A DNA stretch of 64,000 bases. Source: Marchantia polymorpha subsp. ruderalis. Lineage: Eukaryota > Streptophyta > Marchantiopsida > Marchantiales > Marchantiaceae. Shown here piece by piece: positions 1 through 64,000 of this stretch. The notes beneath the pieces are model-generated. The model had not been told where the DNA came from. It made no database searches and saw nothing but the letters and a program-made list of their open reading frames with translations. Location of the stretch: the NCBI GenBank assembly GCA_037833965.1, contig AP031354.1:29366001-29430000 (forward strand). The letters are read 5' to 3'. A program made the translations under genes and the position numbers. Each line of letters starts with the position of its first letter. Position 1 is the first letter of the stretch.

Positions 1-2617
1 TGATGGCTGCTCCCAATTGCATATGACTAGATTTTGAGTAGCAGACATACTGTAGTTGCTTGGAAAGTCTTGGAGAGTACAAACTGATTGGAAACTTGAA
101 GAGAAGGTAAAGCAACCTCAAGTGGTTTGTTGAGCGTCAACGACTGAATAAGAAAGACTATCTGTTGATAGTGTTATGAAGGTTGCGTAGCTGGAAGTGG
201 CGAAAGGGCAGTGGGTCGTGTACTCTCTCCATGCGCCCCAAGTCTAGAGTATCGTGGTTTTGAACATCACCGAGACCACCTTATGGTCTTCGTTTTGTGC
301 GGAACTTGTAGACATGCTTTAGATCCGTTCGGATATGATGCCGCTGCACTAACCCTCTTAGAAGCACTTTTAGCGAAGACCACTCAGAGCTTGATGTTGA
401 CGTAATCCAAGAATCATCACTTCTTGTTGACTGAGATCTGAAGGGCCTTATGCACAATCTGGAGAGTTATGTGATTTCGCTGCTTTTCTCAATACATGCG
501 AATATGCGGGTGTGCATGATAGGAGGTAGCCGTGTAGTGTATCAATTTCAGAGGTTCCAGCATTGGACGAAGGCTCGGTTGGTGATGCCTCTCGTAGGCA
601 CCAGGTGAAAATTGTCTCTTGAATTTATCACATTAGTTGTGCTATTCTGCGAGAAGCGACTGAATTTGAGGCTATGGAAGGTCTATTCGTAAATTCTGGA
701 GTGTCTTCTGTGCAATCAAAGGAGAGCCCAAGCTAGAGTAAATCAATGGGACAGAGGCTGACGTCGGTGATCTTTGGCAGATCAGATTTGATTAAAGAAA
801 CTGTCATATCTAGAGATTATGGACTAGTCAAATTCAACGACTGTAATATCTTAGCATATTGCATTGATCTGATATGGATAGCGTAACCTTAAGTTAATAA
901 ACTTCTAATCCAGCTCCCGAAGTTTAGGATGGATAAGTTGTATGGATTCAGATCCATGTTAGTGATATTTTGAAGGAAATAGTGATCCTGAATAGTATTT
1001 AGCGTACATTGGTATGAAAGTGGAACATGACGATTGCTTCAAGTTTGTAACTTAAGAAGAGTTGGTGCGTGTGCAGACCCCAAAACGTGGGCAACCAAGA
1101 TTGTGCTTGATACTGGAGGAGGTATTTGCTTGCGAGTTAGGCATCATGAGTTTCACTTTTTATGTACCGTGTCTCGTAAATTTAATACTCCTGTAAAAGT
1201 AGAGCAGGAGTGCTCGCTTGAATTAACCTTCCAGTGTGTGAATAGCCCTACTACTCCCACTTAGAGCCCTTACCTCAGTTCTGCAAAGTCGGAGGGGAAG
1301 CGAAAGTAAAGGCCGTGGGGTGGTGCAGCAGTAGTAGGTTTCAGATGTGAAATTATTTCGCATTGCAATATTGTCAACGATCATTGGTTTAGACTAAAAC
1401 TACAGGGAGCAGAAAAATAAAATAAAATGCTCACATGGACTTTGGTGATGCTACCGACGAGGTGGACAGAGTGAATAAAGACTCGGAGGAGTTCCCGTGA
1501 AAGGATAATTTGAAGGAAGGAAAAGGACCAGCATCCTCTGTGACTTTTGTTTCAGGATTTGCTATTGGTACTAGAGGCACCAACATTGGGTACGTCCCAG
1601 CGGGTGAACACCACAAAGAGTGATCAAATCACTGGAATCGAATACAGAGATTATCGAGTTGTAAATGGAGGTAACTTACCGTGGTTAGGTTGAAGTTGGT
1701 TGCCATCAATTTCTCTCTTTTCTAAAACATTCCATGGGAAAGGAATGTTTACTGCCATTGCTTTCAAATGACTACCTACATGTTTAACAACCTGTATCCA
1801 CAGGAACTTAATTTCATAGTGTTTTATACCTAAGCCAAAGAAGTTTATGTGTGCCTTAGTTTGGCATAGTAGCATAGTGGAATAGTTCAATAGTAGCAGC
1901 CTTAGTTTTGGAGATCTGCTAGGCGAAGTTGGCCTATGTAGGTCTTTTGATTACGTTCAGAACTGTGATAAAATACAACCTTGCTAAGTTTGCAGTTGAA
2001 AGTTTCCAATTCACTAGTTAAAGTGAATTTGTTTATGCAAAGTTCCTTAAAACTATTAAAACCTTTTAATAGTTTTATAGTTAAACAATTTTTAGTTTGC
2101 GCTTTAGATTTAGTTTACAGATTCTTTGTAAACAATCCTTGTACATAGTGAAGTGTTTTCGTGTGAAGGGAAAATGCCGCTTGGAGAAAAAGCGGACGAC
2201 AGTGAAATACAAGAAATCCAGACAGTGGAGATCGTCAACAGCGAGGAACGTGACCAGAGCTGGAGGTGACGGTGCAGCCTCAAGTAGAAGAGAAATCCGG
2301 TGAACACTGCTGTGGTAGAAGAAAAAAAATTCTGGATTAGATTGGAACGATGCACTAGCTGTCGAAAAACTTTGAGATGAATCCGGCCTAGAGTACATGA
2401 TATGTGAGGATGAGTTACTAGACCTTCCGAAAGATATTGCTGATCATTTGAGAGATGTTAAGTATGTTCAAGACTGTCTGTCACAAGAAATTCTTGTACT
2501 AGAGAAATTTCTTGATAGTCTTAAAAATGATTGATAGCGAATACATGTAGTGCTTAGAGGTACTGAAGGGATCGGGAGTTTGCACTCGGTCTCACTGCCT
2601 ATAAACTTGATGTTTTG
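1..2617. other. No recognisable gene
   Basis: This stretch holds only short open frames (for example 1034-1264 on + and 1431-1616 on -) with no motif I recognise. A conceptual + frame near 2405-2530 reads like a fragment of an alpha-helical protein but has stops on both sides. It may be the 3' flank of a gene to the left or decayed transposon sequence. I see no LTR matching element A here. Confidence 0.5.
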
Positions 2618-3089
2618 AAAGCATTGTAAATATATATATGACGTGGTCAAGAATATATTGAGTTTTTAGTGTGTAGTGTGTTTGTTGAGGTGGAGTGTGA
2701 CCCAAGTGTGAAGGAGAACAAAAAAATAATAAAATAATAAAAATATACAAGTTTTCAAATATTTTTTGTTTGCAATTTGGTGGAAGAGGGCATCGTGAGC
2801 GCTGGAGGCCAAAGTTGGTGGCGGGCGATGGAGATCGAATCGGGATCGCGAAGCGATGCGATGTCCCGTGTGTGTTGTCTTGTTTTGTGTTGTGTTTCCT
2901 TTAGACTGGAGAGTCGTTGCTAGCTGTTTGCTTGTGTTTAATTCCTCTCCAGTCTTGCTTCCTGGTGCGCGCTCGTGTAGGGTTGACGTTGGTTTCCGGA
3001 GTAGTTTTACTCCTGTGTGCTGTTGATAGGGGGCTGGACTTGATCACCGACCGGCCTATCTTTGTTTCTCTCATGGTGAGAATGGAGTG

Positions 3090-4850
3090 ATGACCAGTAG
3101 ACCGTGAGAGTCTTCTTGCGGTGATGACAGGTTAGGTTGCCCATACCCTTCAGCTAGTAGGGCTATAGTAGCTTAGTGAGGCATGACGTCAGGTGTGGAC
3201 AGGGTTATTGGGTGAATATTTGGTTGTGGTGCCAGTTGAGGTTTTGTCATCACGGAGCAGTCTAGTGGTCTTGTTGAGGACCGCGGTGGATTTACGCGGA
3301 GTGGGTTGAGGTATCGGCTACCTTCACCTATCTCGCCAGTTGTTGCGGGGGAGGACCAGAGTGTAGCCGACACAAAGTCTTTGGTGGTGATATCGTCTAG
3401 TGTTCCAATCCCATTGATTTGGGACATGGAGGGGATGTACGGGGCCGTGAAGGGCCCTCGACGGTACTCTGGTGCAGTAGGCACCATCGAGCTCGATGAT
3501 TTTATTCAGGATTTTGACACGTGATATGCAGTTTCTATGTAACCCCACGTTGTTTACACCCTTCTTTGCGTGGAAAGGGTTATTTCAGCATTTGGAGGGG
3601 CCTTCCATGAACGACTATCATGAGTTAGGGAGAAATTATGCTACAGAGATTGATACATGGAGACGTCATTGGTCTCCAAACTACTTATCCATTACCCAAG
3701 GTGGTGTGGGTACCACTAGAGATGCGAGTATCGGCATCAATGGAGGTGCGAGTAGTAGCATCAGCGAGCGTACCAGTAGAGCAGTTGGCGCAACTGGTAC
3801 CAGTACCAGCAGCGGTACTGTTAGCATTGCTGGTGGCAGCACAAGGGGAGATGCTAGTGACGTACCTTCGTTTAGCCCCATTCCTGAGTTCTTCTAGAGG
3901 TTGAGGAAGAACTATCAGGGGGTGAAGACGAAGAAGTTGAAGAGTCTTCAGGAGTTTGAGCGGAAGACTGGTGAGAGTCTTCGTAAGGCATACAATTGTA
4001 TGCAACGGCTGATCTCAATTACTCACGGTGTGACTGAGGCACAGGCTGTCCAATATTGGTATCGGATTCTGGACAGAGAGTTGCGGAGAAGAGTTCGTGA
4101 TGCTACTCTCATGAGCAACGCATCACTCACATTAGCCCATGTGTTTGCTCTTTCTGAGAAGATTGAGCTTAACATGGTGGAGGAGAGGGTGATGACGTCT
4201 ACATTTGCGAGGGACACGACCACTACCTCGCGTATTCCACATAGCACAACACAGTCTCGCCCCATGGGTGGTGGTAGTGGGAATCGTGGAGGTCATACAC
4301 GACATCCTTCAGGTCATAGAGAGCCTAATGCGCGGCCACCACTACCTTCATTTTCGGGCCAGCCACAAGGATCATCATGTTGGACATGCGGAGGTGGTCA
4401 TATGAGGAAGGATTGTTCTTAGGAGAGAGGGGGACAAACTTCACAGGCTAGGCCACAGCCAGCACAGGTGACGTGTGATCATTGTGGTCCATCGGATCAT
4501 CCTCGGGAGCGTTGTTTTGACCTTCATCCTGAGTTGAGATCTGGAGGTAGAGGTCGTGGCGGTGATGCTCAAAGAGGCCGAGGTGGTAGAGGTACCGGTG
4601 CCATTGAGCGTACCGCAGCGAGTGCTATTTCGTCACAGAGAGCGCTATGGCTGCTCGGATTGAGCTTTTGGAGCAGAGGCTTGCTGCTATGGTTGGTCTT
4701 GGGGCGAGCACTTCCACATCTTACGAGGGAGAGGATTTCTCCTATTTAGCTAGTGCAGCACAGGTTGAGGCATCAGTTGCAGTGACTTGAGGTGGTGCTT
4801 GCACTTTAGAGCCACGTGGTGCGACTGTGGAGTTGGACCCTCAGACGGGT
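3090..4850 (+). pseudogene. Element A gag (capsid/nucleocapsid) relic
   Basis: The ATG at 3090 is conserved in element B (31057), which is why it is taken as the start. The capsid part includes the stretch DDFIQ near 3496 and FAWKGLFQHLEG near 3565-3600. The C-terminal part has two zinc knuckles: CWTCGGGHMRKDC at about 4378-4417 and CDHC...H...C at about 4474-4520, followed by a Gly/Arg-rich tail. Gag would package the element's RNA into cytoplasmic particles. Several stops and at least one frameshift near 3520 separate the capsid frames, so no functional Gag is expected. Confidence 0.75.
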
Positions 4851-5560
4851 GAGGGTGGACGTCAGTCTAGACTTCCCCAGTCCTTTTTGTTGTCGGAGGT
4901 GGGTAGTAGTTCATCTATGTGACCTGCACCGCCTAATGACACTGGAGTGAAAACAGAGGTTCTTACATCATCTGTTGTGGACGCAGACGTGCTATCTAGT
5001 GCAGTGATGCGGGTGACCACTTCAGTCTTGCGATCTCCATTGTTTTCAGCCACGGAGTTGATGGACTCTGGTATTGATTTGGCTCGAGTATTTCGGGTAT
5101 TAGCCACGTCGTGTGAGCGTGGGAGAGTCACTGCTACGAGTGCCGAGATACGTGAGGATATGGTTGAGGAGCCATCTTCAACGTCTATAATGTTCGAGGA
5201 GACGACTTGGCAGGCGGCAACGGCAAGGATGAAGTCCTTACCAGCGCGACCAGCCATTGATCGTGAGAGTATTGTCCCTGGTGTGTGTATGATGGACAAC
5301 CGGAGTGGCTTATTTTGCTTAGTAAGTTCTACCGGACAAGTGTATGTCCCAGCCAGAGTTTTGCTGGATTTTGGTGCACAACCCTTGATGTTGGGCAAGG
5401 CTGCATGCATTAGTTTGGGTATTTGGAGGTCCGAGTTGGAACCTTGCCCATTCCAGATCCAGACTTCACTTGGTGGCGCCAGCGATAGTTCCTATTTTAG
5501 ACCAGGGAGAGCATATCGGTGCAGTTGAGGCATGATCATGCTCATGATAGCTCGCAGTTT
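4851..5560 (+). pseudogene. Element A aspartic protease region relic
   Basis: A frame with MELMDSGIDL-like and VYVPARVLLD... segments matches the equivalent part of element B. The motif LLDFGAQP (about 5360-5383) corresponds to the retropepsin D-S/T-G active site, with the middle residue altered to Phe here. In B the same motif reads DSIAQP, so each copy has lost a different active-site residue. The protease would cleave the Gag-Pol polyprotein. It lies directly between gag and the methyltransferase. Confidence 0.6.
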
Positions 5561-7260
5561 GGAGTTTGTGCGGTGGTTACATTAGCAGAGTCATGATGTG
5601 CTTGTTGGTGGAGCTGTGTTATATCCGATGAGTTTTCGGATGGACTATTGGACGGAGACTGCTGCATATCGTCCTGGTTGGCGAGAGGTGTAAGCACCGC
5701 GAGGTGTTCAGCTTACTCGTACTAAAACTCTTCCCCGTGGTACGTATAAAACACGCAGTCTGGTGATGGACGTCTTAGCGAACTGCCAGTGAGATTTATT
5801 TCTCGGGATCGACCTCTTGGATCTTCATCTGCGGTCTTAGCATCCGTTGCGGGTTTCAGCGGAGTGCTTAACTCGCCTGATGACTTGTTGGAGGGGAACA
5901 TGTCAGCCGACGATACCCAGTCTGTGAGAATATGGAGGAGGTTGTGCGTTTTGCAGCGGTAGTGCCTTCACCCTTAGACGTTCCACTTTGGAGTTCTTGT
6001 CAGGCACTACAGCTGGAGGCTGATAGGTTGGTGAAGAAGGCCTGGACTGAAGCCTGTTTACCAGCAGAGGCAGAGAGATTCAGGTGACCGACTAGTATCT
6101 AGTTCTAGCACGCTATCACCATTGGTTACTACACCTATTGCATGGGAGTATTCCTCAAAGGGCATTTGTTTGTTGGATCTTTTTGGTGAGATCAGCACAG
6201 GTTTGGCTGCGGTGTTGCAGTCTGGTATTCTCGTACGGAGATACTTTTATGTGGAGAAGGACGAGACTGCACGTCGAGTCTCTTCACGACATGTTGCACA
6301 GTTGATGCAGCGTTTTCCTTCGTTATTGCCGCGATCAGCTGTTCGAGGATACCAGAAGGCGTTGCCTTCAGACATTTCGTTGCTAGGGGCGCCAGACCTT
6401 GACCGCGTTGGCCATTTTGATATGGTGATTGCGGGCTGGCCATGTCAAGTACACACACGCGCTGGACATGGAACAAGGTTGCATGATCCCAGATCTCGGA
6501 TGTTTTGGTAGATGATGCGAGTGTTACGTCATCTCCAGGTGAAGCAGACACATTCTCCAGCATACATTTTGGAGAACGTACCATTGTTGGATGACACTCG
6601 GGCTCAATTGATGGCGAGTGTCCATCAGGTCTGAGCATGGATTGGATCAGCAGTACTGTTAGATGTTGCGATGGTTGGATCACATGCTCATCGTGCACGT
6701 TTATGGTGGACTAACCTTTTGCCACGAGAGATATTGCGTTAGGCCTATGATTCTGTGCAGCGTGATCCTACACTCACCGTTGATAGTATCTTGGATGTTT
6801 TCCGACACTCTCAGGTGGTGAGAGTTGCAGACAGATCACCTATGGCGTTGGTGAACCGCGCAGGTCAACCACGGATGGCTTTACCTACGTTGGTCAGTTA
6901 TCTGACATCACATGCATATCGTGATGGTGGACCTGGACTACTGTGGGACAATACAATACATCAGTTGGTGGAGCTCAATGCTGATGAGAGAAAGCGTGCG
7001 ATGTGATTTATGATTGGTGTGACCGCAGCTGTTACAATTTCAGAGGCTTCGCGTCGTTAGGTTTTGGATCAAGCTATGGACTTGAACTGCTTGACGTGGA
7101 TTGTTAGCTTAGGTTTGGAGGAGCAACGCCGTTTGCGCGTTGATTTGGTGATTAGTACACCACTTGTAAGCTCATTGCCTACCAGAACGGTAGTAGCAAT
7201 GGCTGGGGGCGACATGCAAGATATTCGTCATTCTTGGAGTTCATGGGACGTGACGAGATG
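5561..7260 (+). pseudogene. Element A DNA (cytosine-5) methyltransferase domain, DNMT3/DRM-like, decayed
   Basis: In order along the + strand: motif I as GICLLDLFGEISTGL near 6164-6208 (S-adenosylmethionine binding), motif IV as IAGWPCQ near 6427-6450 with the catalytic Cys of PCQ, motif VI as YILENVPLL near 6560-6590, motif VIII as AHRARLWW near 6680-6706, and the RAM...G.T tail near 6995-7030. AHRAR followed by aromatic residues is characteristic of DNMT3/DRM enzymes rather than DNMT1/CMT. It sits between protease and reverse transcriptase. In-frame stops (near 6510, 6630, 6740 and 7004) make it a pseudogene. The region 5561-6110 is a linker with no recognised fold. Confidence 0.85.
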
Positions 7261-7339
7261 ACTCGCCAGAGTTGCAGCCCATGTAGTTGGAGAGTATTCT
7301 CAAGTGGAGGTGGCTACAAAGGAGGGTATGGAGAATCCT

Positions 7340-8420
7340 TCTTTGCAGGATGTAGCGTAGCAACCATTGATAGTGTCGCCTCCCTTTAATGTGTTTATGG
7401 AGAAGGAATGGGAGCCATTGATTGATTCCCAGATCACAAGAGGAAAGAGGCGACGATTGACCCAATTCCTACGAGACTATAGGAATTGTTTTGCCTTCAG
7501 TATGAAGGAGTTGGGTGTGTTGATTGGACCTGGTATACGGATAGAATTGGCTAGTGATATGCCAATCTTCTGTCGTGCTTATCGATACAGTGAGATGAAG
7601 AGAGATTTGATTTGGAGTAGGACGTTGGACCTACTGGAGGCTGGATTAGTGGAGTTATTGCATGGTGAGTATGCGTCAGCCACTGTCATGCCGGTGAAGA
7701 AGGATGTACATGACAACTACACGGATAGACGCATGTGTGGAGACTACCGTCATATCAATCGGCAGACAAAGTCCGATAAGTATGCCATGCATACACTTGA
7801 GGAGATCTTTGATGTGGTGGGACATGCGAGGATTTTTAGTACTTTGGATCTTTGAGCAGGATACCATCAGTTGCCAATTTGGAAGGAGGACAAGACCAAG
7901 ACAACGTTTTGGAGCGTCAACTCTCACGGCAAGGATTGTTTGTATTAGTGACGATTCTTACCCCTTGGGTTGAAGAATGCACCTGCCGAGTTTCAGAGGG
8001 TTATGGTTAGAATCTTGGCGGGGCTAGATTTTGTCAGATGTTACATTGATGATATCTTGATGTTTAGTGACATTGTGGAGCAACACCAGATACATTTGCA
8101 GATTGTGTTTGAGCGGTTGATGGCTCATGTTTTGAGGTTACATCCTGGGAAGTGTAAGTTCTTCCAGGAGAAGGTTGAGTACTTGGGTCATGTGATATAC
8201 CCAAGCGGTTTAGGAGTTCAGCAAGCAAAGGTGGAGGCTATTGCACGCATCCCTCGTCCCACAGATGTGAGTAGAGTTCGTGCATTCATGGGTTTGGCGA
8301 ACTACTATCGGAGGTATGTGAAGGGGTTTAGTGCTATAGCCAAGCCTTTGAACCAGTTGCTGAAGTCAGATCAGGAGTGGCAATGGGGGGAGATGAGCAG
8401 GAGAGAGCTTTTGTTGAGCT
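7340..8420 (+). pseudogene. Element A reverse transcriptase, Ty3/gypsy type, decayed
   Basis: The frame contains the gypsy RT signatures RMCGDYR.IN near 7731-7760, STLDL near 7840-7855, and the catalytic YIDDILMF near 8041-8066, followed by VEYLGHVI near 8175-8200 and the thumb region FMGLANYYRRYVKGFS near 8286-8330. RT copies the element RNA into cDNA inside Gag particles. A stop at about 7853 (TGA) falls where element B has an Arg codon (CGG), and a frameshift follows near 7920-7970. Confidence 0.85.
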
Positions 8421-8860
8421 GAAGGCAAGGTTGGTGGTCGCTCCCATCTTGAGGAGACCTATGAGAGGTCGTCCATACTAGTTGCACACTGATTGGAGTA
8501 TGTTGGGACTTGGAGCAGTGTTGACGCAGCGTGATGATGAGGGCAAGAAGTTTGTGGTTGCGTACGCTAGTCGTTCGAACAATGCAGCGGAGTCGCAATA
8601 TAGTTCGTACGAGGGAGAGTGTTTGGCAGCGGTGTGGGCTGTGGCACACTTCAGGCGTTATTTGTTTGGTACGCAGTTCACCCTTGTTACTGATCATCAG
8701 CCGCTCAAGTGGTTGATGGAGTCTGACAAGCTCACAAGGAAGCTTGCACGGTGAGCTCTCATCTTACAGGAGTACGACTTTTAGGTAGTGCATAGACCTG
8801 GAGTTGCGAACCTAGATGGCGATGGTTTGAGTCAAAACCCATGCACTAGCCAGGATGATG
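8421..8860 (+). pseudogene. Element A RNase H domain relic
   Basis: The frame from 8479 reads a typical gypsy RNase H: DWSMLGLGAVLTQ, AYASRSNN, SSYEGECLAAVWA and VTDHQPLKWL motifs in order, then the tether VHRPGVANLDGDGLS near 8785-8830. RNase H removes the RNA strand during cDNA synthesis. It is interrupted by a TGA at about 8752 and a TAG near 8784. This segment is missing from element B, where element C is inserted. Confidence 0.75.
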
Positions 8861-9800
8861 ATACTGGAGCTAGATGGCATGGCGAGGTTGATGAGGAGAT
8901 GGTGCCCAGTTCACATGCATCTGCTTTCATGTGTTGGTTACGAGGAGAGTTTAGTAGAGAGGATCACCTGACATCTTACTCTAGTCAGAGAGTCGATGGT
9001 CAATCTTCAGATCTAGAGGTTGAGGACGGTGATGTGGATCAGCGTGATGTTCACGATGATGCATTGGTGTTGGAGTTCATACGTACCAGTATGGTGCCAT
9101 GCACAGTGGGTGCCAAGGAGCAAAATTGTGTTCTCCAACGGGCGAAGAGATACCAATTGGAAGGATCACATGTTCTCCGAGTGTGGGAGGAAGGTATGGT
9201 ACGAGTAGTACTGCATCCGGCTCAAAGAACGCGCATTGCGAGGCATGCTCATGAGGAGTTGGGACATTTTGGAGTGAAGCGTACATATAACTTACTCCTT
9301 GGTAAGTATTGGTGGCGTGGTATGCTTATTTAGGTACAACAGTTGGTATTACGTTGCATAGTTTGTGATCGGGTGAGAGCATTGTTCAATGCCTCGATAC
9401 CAGAGTTACATCCATTACGACCCGAATATGTGGGTGAGATTATGTTCTCAGCGTGCAGAGCTCTTTCGGAGAGTTATGCCTGCAGCGTTTGAGAATCTTG
9501 CGATTGCTCAACATAGAGATACGTTGCGATATACAACCATTCGGGGAGGAGGTTATCGACCATCGATTCGTAGATTCCATGTGGGAGACTACATCTATCT
9601 ACAACAGACTGCACCGACGACATTGGATGTGACGGCGGGGTGCACAATCTTGCGAGTGCGGGAGGTGCACCTTCTGGAGTTCTCTTGTTGGAGGGTCGTG
9701 ACGACGTTGTTCGGAAGGTCATGTGCGCAATTGTGTGCCATGCCACCTTCCAAACGTAGATGGTAAGTAATATGGACCCAAGCTTAGCAGTAGTACGTGC
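8861..9800 (+). pseudogene. Element A integrase, catalytic core deleted
   Basis: The N-terminal HHCC zinc domain is present: H..H in ARHAHEELGHFG near 9232-9270 and C..C in RCIVCDRV near 9352-9376. Immediately after the segment at about 9395-9415 the sequence jumps to the C-terminal part (MWVRLCSQRAELFRR near 9428). Element B has about 180 further residues here, holding the D, D and E catalytic residues. The DDE core has therefore been deleted in A and this copy cannot integrate. The C-terminal part (GDYIYLQQ near 9585-9605) resembles the usual SH3-like tail. Confidence 0.75.
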
Positions 9801-9959
9801 TGGCTTGAGGTGCATGCTATGTGGGTCTACTAGTCAGACGGCCCGTATGTTGGTGTGTGATAGGTGTTTCAGGGGATGACACATGTTGTGCATGACTCCA
9901 CCTATCGATGTTATTCCGGCTGGACGATGGGTTTGTCCTCGATGTAATTCAGAGGGGTA
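9801..9959 (+). pseudogene. Element A PHD zinc finger downstream of integrase
   Basis: After the integrase tail the conceptual frame has C-x2-C (CMLC, near 9815), CDRC near 9860, an H...C pair near 9882-9893 and CPRC near 9936-9947, the C4HC3 layout of a PHD finger. The Trp normally preceding His is a stop codon in this copy. PHD fingers commonly read histone H3 tails. In chromoviruses the same position is held by a chromodomain, so a targeting role is a reasonable inference. Confidence 0.7.
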
Positions 9960-10124
9960 GATGACTTGATCTTCACATGTTATGAATTGCAGATAGTCGA
10001 TTAACGATGGGGCAACATAGCAACCGACCTACTAGTTTGCGCACCCACGAAGGTGTATAGCATGTAGTTGTAGATAGGGCTACCAGGGAGTTAAAGGGAC
10101 CTGACCGCCAGCTAGGGGGGCGAG

Positions 10125-10609
10125 TTGTGACATTTGAGTGTGTATTATCTCGCGCCTTATATGTGTGTATGTGTGTGTATATGAATAGCATGTCAGCGAT
10201 GTAGGATTTATGGCAATACATATTCGCACGACAGCTGTCATGTAGTTTTCGGTCTTCTATATTTAGTAGTCGCATAGGGTTTCAGATCGTAGGGTATAGC
10301 ATCGAAGGAGACTCAAAGAACGTAAGTTCTTCGAGTTGAGCTTAGCGCGTTGGGAGTAGTGCCCGTGAGCGTCAGACCTGGAGTCTCCGAGTGTGGAGTG
10401 GGTTGGGCTTGACTAGGTTTATGATGGTGACGGTTTTGCTAGTAGGGTAAACGATCGACGGGAGTTCCTGCGGGCAATCTCCCGTTTATTTAAGTTGTGA
10501 CATTTGAGTGTGTACTCTCTCGCGCCTTATATGTGTGTATGTGTGCGTATGTGTATGTGAATAGCATGTCAGCGATGTAGGATGTATGACGATACGTATT
10601 CGCACGAAA
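10125..10609 (+). repeat. Element A 3' terminal block: direct repeat - core - direct repeat
   Basis: After the polypurine tract comes a 109-bp unit (10125-10233, starting ttgtgacatt and ending cgcacgaca), a core of about 260 bp (10234-10494), and a second unit (10495-10609) similar but not identical to the first. Element B has the same plan. The core contains a hairpin with the arms ctcaaagaac/gttcttcgag (10312-10335). The whole block is probably the 3' LTR with direct repeats at its ends; a tandem of short LTRs is the alternative. Confidence 0.6.
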
Positions 10610-10779
10610 GTGTTGTTTTTACCCACCTTTGTTTCACGAGTAGCTATGTTGCTACTCTTGACAATTTTTCCATTAAGACAAAGATTTTTTGATATGAATT
10701 GTCATACAGTCAAGTTTTGAATTGACGATTGTTACGACAAAAATTAAAAAATGCCAACTATTTTTCAATCCAAGCACAA

Positions 10780-11885
10780 ATTAAAATTTGGATTGTAGAT
10801 CATTTACATTGATACGACAAAGAAGATTACATTTGCGTTCACCGTTGCAAACAGCGACGAGAGGGAGATTTGAAGACAAATCAGAAAATTGTCAAGATCT
10901 TTCGTCCCGAATTGTATCAATATCATCATCAAGTACAATATGCAAATGCATGGACCAAGTATTAAGTTTTATCGAGGAAGAAGAAAATGAAATATTTCTT
11001 GAATGTATCAAGGAATGTTGAATACTATTTTGACAAAAATTTCACAACGCTTATATTCATAATCAAAGCTTTGATAGTGTAAAATATTATCTAGCAGATT
11101 TTTTTCAATCTAAAAGATGATGAGTAAAATGAATAACCGATCACTCTCGCGAACGCTATGAAAGATTTTCAAGATTCAGGAAGATGTCTCCTATCGTGTC
11201 AAAATTAAGAACATACTTTGATTCAATATTTGCATTAATCACACATCAAATTTTTTTTTCATATTCCCCAACGACAAATGTGATCAAGCATCATCAAACA
11301 CGCACTAAGAACGCAAAATTGGCAGGATTGAATAATCATATAGTCGATCAATATATCCGCATTATTGATGGTACAAACCTTCAAATTATTGCAAATATCC
11401 TAGCACATTCTAAAGTGTGGATTTTTTCCTTAATGAAAGCAAACATCAGGGCAACAATTTTCTCAACATACGCTTTTGATTCCTAGTTAAAAATAAGCTT
11501 GATAACTTGCAACTTGTTTTGATTCCAAATTTTGATGGCCACACAACGATTAATAAGGTGATTATGGTTATGATAATCTTGAATTGTATGTACAAACTTT
11601 GCCGCGATAAGATCTTCAATGGTTCAACTCATGTTGAGAGAAAAATATTAGACATGTTGATGAAATTGTGACTCTTCTAGACACAGAAGCTACTCATCTG
11701 ATTCTTCGTATATGATATACTACTCATCAAATTGATGATGTGACCAAATCAGGTACCATCAGTCTACAAGGTGGAAAATATTACAAAATGGCTCATGCTT
11801 TCTCTTTCCACCTACGACAACTATTGAATCTTATTATTATGAACAACAAATGTCCGAAGTATACAAATCATTGAGCACAGCGTAA
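10780..11885 (+). pseudogene. hAT-like transposase relic, N-terminal and central part
   Basis: Conceptual + strand frames, with many stops and shifts, include VDQYIRIIDGTNLQII and HSKVWIFSLMKA (about 11342-11440), KLDNLQLVLIPNFDGHTT (about 11495-11548), TTHQIDDVTK (about 11725-11755) and HAFSFHLRQ (about 11793-11820). The order and spacing resemble hAT-superfamily transposases, in which such segments surround the DDE catalytic core. The frame stops near NNKCPKYTN at about 11840-11870 and appears to resume at 18.6 kb. The upstream AT-rich stretch 10610-10780 has no other feature. Family assignment rests on remembered family patterns. Confidence 0.45.
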
Positions 11886-13414
11886 TGACAGATAAATACC
11901 AAAATGGAGCATAATGGTATAGATCCGATCCCACGAGGACAAAAACAAACACAAAAGTCACGATTTGTCACAAGATAGCATTCTATTACGAAGTTTTACT
12001 TCTTAGGCCAATGCTACTCCCAGAAGACACTACTCAGCTAGAGCCGAAGACTCACAGGAAAGTGCAAAACCGTACTCACAACCTGAACCTTTTCCAATTA
12101 AAGCCTGTGAGAATCGCAAGCGATCCCACACTCATTTTTCAGGGGATAAACTTCCCAGCACTGCATAAATCTCAACACACTGATCTGAATACTAAGACCT
12201 AAACTTGCTTAAATCCCGCAGTAACCCCAGGCTACCCAAGACATCCAAGTTGAATACTCACGACTCCCGATGCGGTAACTTTGACAACCAGGAGCACCCT
12301 GTGCTCACAGTCTTGATCACTCACCAGCACCTAGATACACAGAGAAGATAGAATGACAGTTGATACAAGCCAATAGACAAAAAAGCCCCCCAAGGAAAGA
12401 GCCTTGGGCCTCTTTATTCACAATGGCAACTCTGGGATATCAACCGCCTAAGGCGAATCGGTCTCAAGGGCTATGCCGTCCGATGTAACGGTTACGGCAT
12501 CGTCTGAACTACTCTCTACTCCTAATCTACGCAACACATTTACAATCTCTACTTCTACATTCTGGCGCGCCTCATTCAATTCCTGTGAAAATGAATTAAC
12601 TAACTCTACAATCTGTTTGTGCCCTGCGGATCCGCTGGACTTCGCGCTCATCAGCCGTCGCTCGAGTAGATCCAGCTTCAACCACTTCACCGAATCCAAT
12701 CCCCACATAGCGAACCCGTTCAGGCTATTCTCTAACCGCAATCTCAACATGTCGGTTGAATCCTCCCGCAGCTGACGGTAAGCATTCTCTGCCTTTTGCA
12801 TTCTCCTTTGCGACTCTTTCGATCTCATCTCCGACATCCCGAACTGCTCCCGTAACCGTCGACAGTGAGATTCAACCTTTAATCTACATTCGACCTCCGA
12901 AGACTTGGCCGACTCGCAATCTGCCAATTTCTTGGCCCAATCCTTCAATTCTTCTTCATGCTTCTGATTTCCCGCCGACAGACTTGCTGATAGCTCCTCC
13001 GCACGTCAGAATTCCATTTCGTAATTCGCGTCAATCTCCGAGATTTCCCTACGCAGATCTTCCTCCACCGTCTTCGTACCTGCGAGCTTGCCCCGAAGTT
13101 CTTCGGCGATACGAACTTCTTCGGCTCTTTGGACTTCCAACTTAGCAAGTTACTCGACATGCCTCTTCTCTCGCTTTTCCGCAACAGTGATCAGCCGCTC
13201 CGATCTTTTACTTGCCGCCTCGTAAGCTTCCCTGGATTTCTTCAATCTCGCCATCAAATCCTCTGTTACTTTCAGGGCATTCTCATTAGAGATACGAAGT
13301 CCTCCATATGTCTCTTCCAAATCTGCACAGCGCCCGGATTCCTTCTCTAGATTCAGCTGCAGTACTGTGCACTTAGTTTCCTTCTCCTGAAGCTGGGCTT
13401 CTCGCTCCTGCAAT
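11886..13414 (-). mobile_element. Element D: older relative of the C-family LTR (3' part)
   Basis: The boundary string at 11930 (gatccgatcccacgaggac) and following bases parallel the end of the C-family LTR (agatcgaacccacaggga at 13448), and the minus-strand coding part upstream is a coiled-coil ORF like that of C1. It is much diverged from C1 and C2, hence older. Solo LTR C1 is inserted into it; removing C1 and one copy of its target duplication rejoins D at 13414/18363. Its remaining right part is only about 110 bp (18363-18473). Confidence 0.5.
12448..13414 (-). pseudogene. Element D coiled-coil protein, C-terminal part (interrupted)
   Basis: Minus-strand frames (13414 to 12448) are rich in Glu, Lys, Arg, Gln and Leu, with heptad-like stretches such as LQEREAQLQEKE and LVNSFSQELNEARQNVEVE. 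The end VEIVNVLRRLGVESSSDD resembles the C-terminal region of the C1-encoded protein (VTAALRRLGLRSRSED), showing homology. The frame is broken by shifts near 13150 and 12950 and cut at its N-terminal side by the C1 insertion. Function unknown; no enzymatic motif is visible. Confidence 0.5.
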
Positions 13415-13419
13415 GTCGC
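13415..13419. repeat. Target-site duplication of solo LTR C1 (left copy)
   Basis: The five bases gtcgc immediately precede tgtaataatcc, the + strand left end of the LTR, and recur directly after its right end. Confidence 0.85.
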
Positions 13420-16400
13420 TGTAATAATCCACCAAAGGCTAAAACTGCAGTATGGTGGTAAAAAGATCGAACCCACAGGGACAGAGACAACACACAAAGT
13501 AAAAAGTGTCACGTTTAACAGACTTTTGTAGAGTTTGAATTCTCAGGCGACTGTCACTCCCAGAAATACTGCATTGCTCGACTCGGAGGATGCTCGACTT
13601 GGAGGTCACTCGGAGGATGCTCGACTCGGAGGATGCTCGGAGGACGCACAGTGCAGCGTAGGTCACTCAACACACACACACACACCTGAAACTGGCAAAA
13701 GCACAACTCGGATGTCGGTCAGGACCTCCGCTTAGGATTTCAGGGGGAAAGTGTCTCAAAAGTTCACTCAGAGGTTCTGCAGGTAGTGACTCCCACTCCG
13801 GCTTTTACTGCCCTTACGCCAGGAACTAGCGTAGGGAACCCAGACTGGACTTCCCACTTCGGAACGAAGCCCTTCATACGCCGTGGACGTCACCCTCGAC
13901 TCACACCAAACGCAGAGAGTACAGGCCCGACTGAGAACTTAACTGAGACACAATCCAGTAACACACACACACACAACCTGAATTGCAAATCAAGGCTTAC
14001 ACGAAGTAATAAAACTTCACTTTGGCATTCAGGGGAAACTTCCCGTAGGAGTACAATCAGGATATGTCACTCGAAGAAGTAAGGGGGAACTGTTCAAGTC
14101 TCTAACTCGCAACCGGCTCTGAGCATCAGAAATCACCTGCAGGTGCAGATGATCCGCACTACTCAAGTCTCTAACCGGTGTACTAGCTCTGAACATTCAG
14201 CCGAAGGCCTTCAACTACAACATACGGTAACTTCGCTATGCTGCAGCTTCTCTACGTGGTGCCAGGACCAAATGCACAAACACGCCAAGAAAGTGAGTTC
14301 CTGATCTGCACTTCCGAAACTGGAAGAGTTCCAAGGCAAAACGCCTTGAACTACTTTATACCCTCTAAGATCCTAACTAACACTACGCTATCCAATCTGC
14401 TACTCGCAACACCTGCACGAAACCAAACTACGCTACTGCACTCTGTAGATCCGGTGCTGCGCCTCCTGCGCGCCGGACTGCCTCGCTCTCTATCTCTACC
14501 TTGCCAATCTTCCGACCGGCTGCGCAACCCCAGTCGCCGAAGGGCTGCAGTCACCTCCGACTCTAAGTGCGCCAAAGTGTCGCGCGCACCCGACAAGAAG
14601 GCTTCTAATTTCCTTGCTACTCGCCGCCGACTCTAACTGTCACCCTCCGTCAATGCCGCCGCCCGAAGCTCAAACTCCCTGAGTGTGATCTTCTCTTGAG
14701 CTGCCACCTCCCAATGGGCGTATCCTTTTAGACAGTGAGTCACCTGCTTCGCCAACTCTTCTCGCGTCCGGCAGCTGCCTTCCACCTCCGCTAGCTGCAT
14801 TTCCGCATCTGCGCGCTGCGCCCTCAAATCCGCGCACTCGGATTGCAAGTTGCACAATAACTCCTCATCCTCCTTGCGTGTACTTTGACTTTCTTCTAAT
14901 GCGCGCTTCTGGCGCGCAAGCTCCTCTGTTAAGATGCGGTTTTGTCTCCGCTCTTCCTGCAATTCCGACTCGATCTTTGCCCGCATTAGCTCGGCATCCG
15001 CCTGGTCTTTCGTCGCCGCATCCTCCCTCTGTTGTTGCAGGGTTTGGTATAGCCTCTGCGTGATCGCCTGGTGCTGTCGGAGGGCACTGTTTCTATCCTG
15101 CAATGTTTGGCACCTAGAGGCCCAAGTGGCCACCTTGCTCCGCGTCCTGCGCTTGACAGTCTCCATGTAAGACTGTGGTTTTCCGGAACCCGAGTACTTG
15201 GATGTCTTGCGATCCAAATATCGCAGGAGTGGAACTATCTGCTCGCACAATACCCCTGTTGGCGTCTTCTGCACAGAGTCCGCTTCCTGCTCTTCCAAAC
15301 TCGTCTCATCCTCCGTTTCGAGGATTTCAGTCGCCACCGAATCCCTTGGCGACTCCCTGGAACTGTGGCGCGCGGTAGCTTCCGCCGCGACTGCCGCTCC
15401 ACTTCCTGCTAAAATATCCAAGGCTGTGGGGGATCCCACTGCTTGAGCCCCTGTTCCGGCTCGATCTTCGGTTTTCGAAGGGGTCGACGCCGTAGTGACG
15501 TTTGTCACCTTTGCACTGCCCGCTTCTGCTGCCTGCTCTTCCGGCGCGATCTGCGCGGAAGGTGTCTTCGCCGGAGGTGCGTCCGCCGAAGGCGCCCGCA
15601 CAATGGTCGCCGGCTCTGTCCGTCTCGCAGTCGGCGAATCTGGCCGACCTTCAGTTGACCGACTCGCAGTCGGCCGACTAGCAGTTGTCCGACTGGCAGT
15701 CGGATCTACTCTGCGCGTCTTCACTCCACTTGGCCTGCTTGCTGGCGGCGTTTTCCCAGAAGCACCTTCTGCCGAAGACGACCCTCTGAGGGTTGTTGGC
15801 TCGTCAGCCAAACTGCCTTCTGCTTCCGGCCTGCTATCCGGTTCAACGCGCTGCTCAGTCGACCTTCCTTCCGTTGGCCGACCTTTAGTCGCCCGACTCG
15901 CAGTCGGCCGACTGTAAGTCCGCCTGTCTGCTTCTGGAGGCATCGGTGCCTTCTGCGCAGATGTGTTCGCCGACTTCCCCAGAATCTGCGCAATTATCTC
16001 CTCCTGCGTGGGCAGGATACTCCGCCGGACCGGAGTACGCCCGGTCTCCTCAGTACTAGTTGGCATTTTGCGTGCCCTCTGTTTCGGCCGGCTGTGAGGC
16101 TCGTTAGTTGGCCGACTCCAAGTCGGCGCAGCTGGAGCTTCCGGCTGCCTGTCCTCAGGTCTCTCATCCCATTTCCGCTTTCGCGGAGCGCGCTCACTTC
16201 GACGCTCTTCTGCTGCTCTTGCTGGAGGCGGAGCCGGAGTTGGACTGGCAGGTGCCTCGTCCGGATCCGTGTCTACTTCGGCCTCCCGCAAGTATCTACC
16301 TGGATAACTCCGGGTCAGCAGCGGAAACCGTGTCCGCTCTGAATTTGTCAAACATCCCATCGCCCGATAAAACACAATTAGGTAAGGCGAAAGATGATTG

Positions 16401-18357
16401 AGGGTTCCTCCTCTCTCTTCTTGCGCATGTTGGCGCGTCACCTTCCACAGGAGCCGTGCCCAATGAACCGGAGCTCTTGACAACACTAGCTCCACAAATC
16501 CTACTTGCCAATCATGCATGTAAGCGGTCTTGGTCGGCTGCAATATCTGCAGCAATGCAGTCGCGACATTTCTCCGCAATCGATCTTTGTAATCCCGTGT
16601 CCGGAAACCGTTCTTGGGATGCCTGGCAACTTTGAAAAGATCATTGTAGGAGATTTCTTCCTCCTTGGACACCTTCACGCTATCGGACTCGAAGAGGAGA
16701 AACCCTTCATCGCCGGCACACCTGCCCAACACCTGCGCCCAGTCACAAATGTCCCACCTCTCTGGATGTGGGCGGAATCCGCGCGAGGGCTTGTGTCTCT
16801 CCTGCAGATACTCGCGCACCATCTCCGGACATGTCCAGTTCCATTCCCACAAGAGGAAATCGAGCTTCAGCCTTGTCAGCACATCTTGGAATGCGCGCAG
16901 ACCGATCTGCGGCACTCTAAGTGGAGACACTCGCAGCTGGGAGGCCTTCGACATTGCGTTTCCTGCACACACAGACGTTCTCCCTTCCGCTCGCTCTCTC
17001 ACAATCGCCGCTGCGCGTCGGCCGCTCAGACACTGACTGCAATCGCTCTCTCTTCTCTTGCGCGCTCAAGTTCGCTACTCGCAAATTCTCTGCAAGGTCT
17101 GTCAAGATCCTTGCGCAACTCGTCTCTGCACTCTCTCCTCTCACTGCAGGTCTCTCCGCCCTTGCGCGTAATCTTGGAAGCTGGAAATCTCAAAATCAAG
17201 AAGTAGAGAATGAGACTGGAGAGCAGTCTTTTCTTCTCCGAATTCAAGATCGTCCAACGTTCTTACTGGTTACAATTACGCAGCCGGCTATACGGCCTAA
17301 CGGTTCGCCCTCGCATGCTCGAATTCACGTCTCCGCACTGCGCGCATTCGCATGCGTGAATGTTGAATTCTCCCGCCGCCATCGTCTTCCCGACTCGAGT
17401 TTCGTCGCCGTCTTCCGGACTCGAGTTCGCCGCAGTGTATGCGTCGACTATGTTGTCTTTTCCTAACCTAACCATCGCCGGAGGCGTATCGCCGCTTGCG
17501 TATTCCTTCTCCGTCGGCGTCTCGCTGGAGGCGCACATCAAGTCGGCGCGAATTACGCCGGTGCGTATTCGTACTACTTGTTTTGTCCGTTCTGCCCCGT
17601 CTATTGCTGACGGCGCATATCCCGCCGGCGCATATCCCGCCGGCGCAAATCATGCCAGCGCATCCGCCTATCCGCGCCACGTCGGAGGCGTACATCCGGC
17701 CGGCGCTTCTCTTCCGTTGCGCAGCCGCCAAAGGCGCTTCCGGCTCTGAGTTGATTTCCTCCCATGAGCGCGTGGTTCCGCCGAAGGCGCATCGCCGAAG
17801 GCTTACGGAAGTCCTTTCCAACGGTGAACCCTAGCGCGAACGGCGCATGTCCGGATACGAGTTTTCCGATGCTCATAACTTCTTCGTCCCTGATCCATCT
17901 CCGGCGCTCTTGGGCTCGTTAGAACGAGCGTCCCGAGCTCTTTTCAATGCAACCTCAACCAACTGGAACTACCGTGTATCCTGATCGTTATGAAGGTTTC
18001 CCTCCCGCGCTAGCGGCGCATCGCCGAAGGTGCACTCATGGTCGGAAGCCTTTAGAGGTCCTTGCCAGCTTCTGACGTCTTCAGCGAGATCTCCTCTGGA
18101 GGTGTCTGTGCCGGACGCGTACCTTCCCTAAACGCTGGAAGCGCGTGAGTAGAGACACCTCAGCAAAGGAGCTCTTGCCGAAGGCGCCGAAGGAATTTGG
18201 CGCTGGTACATCCAACTTCGCGATTCTTCGTGACCTCGTGACGATCTCCTCAATCCACTCTATTTAACGTACCCTTTCCTAACTACATACACTGCTTCGG
18301 TACTTGTTTTCTAAAATTGTTTAAATTCTGCAAAAAAACAAAAAGTGTGTTACCACA
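13420..18357 (-). mobile_element. Element C1: 4.9-kb solo LTR carrying its own gene
   Basis: On the minus strand the element starts TGTGGTAACACAC (18357) and ends ggattattaca (13420). It is flanked by a perfect 5-bp duplication gtcgc. The same two ends delimit the LTR of C2 (22881-25850), where the 3' end is followed 22 bp later by a tRNA-Asp-like primer-binding site; this identifies the segment as an LTR. There is no internal region and no second LTR, so it is a solo LTR left by LTR-LTR recombination. Its length (4,938 bp) is unusual because it contains a long ORF (14633-16954). The stretch 13424-14630 (3' of the ORF) and 17150-18350 (5') show no further gene; the latter is GC-rich, with many gcgcc/ggcgc repeats. 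Confidence 0.85.
14633..16954 (-). CDS. LTR-encoded coiled-coil protein (plant transposon-associated family)
   Basis: An uninterrupted minus-strand frame encodes about 773 residues from the Met of MSKASQLRVSPL (16954). An upstream in-frame Met at 17002 exists, but 16954 is preferred because C2 has the equivalent Met at 24497. The N-terminal third is globular, with conserved Trp-rich segments (FLLWEWNWTCPEMVREYL, HPERWDICDWAQVLG, MHDWQVGFVELVLSRAPVHWARLLW). It resembles the putative plant transposon protein domain found in many plant LTR elements, by memory. The middle is low-complexity Pro/Ser/Arg/Thr with repeated RPTASR-type units. The C-terminal 230 residues form a long coiled coil. No catalytic motif is visible; a structural or nucleic-acid-binding role is a guess. 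The intact frame suggests recent insertion or selection within the family. Confidence 0.75.
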   Translation of the reverse strand: MSKASQLRVSPLRVPQIGLRAFQDVLTRLKLDFLLWEWNWTCPEMVREYLQERHKPSRGFRPHPERWDICDWAQVLGRCAGDEGFLLFESDSVKVSKEEEISYNDLFKVARHPKNGFRTRDYKDRLRRNVATALLQILQPTKTAYMHDWQVGFVELVLSRAPVHWARLLWKVTRQHAQEERGGTLNHLSPYLIVFYRAMGCLTNSERTRFPLLTRSYPGRYLREAEVDTDPDEAPASPTPAPPPARAAEERRSERAPRKRKWDERPEDRQPEAPAAPTWSRPTNEPHSRPKQRARKMPTSTEETGRTPVRRSILPTQEEIIAQILGKSANTSAQKAPMPPEADRRTYSRPTASRATKGRPTEGRSTEQRVEPDSRPEAEGSLADEPTTLRGSSSAEGASGKTPPASRPSGVKTRRVDPTASRTTASRPTASRSTEGRPDSPTARRTEPATIVRAPSADAPPAKTPSAQIAPEEQAAEAGSAKVTNVTTASTPSKTEDRAGTGAQAVGSPTALDILAGSGAAVAAEATARHSSRESPRDSVATEILETEDETSLEEQEADSVQKTPTGVLCEQIVPLLRYLDRKTSKYSGSGKPQSYMETVKRRTRSKVATWASRCQTLQDRNSALRQHQAITQRLYQTLQQQREDAATKDQADAELMRAKIESELQEERRQNRILTEELARQKRALEESQSTRKEDEELLCNLQSECADLRAQRADAEMQLAEVEGSCRTREELAKQVTHCLKGYAHWEVAAQEKITLREFELRAAALTEGDS

Positions 18358-18362
18358 GTCGC
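18358..18362. repeat. Target-site duplication of solo LTR C1 (right copy)
   Basis: The bases gtcgc directly follow the LTR end (taccaca) and match 13415-13419. Confidence 0.85.
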
Positions 18363-18439
18363 CTTCACTGCCGTGCACTCGGTTGACAAGGTTGCAGCTC
18401 GCTCCCGTGCCAATGCAGTCGCAGAATCTCACACCCTCT

Positions 18440-18473
18440 TTACTGCAACTGCTCTTTTGAGCAGTTGCAGTAA
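18440..18473. repeat. Perfect hairpin, 15-bp arms, 4-nt loop
   Basis: ttactgcaactgctc (18440-18454) is followed by tttt and its exact reverse complement (18459-18473). It lies at the junction between the remaining right part of element D and the hAT-like relic. Confidence 0.85.
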
Positions 18474-18599
18474 CTCGATCCATATTGAGATTGCATGAAA
18501 CAAATTTGAAGTAGGTGTTATGTTGATATGATTAAAAAAGATCACAAAAGACTTCTTCATGATTACAACTTTGAGTTGGGAGTAAAAGATCAAATCTTT

Positions 18600-18815
18600 A
18601 GTTATGATCATGCCCCAAACTCAACAATGAGTGGGATGATTTGGATGATTGGTTTGAAAATTTAAGTCGATTCTATGGAGGATTGGACGTCACTTCTGCC
18701 ACCACTAATTCATTGGAATCTGATTTTTTCATATTGAAATGGGAAAGTGACGATCATTGCACTACATTGATCAATCTGTCACTTGAAGTTATCTTCTGGA
18801 GTAAAAAACAATTGA
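18600..18815 (+). pseudogene. hAT-like transposase relic, C-terminal part
   Basis: The + frame reads WFENLSRFYGGLDV, then NSLESDFFILKWESDD and LINLSLEVIFWSKKQ. This is the pattern of the C-terminal end of a hAT-like transposase family (ESDFS..GWEKD...L...SLEG..Q.KQ). Together with the N-terminal part at 10.8-11.9 kb on the same strand it suggests one transposase gene split by element D. The central part linking the two is missing. Confidence 0.45.
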
Positions 18816-18849
18816 GTTCAATCCATGTGCGTTTGTGGTATTCTTGAAA

Positions 18850-19340
18850 TTTGTAATATTGCAAAGAAGTTTTGTAGATCAAATTCTAAACATCAAGCTT
18901 CAAGCTTTTGTAGATTTCAAGTGAGTCAAATTTTTGTGCGTTTGTAAAATTTCAATAGACAAATTCAAGACATCAAGCTTCAAGCTTCTGCAGATATCAA
19001 TTGAATTGATTTATGTGGACCTTTAAAAGTTTGACTGCTTTAAGATTTAAGTTTGGAGTTTGAGATTTCAGATGGATGGTAATTTTCAGTAGCCACTCAT
19101 TTGGGTGTAAATTTTCAATATGAAGTTTCAAGTGGATGATCACTCTTAGTGTATATTAGTAAGTATGATGGACAGAAAACACAAGAGAACTTGGTGCAAT
19201 TTTGTGTCTTGAGGTCAAGTCAGACTTGAAGCACTTGGTTTACTAATTCTGATGTTGGATCTTTCCATGACATATGATTGAATAGTTTAGATTGATTGAA
19301 GTAATAAGTCAGTGCATTTGATGATTTTTGTGAAAATTAA
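18850..19340. other. AT-rich stretch without a gene
   Basis: Only short imperfect repeats are visible, for example three occurrences of catcaagcttcaagctt-like strings followed by tagatttcaa-like strings (about 18889-19000). No coding frame or RNA gene is recognised. Confidence 0.5.
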
Positions 19341-19550
19341 TGAAATCGCATTCTCTTTGAGGCTTGATGATGGGTTACGTCATTGATGTGCTTTACAAAC
19401 CTGGTAAACTTGAGAACAATCATCCGAATTCAATGATTGCGGCATTTGAATCAGACAATTTTATCAAGGTGATCATACCCCATGTAGTATCAAGAAGCAA
19501 TGAGAACCTTACTTTGCTCATGGACCTTTCTGTTATGAGTCACTAGTCTT
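19340..19550 (+). pseudogene. Possible retrotransposon fragment (RNase H/integrase connector)
   Basis: The frame from 19364 contains YVIDVLYKPGKLENNHP, which resembles the V.YKPGK.N..AD segment joining RNase H to integrase in Ty3/gypsy polyproteins. Nothing else of such an element is seen nearby, so the assignment is tentative. Confidence 0.3.
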
Positions 19551-19599
19551 TAACAAGGAGAAATGTCATTCCAGTCTGTGGATTCTAGAATTAGGTAAT

Positions 19600-20080
19600 C
19601 TGTTGTGTCTCGGTCTGCAACTACTTAAATGTTGCATTGTGTACTTCGTATCAAGTTTTCATTCTCTCACAATATGGTATCAAATCAAGTGCTCCGATCT
19701 TGTGCAGCCGACAAATCTTGACAAGTTGTCTCGATTTTTTACTCTACGAGCAATGTTTTCTCTCACGCTAGATAGCGTAGTCCTTCTCGGCCGCCATGGA
19801 CGACAATCACTTCAACTCTGCTTTTCAGTTACGTCTTGAAGAAAAGCTCACGAATCACACCAACTACATGAATTGTTCTATTCAACTTAAGACCATGCTT
19901 AGCAACAAAAGGATTTATTAGGGAACCTTCTTCTATTCGTTTCCTCTTGGTGCTAGAGATGATGCAATTGACTATACTTTCTTAAGTTTCATAACGTCTA
20001 ATGGATATGTGATATGGTTGTTGCCTATGTTAATTTTGTCCTATATTTCTTGTAATACAAATGTATTTCAATTAGGCCTC
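19600..20080 (+). mobile_element. Truncated Ty1/copia fragment: primer-binding site and gag start
   Basis: tggtatcaaatcaag (19675-19689) matches the usual copia primer-binding site complementary to initiator tRNA-Met. The ATG at 19796 opens a frame with LRLEEKLTNHTNYMNCSIQL and KTMLSNKRIY, typical of the copia Gag N-terminus (L.G.NY..W..M....L). A stop follows at about 19918. The sequence left of 19674 would be the 5' LTR, but its left end cannot be fixed. The element breaks off before B begins. Confidence 0.5.
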
Positions 20081-20328
20081 ATAAGCCTCAAGCGAAAGAG
20101 CCATATTGCGTACAGTAGGTTCCATTGGAAGGTAGTTTTGAATTTACTCTATAATGCGAAGTAAAACTGGTAATGCAACTAGTCAGGTGAATAGTGCTCA
20201 AGGTAAGTTTTGACTGAATGATCCTTGGAAGTTCATTTGAATTTTTGAGGCTGTGATTATTACACTCATCAAGAGTGAGGAGCTTTTCAAAATCAAAGTG
20301 AGTCACATTAGATTGTATCGTATCTTTT

Positions 20329-20839
20329 GTCGTGCGACTCAGTATCGCCATACATCATACATCGCTGACATGCTCTACTCACAACTCACACATACATACA
20401 CAAGTAACGAGAGTGTCCACACAAAGGTATCACAACTAAAATCAGTGTCGAAACACAAGTACACAGAGAGTCGAGCCCAACTCACTACTCGCAGGTAGAA
20501 TCAGAGTCAAAGCTAGCGGGACTGACATATCCCTACGCGAAAGGCTCAACTCGAAGAACTGACAGTTCTTCGAGCTCGCCTCGAATATATCCCTGGAAGG
20601 TGTCGACTCCATCCAACGCTCCTCGCCCGTCTGCCGCGGCCCAACGTTAGCCGACTCCCAATGTTCCCCGACTTCAACTCGAACTCAACGTGCTCAACTC
20701 AAATCGACCCAACGCCTCGAGCCATGACAGCTGTCGTGCGACTCAGTATCGCCATACATCATACATCGCTGACATGCTCTACTCACAACTCACACATACA
20801 TACACAAGTAACGAGAGTGTCCACACAAAGGTATCACAA
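20329..20839 (-). repeat. Element B 3' terminal block: two identical 108-bp repeats around a 296-bp core
   Basis: Next to the polypurine tract is a 108-bp unit (20732-20839, minus-strand start ttgtgatacc, end cgcacgaca). The same unit, without any difference I can see, recurs at about 20328-20435, with a core of about 296 bp between. The core holds a perfect hairpin ctcgaagaactg/cagttcttcgag (20550-20574). The block parallels that of element A. Identity of the two units suggests they are young or were made identical during reverse transcription. Confidence 0.7.
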
Positions 20840-21013
20840 CTCGCCCCCCTAGCTGGCGGTCAGGTCCCTCTGACTCCCAAGTAGTCCTATCTACAACTAC
20901 ATGCTATGCACCTTCGTGGATGCGCGAACCAGTAGGCCGGGTGCTATATCGCCTCATCGTTAGTCGCCTATCTGCAATTCATAACATGTGAAGATCAAGT
21001 CATCTACCCTCTA

Positions 21014-21151
21014 AGTACATCGAGGACAAACCCATTGTCTAGTAGGAACAACATCGATAGGTGGAGTCAAGCACGACATGTGCCATCCCCTAGAATACCT
21101 ATCACACACCAACATATGGGCCGCCTGATCAGTTGACCCACATAACATACA
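21014..21151 (-). pseudogene. Element B PHD finger
   Basis: The last 46 residues of the polyprotein have C-x2-C, VCDRY, GWHMSC and WVCPRC, a C4HC3 PHD finger in which the fourth zinc ligand is Tyr (Cys in element A). The Trp before His and the Trp before the last CPRC are present. It lies directly after the integrase tail and ends at the stop at 21011. PHD fingers usually bind modified or unmodified histone H3 N-termini; here it could steer integration. Confidence 0.7.
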
Positions 21152-22335
21152 CCTCAAGCCGGCACGTACAATCGCCAAGCTTGGGTCCATAGTATCATCC
21201 ACGTTTGGGAGGTGGCATGGCGCACAGTTGCGCACATGATCCTTCCAAACGACACCGTCACGACCCTCCAACATGAGAACTCGAGAAGATAACAGCTCTC
21301 GCACTCGCAGAATAGTGCGTCCTGCTGTCACATTCAACGTAGTCGGTGTAGTCTGCTGTAGATAGACGTAGTCTCCCACGCGGAACCTACGAATCGATGG
21401 TCGATAACCTCCTCCTCGAATAGTTGCATACCGCAACGTATCCCGGTGCTGAGCAATCGCAAGGTTCTCAAACGCTGCAGGCATAACTCTCCGAAAGAGC
21501 ACTGCACGTTGAGAAGACACTCTCACCCACATATCTGGATCATCAAGGTTCACCACCTCGCTAGACTCACGACGAATTGCTGCAGGCAAGTCTGGATCTC
21601 GGCCGTACAATAGAAAATATGGTGAAAACGAAGCCAAGGATGCTTGACGACTGAATCGATATCCCATGGCCAACCATGGTAACTTAATATCCCAGTCCCC
21701 AAGATGCCCCTTCTGTAGGCCATACTTGCGCAACGCTCTCTTCACCGTCTGTACCATCCGCTCAGCCAAACCATCCGCCTCTGGATGATCTTGGGAAGTA
21801 GTCCGGTGATCAATCAGCGTCTTGTCACACAAGACCTAAAACTCACCCTGAAACTGTGTCCCCTGATCAGTCAACACCTCAGCTGGTGAACCAAAGTGAC
21901 TAAGCACCCTGTCAAGGAAAGCATATGCTACTCCCTCACTCGCCTTGTCAGGTAATGCCACCAACTCAATCCACTTGGAGAAATGCTCCACCATCATCAA
22001 CACATACCAATGATGTCGTGTAGTCAAAGGTAGTGGTCCAGCAAAGTCCAAACTCCAACGGTAACCCAATCCCATGATAGGTAAGGGATGTAACTTTGGT
22101 GTCGGGGCATTGAACGATGCCCTCACTCGATCACAAACCATGCAACGTGATATCAACTGCTGCACCTGCGTATGCATACCACGCCACCAATACTGACATA
22201 GGAGTAAGTTGTACGTACGCTTCACTCCAAAATGCCCCAACTCCTCATGAGCATGCCTCACAATGCGTGCTCTCTGAGTTGGATGCGGTACTACCCGTAC
22301 CCTACCGTCTTCCCACACTCGAAGAACATGCGCAG
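21152..22335 (-). pseudogene. Element B integrase
   Basis: From the N-terminal side: zinc domain HAHEELGHFG ... RCMVCDRV, then the catalytic core with SLDFAGP (first Asp), EVLTDQGTQF (second Asp) and HPEADGLAERMVQTVKRAL (Glu), followed by a C-terminal domain with MGYRFSRQASLASFSPYFLLYG and GDYVYLQQ. All three catalytic acidic residues are visible. Integrase inserts the cDNA into the genome. A single TAG at 21833-21835 interrupts the frame, in place of a Gln codon (CAG to TAG). The N-terminal end is cut at about 22335, where C2 gag sequence is fused to it. Confidence 0.8.
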
Positions 22336-22797
22336 CAGGCTAGGAAAGATTCGCAATCTGTCTTCATCACTGGTCTCGCGATTGGTGATGGAGACAGACT
22401 CGAAGAGCTTTATGTATGAATCTGCATCATCGTCGTCGCCCGTTCCCTTGTATCTTGGATACGAATGTTTTGTGAAAGGTTGGGAAAACACCTGGCGGAG
22501 ATTGGCTTGATGGTCTGCCATTGGTGATCCTGTCAACAGACTGCTCCTAGGGTGGCCTAACCCAGGAAGAGTTTCTGTCGGAGGGATTTCCAATAGAACT
22601 GTTAGCTCAATGCTCGCAGTAGGTGAACTAGAACGCCTTTGGCTTCCAGCAGTCGGCGATGGCGATCTTTCTGCAGAGTTCTCACCTTGAGTCTTCTTTT
22701 TAGTTCGCCGTTTTGCTTCTACGGCTTTTTCCGAATCTCGACGGAGCTTTCGTGTGGCTCTCGCACTCAGGTCTCCCACACCATCGCTCGTCGACAT
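22336..22797 (-). pseudogene. Element C2 gag, N-terminal fragment fused to B integrase frame
   Basis: The frame from the Met at 22797 starts with a basic, Ser-rich region (RKLRRDSEKAVEAKRRTKKK), then YPRYKGTGDDDDADSYIKLFE and DEDRLRIFPSLL, the beginning of a retrotransposon gag domain. After SLL the sequence becomes element B integrase without a gap. The Met lies 44 bp downstream of the primer-binding site, as expected for gag. Gag is truncated to about 150 residues. Confidence 0.65.
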
Positions 22798-22840
22798 TCA
22801 CCGAGCATTGCTGCTCAAGTACTCTGGTGTTGACGCACTG

Positions 22841-22858
22841 TCCCCGGCAGCGGCGCCA
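22841..22858 (-). other. Primer-binding site of element C (tRNA-Asp type)
   Basis: On the minus strand tggcgccgctgccgggga follows the LTR end by 22 bp. It matches the well-known tggcgccgttgccggggA motif of plant Tat/Athila-like elements, complementary to the 3' end of tRNA-Asp, with one difference. Confidence 0.75.
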
Positions 22859-22880
22859 AAAAGAAGTTGTCGGCTCCTTA

Positions 22881-25850
22881 TGTAATAACCCACCAAAGGC
22901 TAAAACTGCAGTATGGTGGTAAAAAGATCGAACCCACAGGGACAGAGGCAACACACAGAGTACAAAGTGTCACGTTTAACAGACTTTTGTAGAGTTTGAA
23001 TTCTCAGGCGACTGTCACTCCCAGAAATACTGCAGTGCTCGACTCGGAGGCCACTCGGAGTATGCTCAACTCGGAGGTCGCTCGGAGGATGCTCGACTCG
23101 GAGGATGCTCGGAGGATGCACAGTGCAGCGTAAGTCACTCAACACACACACACACACCTGAAACTGGAAAAGCACAACTCGGAGGTCGGTCAGGACCTCC
23201 GCTTAGGATTTCAGGGGGAAAGTATCTCAAAAGTTCACTCAGAGGCTCTGCAGGTAGTGACTCCCACTCCGGCTTTTACTGCCCTTCCGCCAGGAACTAG
23301 CGTAGGGAACCCGGACTAGACTTCCCACTTCGGAACAAAGTTCCTCATACGCAGTGGACGTCACCCTCGACTCACACCAAGCGCAGAGAGTATAGGCCCG
23401 ACTGAGAACTCAACTGAGGCACAATCCAGTAACACACACACACAACCTTAATTGCTAACCAAGGTTTACACGAAGTAACAAAACTTCACTTTGGCATTCA
23501 GGGGAAACTTCCCGTAGGAGTACAATCAGGATATGTCACTCGAAGGAGTAAGGGGGAACTGTTCAAGTATCTAACTCGCAACCGGCTCTGAGCTTCAGAA
23601 ATCACCCGCAGGTGCAGATCCGCACTACTCAAGTCTCTAACCGGTGTACTAGCTCTGAACATTCAGCCGAAGGCCTTCAGCTACAACATGCGGTAACTTC
23701 ACTATGCTGCAGCTTCTCTACGTGGTGCCAGGACCAAATGCACAAACACGCCGAGAAAGTGAGTTCCTGATCTGCACTTCCGAAACTGGAAGAGTCCCAA
23801 GGCAAAACGCCTTGAACTACTTTATACCCTCTAAGGTCCTAACTAACACTACTTTGCACTATCTGCTTACTCTAAACTACTGCACGAAACCAAACTACAC
23901 TACATCACTCTGCAGATCCGGTGCTGCGCCTCCTGCGCGCCGGACTGGCTCGCACCCTCTCTCTACCCTGCCAATCTTCCGACCGGCTGCGCAACCCCAG
24001 TCGCCGAAGGACTGTTGTCACTTCCGACTCTAAGTGCGCCATAGTGTCGCGCGCACCCGACAAGAAGGCTTCTAATTTCCTCGCTACTCGCCGCCGACTC
24101 CGACTGTCACCCTCCGTCAATGCCGCCGCCCGAAGCTCAAACTCCCTGAGTGTGATCTTCTCTTGGGCCGCCACTTCCCAATGGGCGTATCCTCTTAGAC
24201 AGTGAGTCACCCGCGTCACCAACTCTTCTCGCGTCCGGCTGCTGCCTTCCACCTCTGCTAGCTGCATCTCCGCATCTGCGCCCAGTCACTAATGTCCCAC
24301 CTCTCGGGATGTGGGCGGAATCCACGCGAGGGCTTGTGTTTCTCCTGCAAATACTCGCGCACCATCTCCGGACATGTCCAGTTCCATCCCCACAGGAGGA
24401 AATCAAGCTTCAGCCTTGTTAACACATCTTGGAATGCGCGCAGACCGATCTGCGGCACTCTGAGTGGAGACACTCGCAACTGGGGAACCTTCGACATCTT
24501 CCGTGCTTTTCCTGCACACACACAGACGTTCTTCCTTCCGCTCGATCTCTCACAATCGCCGCTGCGCGTCGGCCGCTCAGACATTGACTGAAATCGCTCT
24601 CCCTTCTCTTGCGCGCTCAAGTTCGCTGCTCGCAAACTCTCTGCAAGGTCCGTCAAGATCCTCTTGCAACTCGTCTCCGCACTCTCTCTTCTCACTGCAG
24701 GTCTCTCCGCCCTTGCGCTTAATCTCTGAAGCTGGAAAACTCACAATCAAGAATGAGAGAATGAGACTGGAGAGCAGCCTTTTCTTCTCCGAATTCAAGA
24801 TCGCCCAACGTTCTCACTGGTTACAATCAAACTTGATTACGCAGCCGGCTATACGGCCTAACGGTTCTCCCTCGCATGCTCGAATTCACGACTCCGCACT
24901 GCGCGCATTCGCATGCGTGAACGTTGAATTCTCTCGCCGCCATCGTCTTCCGGACTCGAGTTCGCCGCAGTGGAGCGTATGCTTCGACTAGGTTGTCTTT
25001 TCCTAACCTGCCCATCGCCGGAGGCGTATCGCCGCTGGAGTATTCCTTCTCCGTCGGCGCGAATTACGCCGGCGCGTATGCGTACCACTCGTTTTGTCCG
25101 TTCTACCCCGCATATCGCCGACGGCGCATATCCCGCCGGCGTGAATCATGCCAGCGCACCCGCCTGTCTGCGTCACGTCGGAGGCGTACATCCCGCCGGC
25201 GCTTCTCTTCCGTTGGCAGCCGTCAAAGGCGCTTCCGCCTCTGAGTTGATCTCCTCTCATGAGCGCGTGGTTCCGCCGAAGGCGCATCGCCGAAGGCGTA
25301 CGGAAGTCCTCTCCGACGGTGAACCCTAGCGCGAACAGCGCATGTCCGGATGCGAGTTTTCCGACACTCATAACTTCTTCGTCCCTGATCCATTTCCGGC
25401 GCTCTTGGGCTCGTTAGAACGAGCGTCCCGAGCTCTTTCCAATGCAACCTCAACTAACTGGAACTACTGTGAATCCTGATCGTTATGAAGGTTTCCCTCC
25501 CGCGCTAGCGGCGTATCGCCGAAGGCGCACTCATGGTCGGAAGCCTTCAGAGGTCCTTGCCGGCTTCTGACGTCTTCAGCGACATCTCCTTCGGAGGTGT
25601 CTGTGCCGGGAGCGTACCTTCCCTAAACGCTGAAAGCGCGTGGGTAGAGACACCTCAGTAAAGGAGATATTGCCGAAGGCACCAAAGGCATTTGGCGCTG
25701 GTACGTCCAACTTCGCGATTCTTCGTGACCTCGTGACGATCTCCTCAATCCACTCTATTTAACGTACCATTTCCTAACTACAGACACTGCTTCGGTATTT
25801 CTTTTCTAAAATTGTTTAAATTCTGCACAAAAAAAAAGTGTGTTACCACA
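22881..25850 (-). repeat. Element C2 LTR (internally deleted)
   Basis: It has the same ends as C1 and closely similar sequence throughout, but about 1.92 kb of the ORF is missing. The deletion joins two ctgcgc strings that in C1 lie at 14809-14814 and 16733-16738. Flanking parts of C1 and C2 differ by scattered substitutions and small gaps. Outside the ORF remnant no other gene is seen; 24860-25800 is the GC-rich LTR start. Confidence 0.8.
23905..24497 (-). pseudogene. Deleted copy of the LTR-encoded coiled-coil protein
   Basis: The N-terminal part (MSKVPQLRVSPL to ERWDISDWAQ, 24497 to about 24290) and the C-terminal part (MQLAEVEGSSRTREEL to the end, 24267-23905) match the C1 protein. The middle, including the Pro/Ser-rich domain and most of the coiled coil, is gone. 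The 1,924-bp deletion is not a multiple of three, so the two parts are out of frame and no complete protein can be made. Confidence 0.75.
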
Positions 25851-26905
25851 CTCAACAAAAGCTCTCTCCTGCTCATCTCCCCATTGCCACTCCTGATCCG
25901 ACTTCAGCAACTGGTTCAAAGGCTTCACTATAGCACTGAATCCCTTCACATATCTCCGGTAATAGTTCGCCAAACCCATGAATGCACGAACTCTACTCAC
26001 ATCCGCTGGACGAGGAATGCGTGCAATAGCCTCCACCTTTGCCTGCTGAACTCCCAAACCACCTGGGTAGATCACATGACCCAAGTACTCCACCTTCTCC
26101 TGGAAGAACCTACACTTCCCAAGATGTAACCGTAGACCATGAGCCCTCAACCGCTCAAGCACAATCTGCAAATGTATCTGGTGTTGCTCCACCGTGTCGC
26201 TAAACACCAAGATATCATCAATGTAACATCTGACGAAATCTAGCCCCGCTAGAATCCTGTCCATCACTCTCTAGAACTCAGCAGGTGCATTCTTCAACCC
26301 AAAGGGTAAGAATCGCCACTGATACAACCAATCCTTGCCGTGAGAGTTGACACCCCAAAACGCTGTCTTGGCCTTGTCCTCCTCTCGAATCGGCAACTGG
26401 TGGTATCCCGCCCGAAGATCCAAAGTACTAAAAATCTTCGCATGTTCCACCACATCGAAGATCTCCTCAAGTGTAGGCATGGCATACTTATCGGCATTCG
26501 TCTGCCGATTGATAGGACGGTAATCTCCACACATCCGCCTATCCGTGTAGTTGCCATGTACATACTTCTTCGCTGGCATAACAGTGGCTGAAGCATACTC
26601 ACCATGCGACAACTCCACTAACCCAGCCTCCAATAACTCCAACGTCCAACTCTTAATCAAGTCCCTTTCCATATCACTATATCGATAGGGACGACGGAAG
26701 ATTGACGTATCACTAGCCAACTCTATCCGTATGCCGGGTCCAATCAAAGTACCCAACTCCTTCATACTGAAGGCAAAACAACTCCTATAGTCACGTAGGA
26801 ATTGTATCAACCGTCGCCTCTCTCCTCCGGTGATCTTAGAACCAATCGATGGCTCCCACTCCTCCTCCATGAAGTCACAAGAGGTAGTTGATACTGTCAC
26901 TAGTT
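25851..26905 (-). pseudogene. Element B reverse transcriptase (cut by C2 at its 3' end)
   Basis: The minus frame contains RRMCGDYRPINRQT, FSTLDLRAGYHQL, FLPFGLKNAPAEF and the catalytic YIDDILVFS (YIDD at 26225-26214), then VEYLGHVI and GLANYYRRYVKGF. All RT blocks of a gypsy enzyme are in order. One stop separates the two halves at about 26268-26270 (after NAPAEF). The frame is cut at 25851, where the LTR of C2 starts, before RNase H. Confidence 0.85.
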
Positions 26906-26906
26906 G

Positions 26907-28625
26907 CTATGACACCTCCTCCAAAGGAAGGTTCTCCGTACCCTCCTTCGTAGCAACCTCCCCGTGACTAACATCTCCAACTACATGGGCGTCTACTCCC
27001 GCAAGTCCTCTAGTCAAGTCCCATGAACTCCAAGGATGACGAATATCTCGCAAGTCACCCCCAGCCATTGCCACTACCGTCCCGGTAGTCAATGAGCTAA
27101 TAAGTGGTGTAACAACCACCAAATCTGCGTGCAAACGGCGTTGCTCGGCCAAACCCAAGCTCACAATCCACGTCAAGCAGTTCAGGTCCATAGCCTTACC
27201 CAAAACCTGACGACGCGATGCCTTTGAAACTGAAGAAGCCGCGGTCACACCAGTAAGAAATCCCATCGCACGCTCCCTCTCATCAGCGTTGGGCTCCACC
27301 AACTGATGTAGGGTACAGTCCCACAGTAGTCCAGGTCCTCCATCACGATATGCATGTGATGCCGGATAACTGACCAACGTAGGCAAAGCCATCCGAGGCT
27401 GACCTACGTGGTTCACCAATGCCATGGGTGACCTATCCGCCACTCTCACCACCTGAGAGTATCGAGAGACATACAAGATCCTGTCAACGGTGAGGGTAGG
27501 ATCACGATGCACAGAATCATACGCATGACGCAATATCTCTCGTGGTACAAGGTTGGTCCACCACAAACGTGCACGATGAGCACGTGAACCAACCCTCGCA
27601 GCATCCAACAACACTGCTGATCCAATCCATGCCCTGACCTCATGGACACTCGCCATCAACTGGGCCCGAGTGTCACCCAACAATGGTACGTTCTCTAGAA
27701 TGTATGTGGGAGAATGTGTCTGCTGCTCCTGGAGATGACGTAACACTCGTAGCATCTCCCAAAACATCCGAGATCTCGGGTCATGTAACCCTGCTCCATG
27801 CCCAGCGCGTGTGTGCCCCTGACATGGCCATCCCGCAATCACCAAATCAATATGTCCAACTCGATCGAGGTCTGGCGCCCCCAGCAATGAAATGTCTGCA
27901 GGCAACGCCTTCTGGTATCCTCAAACAGCTGATCGCGGCAACAACAAAGGAAAACGCTGCATCAACTGTGTGACATGTCGTGAAGAAACCCGACGTGCAG
28001 TCTCGTCCTTCTCCACGTACAAGTATCTACGTACAAGAATACCTGACTGCAACACTGCAGCCAAACCCGTGCTCATCCCTCCAAAAAGATCCAGCAAACA
28101 AACACCCTCTGGGGAATACTCCCATACGATAGGTGTAGTAACTAATGGTGATAAGATGCTAAGACCACATACTAGCCGACCACCTGAGACTCGCTCTGCC
28201 TCTGCTGGTAAAGAGGCCTCACTCCAAGCCTTCTTTACCAACCTATCAGCCTCCTGCTGTAATGTGTGGCAAGAATCCCAAAGTGGAACATCCAACGATG
28301 ATGACACTGCCGCTGCGAGACTCACCATCTCCTCCACCTCCTCATAGACTGGAGTATCCTCGGCTGACATGTTCCCCTCCAACAAGTCATCAGGCCATGT
28401 GAGCACTCCACTGAAACCCGCAATAGAGGCTAAAACTGCAGGAGAAGATCCAAGAGGTCGATCTCGAGAAATGAACCTCACAGGCAGCTCACTCATACGT
28501 CCATCACCGGACTCCCAACCAGGGCGATAAGCTGCCGTCTCCGTCCAATAATCCATCCGAAATCCCATCGGATATAACACCGCTCCACCAACAAGCACAT
28601 CATATGACTCTGCTAATGTAATCAC
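26907..28625 (-). pseudogene. Element B DNA (cytosine-5) methyltransferase domain, DNMT3/DRM-like
   Basis: The catalytic domain of about 320 residues runs from VCLLDLFGGMSTG (motif I, 28103-28077) through the catalytic PCQ of VIAGWPCQG (Cys codon 27824-27822), ENV (27695-27687), AHRARLWW (27581-27558) to RERAMGF...RRQVLGKAM (motif IX/X region, 27275-27186). Motifs are in linear I-to-X order, unlike plant DRM where they are permuted, yet AHRAR and the G.....RY...E spacing after motif I point to the DNMT3/DRM group. The first 170 residues are linker. Only one stop (about 27918-27920, TGA where A has CGA) breaks the frame, so all catalytic residues survive. It would transfer methyl groups to cytosine in DNA. 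Between protease and RT, it was presumably released from or kept in the Pol polyprotein. Confidence 0.88.
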
Positions 28626-28652
28626 CGATCGAACTCCAAACTGCGAGCTATC

Positions 28653-29640
28653 CTAAGCATGACCATGCCTCAACTGCACTGATATGCGCTCTCTTGTCAT
28701 CCTGTAAGACCTGTCGCTGGTGCCACCGAGTGATGTCTGAATCTGGAACGGACAAGGCTCCAACTCGGACCTCCGAACTCCCAAACTAATGCAGGCAATC
28801 TTGCCCAACATCAAAGGCTGTGCAATAGAATCCAGCAACACTCTGGCTGGGACATACACCTGTCTTATAGCACTCACCAAGCGAAATACACCGCTCCGGT
28901 TGTCCACCATACACACACCAGGGACAACCCTCTCCCGATCAATGGCTGGTCGGGCTGGCAATGACTCCATCCGTGCCGCTGCCGCCTGCCATGTCGACTC
29001 ATCGCTCGATGGAGTCGTAGAGGATAGCTCCTCACCAATAGTCTCGCCTATCTCGGCACTCGTAGCAGTGATACTCCCACGTTCACACAACGTGGCTGCT
29101 GCACGAAAAACCCGAGCCAAGTCAATCCCAGAGTCCATCAGCTCCATAGCTGAAAATAATGGAGATCTCATCACTGAGCTAGCCATCCGCGTCACTGCAC
29201 TAGATGGTGTGTCCGTGTCCACCACACGTGACGTAGATGTCTCAGTCCTCCCACTAAGGCCACTAGGTGGTACAGGTCTCATGGATGAAGTACTGCCCAC
29301 CTCTGACAACAAAAACGACTGGGGAAGTCTGGCCTGACGCCCACCCTCACCCCTCTGAGGATCCAACTCCCCTGTCGCACCGCGTGGCTCTAGAGCTCAA
29401 GCAGCACCTCTAGTCACTGCAACCGATGCCTCCACCTGTGCTGCACTCGCTAGATGAGGGAAATCCTCTTCCTCGTAAGAGGTGGAAGTGCTCGCCCCAG
29501 AACTCACCATAGCAGCAAGCCTCTGCTCCAACTGCTCAATACGAGCAGCCATCGCGCTCTCTGTGGCCGAAGTAGCACTCGTTACAAGACGTCCAACTAC
29601 ACCGGCACCTCGACCACCTCTACCAGCACGGCCACCTCGA
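28653..29640 (-). pseudogene. Element B aspartic protease region
   Basis: The frame 29366-28653 contains ELMDSGIDLARVFRA and VYVPARVLLDSIAQPLMLGK (about 28860-28800); LLDS.AQP corresponds to the retropepsin active site, with Gly replaced by Ile. The stretch 29640-29370 is a linker continuing the gag frame (ARIEQLEQRLAAMV) with two stops. The position between the zinc knuckles and the methyltransferase matches element A. Confidence 0.6.
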
Positions 29641-29642
29641 CC

Positions 29643-31057
29643 TCAAGAAGCATCACCACCACGACCTCTACCACCAGATGTCAACTCTGGATGAAGGTCA
29701 AAACACCGATCTCGAGTATGACCTGCTCGACCACAGTGGTCACACACCACCTGTACTGACTGGGGTCTAGCCTGTGAACTCTGACCTCCGGCCTCCTGGG
29801 GACAATCTCTCCACCGATGATCCCCTCCACATGTCCAACATGCTGGTCCCTGCTGTTGGCCAGCAAACGACGGCACTAGTGCACGTGCCCATGTATCTCT
29901 AGCGGCTGTCTGGTGTCGTGTCTGCACTCCGCGACCCCCACCACTACCACCACCAAAGGGTCTAGACTGTGCCGTGCTCTGCGGAACACGAAAGGTAGTG
30001 GCTGTGTCTCTAGCGAATGAAGAAGTCACCACTCTCTCCTCCACTATGTTAAGCTCAATCTTCTCAGAAAGAGCAAACACATAGGCCAATGTCGGTGACG
30101 CATCGCTCAAGAGGGTAGCATCCCGAACCCTCCGCTGTAGCTCTCTGTCCAGTATCCTTTACCAATACTGGACCGCCTGTGCCTCAGTTACACCGTGAGT
30201 AACTGAGATCAACCGCCGCATACGCGTGTATGCCTCCCGAAGACTCTCACCAGTCTTCCGCTCAAACTCCTCAACTTCTCTGTCCTCACCCCCTGATAGT
30301 TCTTCCTCAACCTCTTGAAGAACTCAGGAATGGGGCTGAACGAAGGTACGCAAGTAGTCTCTCCACTCATGCTGGCAACGCCAACAGCACCGCTGGTGGT
30401 ACCTGCTCCACTACTACCATCGGTGATGCTACCACTCGCCCCTCAACTGGTACCAACACCACCCTGGATGATCGACGTATAGTTTGGAGACCAATGACGC
30501 CTCCATGCGTCAATCTCCACAGCATACTCTCTCCCAAACTCATGGTAGTCATCCATGGGAGGCCCCTCCAGATGCTGAAACAACCCCTTCCATGCGAAGA
30601 AGGGTGTAAACAACGTGGGGTTACACAAGAACTGCATATCGCACCACGTGTCAAACTCCTGGATGAAATCATCCAACTCAATGGTGCCCACTGCACCAGA
30701 GTACCGCCGTGGGCCCTTCATGGTCCTGTACATACCGTCCATGTCCCCAGTCCACGAGTGTGGGATCCTAGATGATATCACCACCAAAGATCCGCTATCT
30801 GCCACACCTCGCGCCTCTCCAACCACTGATGCGCTAGGATGAGGTAGCCGATACCTCAACCCACTCCGCGTAAATCCTCCACGGTCCTCAACGGAACCAC
30901 CAAACTCTTCCGTAATGACTGACTCACCAATCGGCACCACTGCCACAACTCCACCTGCCCTCGTCCCTGCACTAACCTGCTCTAGCCCTACTGACTATGG
31001 GTATGGGCAACCTAACCTGTCATCACTGCAAGAAGACTCTCCTGGTCCACTGGTCAT
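29643..31057 (-). pseudogene. Element B gag (capsid/nucleocapsid)
   Basis: From the conserved ATG (31057), the frame has a variable N-terminus, a capsid part (IELDDFIQEFDTW, FFAWKGLFQHLEGPP, IDAWRRHWSPNY) and a nucleocapsid with knuckles CWTCGGDHRWRDC and CDHCGRAGHTRDRC, then an RG-rich tail. Stops near 30960, 30440 and 29640 and a frameshift near 30280-30120 break it. One stop at about 29640 is TGA where A has an Arg codon. Gag forms the particle and binds RNA. Confidence 0.75.
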
Positions 31058-31606
31058 CACTCCAGTCTCACCATGAGAGAAACAAAGATAGGCGCCGGTG
31101 ATCAAATCCAGCCGCACTATCGACAACACACTGGAGTAAAACTACTCCGGAAATCAACGTCAACTCAGACATGGGCGCGCATCAAGAAGCCAGACTGGAG
31201 AGGATCCAAACACAAGCAAACAGCTAGCAACGACTCTCCAGCCGAAATGAAACACAGCACAGAACAACACAACACACGGGAAGTCGCCTCGCATAACGAT
31301 CCCGAGTCGAGCTCCATCGCCCCCTACCACCTTCTATCTCCAGCGCCTACAACGCCATCTCGTTCATCTTGTCGGAAAGATGATATCCACACCGAGCTAT
31401 CTCATACTTCACCTCAACGCTCCACTTCACACTACCAATAGGGGCGAAGAATATCAAACCGTCTATCTACCCTAACCGTTCCCCATAAGAAAAGAGATAC
31501 GGATATAATTTATGTTTCCACCACTTCAACAAACCTACCCACTAAGCACTAAATTTTTATTTTTTTTATAATTTTGACCACGTCATATGTATAGGAGTAC
31601 AATGTC
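31058..31606 (-). other. Element B 5' leader
   Basis: This non-coding stretch matches the leader of element A (2618-3089), including tatgacgtggtcaa at the far end and a hairpin with ctggagagtcgttgctagc and ctccagtct parts. No LTR end or primer-binding site could be fixed here. Confidence 0.5.
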
Positions 31607-31673
31607 TTCACAACCAAAAAAATAAAAAAAATAAAAATATAAAATCCTATTACAGCTGGAGATTTTTTTAATG

Positions 31674-32005
31674 AGTTCGGGAGTAACTCTGATAACCGGA
31701 GACAAACTGGCAGTTCCAGCCGTGCGAAGGTTCAAATCGAGGACAGCGGTGAAGCGCAGAAGAAGTTTGCTAATGCAAAGTCTATCTCATCTGCTCAATA
31801 CTTTGGGGACCAGAATAAGGCTGGCGATTCAGAAAGTCAAGTGCGGTTGCAGAAGTTCGCTAGCTCAAATGCGATCTCAAGCGACGACTTTTTCGACCGT
31901 GACGAAGGTCGTGGTAGTCCATCAGCTGTTGATCTGAGTCCTAGTGAATTGATGAACAAGCTCACTCAGCAGATAGCAGCTCTTAATTCTTTGTTGGACC
32001 CTTGA
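31674..32005 (+). pseudogene. ArfGAP (AGD8/9/10-like) terminal exon fragment
   Basis: Behind a T-rich stretch and an AG acceptor (about 31673), an open frame of about 110 residues ends with TGA at 32003-32005. It contains QIEDSGEAQKKFANAKSISS, AQYFGDQNKA, LQKFASSNAISSDDFF and VDLSPSELMNKL. These match the C-terminal region of plant Glo3-type ArfGAPs (AGD8/9/10), which act at the Golgi in COPI vesicle formation. No catalytic ArfGAP zinc finger exon is seen nearby on either strand. It lies between B's leader and a methyltransferase fragment, so it is either captured by an element or the last remnant of a disrupted gene. Confidence 0.65.
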
Positions 32006-32306
32006 CGATGAAAACTTATATGCGGATGGAAGTCTTTGTGAGGCTCTAAATTAGCTTCACCCGGTAAGGACGATCTTGAGTACTTACTGTGTCCATCTAG
32101 ACCTTGAAGCTTCACGCCGTGTTTTCTGGTTTTAGAACTTCACTCTATATTCTTTATACAGGCTTGTGAAAATAATGATATTAGTCTCAAATTTATCTCC
32201 CCATGTGAGAAGTGCGAGGCTCGAGATAGTCCGATGGGGATAGTTGCCACCATCAAGGCAGGCCTCGTTTCTGATTCAGCAATTGACGCAAGAAGAGAAC
32301 TATTTT

Positions 32307-32760
32307 AGCCTCTATAGCGGGTTTCAGTGGAGTGCTCACATGGCCTGATGACTTGTTGGAGGGGAACAGGTCAGCCGAGGATACTCTAGTCTATGAGGAG
32401 GTGGAGGAGATGGTGAGTCTCGCAGCTGCAGTGTCATCATCGTTAGATGTTCCACTTTGGGATTCTTGCCACACATTACAACAGGAGGCTGATAGGTTGG
32501 TGAAGAAGGCTTGGAGTGAGGCCTCTTTACCAGCAGAGGCAGAGCGAGTCTCAGGTGGTCGGCTAGTATGTGATCTTAGCACCCTATCATCATTAGTTAC
32601 TACACCTATCGTATGGGAGTATTCCCCAGAGGGTGTTTGTTTGCTGGATCTTTTTGGAGGGATCAGCACGGGTTTGGCTGCAGTGTTGCAGTCAGGTATT
32701 CTTGTACGTAGATACTTGTACGTGAAGAAACTCAACGTGCAGTCTCGTCCTTCTCCACTT
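32307..32760 (+). pseudogene. Third copy of the retroelement methyltransferase (N-terminal fragment)
   Basis: The + frame from LTWPDDLLEGN through VCLLDLFGGISTGLAAVLQ to LVRRYLYV is nearly identical to element B 28400-28015, including motif I. Immediately after tacgtg the sequence continues as the reverse complement of the following 35 bases of the gene (to about 32760), and then into unrelated sequence. The fragment is on the opposite strand to B. Region 32006-32306 and 32761-33053 have no recognisable gene. Confidence 0.7.
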
Positions 32761-33053
32761 CCTGTGGATTGTCTGCAGTCCGTCGTTCCATTCTACTTTT
32801 TTCAGACTGGGTGATGGACCCAATGGTTGTCTCGAAAGCTCACTTTGATACATCGAGTTCGGTGGGTTTTTATCGGAAGCCGGTTGTGAGGATGACTCGC
32901 GTCGAACTGTTGCAGCAGGACCTGTTGTGGTTTTTGTGAAGATTCTTTTACATGTTCGATTTCTTGTAGGCACAGTTGAGGCGTCACTAGAGGGAAAAGC
33001 CTTCGGGAAAAGGAATAATAGTGCCTGCTTCGGAAAATTGTCAGTTCTTTGAG

Positions 33054-33346
33054 TAAAATCAGTGTCGAAACACAAGTACACAGAGAGTCGAGCCCAACTC
33101 ACTACTCGCAGGTAGAATTAGAGTCGAAGCTAGCGGGACTGACATATCCCTACGCGAAAGGCTCAACTCGAAGAACTGACAGTTCTTCGAGCTCGCCTCG
33201 AATATATCCCTGGAAGGTGTCGACCTTATCCAACGCTCCTCGCCCGTCTGCCGCGGCCCAACGTTAGCCGACTCCCAACGTTCCCCGACTTCAACTCGAA
33301 CTCAACGTGCTCAACTCAAATCGACCCAACGTCTCAAGCCATGACA
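33054..33346 (-). repeat. Isolated core of the element B terminal block
   Basis: About 293 bp are nearly identical to 20436-20731, including the perfect hairpin (33167-33191), but without the 108-bp units on either side. On the minus strand it reads TGTCATGG ... CTGATTTTA. It is probably what is left of B's 5' LTR. Confidence 0.6.
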
Positions 33347-33351
33347 CTTTT

Positions 33352-33870
33352 TTGTTATGGAACAATAGTCATTGTGTACGTTTAGAAAGTGAAAACCTCT
33401 ATTGCAGCGTACTTGCGTTGGTGTGAGTAAATACAATACTTTTCTGATAATGACAACGATGTATATATGATCATAATGTGAAAAATGAAGGCTTATTTCA
33501 TTCGTGTAATAAGAATAACCGGGACATTTGAATGAGTGAACAGGACTTTCGACAGCGTTCAAGTTTGCTACCATTTATAGAGCGTTGAAATAGTGCGTTT
33601 TGGAGAGTTTTCGCCAAAGGAGCCTACTCCACCTTGAACCATTCTCAATTTTTCCAGTCACAAGACCAGTCGATCTGGACACATTTCAAACAGATTGCAA
33701 ATGTAGACGCATTTATTCAAGCTTTACCTCTAGAAGCCATACCACACATGCAAACTTTATTTCCCGGTCTCAAATTACTCGACTAGCTGACCTTGTTACC
33801 TTTCCCTCTACCTTTAACCAAAACCGTGATCTCCAACAAGTCCATACGCGATAAAGAAGTATGGTTTTAA
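33352..33870. other. No recognisable gene
   Basis: AT-rich sequence with only short frames (for example 33600-33854 on +). No motif recognised. Confidence 0.5.
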
Positions 33871-34000
33871 GAACATGACTGCCCATTCTCCTTTCAAAGG
33901 CTGGGTTAAAATTACCGCGTAGTTAAAGATTTTCAGAACATGACTGCCCATTCTCCTTTCAAAGGCTGGGTTAAAATTACCGCGTAGTTAAAGATTTTCA
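33871..34000. repeat. Perfect 65-bp tandem duplication
   Basis: Copies 33871-33935 and 33936-34000 start gaacatgactgcccattc and show no difference. The flanks up to 34257 contain no gene I recognise. Confidence 0.9.
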
Positions 34001-34257
34001 GTGCCTCTCACAATTGTTGCATCAATGAAACTGTGTTATATAAAAATTGTGACATAGCTCAAGACACACTCACTGGCTACTGCAGCAATGCGGACAACAA
34101 ATTTATGATCAATTGTCGTGGTCCCATCCTCTTGTTTGGTCAACTTTGAAGTAAGTGTGTATAATCCGCTTCAACGCGATTCTAATTTTTGGAATTTGAT
34201 CATACCAGAGAAAGAGTGAAGGCTTTGGTTGTGGAACGTGGTTTTGGTTTCAATCAA

Positions 34258-34447
34258 CACAACGCACTATGAACTCTTCTACCACAATCGTCGGGAAGCG
34301 TGGACAACTTTCTATAGTGTATGTTAGAATGATTATTACTACCTCATACTTCCACAACACACTATGAACTCTTCTACCACAATCGTCAGGAAGCGTGGAC
34401 AACTTTCTATAGTGTAATTTAGAATAATCATTACTACCTCCTACTTC
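34258..34447. repeat. 95-bp tandem duplication across a copia insertion border
   Basis: Copies 34258-34352 and 34353-34447 both contain cacaac.cactatgaactc, the target duplication gtgta and the first 31 bp of the copia LTR. The left copy keeps the original LTR start tgttagaat; the right copy has two changes there. Confidence 0.85.
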
Positions 34448-34715
34448 CCCGCTACTTCGTCATCGTACATACCTAAGTGTAATCGTCGTGACAATTAGTT
34501 TATGGTCGTGACTAAGTGGCGGCCCCCCATTTCGGACGCGTAATGGGTCGCCCACTATGTCTGTTTAGAATGGATGGGGTATATAACCTCATCCAAGATC
34601 TCTCTCCATAACTTATTATACTATCCTTCCTCACAACCTAGCACCTGTGTATGCTGCTCACTCTTATATGGTATTAGAGCCATTAGGGTTTAGGGTTGGG
34701 CCCTCCGGATTTTGA

Positions 34716-34883
34716 CTCTTGCTCGCTTTACCTCTGCACCTGTCTTCATTTTCCTGTCCACGTTCATGTTGCTGTCCGAGTTCTGCACCTGTCTTTTGGC
34801 TCTTGCTCGCTTTACCTCTGCACCTGTCTTCATTTTCCTGTCCTCGTTCATTTTGCTGTCCGAGTTCTGCACCTGTCTTCATT
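34716..34883. repeat. 84-bp tandem duplication in the copia leader
   Basis: Copies 34716-34799 and 34800-34883 start ctcttgctcgctttacctc and differ at few positions. Confidence 0.8.
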
Positions 34884-35015
34884 GCTGTGCAAACGCTGGA
34901 GTGATTTTTGCGGCGAGTTAAAGGGGGAGTTCAAAAATCGATGCTTTATTGGAATGTTTGAGTGAAATTTCAAGAATTTTTGTGTTGTTGTCTGTATTTT
35001 TTGAGAAACAGGAAG

Positions 35016-35603
35016 ATGACATCTCCAGGGGTCTGACCCTCACTAAATTCAATGAGCAGCATTTCCATTCCTGGAAGAATAAAATAGGTTGAATCCTTCG
35101 AGTTCAAGGATTGATGGGCTTCATGGAGGGCAAGGAGACCAGGCCAACCACTCCTCCTGATTTTGCAACCAGTACACCCGCGTCAGGACCAATGAGTAAG
35201 AAGGAATGGGACGACAAGAACCTCATATCCTTGGCAATGTTCGGACATTATCAACTACTTATAGCTCATTGTGAGACAGCAGCTGAGGCCTGGGCTGAAC
35301 TTCAAAATGCTAACGAATCCCATGACATCCCGATGCAGATGCATCTCCGAGATGCCCTTCACACTTCCCAAGAAAAATGCAGGTGAGTCTATGTCCCGAC
35401 ATATTACGAAGTTTCGTCTCCTTCTTGATCAGTTGGCAACTATAGGGCAGATTATTTTGGAGTCCGAAGCATACACTTGTCTCCTCATGAGTCTTCCCCT
35501 GGAGTACAGATCCTTTGAGATTATTTCGGAGTTCGAAGCATACACTTGTCTCCTCAGGAGTCTTCCCCTGGAGTACAGATCCTTTGAGAAAGTGAAGAGA
35601 TAA
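35016..35603 (+). pseudogene. Copia gag fragment
   Basis: The frame contains TLTKFNEQHFHSWKNKI, typical of the copia Gag N-terminus, then MGFMEGKETRP, SKKEWDDKNLISLAM and ETAAEAWAELQ. A stop at 35382 and frame changes follow. A 69-bp tandem duplication (35450-35587, 23 codons, in frame) repeats the EAYTCLL.SLPLEYRSFE segment. Gag would form the particle; here it is truncated. Confidence 0.7.
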
Positions 35604-35631
35604 AAAAGATACCATATCAAGGTGCTAGCTT

Positions 35632-35736
35632 CTTTTGTTTCTTTGATGTCCAACTAATGGTTCCACCATTGAGTTGGAACTATGATAGTTACACCATGAG
35701 AGTGGAACCATTAGTTGGACATCAAAGAAACAAAAG
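35632..35736. repeat. Perfect inverted repeat, 35-bp arms
   Basis: The arm 35632-35666 (cttttgtttctttgatgtcc...) is the exact reverse complement of 35702-35736, with a 35-bp spacer. The right arm is native RNase H coding sequence (SGTISWTSKKQK); the left arm is therefore an inverted copy placed at the breakpoint of the copia internal deletion. Confidence 0.9.
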
Positions 35737-36090
35737 TTAGTGGCGCTTTCTTCTACAGAAGCAGAGTACATAGCTTTGTCCAAGGCTGGAGCTGAAGCTA
35801 TGGGTAAGAGAATTATTGACCGATCTAGGTTTTGAGCTGGACTCGACCACTATTTTCTGTGACAACCAAAGTGCTCTCTCACAAATAGAGAATCAGAAAA
35901 ACAACGAGAGATCTAAACACATTGACATTGGATATCATTTTGTCAAGGATCTAGTCACCAATAATTTGGTGAAATTTATATTCCAACTGAAGAGATGATT
36001 GCTGATATTATGACAAAACCATTAGCTAGAGAAAGGCAGTGGTGTCATAATCAGAATTTAGGTTTATTAGTTGGAAATGATGAAGAGAGA
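35702..36090 (+). pseudogene. Copia RNase H end fragment
   Basis: The frames read SWTSKKQKLVALSSTEAEYIALSKAGAEA, then DSTTIFCDNQSALSQIEN and RSKHIDIGYHFVKDLV, the conserved end of copia RNase H including TEAEY, the DNQSA motif and KHID..YHF. A frameshift near 35805 and stops near 35996 break it. It ends just before the 3' LTR. Confidence 0.8.
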
Positions 36091-36392
36091 AGTATGTAGG
36101 TAGTAAGTGGGAGTGTTAGAATAATGATGACTACCTCCTACTTCCCCGTTACTTCGTCACCGTACATACGTTAGTGTAATCATAGTTAGTCTATGGTCGT
36201 GACAGTTAGTTTATGGTCGTGACTAAGTGGCGGCCCAGTACGGACGCGTAGTGGGTCGCCCACTGTGTCTGTTTAAACCACTTGTACCTCGGATTGGATA
36301 TATAAACCCATCCAAAATCTCTTTCTATAATTTACTATTCTATCCTTCCTAAGAACTCAGTACATGTGTAAGCTGCTCATTCTAATAGTGTA

Positions 36393-37651
36393 TTACCAGC
36401 GTCTACAGAAGGGCCAATGAGATTGAATAGTAAGTTTGAGCTCCGGCATGCTTGACTGTGGAAGAGCTAGCCAATTGGCATCCATGCTGGCGTTTCGACT
36501 GATATACTACAAAAATGCTTTGAGGTACTGAAATAAAAATGCGTGTAGCGGGAAGCGACCAGCTGAAGGCAAGGAAATAGAGAACAACCATGACCCACCG
36601 AGAAATCCAAGATCTTTTTTGACCCAAAACTGGTGAATATCATACATGAATTGTAAACCTTTGGCAGATTGAAGTAAACTTTTTCCGCCTACTCGGGGAC
36701 GGTCTCACAAAGAAATCATTGGAACATGTGGTGGTAAAGGAGGAAGTAATGGTGAAACGTCAAAAGCCGCTGGTATAACTAGCTCCACTTCATCTGGCCA
36801 AAATGAAGAGCTAGCCCTGCAAGTACTCTTCATGAACAATCTGAGCCCCTAAAAGCCAGCAATTTAAGTCTGGATGTAGTTCGTCCAGAACTAGCAATAC
36901 AAATTTTCAAACCAATTTTAAGATGACATTTCAGGCCACTGGACCTGATCCTCAACCCCTCGAGGTGACCAGAAGGATTGTCTTATCAGATTCGGGTCTT
37001 CTCAACTCACCTGTTTCCAGTGAGAAAAATGTTTACTCGGTATAATGTCACCAGTGGCCCGGTCCTCTCGAGAAGGATATACTTACACTACTGGGATGTT
37101 CGTTTGGAGGTCGTCGTTGCTGAGCTGCAAGCCAAAAGTTGCACCATATCAATGTCAGAAAAGGCGTTCAAATCTTGACCTTGACCTTCAATCTATTGTT
37201 GAGATCCGAAACTCAAACGTACTGACGCAAATATGAAACACCCTCAACAGGTACTTTCCATTGCATCGTATCAGACCCTATCCAACGGTTATGATGAACC
37301 TTATATCTGTCAGATATAATTTTATTTTTTTATCGCTCGAATTCTGCATTCACAAAGACGTATATCTAAACACTTTGGACCAATTCCTGCGAGGGCTGTG
37401 TAGGTGTTTGAAGTGTCTTAGATGAATTCATTGAAGGTTCAAAAGTCTGCCTGAGTGCGTTTCCATGAACTGCAGATCATCCCAAACGTTTCAAGCGAAG
37501 TTCATGATCAGAATTCTTCTTCAGGTTTTAGTGGACAACAGAAGCACACAAGGCCCTTCCGGTATAACGCAGATGGTCGGTTTCTGCCAGTCAGGTGCAT
37601 TCAGTTTCTCAGATTGGAAAAAACATTCCAAGATATTCATCAGAAGTTGAC
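36393..37651. other. Intergenic stretch without recognised gene
   Basis: Only short frames are present (for example 36978-37178 +). Part of it may be 3' untranslated sequence of the SWEETIE-type gene, or a last small exon if the GTATGT at 37674-37669 is used as a donor. Confidence 0.45.
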
Positions 37652-40600
37652 TTACGTAGAATGAAAGGGGCGGAAGACATACCTCAGAGCGGATTGTTCG
37701 TGTTCCATTTCACCAACGTTGCTCAAGAGTGACGAGGCCTTTTCAGATGTTACCTCTGAATTACGAGATTCAAACGACAGTACATCACCAGGTTTCTCCA
37801 TCGAACATTCCTGACCATCTCCGCCATCATCTACATCTTTACCTTTTTTCACAATGAATTCAGGCTTCTCCTCTGCAATATCACCAGGTTCAGTGTTGAT
37901 GTGAGTCTCTTTCTCTACGTCTATGAAATCGGTGTCTACAGCAAGTTCCACACTATCTTCCTTGTGCAGATTAGGGTTGTGTGCTGTGTCCTGTTGAGTT
38001 TCGCCGAAGCTTTCAATGGCATTTGTCTCAGTAGACTGCTCTGATACAAGACCACTACAATCTGGAGTGCTAACTGTTTCCTCGACTGAATTCGTTTCTA
38101 CTCCACTGCCTTCTCCTTTGGATGCAGGAGCATCTACTGCCAGGTGAAAAACTTTCAAGTCTGATGACACTTCTGAAACATGATCTGAATACGAATCTGC
38201 TTCTTGCTCTGAAACAGTATTAGTGCTGATGGAATTGGACTCGATACCGGTTGTGGAACCCGAAACGTCTCCTATGATCTCCTTGGTTTCAACATCAGGC
38301 TGTGATGTTGCTGAACTTGAAGATTCAGAGTGAGGTGCATTGTGGAAAAAAGGTGCATCTTCAGCCTCGGCTGACTCCAGTAAAGACTGGTTCGCACCGA
38401 CATCGGGTTTCGAGTTGGAGGAGATGCCTGGAGTCTGAATATTCTCATCGTCCAGGCTGGCTTCATCTCCGGTGGCAACTCTTTCACGACTTTCAGGAGT
38501 TGAGGAGGATCCCGCTGCATCCTGGTCATGATTGACTTCCCCCATCCGGGGACTCGTAGGATGTGATGACACCAACTTTGGCGATGATTCAGCCGACTCA
38601 TTCTTCCCTACCACAGAGGAAGAGGAAGACGAAGACACAACAGCTGCACTCAGGTTCTCGGGTACAGAGGGTGCAGAAAATGCCTCAAAGTCATCAACAT
38701 CTTCTTCCGGGCTCCCGTCTTGTTTCGGTTCTAGCGTGCTCGTCCCATTCGAAGGGCCAGGTGAAAATGGTTGGAAATCGCTGTCCATGTTTACATCGGG
38801 TGTGGGAGTCGAGGATGTGACATCTTGAGAACCATCTTGAAAGTCATCCCAGTCGTCGTCATCATCTTCGAAGTCATCAACTTGGGCAGGCTGCGGTGCT
38901 GCTGGAATCGCCCGAGGGAGCGACGAACTGCTCGGAGGTGGGATGGCAGCCAATCCACTAGTCGTTATGGCTGGCGTGAACAGCTTTGGTGGTGGCAGCG
39001 GTACAGGGGCTGGAGCAGCAACGTATGAACTGGAAGGCTGTTGGGACATGGATGCTTTGATGATTGCCTGCAACAAAAAAAATTTATCAGCTAGAAAATC
39101 TTTTAAGCTTTCATGAATCTCATTGCTTGACAAGCCGTGTTCCTAGTCGTTTTTGACCTCTATAGTGCAAATTGAGGACAAAGACTTCATCCATTCTATC
39201 CTTACAAAGAACAGTACAGGCTGAATACATGCTACCAAGCGATAATCCTGGGCAGTATCAAACTTTTTTCTCTTGTGGTTTTGCTACTATACAAGTAAAA
39301 CAACACTATAAAAGTAGACTCAGAAAGTTTCAAAAGGTAAATGACAGGGTCCATGAGCCTCCCAGGAGGATTACTACGATCTGCAATATAGCAGTACATA
39401 ACTAGCCCCAGTGTAATCACACATGTTTCCAATTCAAGAAATTGATTGCTGAATGTTTACTCACTGACATACGATGACAAGTTTCCGGAGAATCTTTTCT
39501 AACAAACAAGACTAGAAGGATTAGAAGGCAAGAAAGGTCGTGACTACGAAGTCTGAAAGTTCATAGGTAGTGATTTTGCCTGGAGCTGTTGCCGCGATTC
39601 AGGTGGCAGCTGAAGCAACACAGTTCTAAACTGTGCAGCAGAAGATGGAACAGATGCAAGATGTGTTACAAGCTTCACAGCGGCAGCTGTGAGCACATTT
39701 GTAGCCTGCGCAGAGACGACACATGTCATTACGAGACAGAAGCATACATCTAGAAAAATTTCAGGCCAAAGTCGATGACCGATAGATAGAGAGCGTCAAC
39801 AACTTCAGGCTAGTGGCCTTCTACCAGCTCGACATGTGGATATATACACGCTCATACAAACACCGAAATCGGCCTAACAGAACCAAGAGCTTACTGATAT
39901 CAACTTTGCAGACAGAGATCTGCAGTTACCTGTGACGACCCTTGCTTTTGGAAAGAAGCAGCAGCGATGATTGCAGGCAACAGCAAATGAAGGACATTTT
40001 GCTGTGCCTCATCGCCTTCTACTAGAGAATACAACAAAATGAGGAGCTTCAAACATTCACCAACAGCGGCTGCCGAAGCTGAAGTCAGAGGTTTCTGCAT
40101 ATACAACATTTTATGCGTAAGTTTTTGAAATGACATATATTTGCCCTCGCACCTGGCTTAAAGAAGTTGGATAGGAGTACGTACAAGCTAAGCCTCGGGA
40201 AACTATGGAAGCACATTCAGCTTATCCCCGTCTACAGGTGCAGATATGGGCCGAAAGGATCAATCCACTCACCTGAGTGGCTTCATATACTACTTGCGTC
40301 ACATCTGCTCCTAGCTCCCGCAGAAGTATCAGGGCCCAAGTATGCGAATCTCCACCTTTAGGCTCCGAAGAACCTGTCTGTGAGACCGTCCTGAGGTTCT
40401 GAAGAGCAGCCAGCTGAACCTGCCATCAAATTATCAAGACACGTCATCATCATGCTCGAGCTGACAATGCCTTAAAAAGAAGTAACATAGAAATAGTTCC
40501 CTCTAAGTTGCTCCAGGATGAAAAGTGTTACTTAAATAGAATATACGACTCACTTGGAAATGAATTGCCTGGGAACAAATACCTGTATGTTCGAATTGGT

Positions 40601-43600
40601 GAGAAACCAGCGTAGGCAGTTGATGCACCTTCCTTGTGCTGCTTTCTTGAATAGTGGACCACTTTCTTCAACACTAATAATCTCAGGAACGGAAGGTACA
40701 ATAGATACCATTACTCCTAACAGAAGTTCCAACCGTTTTGACAAGACCTGCTCTGCTTTGTTTTCTGTTCCATCAGCCCCTTTGATTACTTGCTCTGCAT
40801 GATTTACGCAATCTTTTGCCAAGCTCTCCACGGCAGCCGCGAGAATGGATGCCCTTTGTGTCAAATCGAATTCTTCCGAAGAATTAACACCTACTCACAG
40901 TAATAAACATGGTCTTCATTTAGCGAAGAGCTCAATCTCACAGGGACCTTACAAGACTTTCTACGCACTTGTATTTTTCTCCAGTGATGGGCTTGCGGTC
41001 ATAAGCAAAGATGCTGCGTATAATGTTGAATTGTGATTTTTTGAAGCTAAAACTCGATGGTACGCTCCAGTTTACTGCAACTAGGAATAATTCCTGCTCT
41101 GATTGCACGCGAAAAGATAAATGTTGACGAGCAAAATTACTATATATTGACCGGATCAGATAGGCACACCTTGGACGGGCTTAGCTGTCGCCGCCGTCAC
41201 ATTGGTGATGAAGCCCAAGGCTGAAGTAACCACGATGCCATCTACTGGTACCAAGTTCAAAATCTTTATTCCAGCAGAGAGCAGCTGAGGTAGCAGTACC
41301 TCCTGAACCTATCCAGCCATAGAAGACCAACAATCAAATTGGTTACAGTAGTACCACGAAACAGAACCTTCAAATGAATGTGAGCGTGAATATAAAAACA
41401 AAAGTAAGATTATTAGGACTATGATGTCCGCTCAGAGAAAAATCTCAGAGCTAAGGTTTAAAGAGCAAGCTATATAACCCACTTTTAGATAGACTTCCTA
41501 AATAGACTTCTTCTGACGACGATCTAGCTGGAAGGAAATAGACTTGTCAAATAATTAGAAAAGACGTGCTTTCGCTATAATTTCTCTTTGGATATATACA
41601 TACGGGATATATATAGTCTTAAAAATGGGAAGTGATCGCCATGCATTCCAGTCTACCTGACTGACGGTAGCATGTTTGACAGCTAGAAAATAGCAGATAA
41701 AATGTATTGAGGAAAATTAAGAAATAAATACCTCTGCGTTTAGATGGCCCACAAGATTCCCGAGAGTTTCTAAAGCATTTGACATAACCCTCTCAACTTC
41801 ATCCGCTTTTGCGTGGATAGTTCTCTCACTTCTGTCATCATGAAAGTCAGATTTCGTCAAACATTATATTCACTCGTGACATCTGTACAGATCGGTAAGT
41901 CCTATATTCTCTTCAGTTATGCGAGCCACAAGGTTATGCTCAAGATGCATGGCATCTCCCAAAATTTACGATGACTCTCACCAACTTAACATTAAGACTG
42001 ATCAAGACCACTAGTATGTAATCACCTGTAATAAATTGCTCAGAGATCAGTTTCAGAAAGCTTAGATGACATTGGCTTACAATACCTATTTAGAAGTTGG
42101 AAAATGTTCCCGAGGCAGAGTTCTACAATATTTAAAGCGATGTCTTTGCATTCGATGTATCCCTGAGGACAAGACTTTGCAACCTGCACAACGTAAATTC
42201 GTAATTAATGGTCCCATATACCCTGGCATACTTACAAGTATTCAAGTGATTCAGTCAAGCGTCAGTACATACAGGAAATGAACTAAATGAGGAATAATCT
42301 GATCAAATGATCTGCATCCGCAATTATATGAATGAGCCGCATTTTTATATCATGTAAATCTAAAAACGTTCAAACAATGTGGTATAGTTAAGGCTGACCT
42401 GATCTAGAACGCTTAACACGGCATGTGACGCGTTTGACTTCACATTAACAAATGGTTTTGATAGAATCTGCGAAGAGCCACTCAGTAATTGTTGTCAATA
42501 TCAGCGAAGACTCATTACTTAGCAAGATTTATACATTACCACATGAAAACTCATTATCAAATTCCTGTTATGGCCTGAAATAATAGAGCGATACTAAGTA
42601 GCTTTGAAGGAGATGTGGCGCAAAAGGTGAGGACTGTTTGAGTATTACAAGATGAATGAAAGGATGAGAGAAATGACTGTACACAACGGTTTCCAAGTAA
42701 TAGGTGAGCAAAAAGGTGTTTTATCTATTCATGACCTTTGATGCTTTAAACAACACTCCCAGAATCAAAATACGTTATCTATGCGGATGAGCGAGACTTA
42801 ATACCTACATTGCCTTGCGCTGCATATCTAGTGGTTATTGATTTCACAGGTATTTAAATGCTGCGTAATATATCTGGAGTTTTGATAATTTTGCTCAGGG
42901 TTATATTAGTAATGTATAAGTAATGATCCCAATAGATCAAACAATTTCATTATGATAGCCTTCGACCTTACTTAGGTAGTCCACCGTAGACAGCAAAAGA
43001 TTGAGATAGGAAAGTTACATGCCATGAATTACGCCGGAGGTGGATACATTACACATGAATGTATCCACCTGAAAAATGTATCGACATGAAAACGTTGAGA
43101 AAATTCCTAGTATCATTCGGAAATTCGTGAAGTCAGGTAATGTTCCAGCTATGCATTCGAAGAAGAACAGCTGGTTTACTTACTTGCACAAGCTCCTTGC
43201 ATAGCTCAACAGAAAGCATCTGGGGATCATAAAATCCCTCTGAGCAAAGACTTCGTAGAGAATGCAATGCTGCCAGTTGAGGTGTAAATTCATATTTATC
43301 GACGCGAAATCTTGCATCCACGGAAGGAAAACTCGTAACACTACTTCGTCTTCTCTCTCCAGCCAGATCATCCTCCTCACTGAGGACAAGAATAGCGAGC
43401 GCCCAAATTTGCCTAAAGTCTTCCACGGAGAGCTCAATGCCACTAGCAGCTTTGCCTTCAGAGGGTTGACCAGAAGGCCCAGCAGGATAAGCGTCTACTG
43501 TGACAGCCTCCAAAACCACCGGCCAAACTTCGGACAAGAAGTGCAGGACCATTGACGCTATCGAGACCAGCTGTATACCTTCCATGAAGGGTTTGTATCC

Positions 43601-46600
43601 AGGCTGCAAAAAGTTTCAAGATGGAAGCGCTAAGCAGTGAGAATTTGATGTATTCAGGTATTTGCGTCGTACATCCAGAAAGAAGGAGCTTGGCTCATAC
43701 GATTATGACGCAAGACATAAGGCCTCAAAGGCGATCTGTGAGATTAATCAACTCAGGACCCACAACAGGCTCCGATTCGATCAGTACTTCCAAGACGTGC
43801 ACCATAACAGGATCCTTTAAGAGCAGAATACTACCTCAGCAACCAACTTTTAAACGTTATGCGATTCAGTAAAAGGACCAGAAGTCGTGTTAAATTTTGT
43901 ACAAAGCTACCGACCTGCAACTTCGTCGTCGCGTGCAACCGAAGAGCTGTATAATCTCGTAGTATACCAATCCAATACCGACCAAGGATATCTGCATGCT
44001 TTGCCAAGAGAGGAAGGATAATAACACTATCTGAGGAACTCTTGGTGTTCCCTTGAGAGCATGCATATGCATATGTCTTCACAGCTGCGTGGGCTCCTAG
44101 GAGACTCACTTGAACCTGCAATACAGCAGTCAAGCGCTTTCGATGATATATTTTCAGGATTTCAATAACTGATTCTCTCATAACTATTTTTGTCACTTTA
44201 TAACAAGTCATACAGGAGGAGTAACTTCACGTCGCCTCAAATAAAGTTTCAGTGAACCAACCTTACATCCCACCCATTCAGCAAAGTTGGGATTAACAAT
44301 ATCCTCCCACTTAAGTAGTGGTTGATTTAATAAGTTCATCATGCGTTGTAGTAGTGCACGATCTCCACAAGCTCCTCCACTTGTAATAATCTGCGCAGCA
44401 GCAAAATGCCCGTTTACAATAATAAATTTGAATAGTTTTTGGAACTGGTTAAACTTACTAATCTGTGAACTGGCCATGGTAAACCCGCACGTTTGGTATT
44501 CATTGAGCTTAGTCCATCAGCCTCTCTGAAAGTATCACTACAGCGTCATAAATTCAATACAGATGGTTTTTCGAGCGTACCCTAGCAGCAAGCCTCGAAC
44601 CAGCTGCCATCAAAAGAGGACTTGCAGCCGGGTCAAGTGCCGTTCGTACCGCTGAGACGAGCTGGGCCTATTCAATTCCCCAAAAAATGAAAGACGTGAG
44701 AACAAGGGAACGATAAATCTTTAAGAATTCAGGTGAGAGGAAATGTAGAGTTTTCTTCAGATAGAGTATTCTTGATAAAGAGTATTCTTGATAAAGAGAG
44801 GTGGGCCACCTAAGGCATTTCCGATGAGCTTAGTAATTTGTTGCAAAAGAATACGAAGATCAGTGGGCCAATCTTATACTTAACATTGCAGAGAAAGGAG
44901 CAACCTAAAGGACAAAGTGAGGAATACAAACAAGAATCACATTACGATGAGAAGCTCAGGCATATCATCTAAAGGTCAAAGATACAATAAGATAGCGCAG
45001 GAAAATCTCTCTAGGAAAAGAAATGCATCTGAGTAGTGAAAATTGAAACAAGTGGAAAACAAAATGGCATCAGAGAAGTAGGCACCTGGTATTGCTCAAG
45101 AAGTAGATGTCCTTCAAATTCTGGATCCACAGTTTCTCCAAACTGGACATATTGAAATTTTGTTAGGTCTGAGCGCTACTCAAACAATGTGGCAACAGCG
45201 ACCTTCCTATGGTTAAATATTACATTGAGTAAAAAAATTTAGACGAAATCTTTTACTTACAAATGACCGTAAAGCAAACACTGACGAGGTCCAAATCCAG
45301 AAGCGTATGATGTTATCAATAACCTTTTGAAAAGGCAGGTGAATTTAGAATGATGACATAAATGGTTTGGGTTTAAACTCATATGGCCCGTGGAAAAGAT
45401 TCGTGATGACGCATCTAGTATGTAACTTTAATGTACATTGAAGGAAAATTAGTTGAGATGATGGTCTAACTTGTTACTTGAACATACAGAATCCTACAAC
45501 TAATCCACGATGAAAAGAGAATCCTCGTTACAATGAAACACAGAAAAAGAGAAGACACGGATGTAGATGTAATGAAATTTCTTGTTATCTCATTCATGTT
45601 CTCTTACTTCAGCCAAATAATGAAAGATAATTTGACCAGCACAAGCCTTTAGAAACTAACCTTATCCAGCACAATGTCCAACAACTCGACACCGATAGGT
45701 CTCACACTTTCCATTGTGCCAGTAGCGACCTGAGATAAGAAGAGTTACTATAACTCAGAAACTTGTATCAAGTCAAATGGCGGAAGGGATTAGTAACAAA
45801 GATCGCCAACATCGCAAGACTGCAACGCAGAGTCAGGTCAGAAGTCATGCAGATCCACATACATCCGTACTTCCCATTACTATCACGAACTCATCAAGGA
45901 TGCTAGAAAAGAACAAAATTTATTCGACAGCCGCATTTTCCTGCTTTCAGTACGTTGACAAACAAAAATCGGGTAGAGAGAACTCAGAGCATTCGGAGAG
46001 GCCACATTTGCACCTGATATGCAACTGCTACAAGCTCGCCAAGATGAAGTACAAGCCAATCTCCACCAGGACTTTGGCCGCTCTTTTGGAGCTCCTTGAC
46101 CATCACAAGATCAAAGTGTGCAGGCTCAACTCCAACGATAACGGGCAGCCGGCAGAGACATCTACAACATGTTGCTTGAATCATCAAAACTACTCAGGGA
46201 GTCAAGCAAACTAAGACTTGTACAGACTCTTCCAGTCGCTAGATCTTTCGGCTGTATCTAGAAGGACCCTCAGTTTCCTACAAACTTCCGAATACCTCTT
46301 GGCAATTATGAGAAGAACCTGTTCAAGATCTCGTTGTGCCATGTGTGAGAGATAAAAGATGAGGAGAAAACCAAAGAACGTACTCGGCTGCAAAAACTCT
46401 AGTTTTGTATCGAGGAAGCTGGTCTGAATCCTTGGCTTTGGTATCGATTTTCACTGGACCCGACAGCCCCGCAGAAGGTCTGTCGGCAATCATGCCTTCA
46501 TTATCTTCTCCCATGTCCTCATGAACGATGTCATTGTGAAATCTCTCAGACTCTTGCAGGCCAGCACCAGCACTCTTCGTCGTAGATGCTGCTAGAACCT

Positions 46601-49600
46601 TGAACCAACAGGTTGAACCAAATGTTGCAGTCATTTTCACATGTAAGAGCCCACACCGATGACACTCTTATCTTCTTCACTGAAAACTTTCGAGCTATGT
46701 AGTGTCAACGGGGTAACTCACCACATTTCGACATAAATTAAGCCAACGTGAGGGGAAGGATGGGCAAGCTGCTTCAAGGAGGCGCTGCAATGTCGACCGA
46801 ACAATTTTTATGATGCTGCAATCAATACAGCAGAGAACAAGTAAATATATGCCTCCTATGAGGCAAATAGGAATCCAGGTGACATACCCTGCTTTTCCTA
46901 TGACTAGTTCGTGATTCCTCTCAAAATACACAAATGCGCTGAACTAGTTTATGCTGGATTGGAGCTCCGATTTTTAGGGCATCCCACCTCTCATCAGTCT
47001 CGTTGTCTAGCATTGCGAAGAGATCTTCCTCGATGTGTTCTTCGACCATGGCCACCTAATTAAAGCATCCATGGGGTAAGTTAGACACATGCGATTCGGT
47101 AACAGCCGATCTCTTGTTTGATATAATGACAGGCCCTCTATACGCAGAACACAAGTACACTTCGGCTTACTTCAAGGCGGCTACTTAATATGCACCAGAT
47201 CCAGAAAATAACACTAGATCATCGTTATCAGCACAAGACGAACACAAGAGAACAAAGAAGAAACGTCTAAGATTGTTGTTGCTACAGAAAGTGAAACAAA
47301 GACACGTACAGGATCACGTTCCGAAAGATGGCGTAAAGTAGAAGCTGCTGCTTGCCGTAATGAGGGCTGCAAAAGAAATACCCAAAAAATTATCAACAGA
47401 GGAATTCATGAGAATCACATATCTCAACGAGAATCCAGGTTGTACATAGCAGGACAATGTTGTAGTAAAAGACTCGAAGTAAGGATGGAAGACCGGGACA
47501 CGAGTCCCCATGCAAAATAGTGGTGAAAACTTCGTTCCACTTGATAACAACATCCGAGCTAATTCATTAATCAGACACACCTGTCTTGATGTAAGTGTAG
47601 GCCTGAGAGTCTGCACATGAGCGTGGACTGGCAATGCTCGGGGTGCAAACAGTGCCAACTGCTGCGTAAAGAGCACGCACCTAGAAGGTCAAAAAAAGAA
47701 TCGAGGCACTTCAGTGATTCAAAAGTTCACCCTTCAGGATAGAAAATGGGCACATTTCATTGAAGAACGGCACCTCAACATTATTGCATGTCCGGCATAA
47801 TCACAGGAAGATGTTTTACAGACCGAACTATACATGGGTGACTATTCAAACAACGAATTTGAAATGTAACAAATTAATTATTATGCCTTCCACGTCTAGC
47901 ATTCTCACTAAAATGTTGATGAACTTGATCACGTAAGCAGGGCGGATGAACCCAAAAAAACACTTTAAAAAAGGATAATCTTCAGTTGCTTGTCAAACAC
48001 ATACTCAAGCTGTGCCGCTGGCTCATTTTCAGTGCTTATCTCCGCAACTAATGCCTGCCAAAAGTGCGAAATCTTGAAGTAAGTAAGCAGCTTGGGCTCT
48101 CCAGAGAGGAATTGTCTACGAAACAAAGACGAAGGAGTCTACAAGCCCTCACTCTATCAGATGCATAAATAAAACACAGAAAAGTTTTCACCTTGCACCG
48201 AGAAAATAGAGAACTTCCAGGTGACAATTCAGGGCCCAATACAGCTACAACTGCATTAACAAGTCGTCCGATGCGTTGTCCGAGCTCTGGAGCTGCATGG
48301 TCTTCAGACAGAAGAATCTCCATGGCAAGGGACAGAGTCGCCTACATACATTCAAATTGAACTAGAGAATGACATTGAAGTCCACAAAAATGGTTTTGGG
48401 ACTAAGAACAAACGAGCAATCTCAAAAAGCTCAAGTTTCCTACTCCGACAAGATTCGTTCCACAAAATAAAATTAAAGAAAAAAAAAGAAAAGTCATCGC
48501 CAACGTACAGCGGTTGTGTGAAGAAAAAGATAGCACACAAGCAAAGCCATCTCCAGAATGAGACCGCAAATTGAAAAGCAGCCACGAACGCTATCGCATT
48601 AACAATAAATTACTCAACAAAGGATCTACTAGTAGCACTAAGAACAAAATCGCCTCACCTGGACATGAGGAACATAAGACAGACCAGCAGCATCGGCTGT
48701 AAGCCACAATGCGTGAAGGGCCCAGCCATGGAGATAATCATTTGGATCTTTAGCCAAAGCACATAATGCCTGCACCGTTGCTGGCACCAACGCCGATAAT
48801 GCCATGCCCCCAACACTGCCTCAACAGACAAAAACGGTACATTAATCAAGTGTTTTATCTCAGGGCAAAGACAATTCACTATCCTGATTCTTATAAGCGG
48901 CACATCAAGGTACAAGAAAGAGAGCCTTACCTCCGGTGAACACAGCCTAGAGCTAGAGCTGTGGACCCTTTCAGTGTAGAAATGGGCGATGAAATCGTGT
49001 CGGAAACCAACGATCGGGTCTGGAGTAAGAAAACGAGAAAGTAGGAGTCAGGAATAAGACAAGAAATAGATTGAAACATAAGCCCGAGCTAACAAATAGA
49101 ACTTTTGGTCGATATTTAGCTGAACGTGCAATCGTTGGTCTCCTGTTGCTCCTCTGTAGTAAGTTACGGCTGGTCGACACTCTTCTGTACTTAAAACTCT
49201 GCTGTACTCAATGTTCACCTCAAACTTGTGATATCAATCACAAAGGGCATACTTGCCAGTTTTCTTGGTAACATCGTTTTTCGTGTCTTGGCCATCAATA
49301 ATACGTTGACAGTTGATTTCCAATTGACTTTCTTGTTGTTGACCACTCTTCTTCTAAACGAGTGAAAACAGGTGTAAAAAGACTCATGGAGCAGGCGACT
49401 AAGTCAACTTTACCAAACGTGCGGCAAAAACGTCACTTCCTAGACGTGCAAGAAATCCAAGTCCTTCGGCCGCAGCACGTCGTCCAGCGGGTGAAATTCC
49501 ATCTTCGCTCAAAATACTCTATGGCAAAGAACATAGCAGGGTTTATTGCAGATTAGAACGTAGCAACCTTCAGTAGCTTGTCCTCGTGTGCCCACTTTTC

Positions 49601-52600
49601 TGAACCTCCATCCGAGCAAGTAACCGACAAAATGATTCATATGAAGCCAACCTTCAGTAGCTTGTCCTCGTGTGCCCACTTTTCTGAACCTCCATCCGAG
49701 CAAGTAACCGACAAAATGATTCATATGAAGCCAACATCGAGAAGATAAGAAGATTATTCAAAGGAAGTATTTCTGTATAGCAATTTGGGCTTTGAGTAGC
49801 CTAAAATACCTGGAATATCTCTTGCACTTGCCTCATAGCATCAACTTCTGAACCCTGAGATCTCATACCTATGGAAGCCTTTTGAGGAGACACAGAACAA
49901 TCACAAATCAGATTCTACCATCAGCTTTGAAAAAACATTTGCATGCAGTTCGATACTTGTCAAGAAGCTCATGAAAACATTCTTATGCCCTCGGTATGTA
50001 AACTACACGTCGCAAAAGTTGAGAGTGCAAGATAAGCAATACAAACATAGATAGTATAACCGATTCAAGGGCTCTTACAATAGGAGTTTTTCCAACTTGG
50101 GAGGTGTAATAAAAAAAAAATCGAAACAACAAGAATCTAACCTTTAGACCACCCAAAAGAGCTACACATATGTTGGTGATGTTCGCGCTATGCCAACTTT
50201 GCTTCTTCCCAGCTCTGGCTGACTCAAGGATGATCTCAAGAAGCTGCAGTTTCCCTTTCTCTGTCTAGAACCACTTCAGTTGTAATTCATGGCAAAACCT
50301 CTTGCCCGGAAGGCAACAGACAGTCACAGCGATGTAGATCATAACGTTCTTCTCTGATAAGATGTATCACAAACTGGGCAAGAGTGATAACTTTGTGAAG
50401 TTCGACAAGCTCAGAAATTTGAGGTCCCTCTTCTACGATTTGGAGAGAAGCTTAAGGACAGGAAAATACCTGGGCGGCAAAAACAGTTCCAAAACATAGA
50501 AGCATCTCATCGACGAGGACGGTTGCTACTGGTAGAGGCTGAAATACCAGAGATGCTTATCAGTTTGACTGATGCGACTACATGACTACAGAATAATGGT
50601 GCGTATGTACATCATGTGTCGTTAAAGCATTACTAGGAAGACAACAACAGGGGGAATCTTAGGAACTTGAAGATAGCCAACATAAACCTCACGAGGGTCA
50701 GTGCTAAGTGTGGGATTTAGATGCAGTCTAAGTTTATATTAAAAGATACTATTTCCGTCAAGTATAGGAGGAACCAATATATACTGGTAGATACCGAACA
50801 CATCACGTACTTGTGGAAAGGCAGGTACTTCATACGCCCATACGCAAGGTAAAAGACCTTGGGCACCCCCTTCAAAAGCACGAAGTTCATCTTCAAAAGA
50901 ATCTCTGAACGTCAATAAGCACCAGAAACACGTCTTAGCATCAGATGCTTTAGCAAAATATTGTAGGCTGTATAGACGATCAGTTCACCTCAGCATATCC
51001 ATTAATAGGAAAAATCTTATAGCGTATGAGGTGCTCAAGAAACCAACAAATTTTTCCGATACCTTGAAGTGTGGTTAGTTACTTGGCTGCTCTTATTTGA
51101 GTCAAGAAGGCACTGTGCTTTAACAGCGAGAACGAGAACAGAGCCAGATATATACAGGTTATCATTCTTAAACTGCAAGGACATATTCTGGCTAAAATTT
51201 GCATGAAGATAGTAATTATTCCTCAATTTTCTTGATTTTCTTCTTCAGCCAGGAAGAGGATAAGTTTAGAGATAAACAAGGAAAACAGAACGAATTTGAA
51301 GAAATCTAATCCATCAATTGAAAAACCCGTCGAGGACAAATAATCTATCAAACCAGCGTAGCTTAAGTTGCAATAATCCTTGACTTTGACGATTGGACCT
51401 AAAAAATTCAAAAAACCGCTTCAGTAAGGCAGTGAAATCAACGCGCTATACTAGACAAAGCTACCACCACATATAATGTCAAACTTATCAAACACCCACA
51501 TATTCCCTGCCTAGAAGAATATCTTCTAGGCAGGGAAATGTCCTACGACACAGAGACCTTAACTACCGAAGAGTCTTCTCTACTTTCCCTAAATAGATAA
51601 TGTTTGACTTTAAAAACCATGTGAAACGTGAAATACCACTCTAGAAGAGCTAGAATACTAACCTTGTGTCAAAATTTACGGGCCAAGGATAGGATATAAA
51701 ACTATTTTTATATTTAACCATGAACAAATAGGTATTTTTGAATCTCGCGTGTCTACCATTTCACCATCAAGGCTCTAGTTATTACATAATATCTATATCT
51801 ATATATATCTATAGATATAGATATAAAGTTTTATTATCTTCAATAAAAAAAAAAATTTTAAAAAAATCGCTTAGAGATGAACTATCTTGACAGAAAAAAT
51901 AGGGTTTATAACAACTCCTCAGAAAGTAGTTCCTAATGCACAAAAAATCATTACAAATTCAACAGGATTTTTTGAAAACAAAGTTGGTGATGTACTAATA
52001 TAAGCTTGAATATAAGGATATATTTCGTTATTTTTTATTTGTTGAAATCAGTTTAATAAATTTTAAATAATAATAAGTGAAACTACACTTATAATTAATG
52101 CACTTACGACCTATTCATGCACTTAGATAAATCTAGAATCTGTTGTTCCTTTAATTCTTTCATAAATCTCACAGATAACACTCTTGCTCAGATAAAATCA
52201 ATTGAACAACATTATGAACCGACGTCATTGTTTAGCAAAACCACTCCCATAGAGGTTGCAAGATCATTGATGGTGAGGAAACTGTTTGGCAAAACCACTC
52301 CCATAGAGGTTGCAAGATGATTGATGGTGAGGAAATTGTTTGGCAAAACCACTCCCATAGAGGTTGCAAGATAATTGATGGTGAGGAAACTGTTTGGCAG
52401 AACCAATCCCATAGAGGATGCAAGATAATTGATGGTGAGGAAACTGTTTGGCAAAAAACCACTCCCTCACCAACAACGACTGCTTAGTGCCCCGTCGTTG
52501 TGGGTGAAGGAGCTGGTGAAATACAATCTGTTGCGAATCCTTTACATACACCAAACATGCATTGACCGCTAAGCTTATGGCTTTTTTCCCCATTTGAAGA

Positions 52601-55600
52601 CGACAGCAACGAAATAGTCCCTTGAAAGCATGACGCATAATGGAAACGACGTGATTCACGTCGTTTCCAATAACCAATTTTTCTTGATTTTCTTCTTCAG
52701 CCAGGAAGAGGATAAGTTTAGAGAGAAACAAGGAAAACAGAACGAATTTGAAGAAATCTAATCCATCAATTGACAAAAACGTCGAGGACAAATAATCTAT
52801 CAAACCAGCGAGCTTAAGTTGCAATAATCCTTGACTTTGACGATTGAACCTAAAAAATTCAAAAAACCGCTTCAGTAAGGCAGTGAAATCAGCGCGCTAT
52901 ACTAGACAAAGCTACCACCACATATAATGTCAAACTTAAAAGGAAAACTTCCAGTAAAAAAGAAAAACAGAAACTATGTTTGACTTTAACATAGACTAGT
53001 CACAACTGACAGATGTTTCCTTTGTCTACTGGAAAAGTCGTAGAGCATAACCTTCCTGGTATCCAGGGTCCAAGTGATGCATCTCTGCTGTCAAGTAGCT
53101 GCCTCAAACACGAACTTGCACCGCATGATGCGGCATCTCTGTGAAGAAACTCAACGTTAGTATGAATTAAACATCAAATGCATCAAGACATCATTGGAAA
53201 CGCCTCAACTATCTGCTACGGGAATGAAACTAAGGGTTATGACAGGACGGACCTGAAAGGTGCGGTGCAAATTCCCATAAGCGCTGGATGATCATCTTTG
53301 TAAGAGAAAGGGTCAGGTAACGCTTGAAAAGCTCTCAAAGTTCGTATTGTGAAAAGATTGACTGCAGGTTTAAGTGCAGCAGGTGCTTGTTGCAACGCAG
53401 AAGAAGTCAAGTAGGCCAGTGCTCTGAAATCATTATATTAAAATACAAGATTAATCACCACTTCAGAAAGTTGCAGGGATCAACAGCTAGAAATTTTAAC
53501 GTGGTCCTTACTGAGACCACAGGGATGAACAATAATTCTAGAGCGGACACCTTCCCACTACATCATAGAAAGGATCTTCCATAAAACTTCCACCAAATGG
53601 TCTCCTCGTTCGGCAGGCTTTAAAATATAAATACATCTTCGTCACTTAGCTCAACAAGCGAATTTCAAACTTAACCATTACATGGATTGAAACGTACCCG
53701 CTAAGGTAGCCGATAATAGGCTGAAGTAAAATTCCTTCTTCGGTAACAGACATATTGGGAAACACAAAACTCTTCACAAACGCAGCGAGAGCCTCCACTG
53801 CCGCTGACCAACCACTGCATACACTCCAGTCAGCCAACGCATGCTTCTGATCTAAAAGACGACTTCATGTAATGAATTGACTTGCATTCATGTCCAACAT
53901 ATGGATTGAAAGAGTATGCCTTCTTGCCAGACAAATCCTTGAAGACCTTTCAGTAATCACAGTAAGAAAGGGTCGAACATCATGCTGTAATTTACTTGCT
54001 CAAGTCCGAAGGACGATATGGATACGAAGTTAAACGAAGACCAATACGAAAAATCCCCAAGTGATTCCAGCATGTTTAAACATACCTCAGGTGCACTCCA
54101 AGCATGCTTTCAGCTTTCTTCAGGTGATCTTCGACGTTACCTCCGAATTCATTGGACCATAGGACCAATATTTCCAGCTTCCGCTCCTCCAATTCCTGCT
54201 TGAAGAGACAAAGGTGACTATTTGCAACTAAAAACGGACGTAACAACAGGTATACGGTTCTTACGAAGGATGGAGGCATCGTAAGGATGAATCATACAAC
54301 GTAACTACTTTACTCTATAGTGGTAGTATACCTCCTTCGGCATCGATGAGAGTATGGAGGCAATAAGCATCCAGCCAGCTTCCTTCTCCGCACCCATGGA
54401 CGACGGATTTCCATTGTCCTGAGATACCATCAACTTTGCCACATCCCATACAGACTGTGGGAGCCTATATACACCAGCACATACGACCAAGATTAAACGG
54501 ATCCCGAATTTCTTTTAAAAAGCTAGCTTTTAAGATATGTACCTATAATTATCGTACCATTTCAACTTCAATTAGTTTGCCTTAGTTTCGACAGATGAGT
54601 TGGCAACACGGGCTTCCGAGCAATGCTTTTATAGCCGTAGAAAAGTCTGAAAATACTTCGACTCTGAGCCAGGATACAATTGGTCTTCGTACCATGCTTC
54701 AGTCCATAGCTTACTACAACACTTATCAGACTTGTCTAAGAAGGCCAGATCCCATGCATTCACACAGTCTAAGTGTAACACCGAATTTGATTGAAGCCTT
54801 CTTTGAGAGACCTCTACATTCAACATAACACGATCCATCGTATGAGAACTCTACATACCATAACTTCAAGCGCAAGGTAAAACCACTCCTTGGCACGCAT
54901 ATCATCACTGCCATAAACCTCAAGGGTTGGCTGTTCAGCCTCTCGAATGTGATCACACTAAGAGTGTCCACATTGACTAGTCTCAGAAACACATACTAAA
55001 GAGCAAAAGGAAAAACCCGACTTTCATTTGGGAAGAGAAAGTGTTTTGAGTGGTCACATCATCACTAATTGTGTTTAAATAATCACTTTCAGTGAAAAAA
55101 TTACCTTGAGGGAACACCAAGGACCAGCTTTGGAACTGCAGTAATAAGTGCAGCTAGCATGGCTGCTTGTCCATGCAGCGAATCCAATTCAAGCTTCAGC
55201 CGATCACCCTGCAGCAGCTCCCGACAATAGAAATGTCTGATTGTCCCTACATTCAAGTGCCACACATCCAATTGGGGCACCAAAAAGCACCATCTATTCT
55301 CCTCTATATTCTCAGTACTACAACAAAACGCTTATGGAGAGATAATCTGTTACAAGTGGACTATGAGCATATTTCTTATTTAATGAACCTTCTTGGTTTT
55401 ACATCTCAGACCCTGCATCTGTATGGGTAACTCATCGATTACAAAGTGGTGAATCGTCAGAAAAGACATTGATCTAAGCAGACTCCGTTTCTGAACATGT
55501 ACGCTTTAAATTAATTAAGACGTGGAGAGGATGAGGTTCTTGCAAACAATGTTCCATGATTTTATAAATACTTTGGTCGTAAAGTCCGGTCTTGTATCAT

Positions 55601-58600
55601 GGACATACCTTCTCAACGGAAACTGTTTCACGTAGTGCTCGTAGAGTTGTCAGCCCACACGACAAAAGATTATTAGCACTGCTTGCATCCACTTCGGCGA
55701 GTGCCCGGAGTGCTAGAGCTGCTTCTACTCGGACCTGCAAATTGAACCGCAGAATTCAACTTCATGAGGATGTCGGCAGTAAAGTATGGGTAGCGTTACA
55801 TATTCTCTTACCTACAAAATAAGTTCTTGAGACGTAATAACAATCCTTGCTTCTTCGAGCTGTATACAGTCATGCGGGAGATGTGCTGTCTAGTTTACAC
55901 CAATATGCAAAGAGTGACTGCGGGTAATATGCAGTGCGGCAATCAATGATGGATGAAATTCTGCATATACAGCAGAAAGATCACATATAGAAGAGATGAG
56001 AGTATTCATCGAGAGCCAGACTGTTTAATAAACATACCGCCATTGAAGAGTTGGAAAGCATGCCAACCAAAGAGTTATCTAGAGTCTCGCGACTGGCAAC
56101 GGAAACCTGAAAACAGTCGAAACACGTTCGCATAAGTCTAGACTCATAAAGGGCTCACAGAAGGTTTCCATTTCAAAAAAATTGATCAAATAGTCTGTTA
56201 CTGTTGGCACCGTGGGATCTATGTTCAGGCTTTGCATAACAGTTGACTACTAATTATACAAATTGCAATGTAGTTGTTTTAAGTCTCTCTTCTCATTTTT
56301 CCAGTCACACTAGAGTGCATTAAAATTTAAACCGGAATTGCTTCAAAACATACGGCAACAGGCAAAGAGCCAATGCCGCCGTGTTTTCCTCACCTCTCCT
56401 AGCGTAGACAAAAGATGTGCCAGCGACCTCAAAATGACCACGAGCATTCCGGAGTTTATCTCAGGTGTAGACAGCTGTGCAAGAGTACAGCACATGACAG
56501 ATGTAGAATTTTTGAGTAACAAGTGAGAATTACTTATATTGCGTAATGGAAGGATCGACCCAACGTTGCTCTTTCAGTCTCAGGCCCGTAAAGTGAGAAA
56601 TGTAAAAAGCAGACAGAATAGCAATCAAGAAGCTCCTCCAGGTACAGATGAAACGATCCCGTACAGTTGGAAACCAAGAACACGTGAAAGAATCGAGGAT
56701 GAGGCAGTCACTAACCTGCTTGATGAGGTGATCTGTCAAGCCTTTCTGTGCTGGTTCTCCCATTTGTTCAATTATTCCAACTCGAAGACAGAATAATACA
56801 CAAGCCTGCGTCCAACCGACGACGACCCACACATTGTAAGAAACCTTCGTAAACAACCAGGGGGTTAAGTAGGATAAGGAAATGAACCAGATGAGAAACT
56901 TTTCGAGTGAAATTATCCGCCGGGTTGAAGGAGTATTTGGACCAAACGTAGCCTGGATTATCAGAAGACGAGTGCTTCTTCTGACTCAAGATAAAGATAC
57001 TCAATGATGTCAAACGTTCTACCTACGGGCATTTGCACACAAATTTTGATAGTGACCCGCACTAGAGACAAGCGTCACTAGTGCGGAAATAACTCGTGAT
57101 GTGGTAGATGCATGCTTGACAAGGGCATCAAGTCCTAATTCATCGATCCACTTTGATACTGCAAAATCATGTGAAGAGGAAACCGACGAGAGAATAGATA
57201 TCTGTGTGTTTCAGCTCTCATGACACTTAAGTTTCGGGCCACCATAAAGGTTTCTTGTACCTGCGCATGGGTGTCTGAACTGAGAGTAAGCATTTTGATT
57301 GCCTCCATTGCGAATTCCTGAAGCTCAACATCATTGTGCATGTAATTCAAGCGCATACCCTGCAGTTACATGATGACAGTAAATATAGACAGTAAATAGC
57401 AAATGTGTGCAGGAAAGATCTATGTAATCTGTAGAAACTGCAGATTCTAGGCTCGCCGGGCAGACTAAGGAGACAAACCGAGACAAACCGCAAACCGCAA
57501 GAAAGTGATGAACAACGTCGACTGCAGAAACAAGTGCACTAATTTACGACCAACGACAAACCAGACCAAAACAAAAATGTAAATCGATGGTACCTGCAGA
57601 AAGGCCACCCAGGCCATAGTAAGACCAACTCGTATTTCTTTGTAGTTTTGACCTGATGCTGTGGAATTGAGATCCAAGAATTGAGAACAATATCACGATA
57701 TTGCATTCACAAGGTGATATATGCCTTAAAAACACCTTTAACCTACGGATTCAGAAGAGGGTTATAGGCTGTAGTCCTAATTCTGGACTACTTTAGCTGG
57801 CGTCTTTGAGTAAGAATCAATCACTTAACCGATAGATGCTTCATGAGCAACATACCTTTCACAAAGGGGGTTACCAAATGCTTCTGCACCCCTCCATCTA
57901 TTGTTTTCAACGGAGGAGATGGGCCTCGACCCTTTGGCTGAGCCTGCGAGCGCCGCAAGATGTTCAGTATCCAACTTAACGATTAAAAAAACTTAAAAGC
58001 TATGCCCCTGTGCGAAGGATGACCAAAAAGTAAGAAAAAATTATTCAATAATAGTCGGCACATAGTCTTTCGTTCTCAAAATGAGGGCCGGATGAACACT
58101 TCAAAAAATTATGCAAATAAAAATAAAAAATCTCACAAAAGAAAAAGAGACGCACAGAAAGACATATTCCAGGACATAAAAGCTCGATGCTGATAAGCCT
58201 AACTTACTAGTCTTGAAGAAGCTTGGGGCTAGCCTCAAAGGGTACTATAATGCTAGCACTTGATTTAAAGTAGTGTTCAACCATAGAGACGAAGCCACGT
58301 GACGAGGACGTAAGAAGCATACAGATGGTCAAGAACTTAAAGCAGAAAAGGACACGGAATTTACAATGCATGCACGTAAAGTAGACGAAAGTACTCATGT
58401 GGATACAAGAGCCAGACATGCAAAGAAGTCCCTCTTATATCCACCACGGTGGCAGCTGATTCAGCAACATTGCCTATTCTATCCTCGGATTTTCAGTTCA
58501 TGATATAAGTAAGTCTGTGTTACTACCAGTATATTAACTTTTTGTTTCAATCCGCACATTACAAAGGTCTACCACTCTATGATCACTAGACTTCCACTAG

Positions 58601-61600
58601 TTTAAAGCTAGAATAAGCAGGCAGTTGATTTTACCTTCAGAAAGCTATTCTGCTCACTGAAGCTGAAGGAAACAAGAAAACGTCAAAGGCGAAACGAAAG
58701 TCTTAAAAGTATTAGTAGTTTTAGTATAAAGTATTACCTGTGATTGAGGATTGAGGCCTAGAGCGAGCAAAGCACCAAGAGCTGCTGCAAATCCGTCTCT
58801 GACAGGCTGGGCAGAGTCCTCTAATGCCTGGCATGCCCCAAAGACTTTTAGAACGCATGAAATGAAAGCACAAACTTTTCATCAAACTACAAAACTTTGC
58901 AGTAATTGTTTTGCCAAGATTTCGCTTTCATTCTGCTGTTCAGCTCAAAATTCTTGGATAAGCAAATACTACGGGATATCTGATCTACTATTCCCATATG
59001 GTGAACTCGGAACTGACGAACAATGTGGGCAAAAAAGGTCTAGCAACGACACCACACGTGTCATACCTTCAAGCAAACTGTCGCACAATTCTCGAGGCCC
59101 CCAACACCTAACCCTTGTCCTCCTGCAACTGCAAATGCTCGTAGACAGCCCGCTGCTGCAGCTCTCACAACAGCAGACTTGTCTGTTGCTCCGAGCTTCA
59201 TAATTATCCTCAGTGCTTCTGTATAGGCAGTGACTGCTCCCCCGCCACCCGAGCCTTCCAGAGCATCCTGTAACAACTCAAGGGCCGCTTGACGTACACC
59301 AACCTGAAAAAGGAGGAAACCTCGTTGGTCTTTTACCAGCAATTCATCCGGGGTGTGCTGGTCGTAGGAGCTATGTGAAAGGAGCACAAGTCGGAACCTA
59401 GTATGCGCCCTTGGGATCATCAAGATTGTGAGAGTCGAGAACTGATAAAGTGGAAAATAAGTACGGAGCACAATACCTCCGAATATCTCATCAGCTTAGC
59501 GACAATGCTGCTGGTCTCCACTAAACCTGAAGAGATCCTTTGGCCAAATGCTCTCAAAAGCGCTCCCAAACACTGCGCAACTCCTGCGTGAGCCACAGAC
59601 GATCACCACTGACTCAGCATGCAGTATAGTCGTTGCAAAGTATAATATCGGATAGGAACGCTGCACTTTGTTAAGATTATATTGCTTGTTTTTATTGTTT
59701 TATTACGACAACATCGATCGCATCCACTTGGTCTCTCGACGAAGAGAAGCAAATAATCTACTGCGAGATCAACTATTGAATACATGAAGAACGGAATTGG
59801 TACAATTCTATGTGCAAGTTGAAGCTGACATTAACGACTTGAGGCACAGATATCGCGGTGGCGAGATAAGCACGAATGACAATGACACAGATACAATACC
59901 ATACATTCTACAATTGCATCAAAATTCAAACTTGAGCAGATCTGTAAAAGGCTCTGAAGAGAACGAAAGATAAAGTTGGATGCTCAACCCTATGCGAAGC
60001 TGAGAATTAAGCATCCAACTTAATCCTGAGTATTGAGCGCCTGTTTGAGAAGCTAACAGGTGTCCTTTGTTACAAACACACCAAAAGTTGAACAACTCAA
60101 AGAGTTTACGGTGACATCACGTCATCCGTGCTGATCTAAGACAAGACATAGTGTCTTCTAATATATGAAGTAATATGTTCGCAGAAGAGATATAAGAATT
60201 CAGTTTCAAAGACATGGGGAATAACCTGCAATATTCAAAACGGAAACTTCCTTCCGAGCAAAGAACCTGAGGAACCATAAGGGTTTGAGTTGTTACCTAT
60301 GCATGACGCAGGCTCTGATTTTTTGTCCATTTTGTCGGATAACCAGCCTTGAAGACTCCCGGCCCGAGAGTAAATGGAAATGTTATCTCCTTTTTCTATC
60401 AGACTAACCATTGCAGTGGAGGCAAGACGCCTCACTGGTGGACGGACACCAAGTACTAACAAAGCCTGTAGCGCATCCTCACACTTTCTTTGACAGCGTA
60501 GGATAGAATCCTGCACGAGAGGTAAGCGATTGTAGTGTGTAAGATTGTCGTCACTTTCCTCACCCAATAGTGATCACTGCTCTCATTCTTTCAAGCCCAC
60601 GTTACAGAGAAATTTATTTTAGAACAAAAACTAGATAATGGGGATACGAAGCTAAAGTGAATATATTGTATTTTATGGGAGTTTGATATACTGGTACTTT
60701 AAGAATTCTAGCTACCAACAAACGGGATAGGTCAAGTGCATCTTGCTATTATAACACTACTTGCACAGAACAAGAAGTCCTGAAGAAAACTTTGGTTCTT
60801 ATGTAAAGACTTGGGCTTCACCGATGTTTTCTAACGACAACTTAAAAACAACAGCAAAGTTACTGACCAAATTCGGGAGCTAATGGAAAGCAGATATGCT
60901 TCCAAAGAGCCAACATAAACTTTTTTAACACAGCATTATACTGGCAACAAGCTCCAAGTGAGCCGCAAAACCAGGTGATTAACGAGTAAATTGCGTCGTT
61001 AGTAATAACCACTTGACCTACTTAACTTCATGTAAAGTTCAGCTAGAGAGTTATGAGGTGTTCATCACAGAAGTACAATCAAGTCTGTTCTTCATTTCCT
61101 ACAAATTAGAGTATGGCTAGTGCAATGTACCTATTACTCGATCTCCTAAAGCCATAAATTGGCAGCAAAATACAATGTGAGCATTCGTTCGGCACTGAGA
61201 ACGAATGCTCACATCGATCTTTTCAGTAATGAGCTCGATCATCGGAGAATTTGGTGGGCATAAAAGCCCACCTTACCACCTGATTGGGAAGCGCTCATAA
61301 TAGTGCCATTACACCTCACTATCGTGATAGGCCAGCAAATGATAGCGTTCATCAACCAAAGATAAACACTATCGTTATCAACTTACTGCCCTGTCGTATC
61401 GCCTGCGAGAACTGCTGGCAAAACTGTGGTTTACTTCTAGAGATATCACTGTACATTACACCTAGCTCGTTCAATTTCCAAATTCAAAATGGAGAAATAT
61501 TCTACAAAATTCAAATTTTTTCACCCTCGCTTACAAACTTCTCCGGGCATTTCAAAAGCCGCTCATTGTTACAGCCGATGGCTACAGATTCTAGTCTCAT

Positions 61601-61794
61601 GATTAAAGAATTCTGGTCCAGGTCAAGGGTGAACGCCAGGGTACCTTCGGTTCCTGATCAATGGTAGAGAGGAGATCGACCAGAAGATCAAAGCATATCA
61701 GAGGTTCTGGCAGCTTATGGGCTGCGGCAGCTACAATCGACTCGAGCTGCGCCACTATAATATTGAGCTTCGACAATTTGCTGGCTTCCGCCAT
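37652..61794 (-). CDS. HEATR5/SWEETIE-type giant HEAT-repeat protein, 48 exons
   Basis: Start MAEASKLSKLN at 61794, stop at 37652, about 2,420 residues of HEAT-type helices. Landmarks shared with plant SWEETIE and animal HEATR5: QRKCEDALQ and SIYSRAGSLQGWLSD (exon 2), VRVEAALALRALAEVD (exon 12), DSLHGQAAMLAAL (exon 13), GPWIPGR (exon 18/19), IGRLVNAVVAVLGPELSPGS (exon 26), FTQQLALFAP (exon 28), PRYKTRVFAAE (exon 32), DWLVLHLGELVAVAYQ (exon 33). The last exon is Ser/Glu-rich with DDDDDWDDFQDG, an acidic WDDF motif. HEATR5 acts with AP-1/clathrin in trafficking; SWEETIE was named for sugar phenotypes. Exons: 61794-61645, 60510-60297, 59583-59477, 59303-59067, 58827-58738, 57943-57856, 57658-57594, 57359-57261, 56805-56716, 56474-56394, 56106-56038, 55734-55609, 55208-55105, 54464-54332, 54195-54086, 53814-53698, 53423-53253, 53138-53052, 50904-50821, 50538-50470, 50264-50142, 49878-49810, 49518-49414, 49019-48931, 48815-48659, 48341-48192, 48054-48005, 47680-47581, 47366-47310, 47055-46988, 46815-46722, 46598-46384, 46161-46014, 45729-45661, 45142-45086, 44667-44581, 44390-44262, 44115-43915, 43603-43184, 42477-42399, 42183-42086, 41831-41732, 41308-41170, 40890-40583, 40419-40273, 40094-39930, 39705-39580 (possible GC donor), 39067-37652. 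I found no premature stop. Confidence 0.9.
43038..43070. repeat. Perfect hairpin in intron 39, 13-bp arms
   Basis: aggtggatacatt (43038-43050) and its reverse complement (43058-43070) are separated by 7 nt. Confidence 0.85.
49564..49731. repeat. 84-bp tandem duplication in intron 22
   Basis: Two copies (49564-49647, 49648-49731), practically identical, lie just upstream of exon 23. 84 is a multiple of three and the minus strand is open (MNHFVGYLLGWRFRK repeated), but nothing matches the protein family, so it is treated as intronic. Confidence 0.85.
51224..51487. repeat. 264-bp direct repeat, left copy (intron 18)
   Basis: It starts caattttcttgattttcttc and ends atgtcaaactta. It is about 97% identical by eye to 52675-52938. 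It has no TG...CA ends, primer site or purine tract, so it does not look like an LTR. Confidence 0.85.
51503..51537. repeat. Perfect hairpin, 16-bp arms
   Basis: ttccctgcctagaaga (51503-51518) and its reverse complement (51522-51537) with a 3-nt loop, 15 bp after the left direct repeat. Confidence 0.85.
51690..52120 (-). pseudogene. Chloroplast DNA insertion: ndhB 3' end and trnL-CAA 5' half
   Basis: On the minus strand, 52085-51870 conceptually translates to the C-terminal end of NdhB (NNEIYPYIQAYISTSP, FSKNPVEFVMIFCALG, then GVVINPIFS), with stops and a frameshift. Downstream at 51773-51738 is gccttgatggtgaaatgg...gcgagattcaaa, the first half of chloroplast tRNA-Leu(CAA). The order ndhB then trnL-CAA on one strand is the normal plastid order, so this is a nuclear plastid insertion, decayed enough to be old. 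Between them is a palindromic (atatct)n-like run (51788-51825). Confidence 0.75.
52227..52457. repeat. 54-bp minisatellite, just over four copies
   Basis: Units start near 52227, 52281, 52335, 52389 and (partial) 52443, each with gtttggcaaaaccactccc and gaggttgcaagat.attgatgg. The right side is a foldback-like ctcaccaacaacgac / gtcgttgtgggtga. The minus strand stays open because 54 is a multiple of three; no protein is implied. Confidence 0.9.
52641..52669. repeat. Perfect hairpin, 14-bp arms, 1-nt loop
   Basis: tggaaacgacgtga (52641-52654), t, then the reverse complement (52656-52669), immediately before the right direct repeat. Confidence 0.9.
52675..52938. repeat. 264-bp direct repeat, right copy (intron 18)
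   Basis: Matches 51224-51487. The two copies bracket the chloroplast fragment, the minisatellite and two hairpins. Confidence 0.85.
61175..61214. repeat. Perfect hairpin in intron 1, 16-bp arms
   Basis: atgtgagcattcgttc (61175-61190) and its reverse complement (61199-61214), 8-nt loop. Confidence 0.85.
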
Positions 61795-63246
61795 CTCTGG
61801 CCCTCCTGGCAACCTCAATCGAGCCGACCGGGAGGCGATCGACGCACCGATCAGTCGAAATTAGCACGAGTTCCCCTCACTCCTTCTTCGCGCACTCGTC
61901 GCAGAGGGGCAATCGCGCTCATCAGATCCAATGGCACGGCAATCCAATTCGAACAGAGAACCGATCCAGATCATGAAACTTTCGCAGTTTTTGAACCCAC
62001 CCGCCCGCCCCCCCGCGAATCAATCGATGCGGGATTGATGGTGCACGGCAAGGCGTGAAGCTTTCATCTGGCGCTGCGGGGCGATGTCGATCCGCCGAGA
62101 TGGAGGAGCGCTCACAAGAGGATCGAGCGGACAGGACACGACAGACATTGCTCTCGTCTCGCCGGAGTCATCACATTCACAGGCGCCCGAAGCGCGAGAG
62201 GGCCAGCGAGAGAGAGGGAGAGGAACGAAGGAAGGAAGGAGCGAAGCCCGAAGCCCGAAACCCGACGACGAAGGCCAGAGAAGCTCTCAACCGGCATCCC
62301 CTGCCTTCCCTCCTTCACCCACTAAGCTGCGCTCGATCGATCCGAGCCGCAGTTTCTCCCGCATCCGACGGCCGAGAGGCAAGATTCTTTTTCCGCAGCC
62401 CTGGCATGCAGCACCTCCGAACGTTTCCGTCCCGGTTCTCGCGGTCTCCGTCCGCCCTCTCTGTGACTCTCTGGATGGAATTCCCCGCCCTTTTATGAAA
62501 AGGATGATTCTCTCTTCGGCCGCACTTTCGGGCGTTTTTGCTCGTCGAGCCATCCGTTCTTTCGTTTGGACTCCAAGACCTTCCGACCCTCGAGGACATG
62601 AGCGCGTGACGAGGGAGCGAGTTTGGTGGCATCTCTCTATCTTCGGGAGTGTCGTCAATTCAGACGAGGTAGAGTTGATTGTGCAGGCTCGGCTCTTAAA
62701 ACCTATCTCAGGCCGCGAGACTCAGCGGACTGTGTAATACCTGCACTTTGCCTACATTGCAAAATCGACAAGTATCAAAATCGGATTCTGACCACAACTG
62801 TGTCTACGAGGCAACCTCTTGTGCATATAGACTGTAAATTTCCTTCTGGCGAATTCTGTGTTCAATCCTTTGTGTCTTATGGTGCCGAAATTTTGACTTT
62901 TCTGTGTTAAACGAATTAGCTGACACTATCGTTGAATGAAGTAAATAACTGAGATAGTCATGAGAAGGCTGTGTAATTTGGTTCATGGATTTCGGATTTC
63001 GGATCAGAGAGTATGTTTTAATGTGTAAATGATGACTTTTGCACGTCACGAGTAATGTGCGAGATGCAAGCGTGTCCTGCGAAGTCGGTGTGAACTGATT
63101 CACAGGATCCCCTGGCAGACAAGGTGCGAGATTAGCGGCCGTATTATTAACTGCAATCTTGCAATTAAATGGTCATGGATTTCAATTAGGAGTGGTTTAT
63201 GGGTGTAGCAGCTCTTTGTTGAAACAGGAATTCCGGGTTGAGAAAA
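61795..63246. promoter_or_regulatory. Probable shared upstream region of two divergent genes
   Basis: The SWEETIE-type gene starts leftwards at 61794 and an unrecognised gene rightwards at about 63247. The part 61800-62720 is GC-rich for this window, with ct/ga-rich tracts (62190-62250), as expected for a transcribed 5' untranslated region. A long + frame (62084-62737) and overlapping frames have biased, low-complexity Arg/Ser composition and no similarity I recognise; I read them as chance frames. No TATA box can be assigned with confidence. Confidence 0.45.
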
Positions 63247-63460
63247 ATGATGGGTCCCAAAGCAAAGGAAATAGCGAGCGGAGGACGATTTGGATTGTCC
63301 GGGATAGGACCAGATGTTATGCGCGTTTTCAATCGGGCTCTAGAACTTGTGAGCAGCAATTCTGTGGATAGTGAAAACGAACTCTTGGATCTGGTGAAGC
63401 GGGCGAAACGGGAGACAGAAAAGGAACCTTTTAACCTGCCGAAGAAGTCTCGCCCAGGTA
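63247..63460 (+). CDS. Unrecognised protein, first coding exon (gene runs past the window)
   Basis: The frame MMGPKAKEIASGGRFGLSG to EPFNLPKKSRP has normal amino-acid use and ends at a good donor (ccag|gtatgg, about 63457). The alternative reading to the stop at 63552 is less likely, since the part after the donor is unremarkable. There is an upstream in-frame Met three codons before. No domain is recognised; the segment VMRVFNRALELV...ENELLDLVKRAKRE is predicted helical. It is divergent from the SWEETIE-type gene. Confidence 0.45.
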
Positions 63461-63552
63461 TGGCTCTGTTCGATCAGACCAAATGGCTTCTCATCAGACA
63501 TTTGCGGCTAGGCGAAGGCTTTATGCATCTAAACAGGGGTTTTGCAAATTGA

Positions 63553-64000
63553 GAGAGAAAGAATGAAAATATAGATTTTCAGTGTAATTTTAGCGTCATT
63601 GATGGTTCCATTTCTCCACTACTGCATTTTGTGATTCTATATGTTTTTTTGAAAATTGACGCCCGGTAACTGTTATCAGTCTTTTGTTTTACAAAGAATT
63701 TAGCAGCTGCTGATTGTCCAAACATGTTGATTACTACCGTACAACCTGTATGTGGAAGACATTAGAGTTGCTATCCACGCTTCAGCAGCACTGATTTAGT
63801 ATTCAATGTTAGTTATAACTTTTGACGAACCAGACAAGTCTGCTGTGAAACTGCTGTGCGTTCTCCTCGTTTCAAGCTGCCTTGCTCTAGCTGTATCTGG
63901 TTCAAACGGAGCTAGAGATATGCCCAGTTTTCTGTAGTGAACATTCAATACCCTAATTGTTCACATTTGCAAGTTAATAGCTGAACGTTGTCAGAATACT
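63553..64000. other. AT-rich sequence, probably first intron
   Basis: No coding frame continues here; the T-rich composition fits an intron of the gene starting at 63247. Confidence 0.35.

What the first reader, a model, noticed from the sequence alone, without database searches (positions are those of the whole stretch)
26907..28625. DNMT3-like DNA methyltransferase encoded inside a Ty3/gypsy retrotransposon
Motifs I, IV (PCQ), VI (ENV), VIII (AHRAR) and X lie in linear order between protease and reverse transcriptase in B, and the same layout is found in A. A mobile element carrying its own cytosine methyltransferase could methylate its own or host DNA, to hide from or tune silencing. Methyltransferase-bearing retrotransposons have been reported from dinoflagellates and a charophyte alga; I do not know of one described with this layout in a land plant. 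Three separate copies here show that the domain belongs to the family and is not a chance insertion.
Basis: partly seen in the sequence, partly recalled or inferred. Interest (0 to 1): 0.92.

Follow-up and report, generated by a model that had tools for sequence, protein, structure and literature searches.

The report
Liverwort retrotransposon with DNA methyltransferase
A family of jumping genes that has moved recently in a liverwort genome carries its own DNA-methylating enzyme, kept intact by selection, which suggests that the element itself makes use of DNA methylation, the mark that plants normally use to silence such elements.

Summary
Window 26907-28625 (minus) encodes an unpermuted DNMT3-class C5 methyltransferase inside a Ty3/gypsy-type element (B); element A (plus) has the same domain. 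The third "copy" is a 427-bp fragment inside an insertion. The genome is, by inference, Marchantia polymorpha. Both window copies are decayed, but one search lists 36 ORF1 places (a lower bound), 18 without an internal stop. In 30 copies read, the catalytic Cys is kept in 29 and ENV in 30; domain dN/dS between two subfamilies is 0.146.

Layout: ORF1 gag-PR-DNMT3, in-frame UAG, ORF2 RT-RH-IN-PHD. The UAG is present in 29 of 30 copies, with the CAR-YYA readthrough context in 27. Ends are split direct repeats (A...B-A-B) with TG...CA termini and 4-bp target duplications in three of three copies examined. Relatives lie in other liverworts, Sphagnum, Closterium and metagenomes.

Closest described element: KnitGypsy-Dnmt3 of Klebsormidium (PMC5890265). 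The land-plant family, ORF1 placement, conserved stop and PHD finger were not found in print in my searches. Methylation of its own cDNA is inference.

The parts
33054..33346 (-). Element B, 5' terminal repeat A1 (293 bp), starts TGTCATGG; flanking 4-bp duplication AAAG at 33347-33350
   Evidence: 97.3% to A2; boundaries read
31622..33053 (.). Approximate insertion in B's leader; holds fragment C
   Evidence: only window 31361-31621 of this stretch matches leaders of other copies
32303..32729 (+). Fragment C: captured piece of the DNMT domain
   Evidence: 97% to B 28009-28435
26910..30742 (-). Element B ORF1 (gag with two CCHC knuckles, protease region, DNMT3); broken by a frame change near 30270 and stops at 29643, 29397, 28653, 27921
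   Evidence: tblastn of P0095, 94-95%; stops
27123..28148 (-). DNMT3-class methyltransferase domain of B (approximate limits)
   Evidence: Pfam PF00145; structures; codon map
26901..26909 (-). Conserved ORF1 stop UAG CAA CUA in readthrough-type context
25852..26906 (-). Start of ORF2 of B: reverse transcriptase, with a TAG at 26273-26271
   Evidence: Pfam RVT_1 in two pieces
22331..25850 (.). Other repeat inserted in B's pol
   Evidence: A aligns to B up to 25851 and again from 22330
21839..22318 (-). Integrase H2C2 and DDE core of B
   Evidence: Pfam PF17921 E 3.3e-16, PF00665 E 2.6e-11
21017..21151 (-). PHD finger at the C-terminus of ORF2 of B
   Evidence: Pfam PF00628 E 6.8e-9; structures
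20732..20841 (-). Repeat B1; followed by GC and A2 (junction CACGACA-GC-TGTCATGG)
   Evidence: 100% to B2
20437..20729 (-). Repeat A2
   Evidence: 97.3% to A1
20328..20437 (-). Repeat B2, ends CACGACA; flanking 4-bp duplication AAAG at 20324-20327
2785..10610 (+). Element A, second subfamily; its 5' A1 repeat was not found in the window
   Evidence: 79-86% to B; nearest rows P0096/P0001
6122..7144 (+). DNMT3 domain of A (approximate; five stops)
7358..7366 (+). Conserved ORF1 stop of A, UAG CAA CCA
10123..10610 (+). B1-A2-B2 repeats of A with the same GC junction

Best explanation
This is a recently active family of Ty3/gypsy-type retrotransposons in Marchantia, in at least two subfamilies, that has taken up a DNMT3-class cytosine-5 methyltransferase as a standing, selected part of its coding sequence. 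SHOWN from sequence: ORF1 encodes gag, protease region and DNMT3; an in-frame UAG follows; ORF2 encodes RT, RNase H, DDE integrase and a PHD finger; the ends are split direct repeats A1...B1-A2-B2 with TG...CA termini and 4-bp target duplications. INFERRED: most ribosomes stop at the UAG and make Gag-PR-DNMT; a minority read through and add Pol, so that the methyltransferase is made in Gag amounts and packaged with the RNA; during or after reverse transcription it puts methyl groups on the new double-stranded DNA (CG by analogy with the tested DIRS enzymes of PMC5890265), so that the copy arrives in the genome already methylated. The likely benefit is that the incoming DNA passes as host-like or has damped expression that lowers host damage; the PHD finger on the integrase probably steers integration by reading a histone tail.
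For: Domain and class. Family-wide presence: 36 ORF1 places, 18 without internal stop. Selection: between-subfamily dN/dS DNMT 0.146, gag 0.147, PR 0.110, against 0.615 for the tail after the DNMT (19 x 8 copies, the three copies L074-L076 left out). Catalytic Cys 29 of 30, ENV 30 of 30. Stop: UAG in 29 of 30, CAR-YYA in 27 of 30; background 12 of 2586 other TAGs in the same loci; CAR YYA is reported as essential for TMV readthrough in plants (PMC2754532, passages). ORF2 has no stop in the next 498-499 codons in 22 of 29 and in two copies stays open to a stop at the end of the PHD. Eleven predicted proteins of Marchantia, Calypogeia, Sphagnum and metagenomes end 67-73 residues after the domain. 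Ends and duplications; junction 16-mer 171 times in the genome, reversed control 0. Youth: A1/A2 differ at 0 of 255 (plus a 17-nt indel) and 1 of 295 sites in two copies.
Against: No activity, expression or packaging was tested. KnitGypsy-Dnmt3 gave no methylation in the yeast assay of PMC5890265, called inconclusive there. The copies that carry the stop are related, so the 27 of 29 stand for few independent events; the copy that encodes P0095 itself (L055) and L061 have CAACAA, which does not fit CAR-YYA. An ATG 36 nt after the stop is kept in 28 of 29, so re-initiation could replace readthrough. Some relatives have DNMT and RT in one frame (P0121, P0061, P0127, P0139), so the stop is not universal. 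C-to-T decay at CG and CHG shows only that old copies were methylated, by whatever enzyme.
Confidence: 0.6

Rival explanations
1. The domain is real and selected, but it acts on RNA or serves as a structural, nucleic-acid-binding part of Gag rather than as a DNA methyltransferase.
For: It ends ORF1, the Gag-side frame; KnitGypsy-Dnmt3 was inactive on yeast DNA (PMC5890265, passages). PMC5890265 raises RNA methylation for the LINE-borne enzymes.
Against: Catalytic Cys and ENV are kept in 29 and 30 of 30; the closest class is DNMT3, a DNA enzyme, while DNMT2, an RNA enzyme, scores about 25 bits against 92.
Confidence: 0.15
2. The enzyme works for long-term balance with the host: it self-silences the family or raises methylation around it, so lowering damage, and is not needed for a single transposition round.
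For: Old copies decay as methylated DNA does: in B, C-to-T 4.8% at CG, 2.7% at CHG, 1.5% at CHH against young copy L066; young-young control 1.3, 2.0, 1.2%. PMC5890265 proposes this as one option.
Against: The host's own methyltransferases explain the same decay; selection as strong as on gag and PR points to a part needed in each round.
Confidence: 0.2
3. Passive cargo: a captured host gene that is decaying.
For: Both window copies carry stops in the domain.
Against: dN/dS 0.146, 18 of 36 places without internal stop, and the domain in relatives down to about 31% identity in Closterium.
Confidence: 0.03
4. Pol is made by re-initiation at the ATG 36 nt after the stop, not by readthrough.
For: ATG kept in 28 of 29 copies.
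Against: The same frame is kept, and the UAG with its hexamer is kept across two subfamilies while the two codons before it differ.
Confidence: 0.3

Closest known systems
KnitGypsy-Dnmt3 (Klebsormidium nitens; PMC5890265, abstract, sections 9, 11, 15 and passages read)
   [quoted passage not shown] Here it closes ORF1 before a conserved UAG, in liverworts and Sphagnum, with a PHD finger after the integrase and 4-bp duplications. I found no K. nitens sequence to align, so common descent is untested
SymbioDIRS-Dnmt3 and SymbioLINE-Dnmt (dinoflagellates; PMC5890265)
   Same: Retroelement-borne cytosine methyltransferase
   Different: Tyrosine-recombinase DIRS and LINE elements; independent acquisitions according to that paper
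DIRS / PAT-like elements (PMC2685390, passages)
   Same: Split direct repeats (PAT type); a methyltransferase domain in DIRS-like elements
   Different: Those use a tyrosine recombinase and are described as lacking protease and integrase; their methyltransferase is the unrelated Dam-like type (PMC5890265). Here: DDE integrase and target duplications
Chromoviruses (Ty3/gypsy with a C-terminal chromodomain; recalled, and seen in P0146)
   Same: A histone-reading module after the integrase
   Different: PHD finger in place of a chromodomain

Membership tests
Ty3/gypsy LTR retrotransposon | RT and RNase H before a DDE integrase with H2C2 finger | tested here: met
   window B pieces; P0100, P0125, P0143; two genomic copies
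Ty3/gypsy LTR retrotransposon | TG...CA ends and a short target-site duplication | tested here: met
   TGTC...GACA with AAAG, TCTT, AAGA in 3 of 3 copies examined
Ty3/gypsy LTR retrotransposon | Two equal full LTRs | tested here: not met
   A1 alone at the 5' end; B1-A2-B2 at the 3' end
Ty3/gypsy LTR retrotransposon | tRNA primer-binding site | not tested
   Not searched
DIRS/PAT-like elements | Split direct repeats | tested here: met
   Window B and two genomic copies; element A has B1-A2-B2, its A1 was not found
DIRS/PAT-like elements | Tyrosine recombinase, no DDE integrase | tested here: not met
   DDE integrase present; no recombinase domain among the Pfam hits of seven relatives
KnitGypsy-Dnmt3 | Unpermuted DNMT3-class domain under purifying selection | tested here: met
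KnitGypsy-Dnmt3 | DNMT in the Pol ORF with RT | tested here: not met
   UAG between them in 29 of 30 copies, though in the same frame
KnitGypsy-Dnmt3 | Same clade as the K. nitens elements | not testable with these tools
   No K. nitens protein among the hits
DNMT3 | Nearest to DNMT3 among C5 methyltransferases | tested here: met
   elements plus DNMT3A against 10 phage enzymes, support 99, with a long DNMT3A branch and only one, partial, DNMT3 row
DNMT3 | De novo CG methylation | not testable with these tools
   Needs an assay
DRM (plant rearranged DNMT3) | Permuted motif order | tested here: not met
   Order I-IV-VI-VIII-X

The most novel reading that the evidence does not exclude
An integrase-type retrotransposon that carries a complete chromatin kit: a DNMT3 made in Gag amounts through a conserved leaky stop, which methylates the new DNA before it enters the genome, and a PHD reader on the integrase that chooses the site. 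Its split repeats keep an internal copy of the two joined ends (CACGACA-GC-TGTCATG), from which the termini can be rebuilt, perhaps through an end-joined or circular intermediate that a DDE integrase then opens. New insertions would thus be born methylated, and the element, not the host, would write the first epigenetic state of its own copies.
Probability: 0.3. Interest if true: 0.88.

Novelty: new variant of a known kind. Interest (0 to 1): 0.74.

Why it matters
Cytosine methylation is the main weapon of plants against transposons, so an element that keeps a methyltransferase under selection turns the usual picture round. The kind was described from a dinoflagellate group and one charophyte, where it is hard to study. 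[quoted passage not shown] a liverwort family with many recent copies limits that statement to vascular plants at most. If the genome is Marchantia, a tractable laboratory plant, the open question of what a retroelement gains from a DNMT becomes directly testable. The conserved UAG and the split repeats with a DDE integrase are separate, testable novelties of retroelement biology.

Tried and rejected
Considered and rejected: chance ORF; DRM, CMT/MET1 or bacterial origin as the closest class; an alternative genetic code for the in-frame stops (other copies lack most of them); passive cargo. Led nowhere: viral contigs hold no relative of the element, only phage-type C5 methyltransferases; search 3 with alignment A2 gave 7 hits and no Klebsormidium or host DNMT3, so the tree has a single, partial DNMT3 outgroup; structure prediction never ran; a genome-wide list of all DNA_methylase genes did not complete. 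In one search minus-strand loci had not been turned, so its counts are wrong; one search replaces it. The CAR-YYA motif alone is no rarer than chance in the window (4 found, 3.7 expected); only its place at the ORF1 stop is telling. The moss/liverwort branching inside the bryophyte clade (Sphagnum row nearer Marchantia than Calypogeia) has support of only 83-89 and is left open. The RT tree has only four rows without DNMT, one of them (P0147) a very long branch inside the DNMT group, so it shows no more than agreement with a single lineage.

Full report
CHECK. Pfam finds DNA_methylase in the second (E 1.7e-9); the best solved structures are DNMT3A and DNMT3B, and a profile of eleven relatives scores DNMT3A 92 bits, DRM 45, M.HaeIII 43.5, M.HhaI about 35, DNMT2 about 25. 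Motifs I, IV (PCQ), VI (ENV), VIII and X stand in linear order, so it is not a rearranged DRM. Frame analysis shows a TGA in the domain and other in-frame stops in B. Element A on the plus strand (2785-10610) has the same layout, 79-86% identical to B, with five stops in the domain. The third 'copy' is a 427-bp captured piece.

SOURCE. The closest proteins are Marchantia polymorpha gene models (P0016 98%, P0001 84%), and the window's genome encodes P0095 (Mp_4g09160) at 100%. The genome is held without a name, so the species is inferred. It has 241 Mb in 9 contigs, and the window is C5:29366001-29430000.

COPIES. P0095 (1278 aa: gag, protease region, DNMT) matches 36 places in the genome (37 rows, two of them one copy); 18 have no stop inside (the tool calls its counts lower bounds, and window copy B itself is not among them). 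Thirty were read (L055-L084). There are two subfamilies, about 94-100% and 84-85% to P0095; window B belongs to the first and A to the second. Motif IV keeps its Cys in 29 of 30, ENV 30 of 30, motif VIII 29 of 30, QAMD of motif X 29 of 30, one of these with a stop a few residues on. Nei-Gojobori between the subfamilies (19 x 8 copies; L074-L076 left out): dN/dS gag 0.147, linker 0.284, PR 0.110, stretch before DNMT 0.178, DNMT 0.146, tail 0.615. Synonymous divergence differs along ORF1 (0.20 to 0.75), which suggests exchange between subfamilies. Within subfamilies the DNMT ratio is 0.29 and 0.21. Window A against B gives 0.215 for the DNMT.

STOP BETWEEN DNMT AND RT. ORF1 ends with TAG about 70 codons after the domain in 29 of 30 copies; the end is lost in L076. 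The next six bases are CAACCA in 26, CAACTA in 1 and CAACAA in 2, so 27 of 30 fit CAR-YYA. The window copies have CAACTA (B) and CAACCA (A). Elsewhere in the same loci 12 of 2586 TAGs are followed by CAR-YYA. The frame after the stop is the same and has no stop for the next 498-499 codons in 22 of 29; in two copies it was followed, piece by piece, to a stop at the end of the PHD finger. CAR YYA after UAG is reported as essential for readthrough in TMV, with 32% readthrough measured in plants (PMC2754532, passages). An ATG 36 nt after the stop is kept in 28 of 29, so re-initiation stays possible. Eleven predicted proteins from Marchantia, Calypogeia, Sphagnum and metagenomes end 67-73 residues after the domain, and many other metagenome proteins end 77-137 residues after it (88 proteins examined), so a stop in this region seems old; but P0061, P0121, P0127 and P0139 run on into RT.

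ENDS. B has A1 at 33346-33054, then B1 20841-20732, A2 20729-20437, B2 20437-20328. The outer ends read TGTCATGG...CACGACA, and the inner junction is CACGACA-GC-TGTCATGG. Two genomic copies, one per subfamily, have the same arrangement. Flanking duplications are AAAG (window B), TCTT and AAGA: 3 of 3, each 4 bp. The 16-mer CACGACAGCTGTCATG occurs 171 times in the genome, its reversed control 0 times, and lies 3393-3416 bp after ORF1 in 17 of the 23 ORF1 places on contigs C1-C5. A1 and A2 differ at 0 of 255 sites (plus one 17-nt indel) and 1 of 295 sites in the two copies and at 8 of 293 in window B, all transitions. So the family moved recently, and B is older. Split direct repeats are the mark of PAT-like tyrosine-recombinase elements (PMC2685390, passages), but the element has a DDE integrase and target duplications. 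PMC5890265 notes the same mixture for KnitGypsy-Dnmt3 (Fig. 4 legend).

PHD FINGER. ORF2 ends with a PHD finger (E 6.8e-9), nearest among solved structures to CHD4, DPF2 (ubi-d4) and PHF21A. It is also present in metagenome relatives P0125, P0137, P0139, P0143.

RELATIVES. Searches (94 proteins; 70; 7), each scoring only 8000 candidates, name Marchantia, Riccia sorocarpa, Calypogeia fissa, four Sphagnum species and Closterium sp.; most rows have no name. No row names Physcomitrium, a hornwort, a vascular plant or Klebsormidium; with capped candidates this is not proof of absence. In the DNMT tree (83 rows) the window rows fall in a 22-row clade (support 100) of Marchantia, Calypogeia, Sphagnum and metagenomes; Closterium is a separate clade further out. 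Against ten phage enzymes all 22 element rows group with DNMT3A (99) and form one clade (86), with a long DNMT3A branch. In some metagenome relatives (P0125, P0133, P0137, P0138) the DNMT lies between RNase H and integrase; they are close in the DNMT tree, so the domain has probably moved once within the lineage.

METHYLATION TRACES. Against a young copy, window B shows C-to-T at 19 of 394 CG (4.8%), 11 of 409 CHG (2.7%) and 19 of 1287 CHH (1.5%); a pair of young copies shows 1.3, 2.0 and 1.2%. Window A shows 9.7, 12.2 and 6.6% against L084. The decay stops in B stand where the relatives have R or Q, as expected from CGA and CAG. This fits methylated DNA but does not say which enzyme methylated it.

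HOW IT WORKS. Shown: a selected, catalytically intact-looking DNMT3 at the end of ORF1; a conserved in-frame UAG before Pol; recent spread; integrase-type insertion. Inferred: readthrough sets much DNMT and little Pol; the DNMT is packaged with Gag; it methylates the element's cDNA before integration. PMC5890265 proposed cDNA methylation and showed de novo CG methylation in yeast for the DIRS enzymes, not for KnitGypsy-Dnmt3 (passages; section 11). My odds: DNA methyltransferase acting on the element's own DNA about 0.6, readthrough rather than re-initiation about 0.7.

LITERATURE. Searches for DNMT-bearing retrotransposons in bryophytes, for split repeats in gypsy elements and for PHD-bearing elements found no description of this family; subscription papers and preprints are not held. 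PMC12344493 (passages) repeats the streptophyte and dinoflagellate cases only. PMC6338049 (passages) says such transposons are not present in land plants, such as tracheophytes. In PMC6453930 and PMC10952607 (passages) the passages seen on DNMT3 and retrotransposons mention none.

Noticed in passing
window 13420-18360 and 22881-25853: A second repeat family, 88-93% identical between the two places, one of them inserted in B's pol. The longer place has an 810-aa open frame (14633-17065, minus) with no Pfam match.
   Followed up: partly
window 31661-32010: Beside fragment C the insertion holds coding-like sequence that reminded me of a plant ArfGAP C-terminus (from memory, not tested); the insertion may be a gene-fragment-capturing transposon.
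   Followed up: no
P0137 and P0143 (metagenome proteins), C-terminal 170-180 residues: After the PHD finger both carry a Rossmann-like tail (DPWA.S ... S-P-W or SPP) that may be a second, adenine/N4-type methyltransferase; Pfam N6_N4_Mtase only at E 0.19 for one and nothing for the other.
   Followed up: partly
P0125, P0133, P0137, P0138: DNMT between RNase H and integrase instead of before RT.
   Followed up: partly
G000 C2:31464985/31465368, C5:31860330/31860734, C3:23620053/23620320, C1:5153001/5153703: Pairs of B-A junctions 267-702 bp apart, which suggests tandem B-A-B-A-B ends, perhaps from recombination or integration of a joined form.
   Followed up: no
ORF1 of both subfamilies: Synonymous divergence varies from 0.20 (tail) to 0.75 (stretch before the DNMT) along ORF1, which suggests exchange of segments between subfamilies.
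   Followed up: no
window A1 33054-33346 against A2 20437-20729: All 8 differences are transitions.
   Followed up: partly
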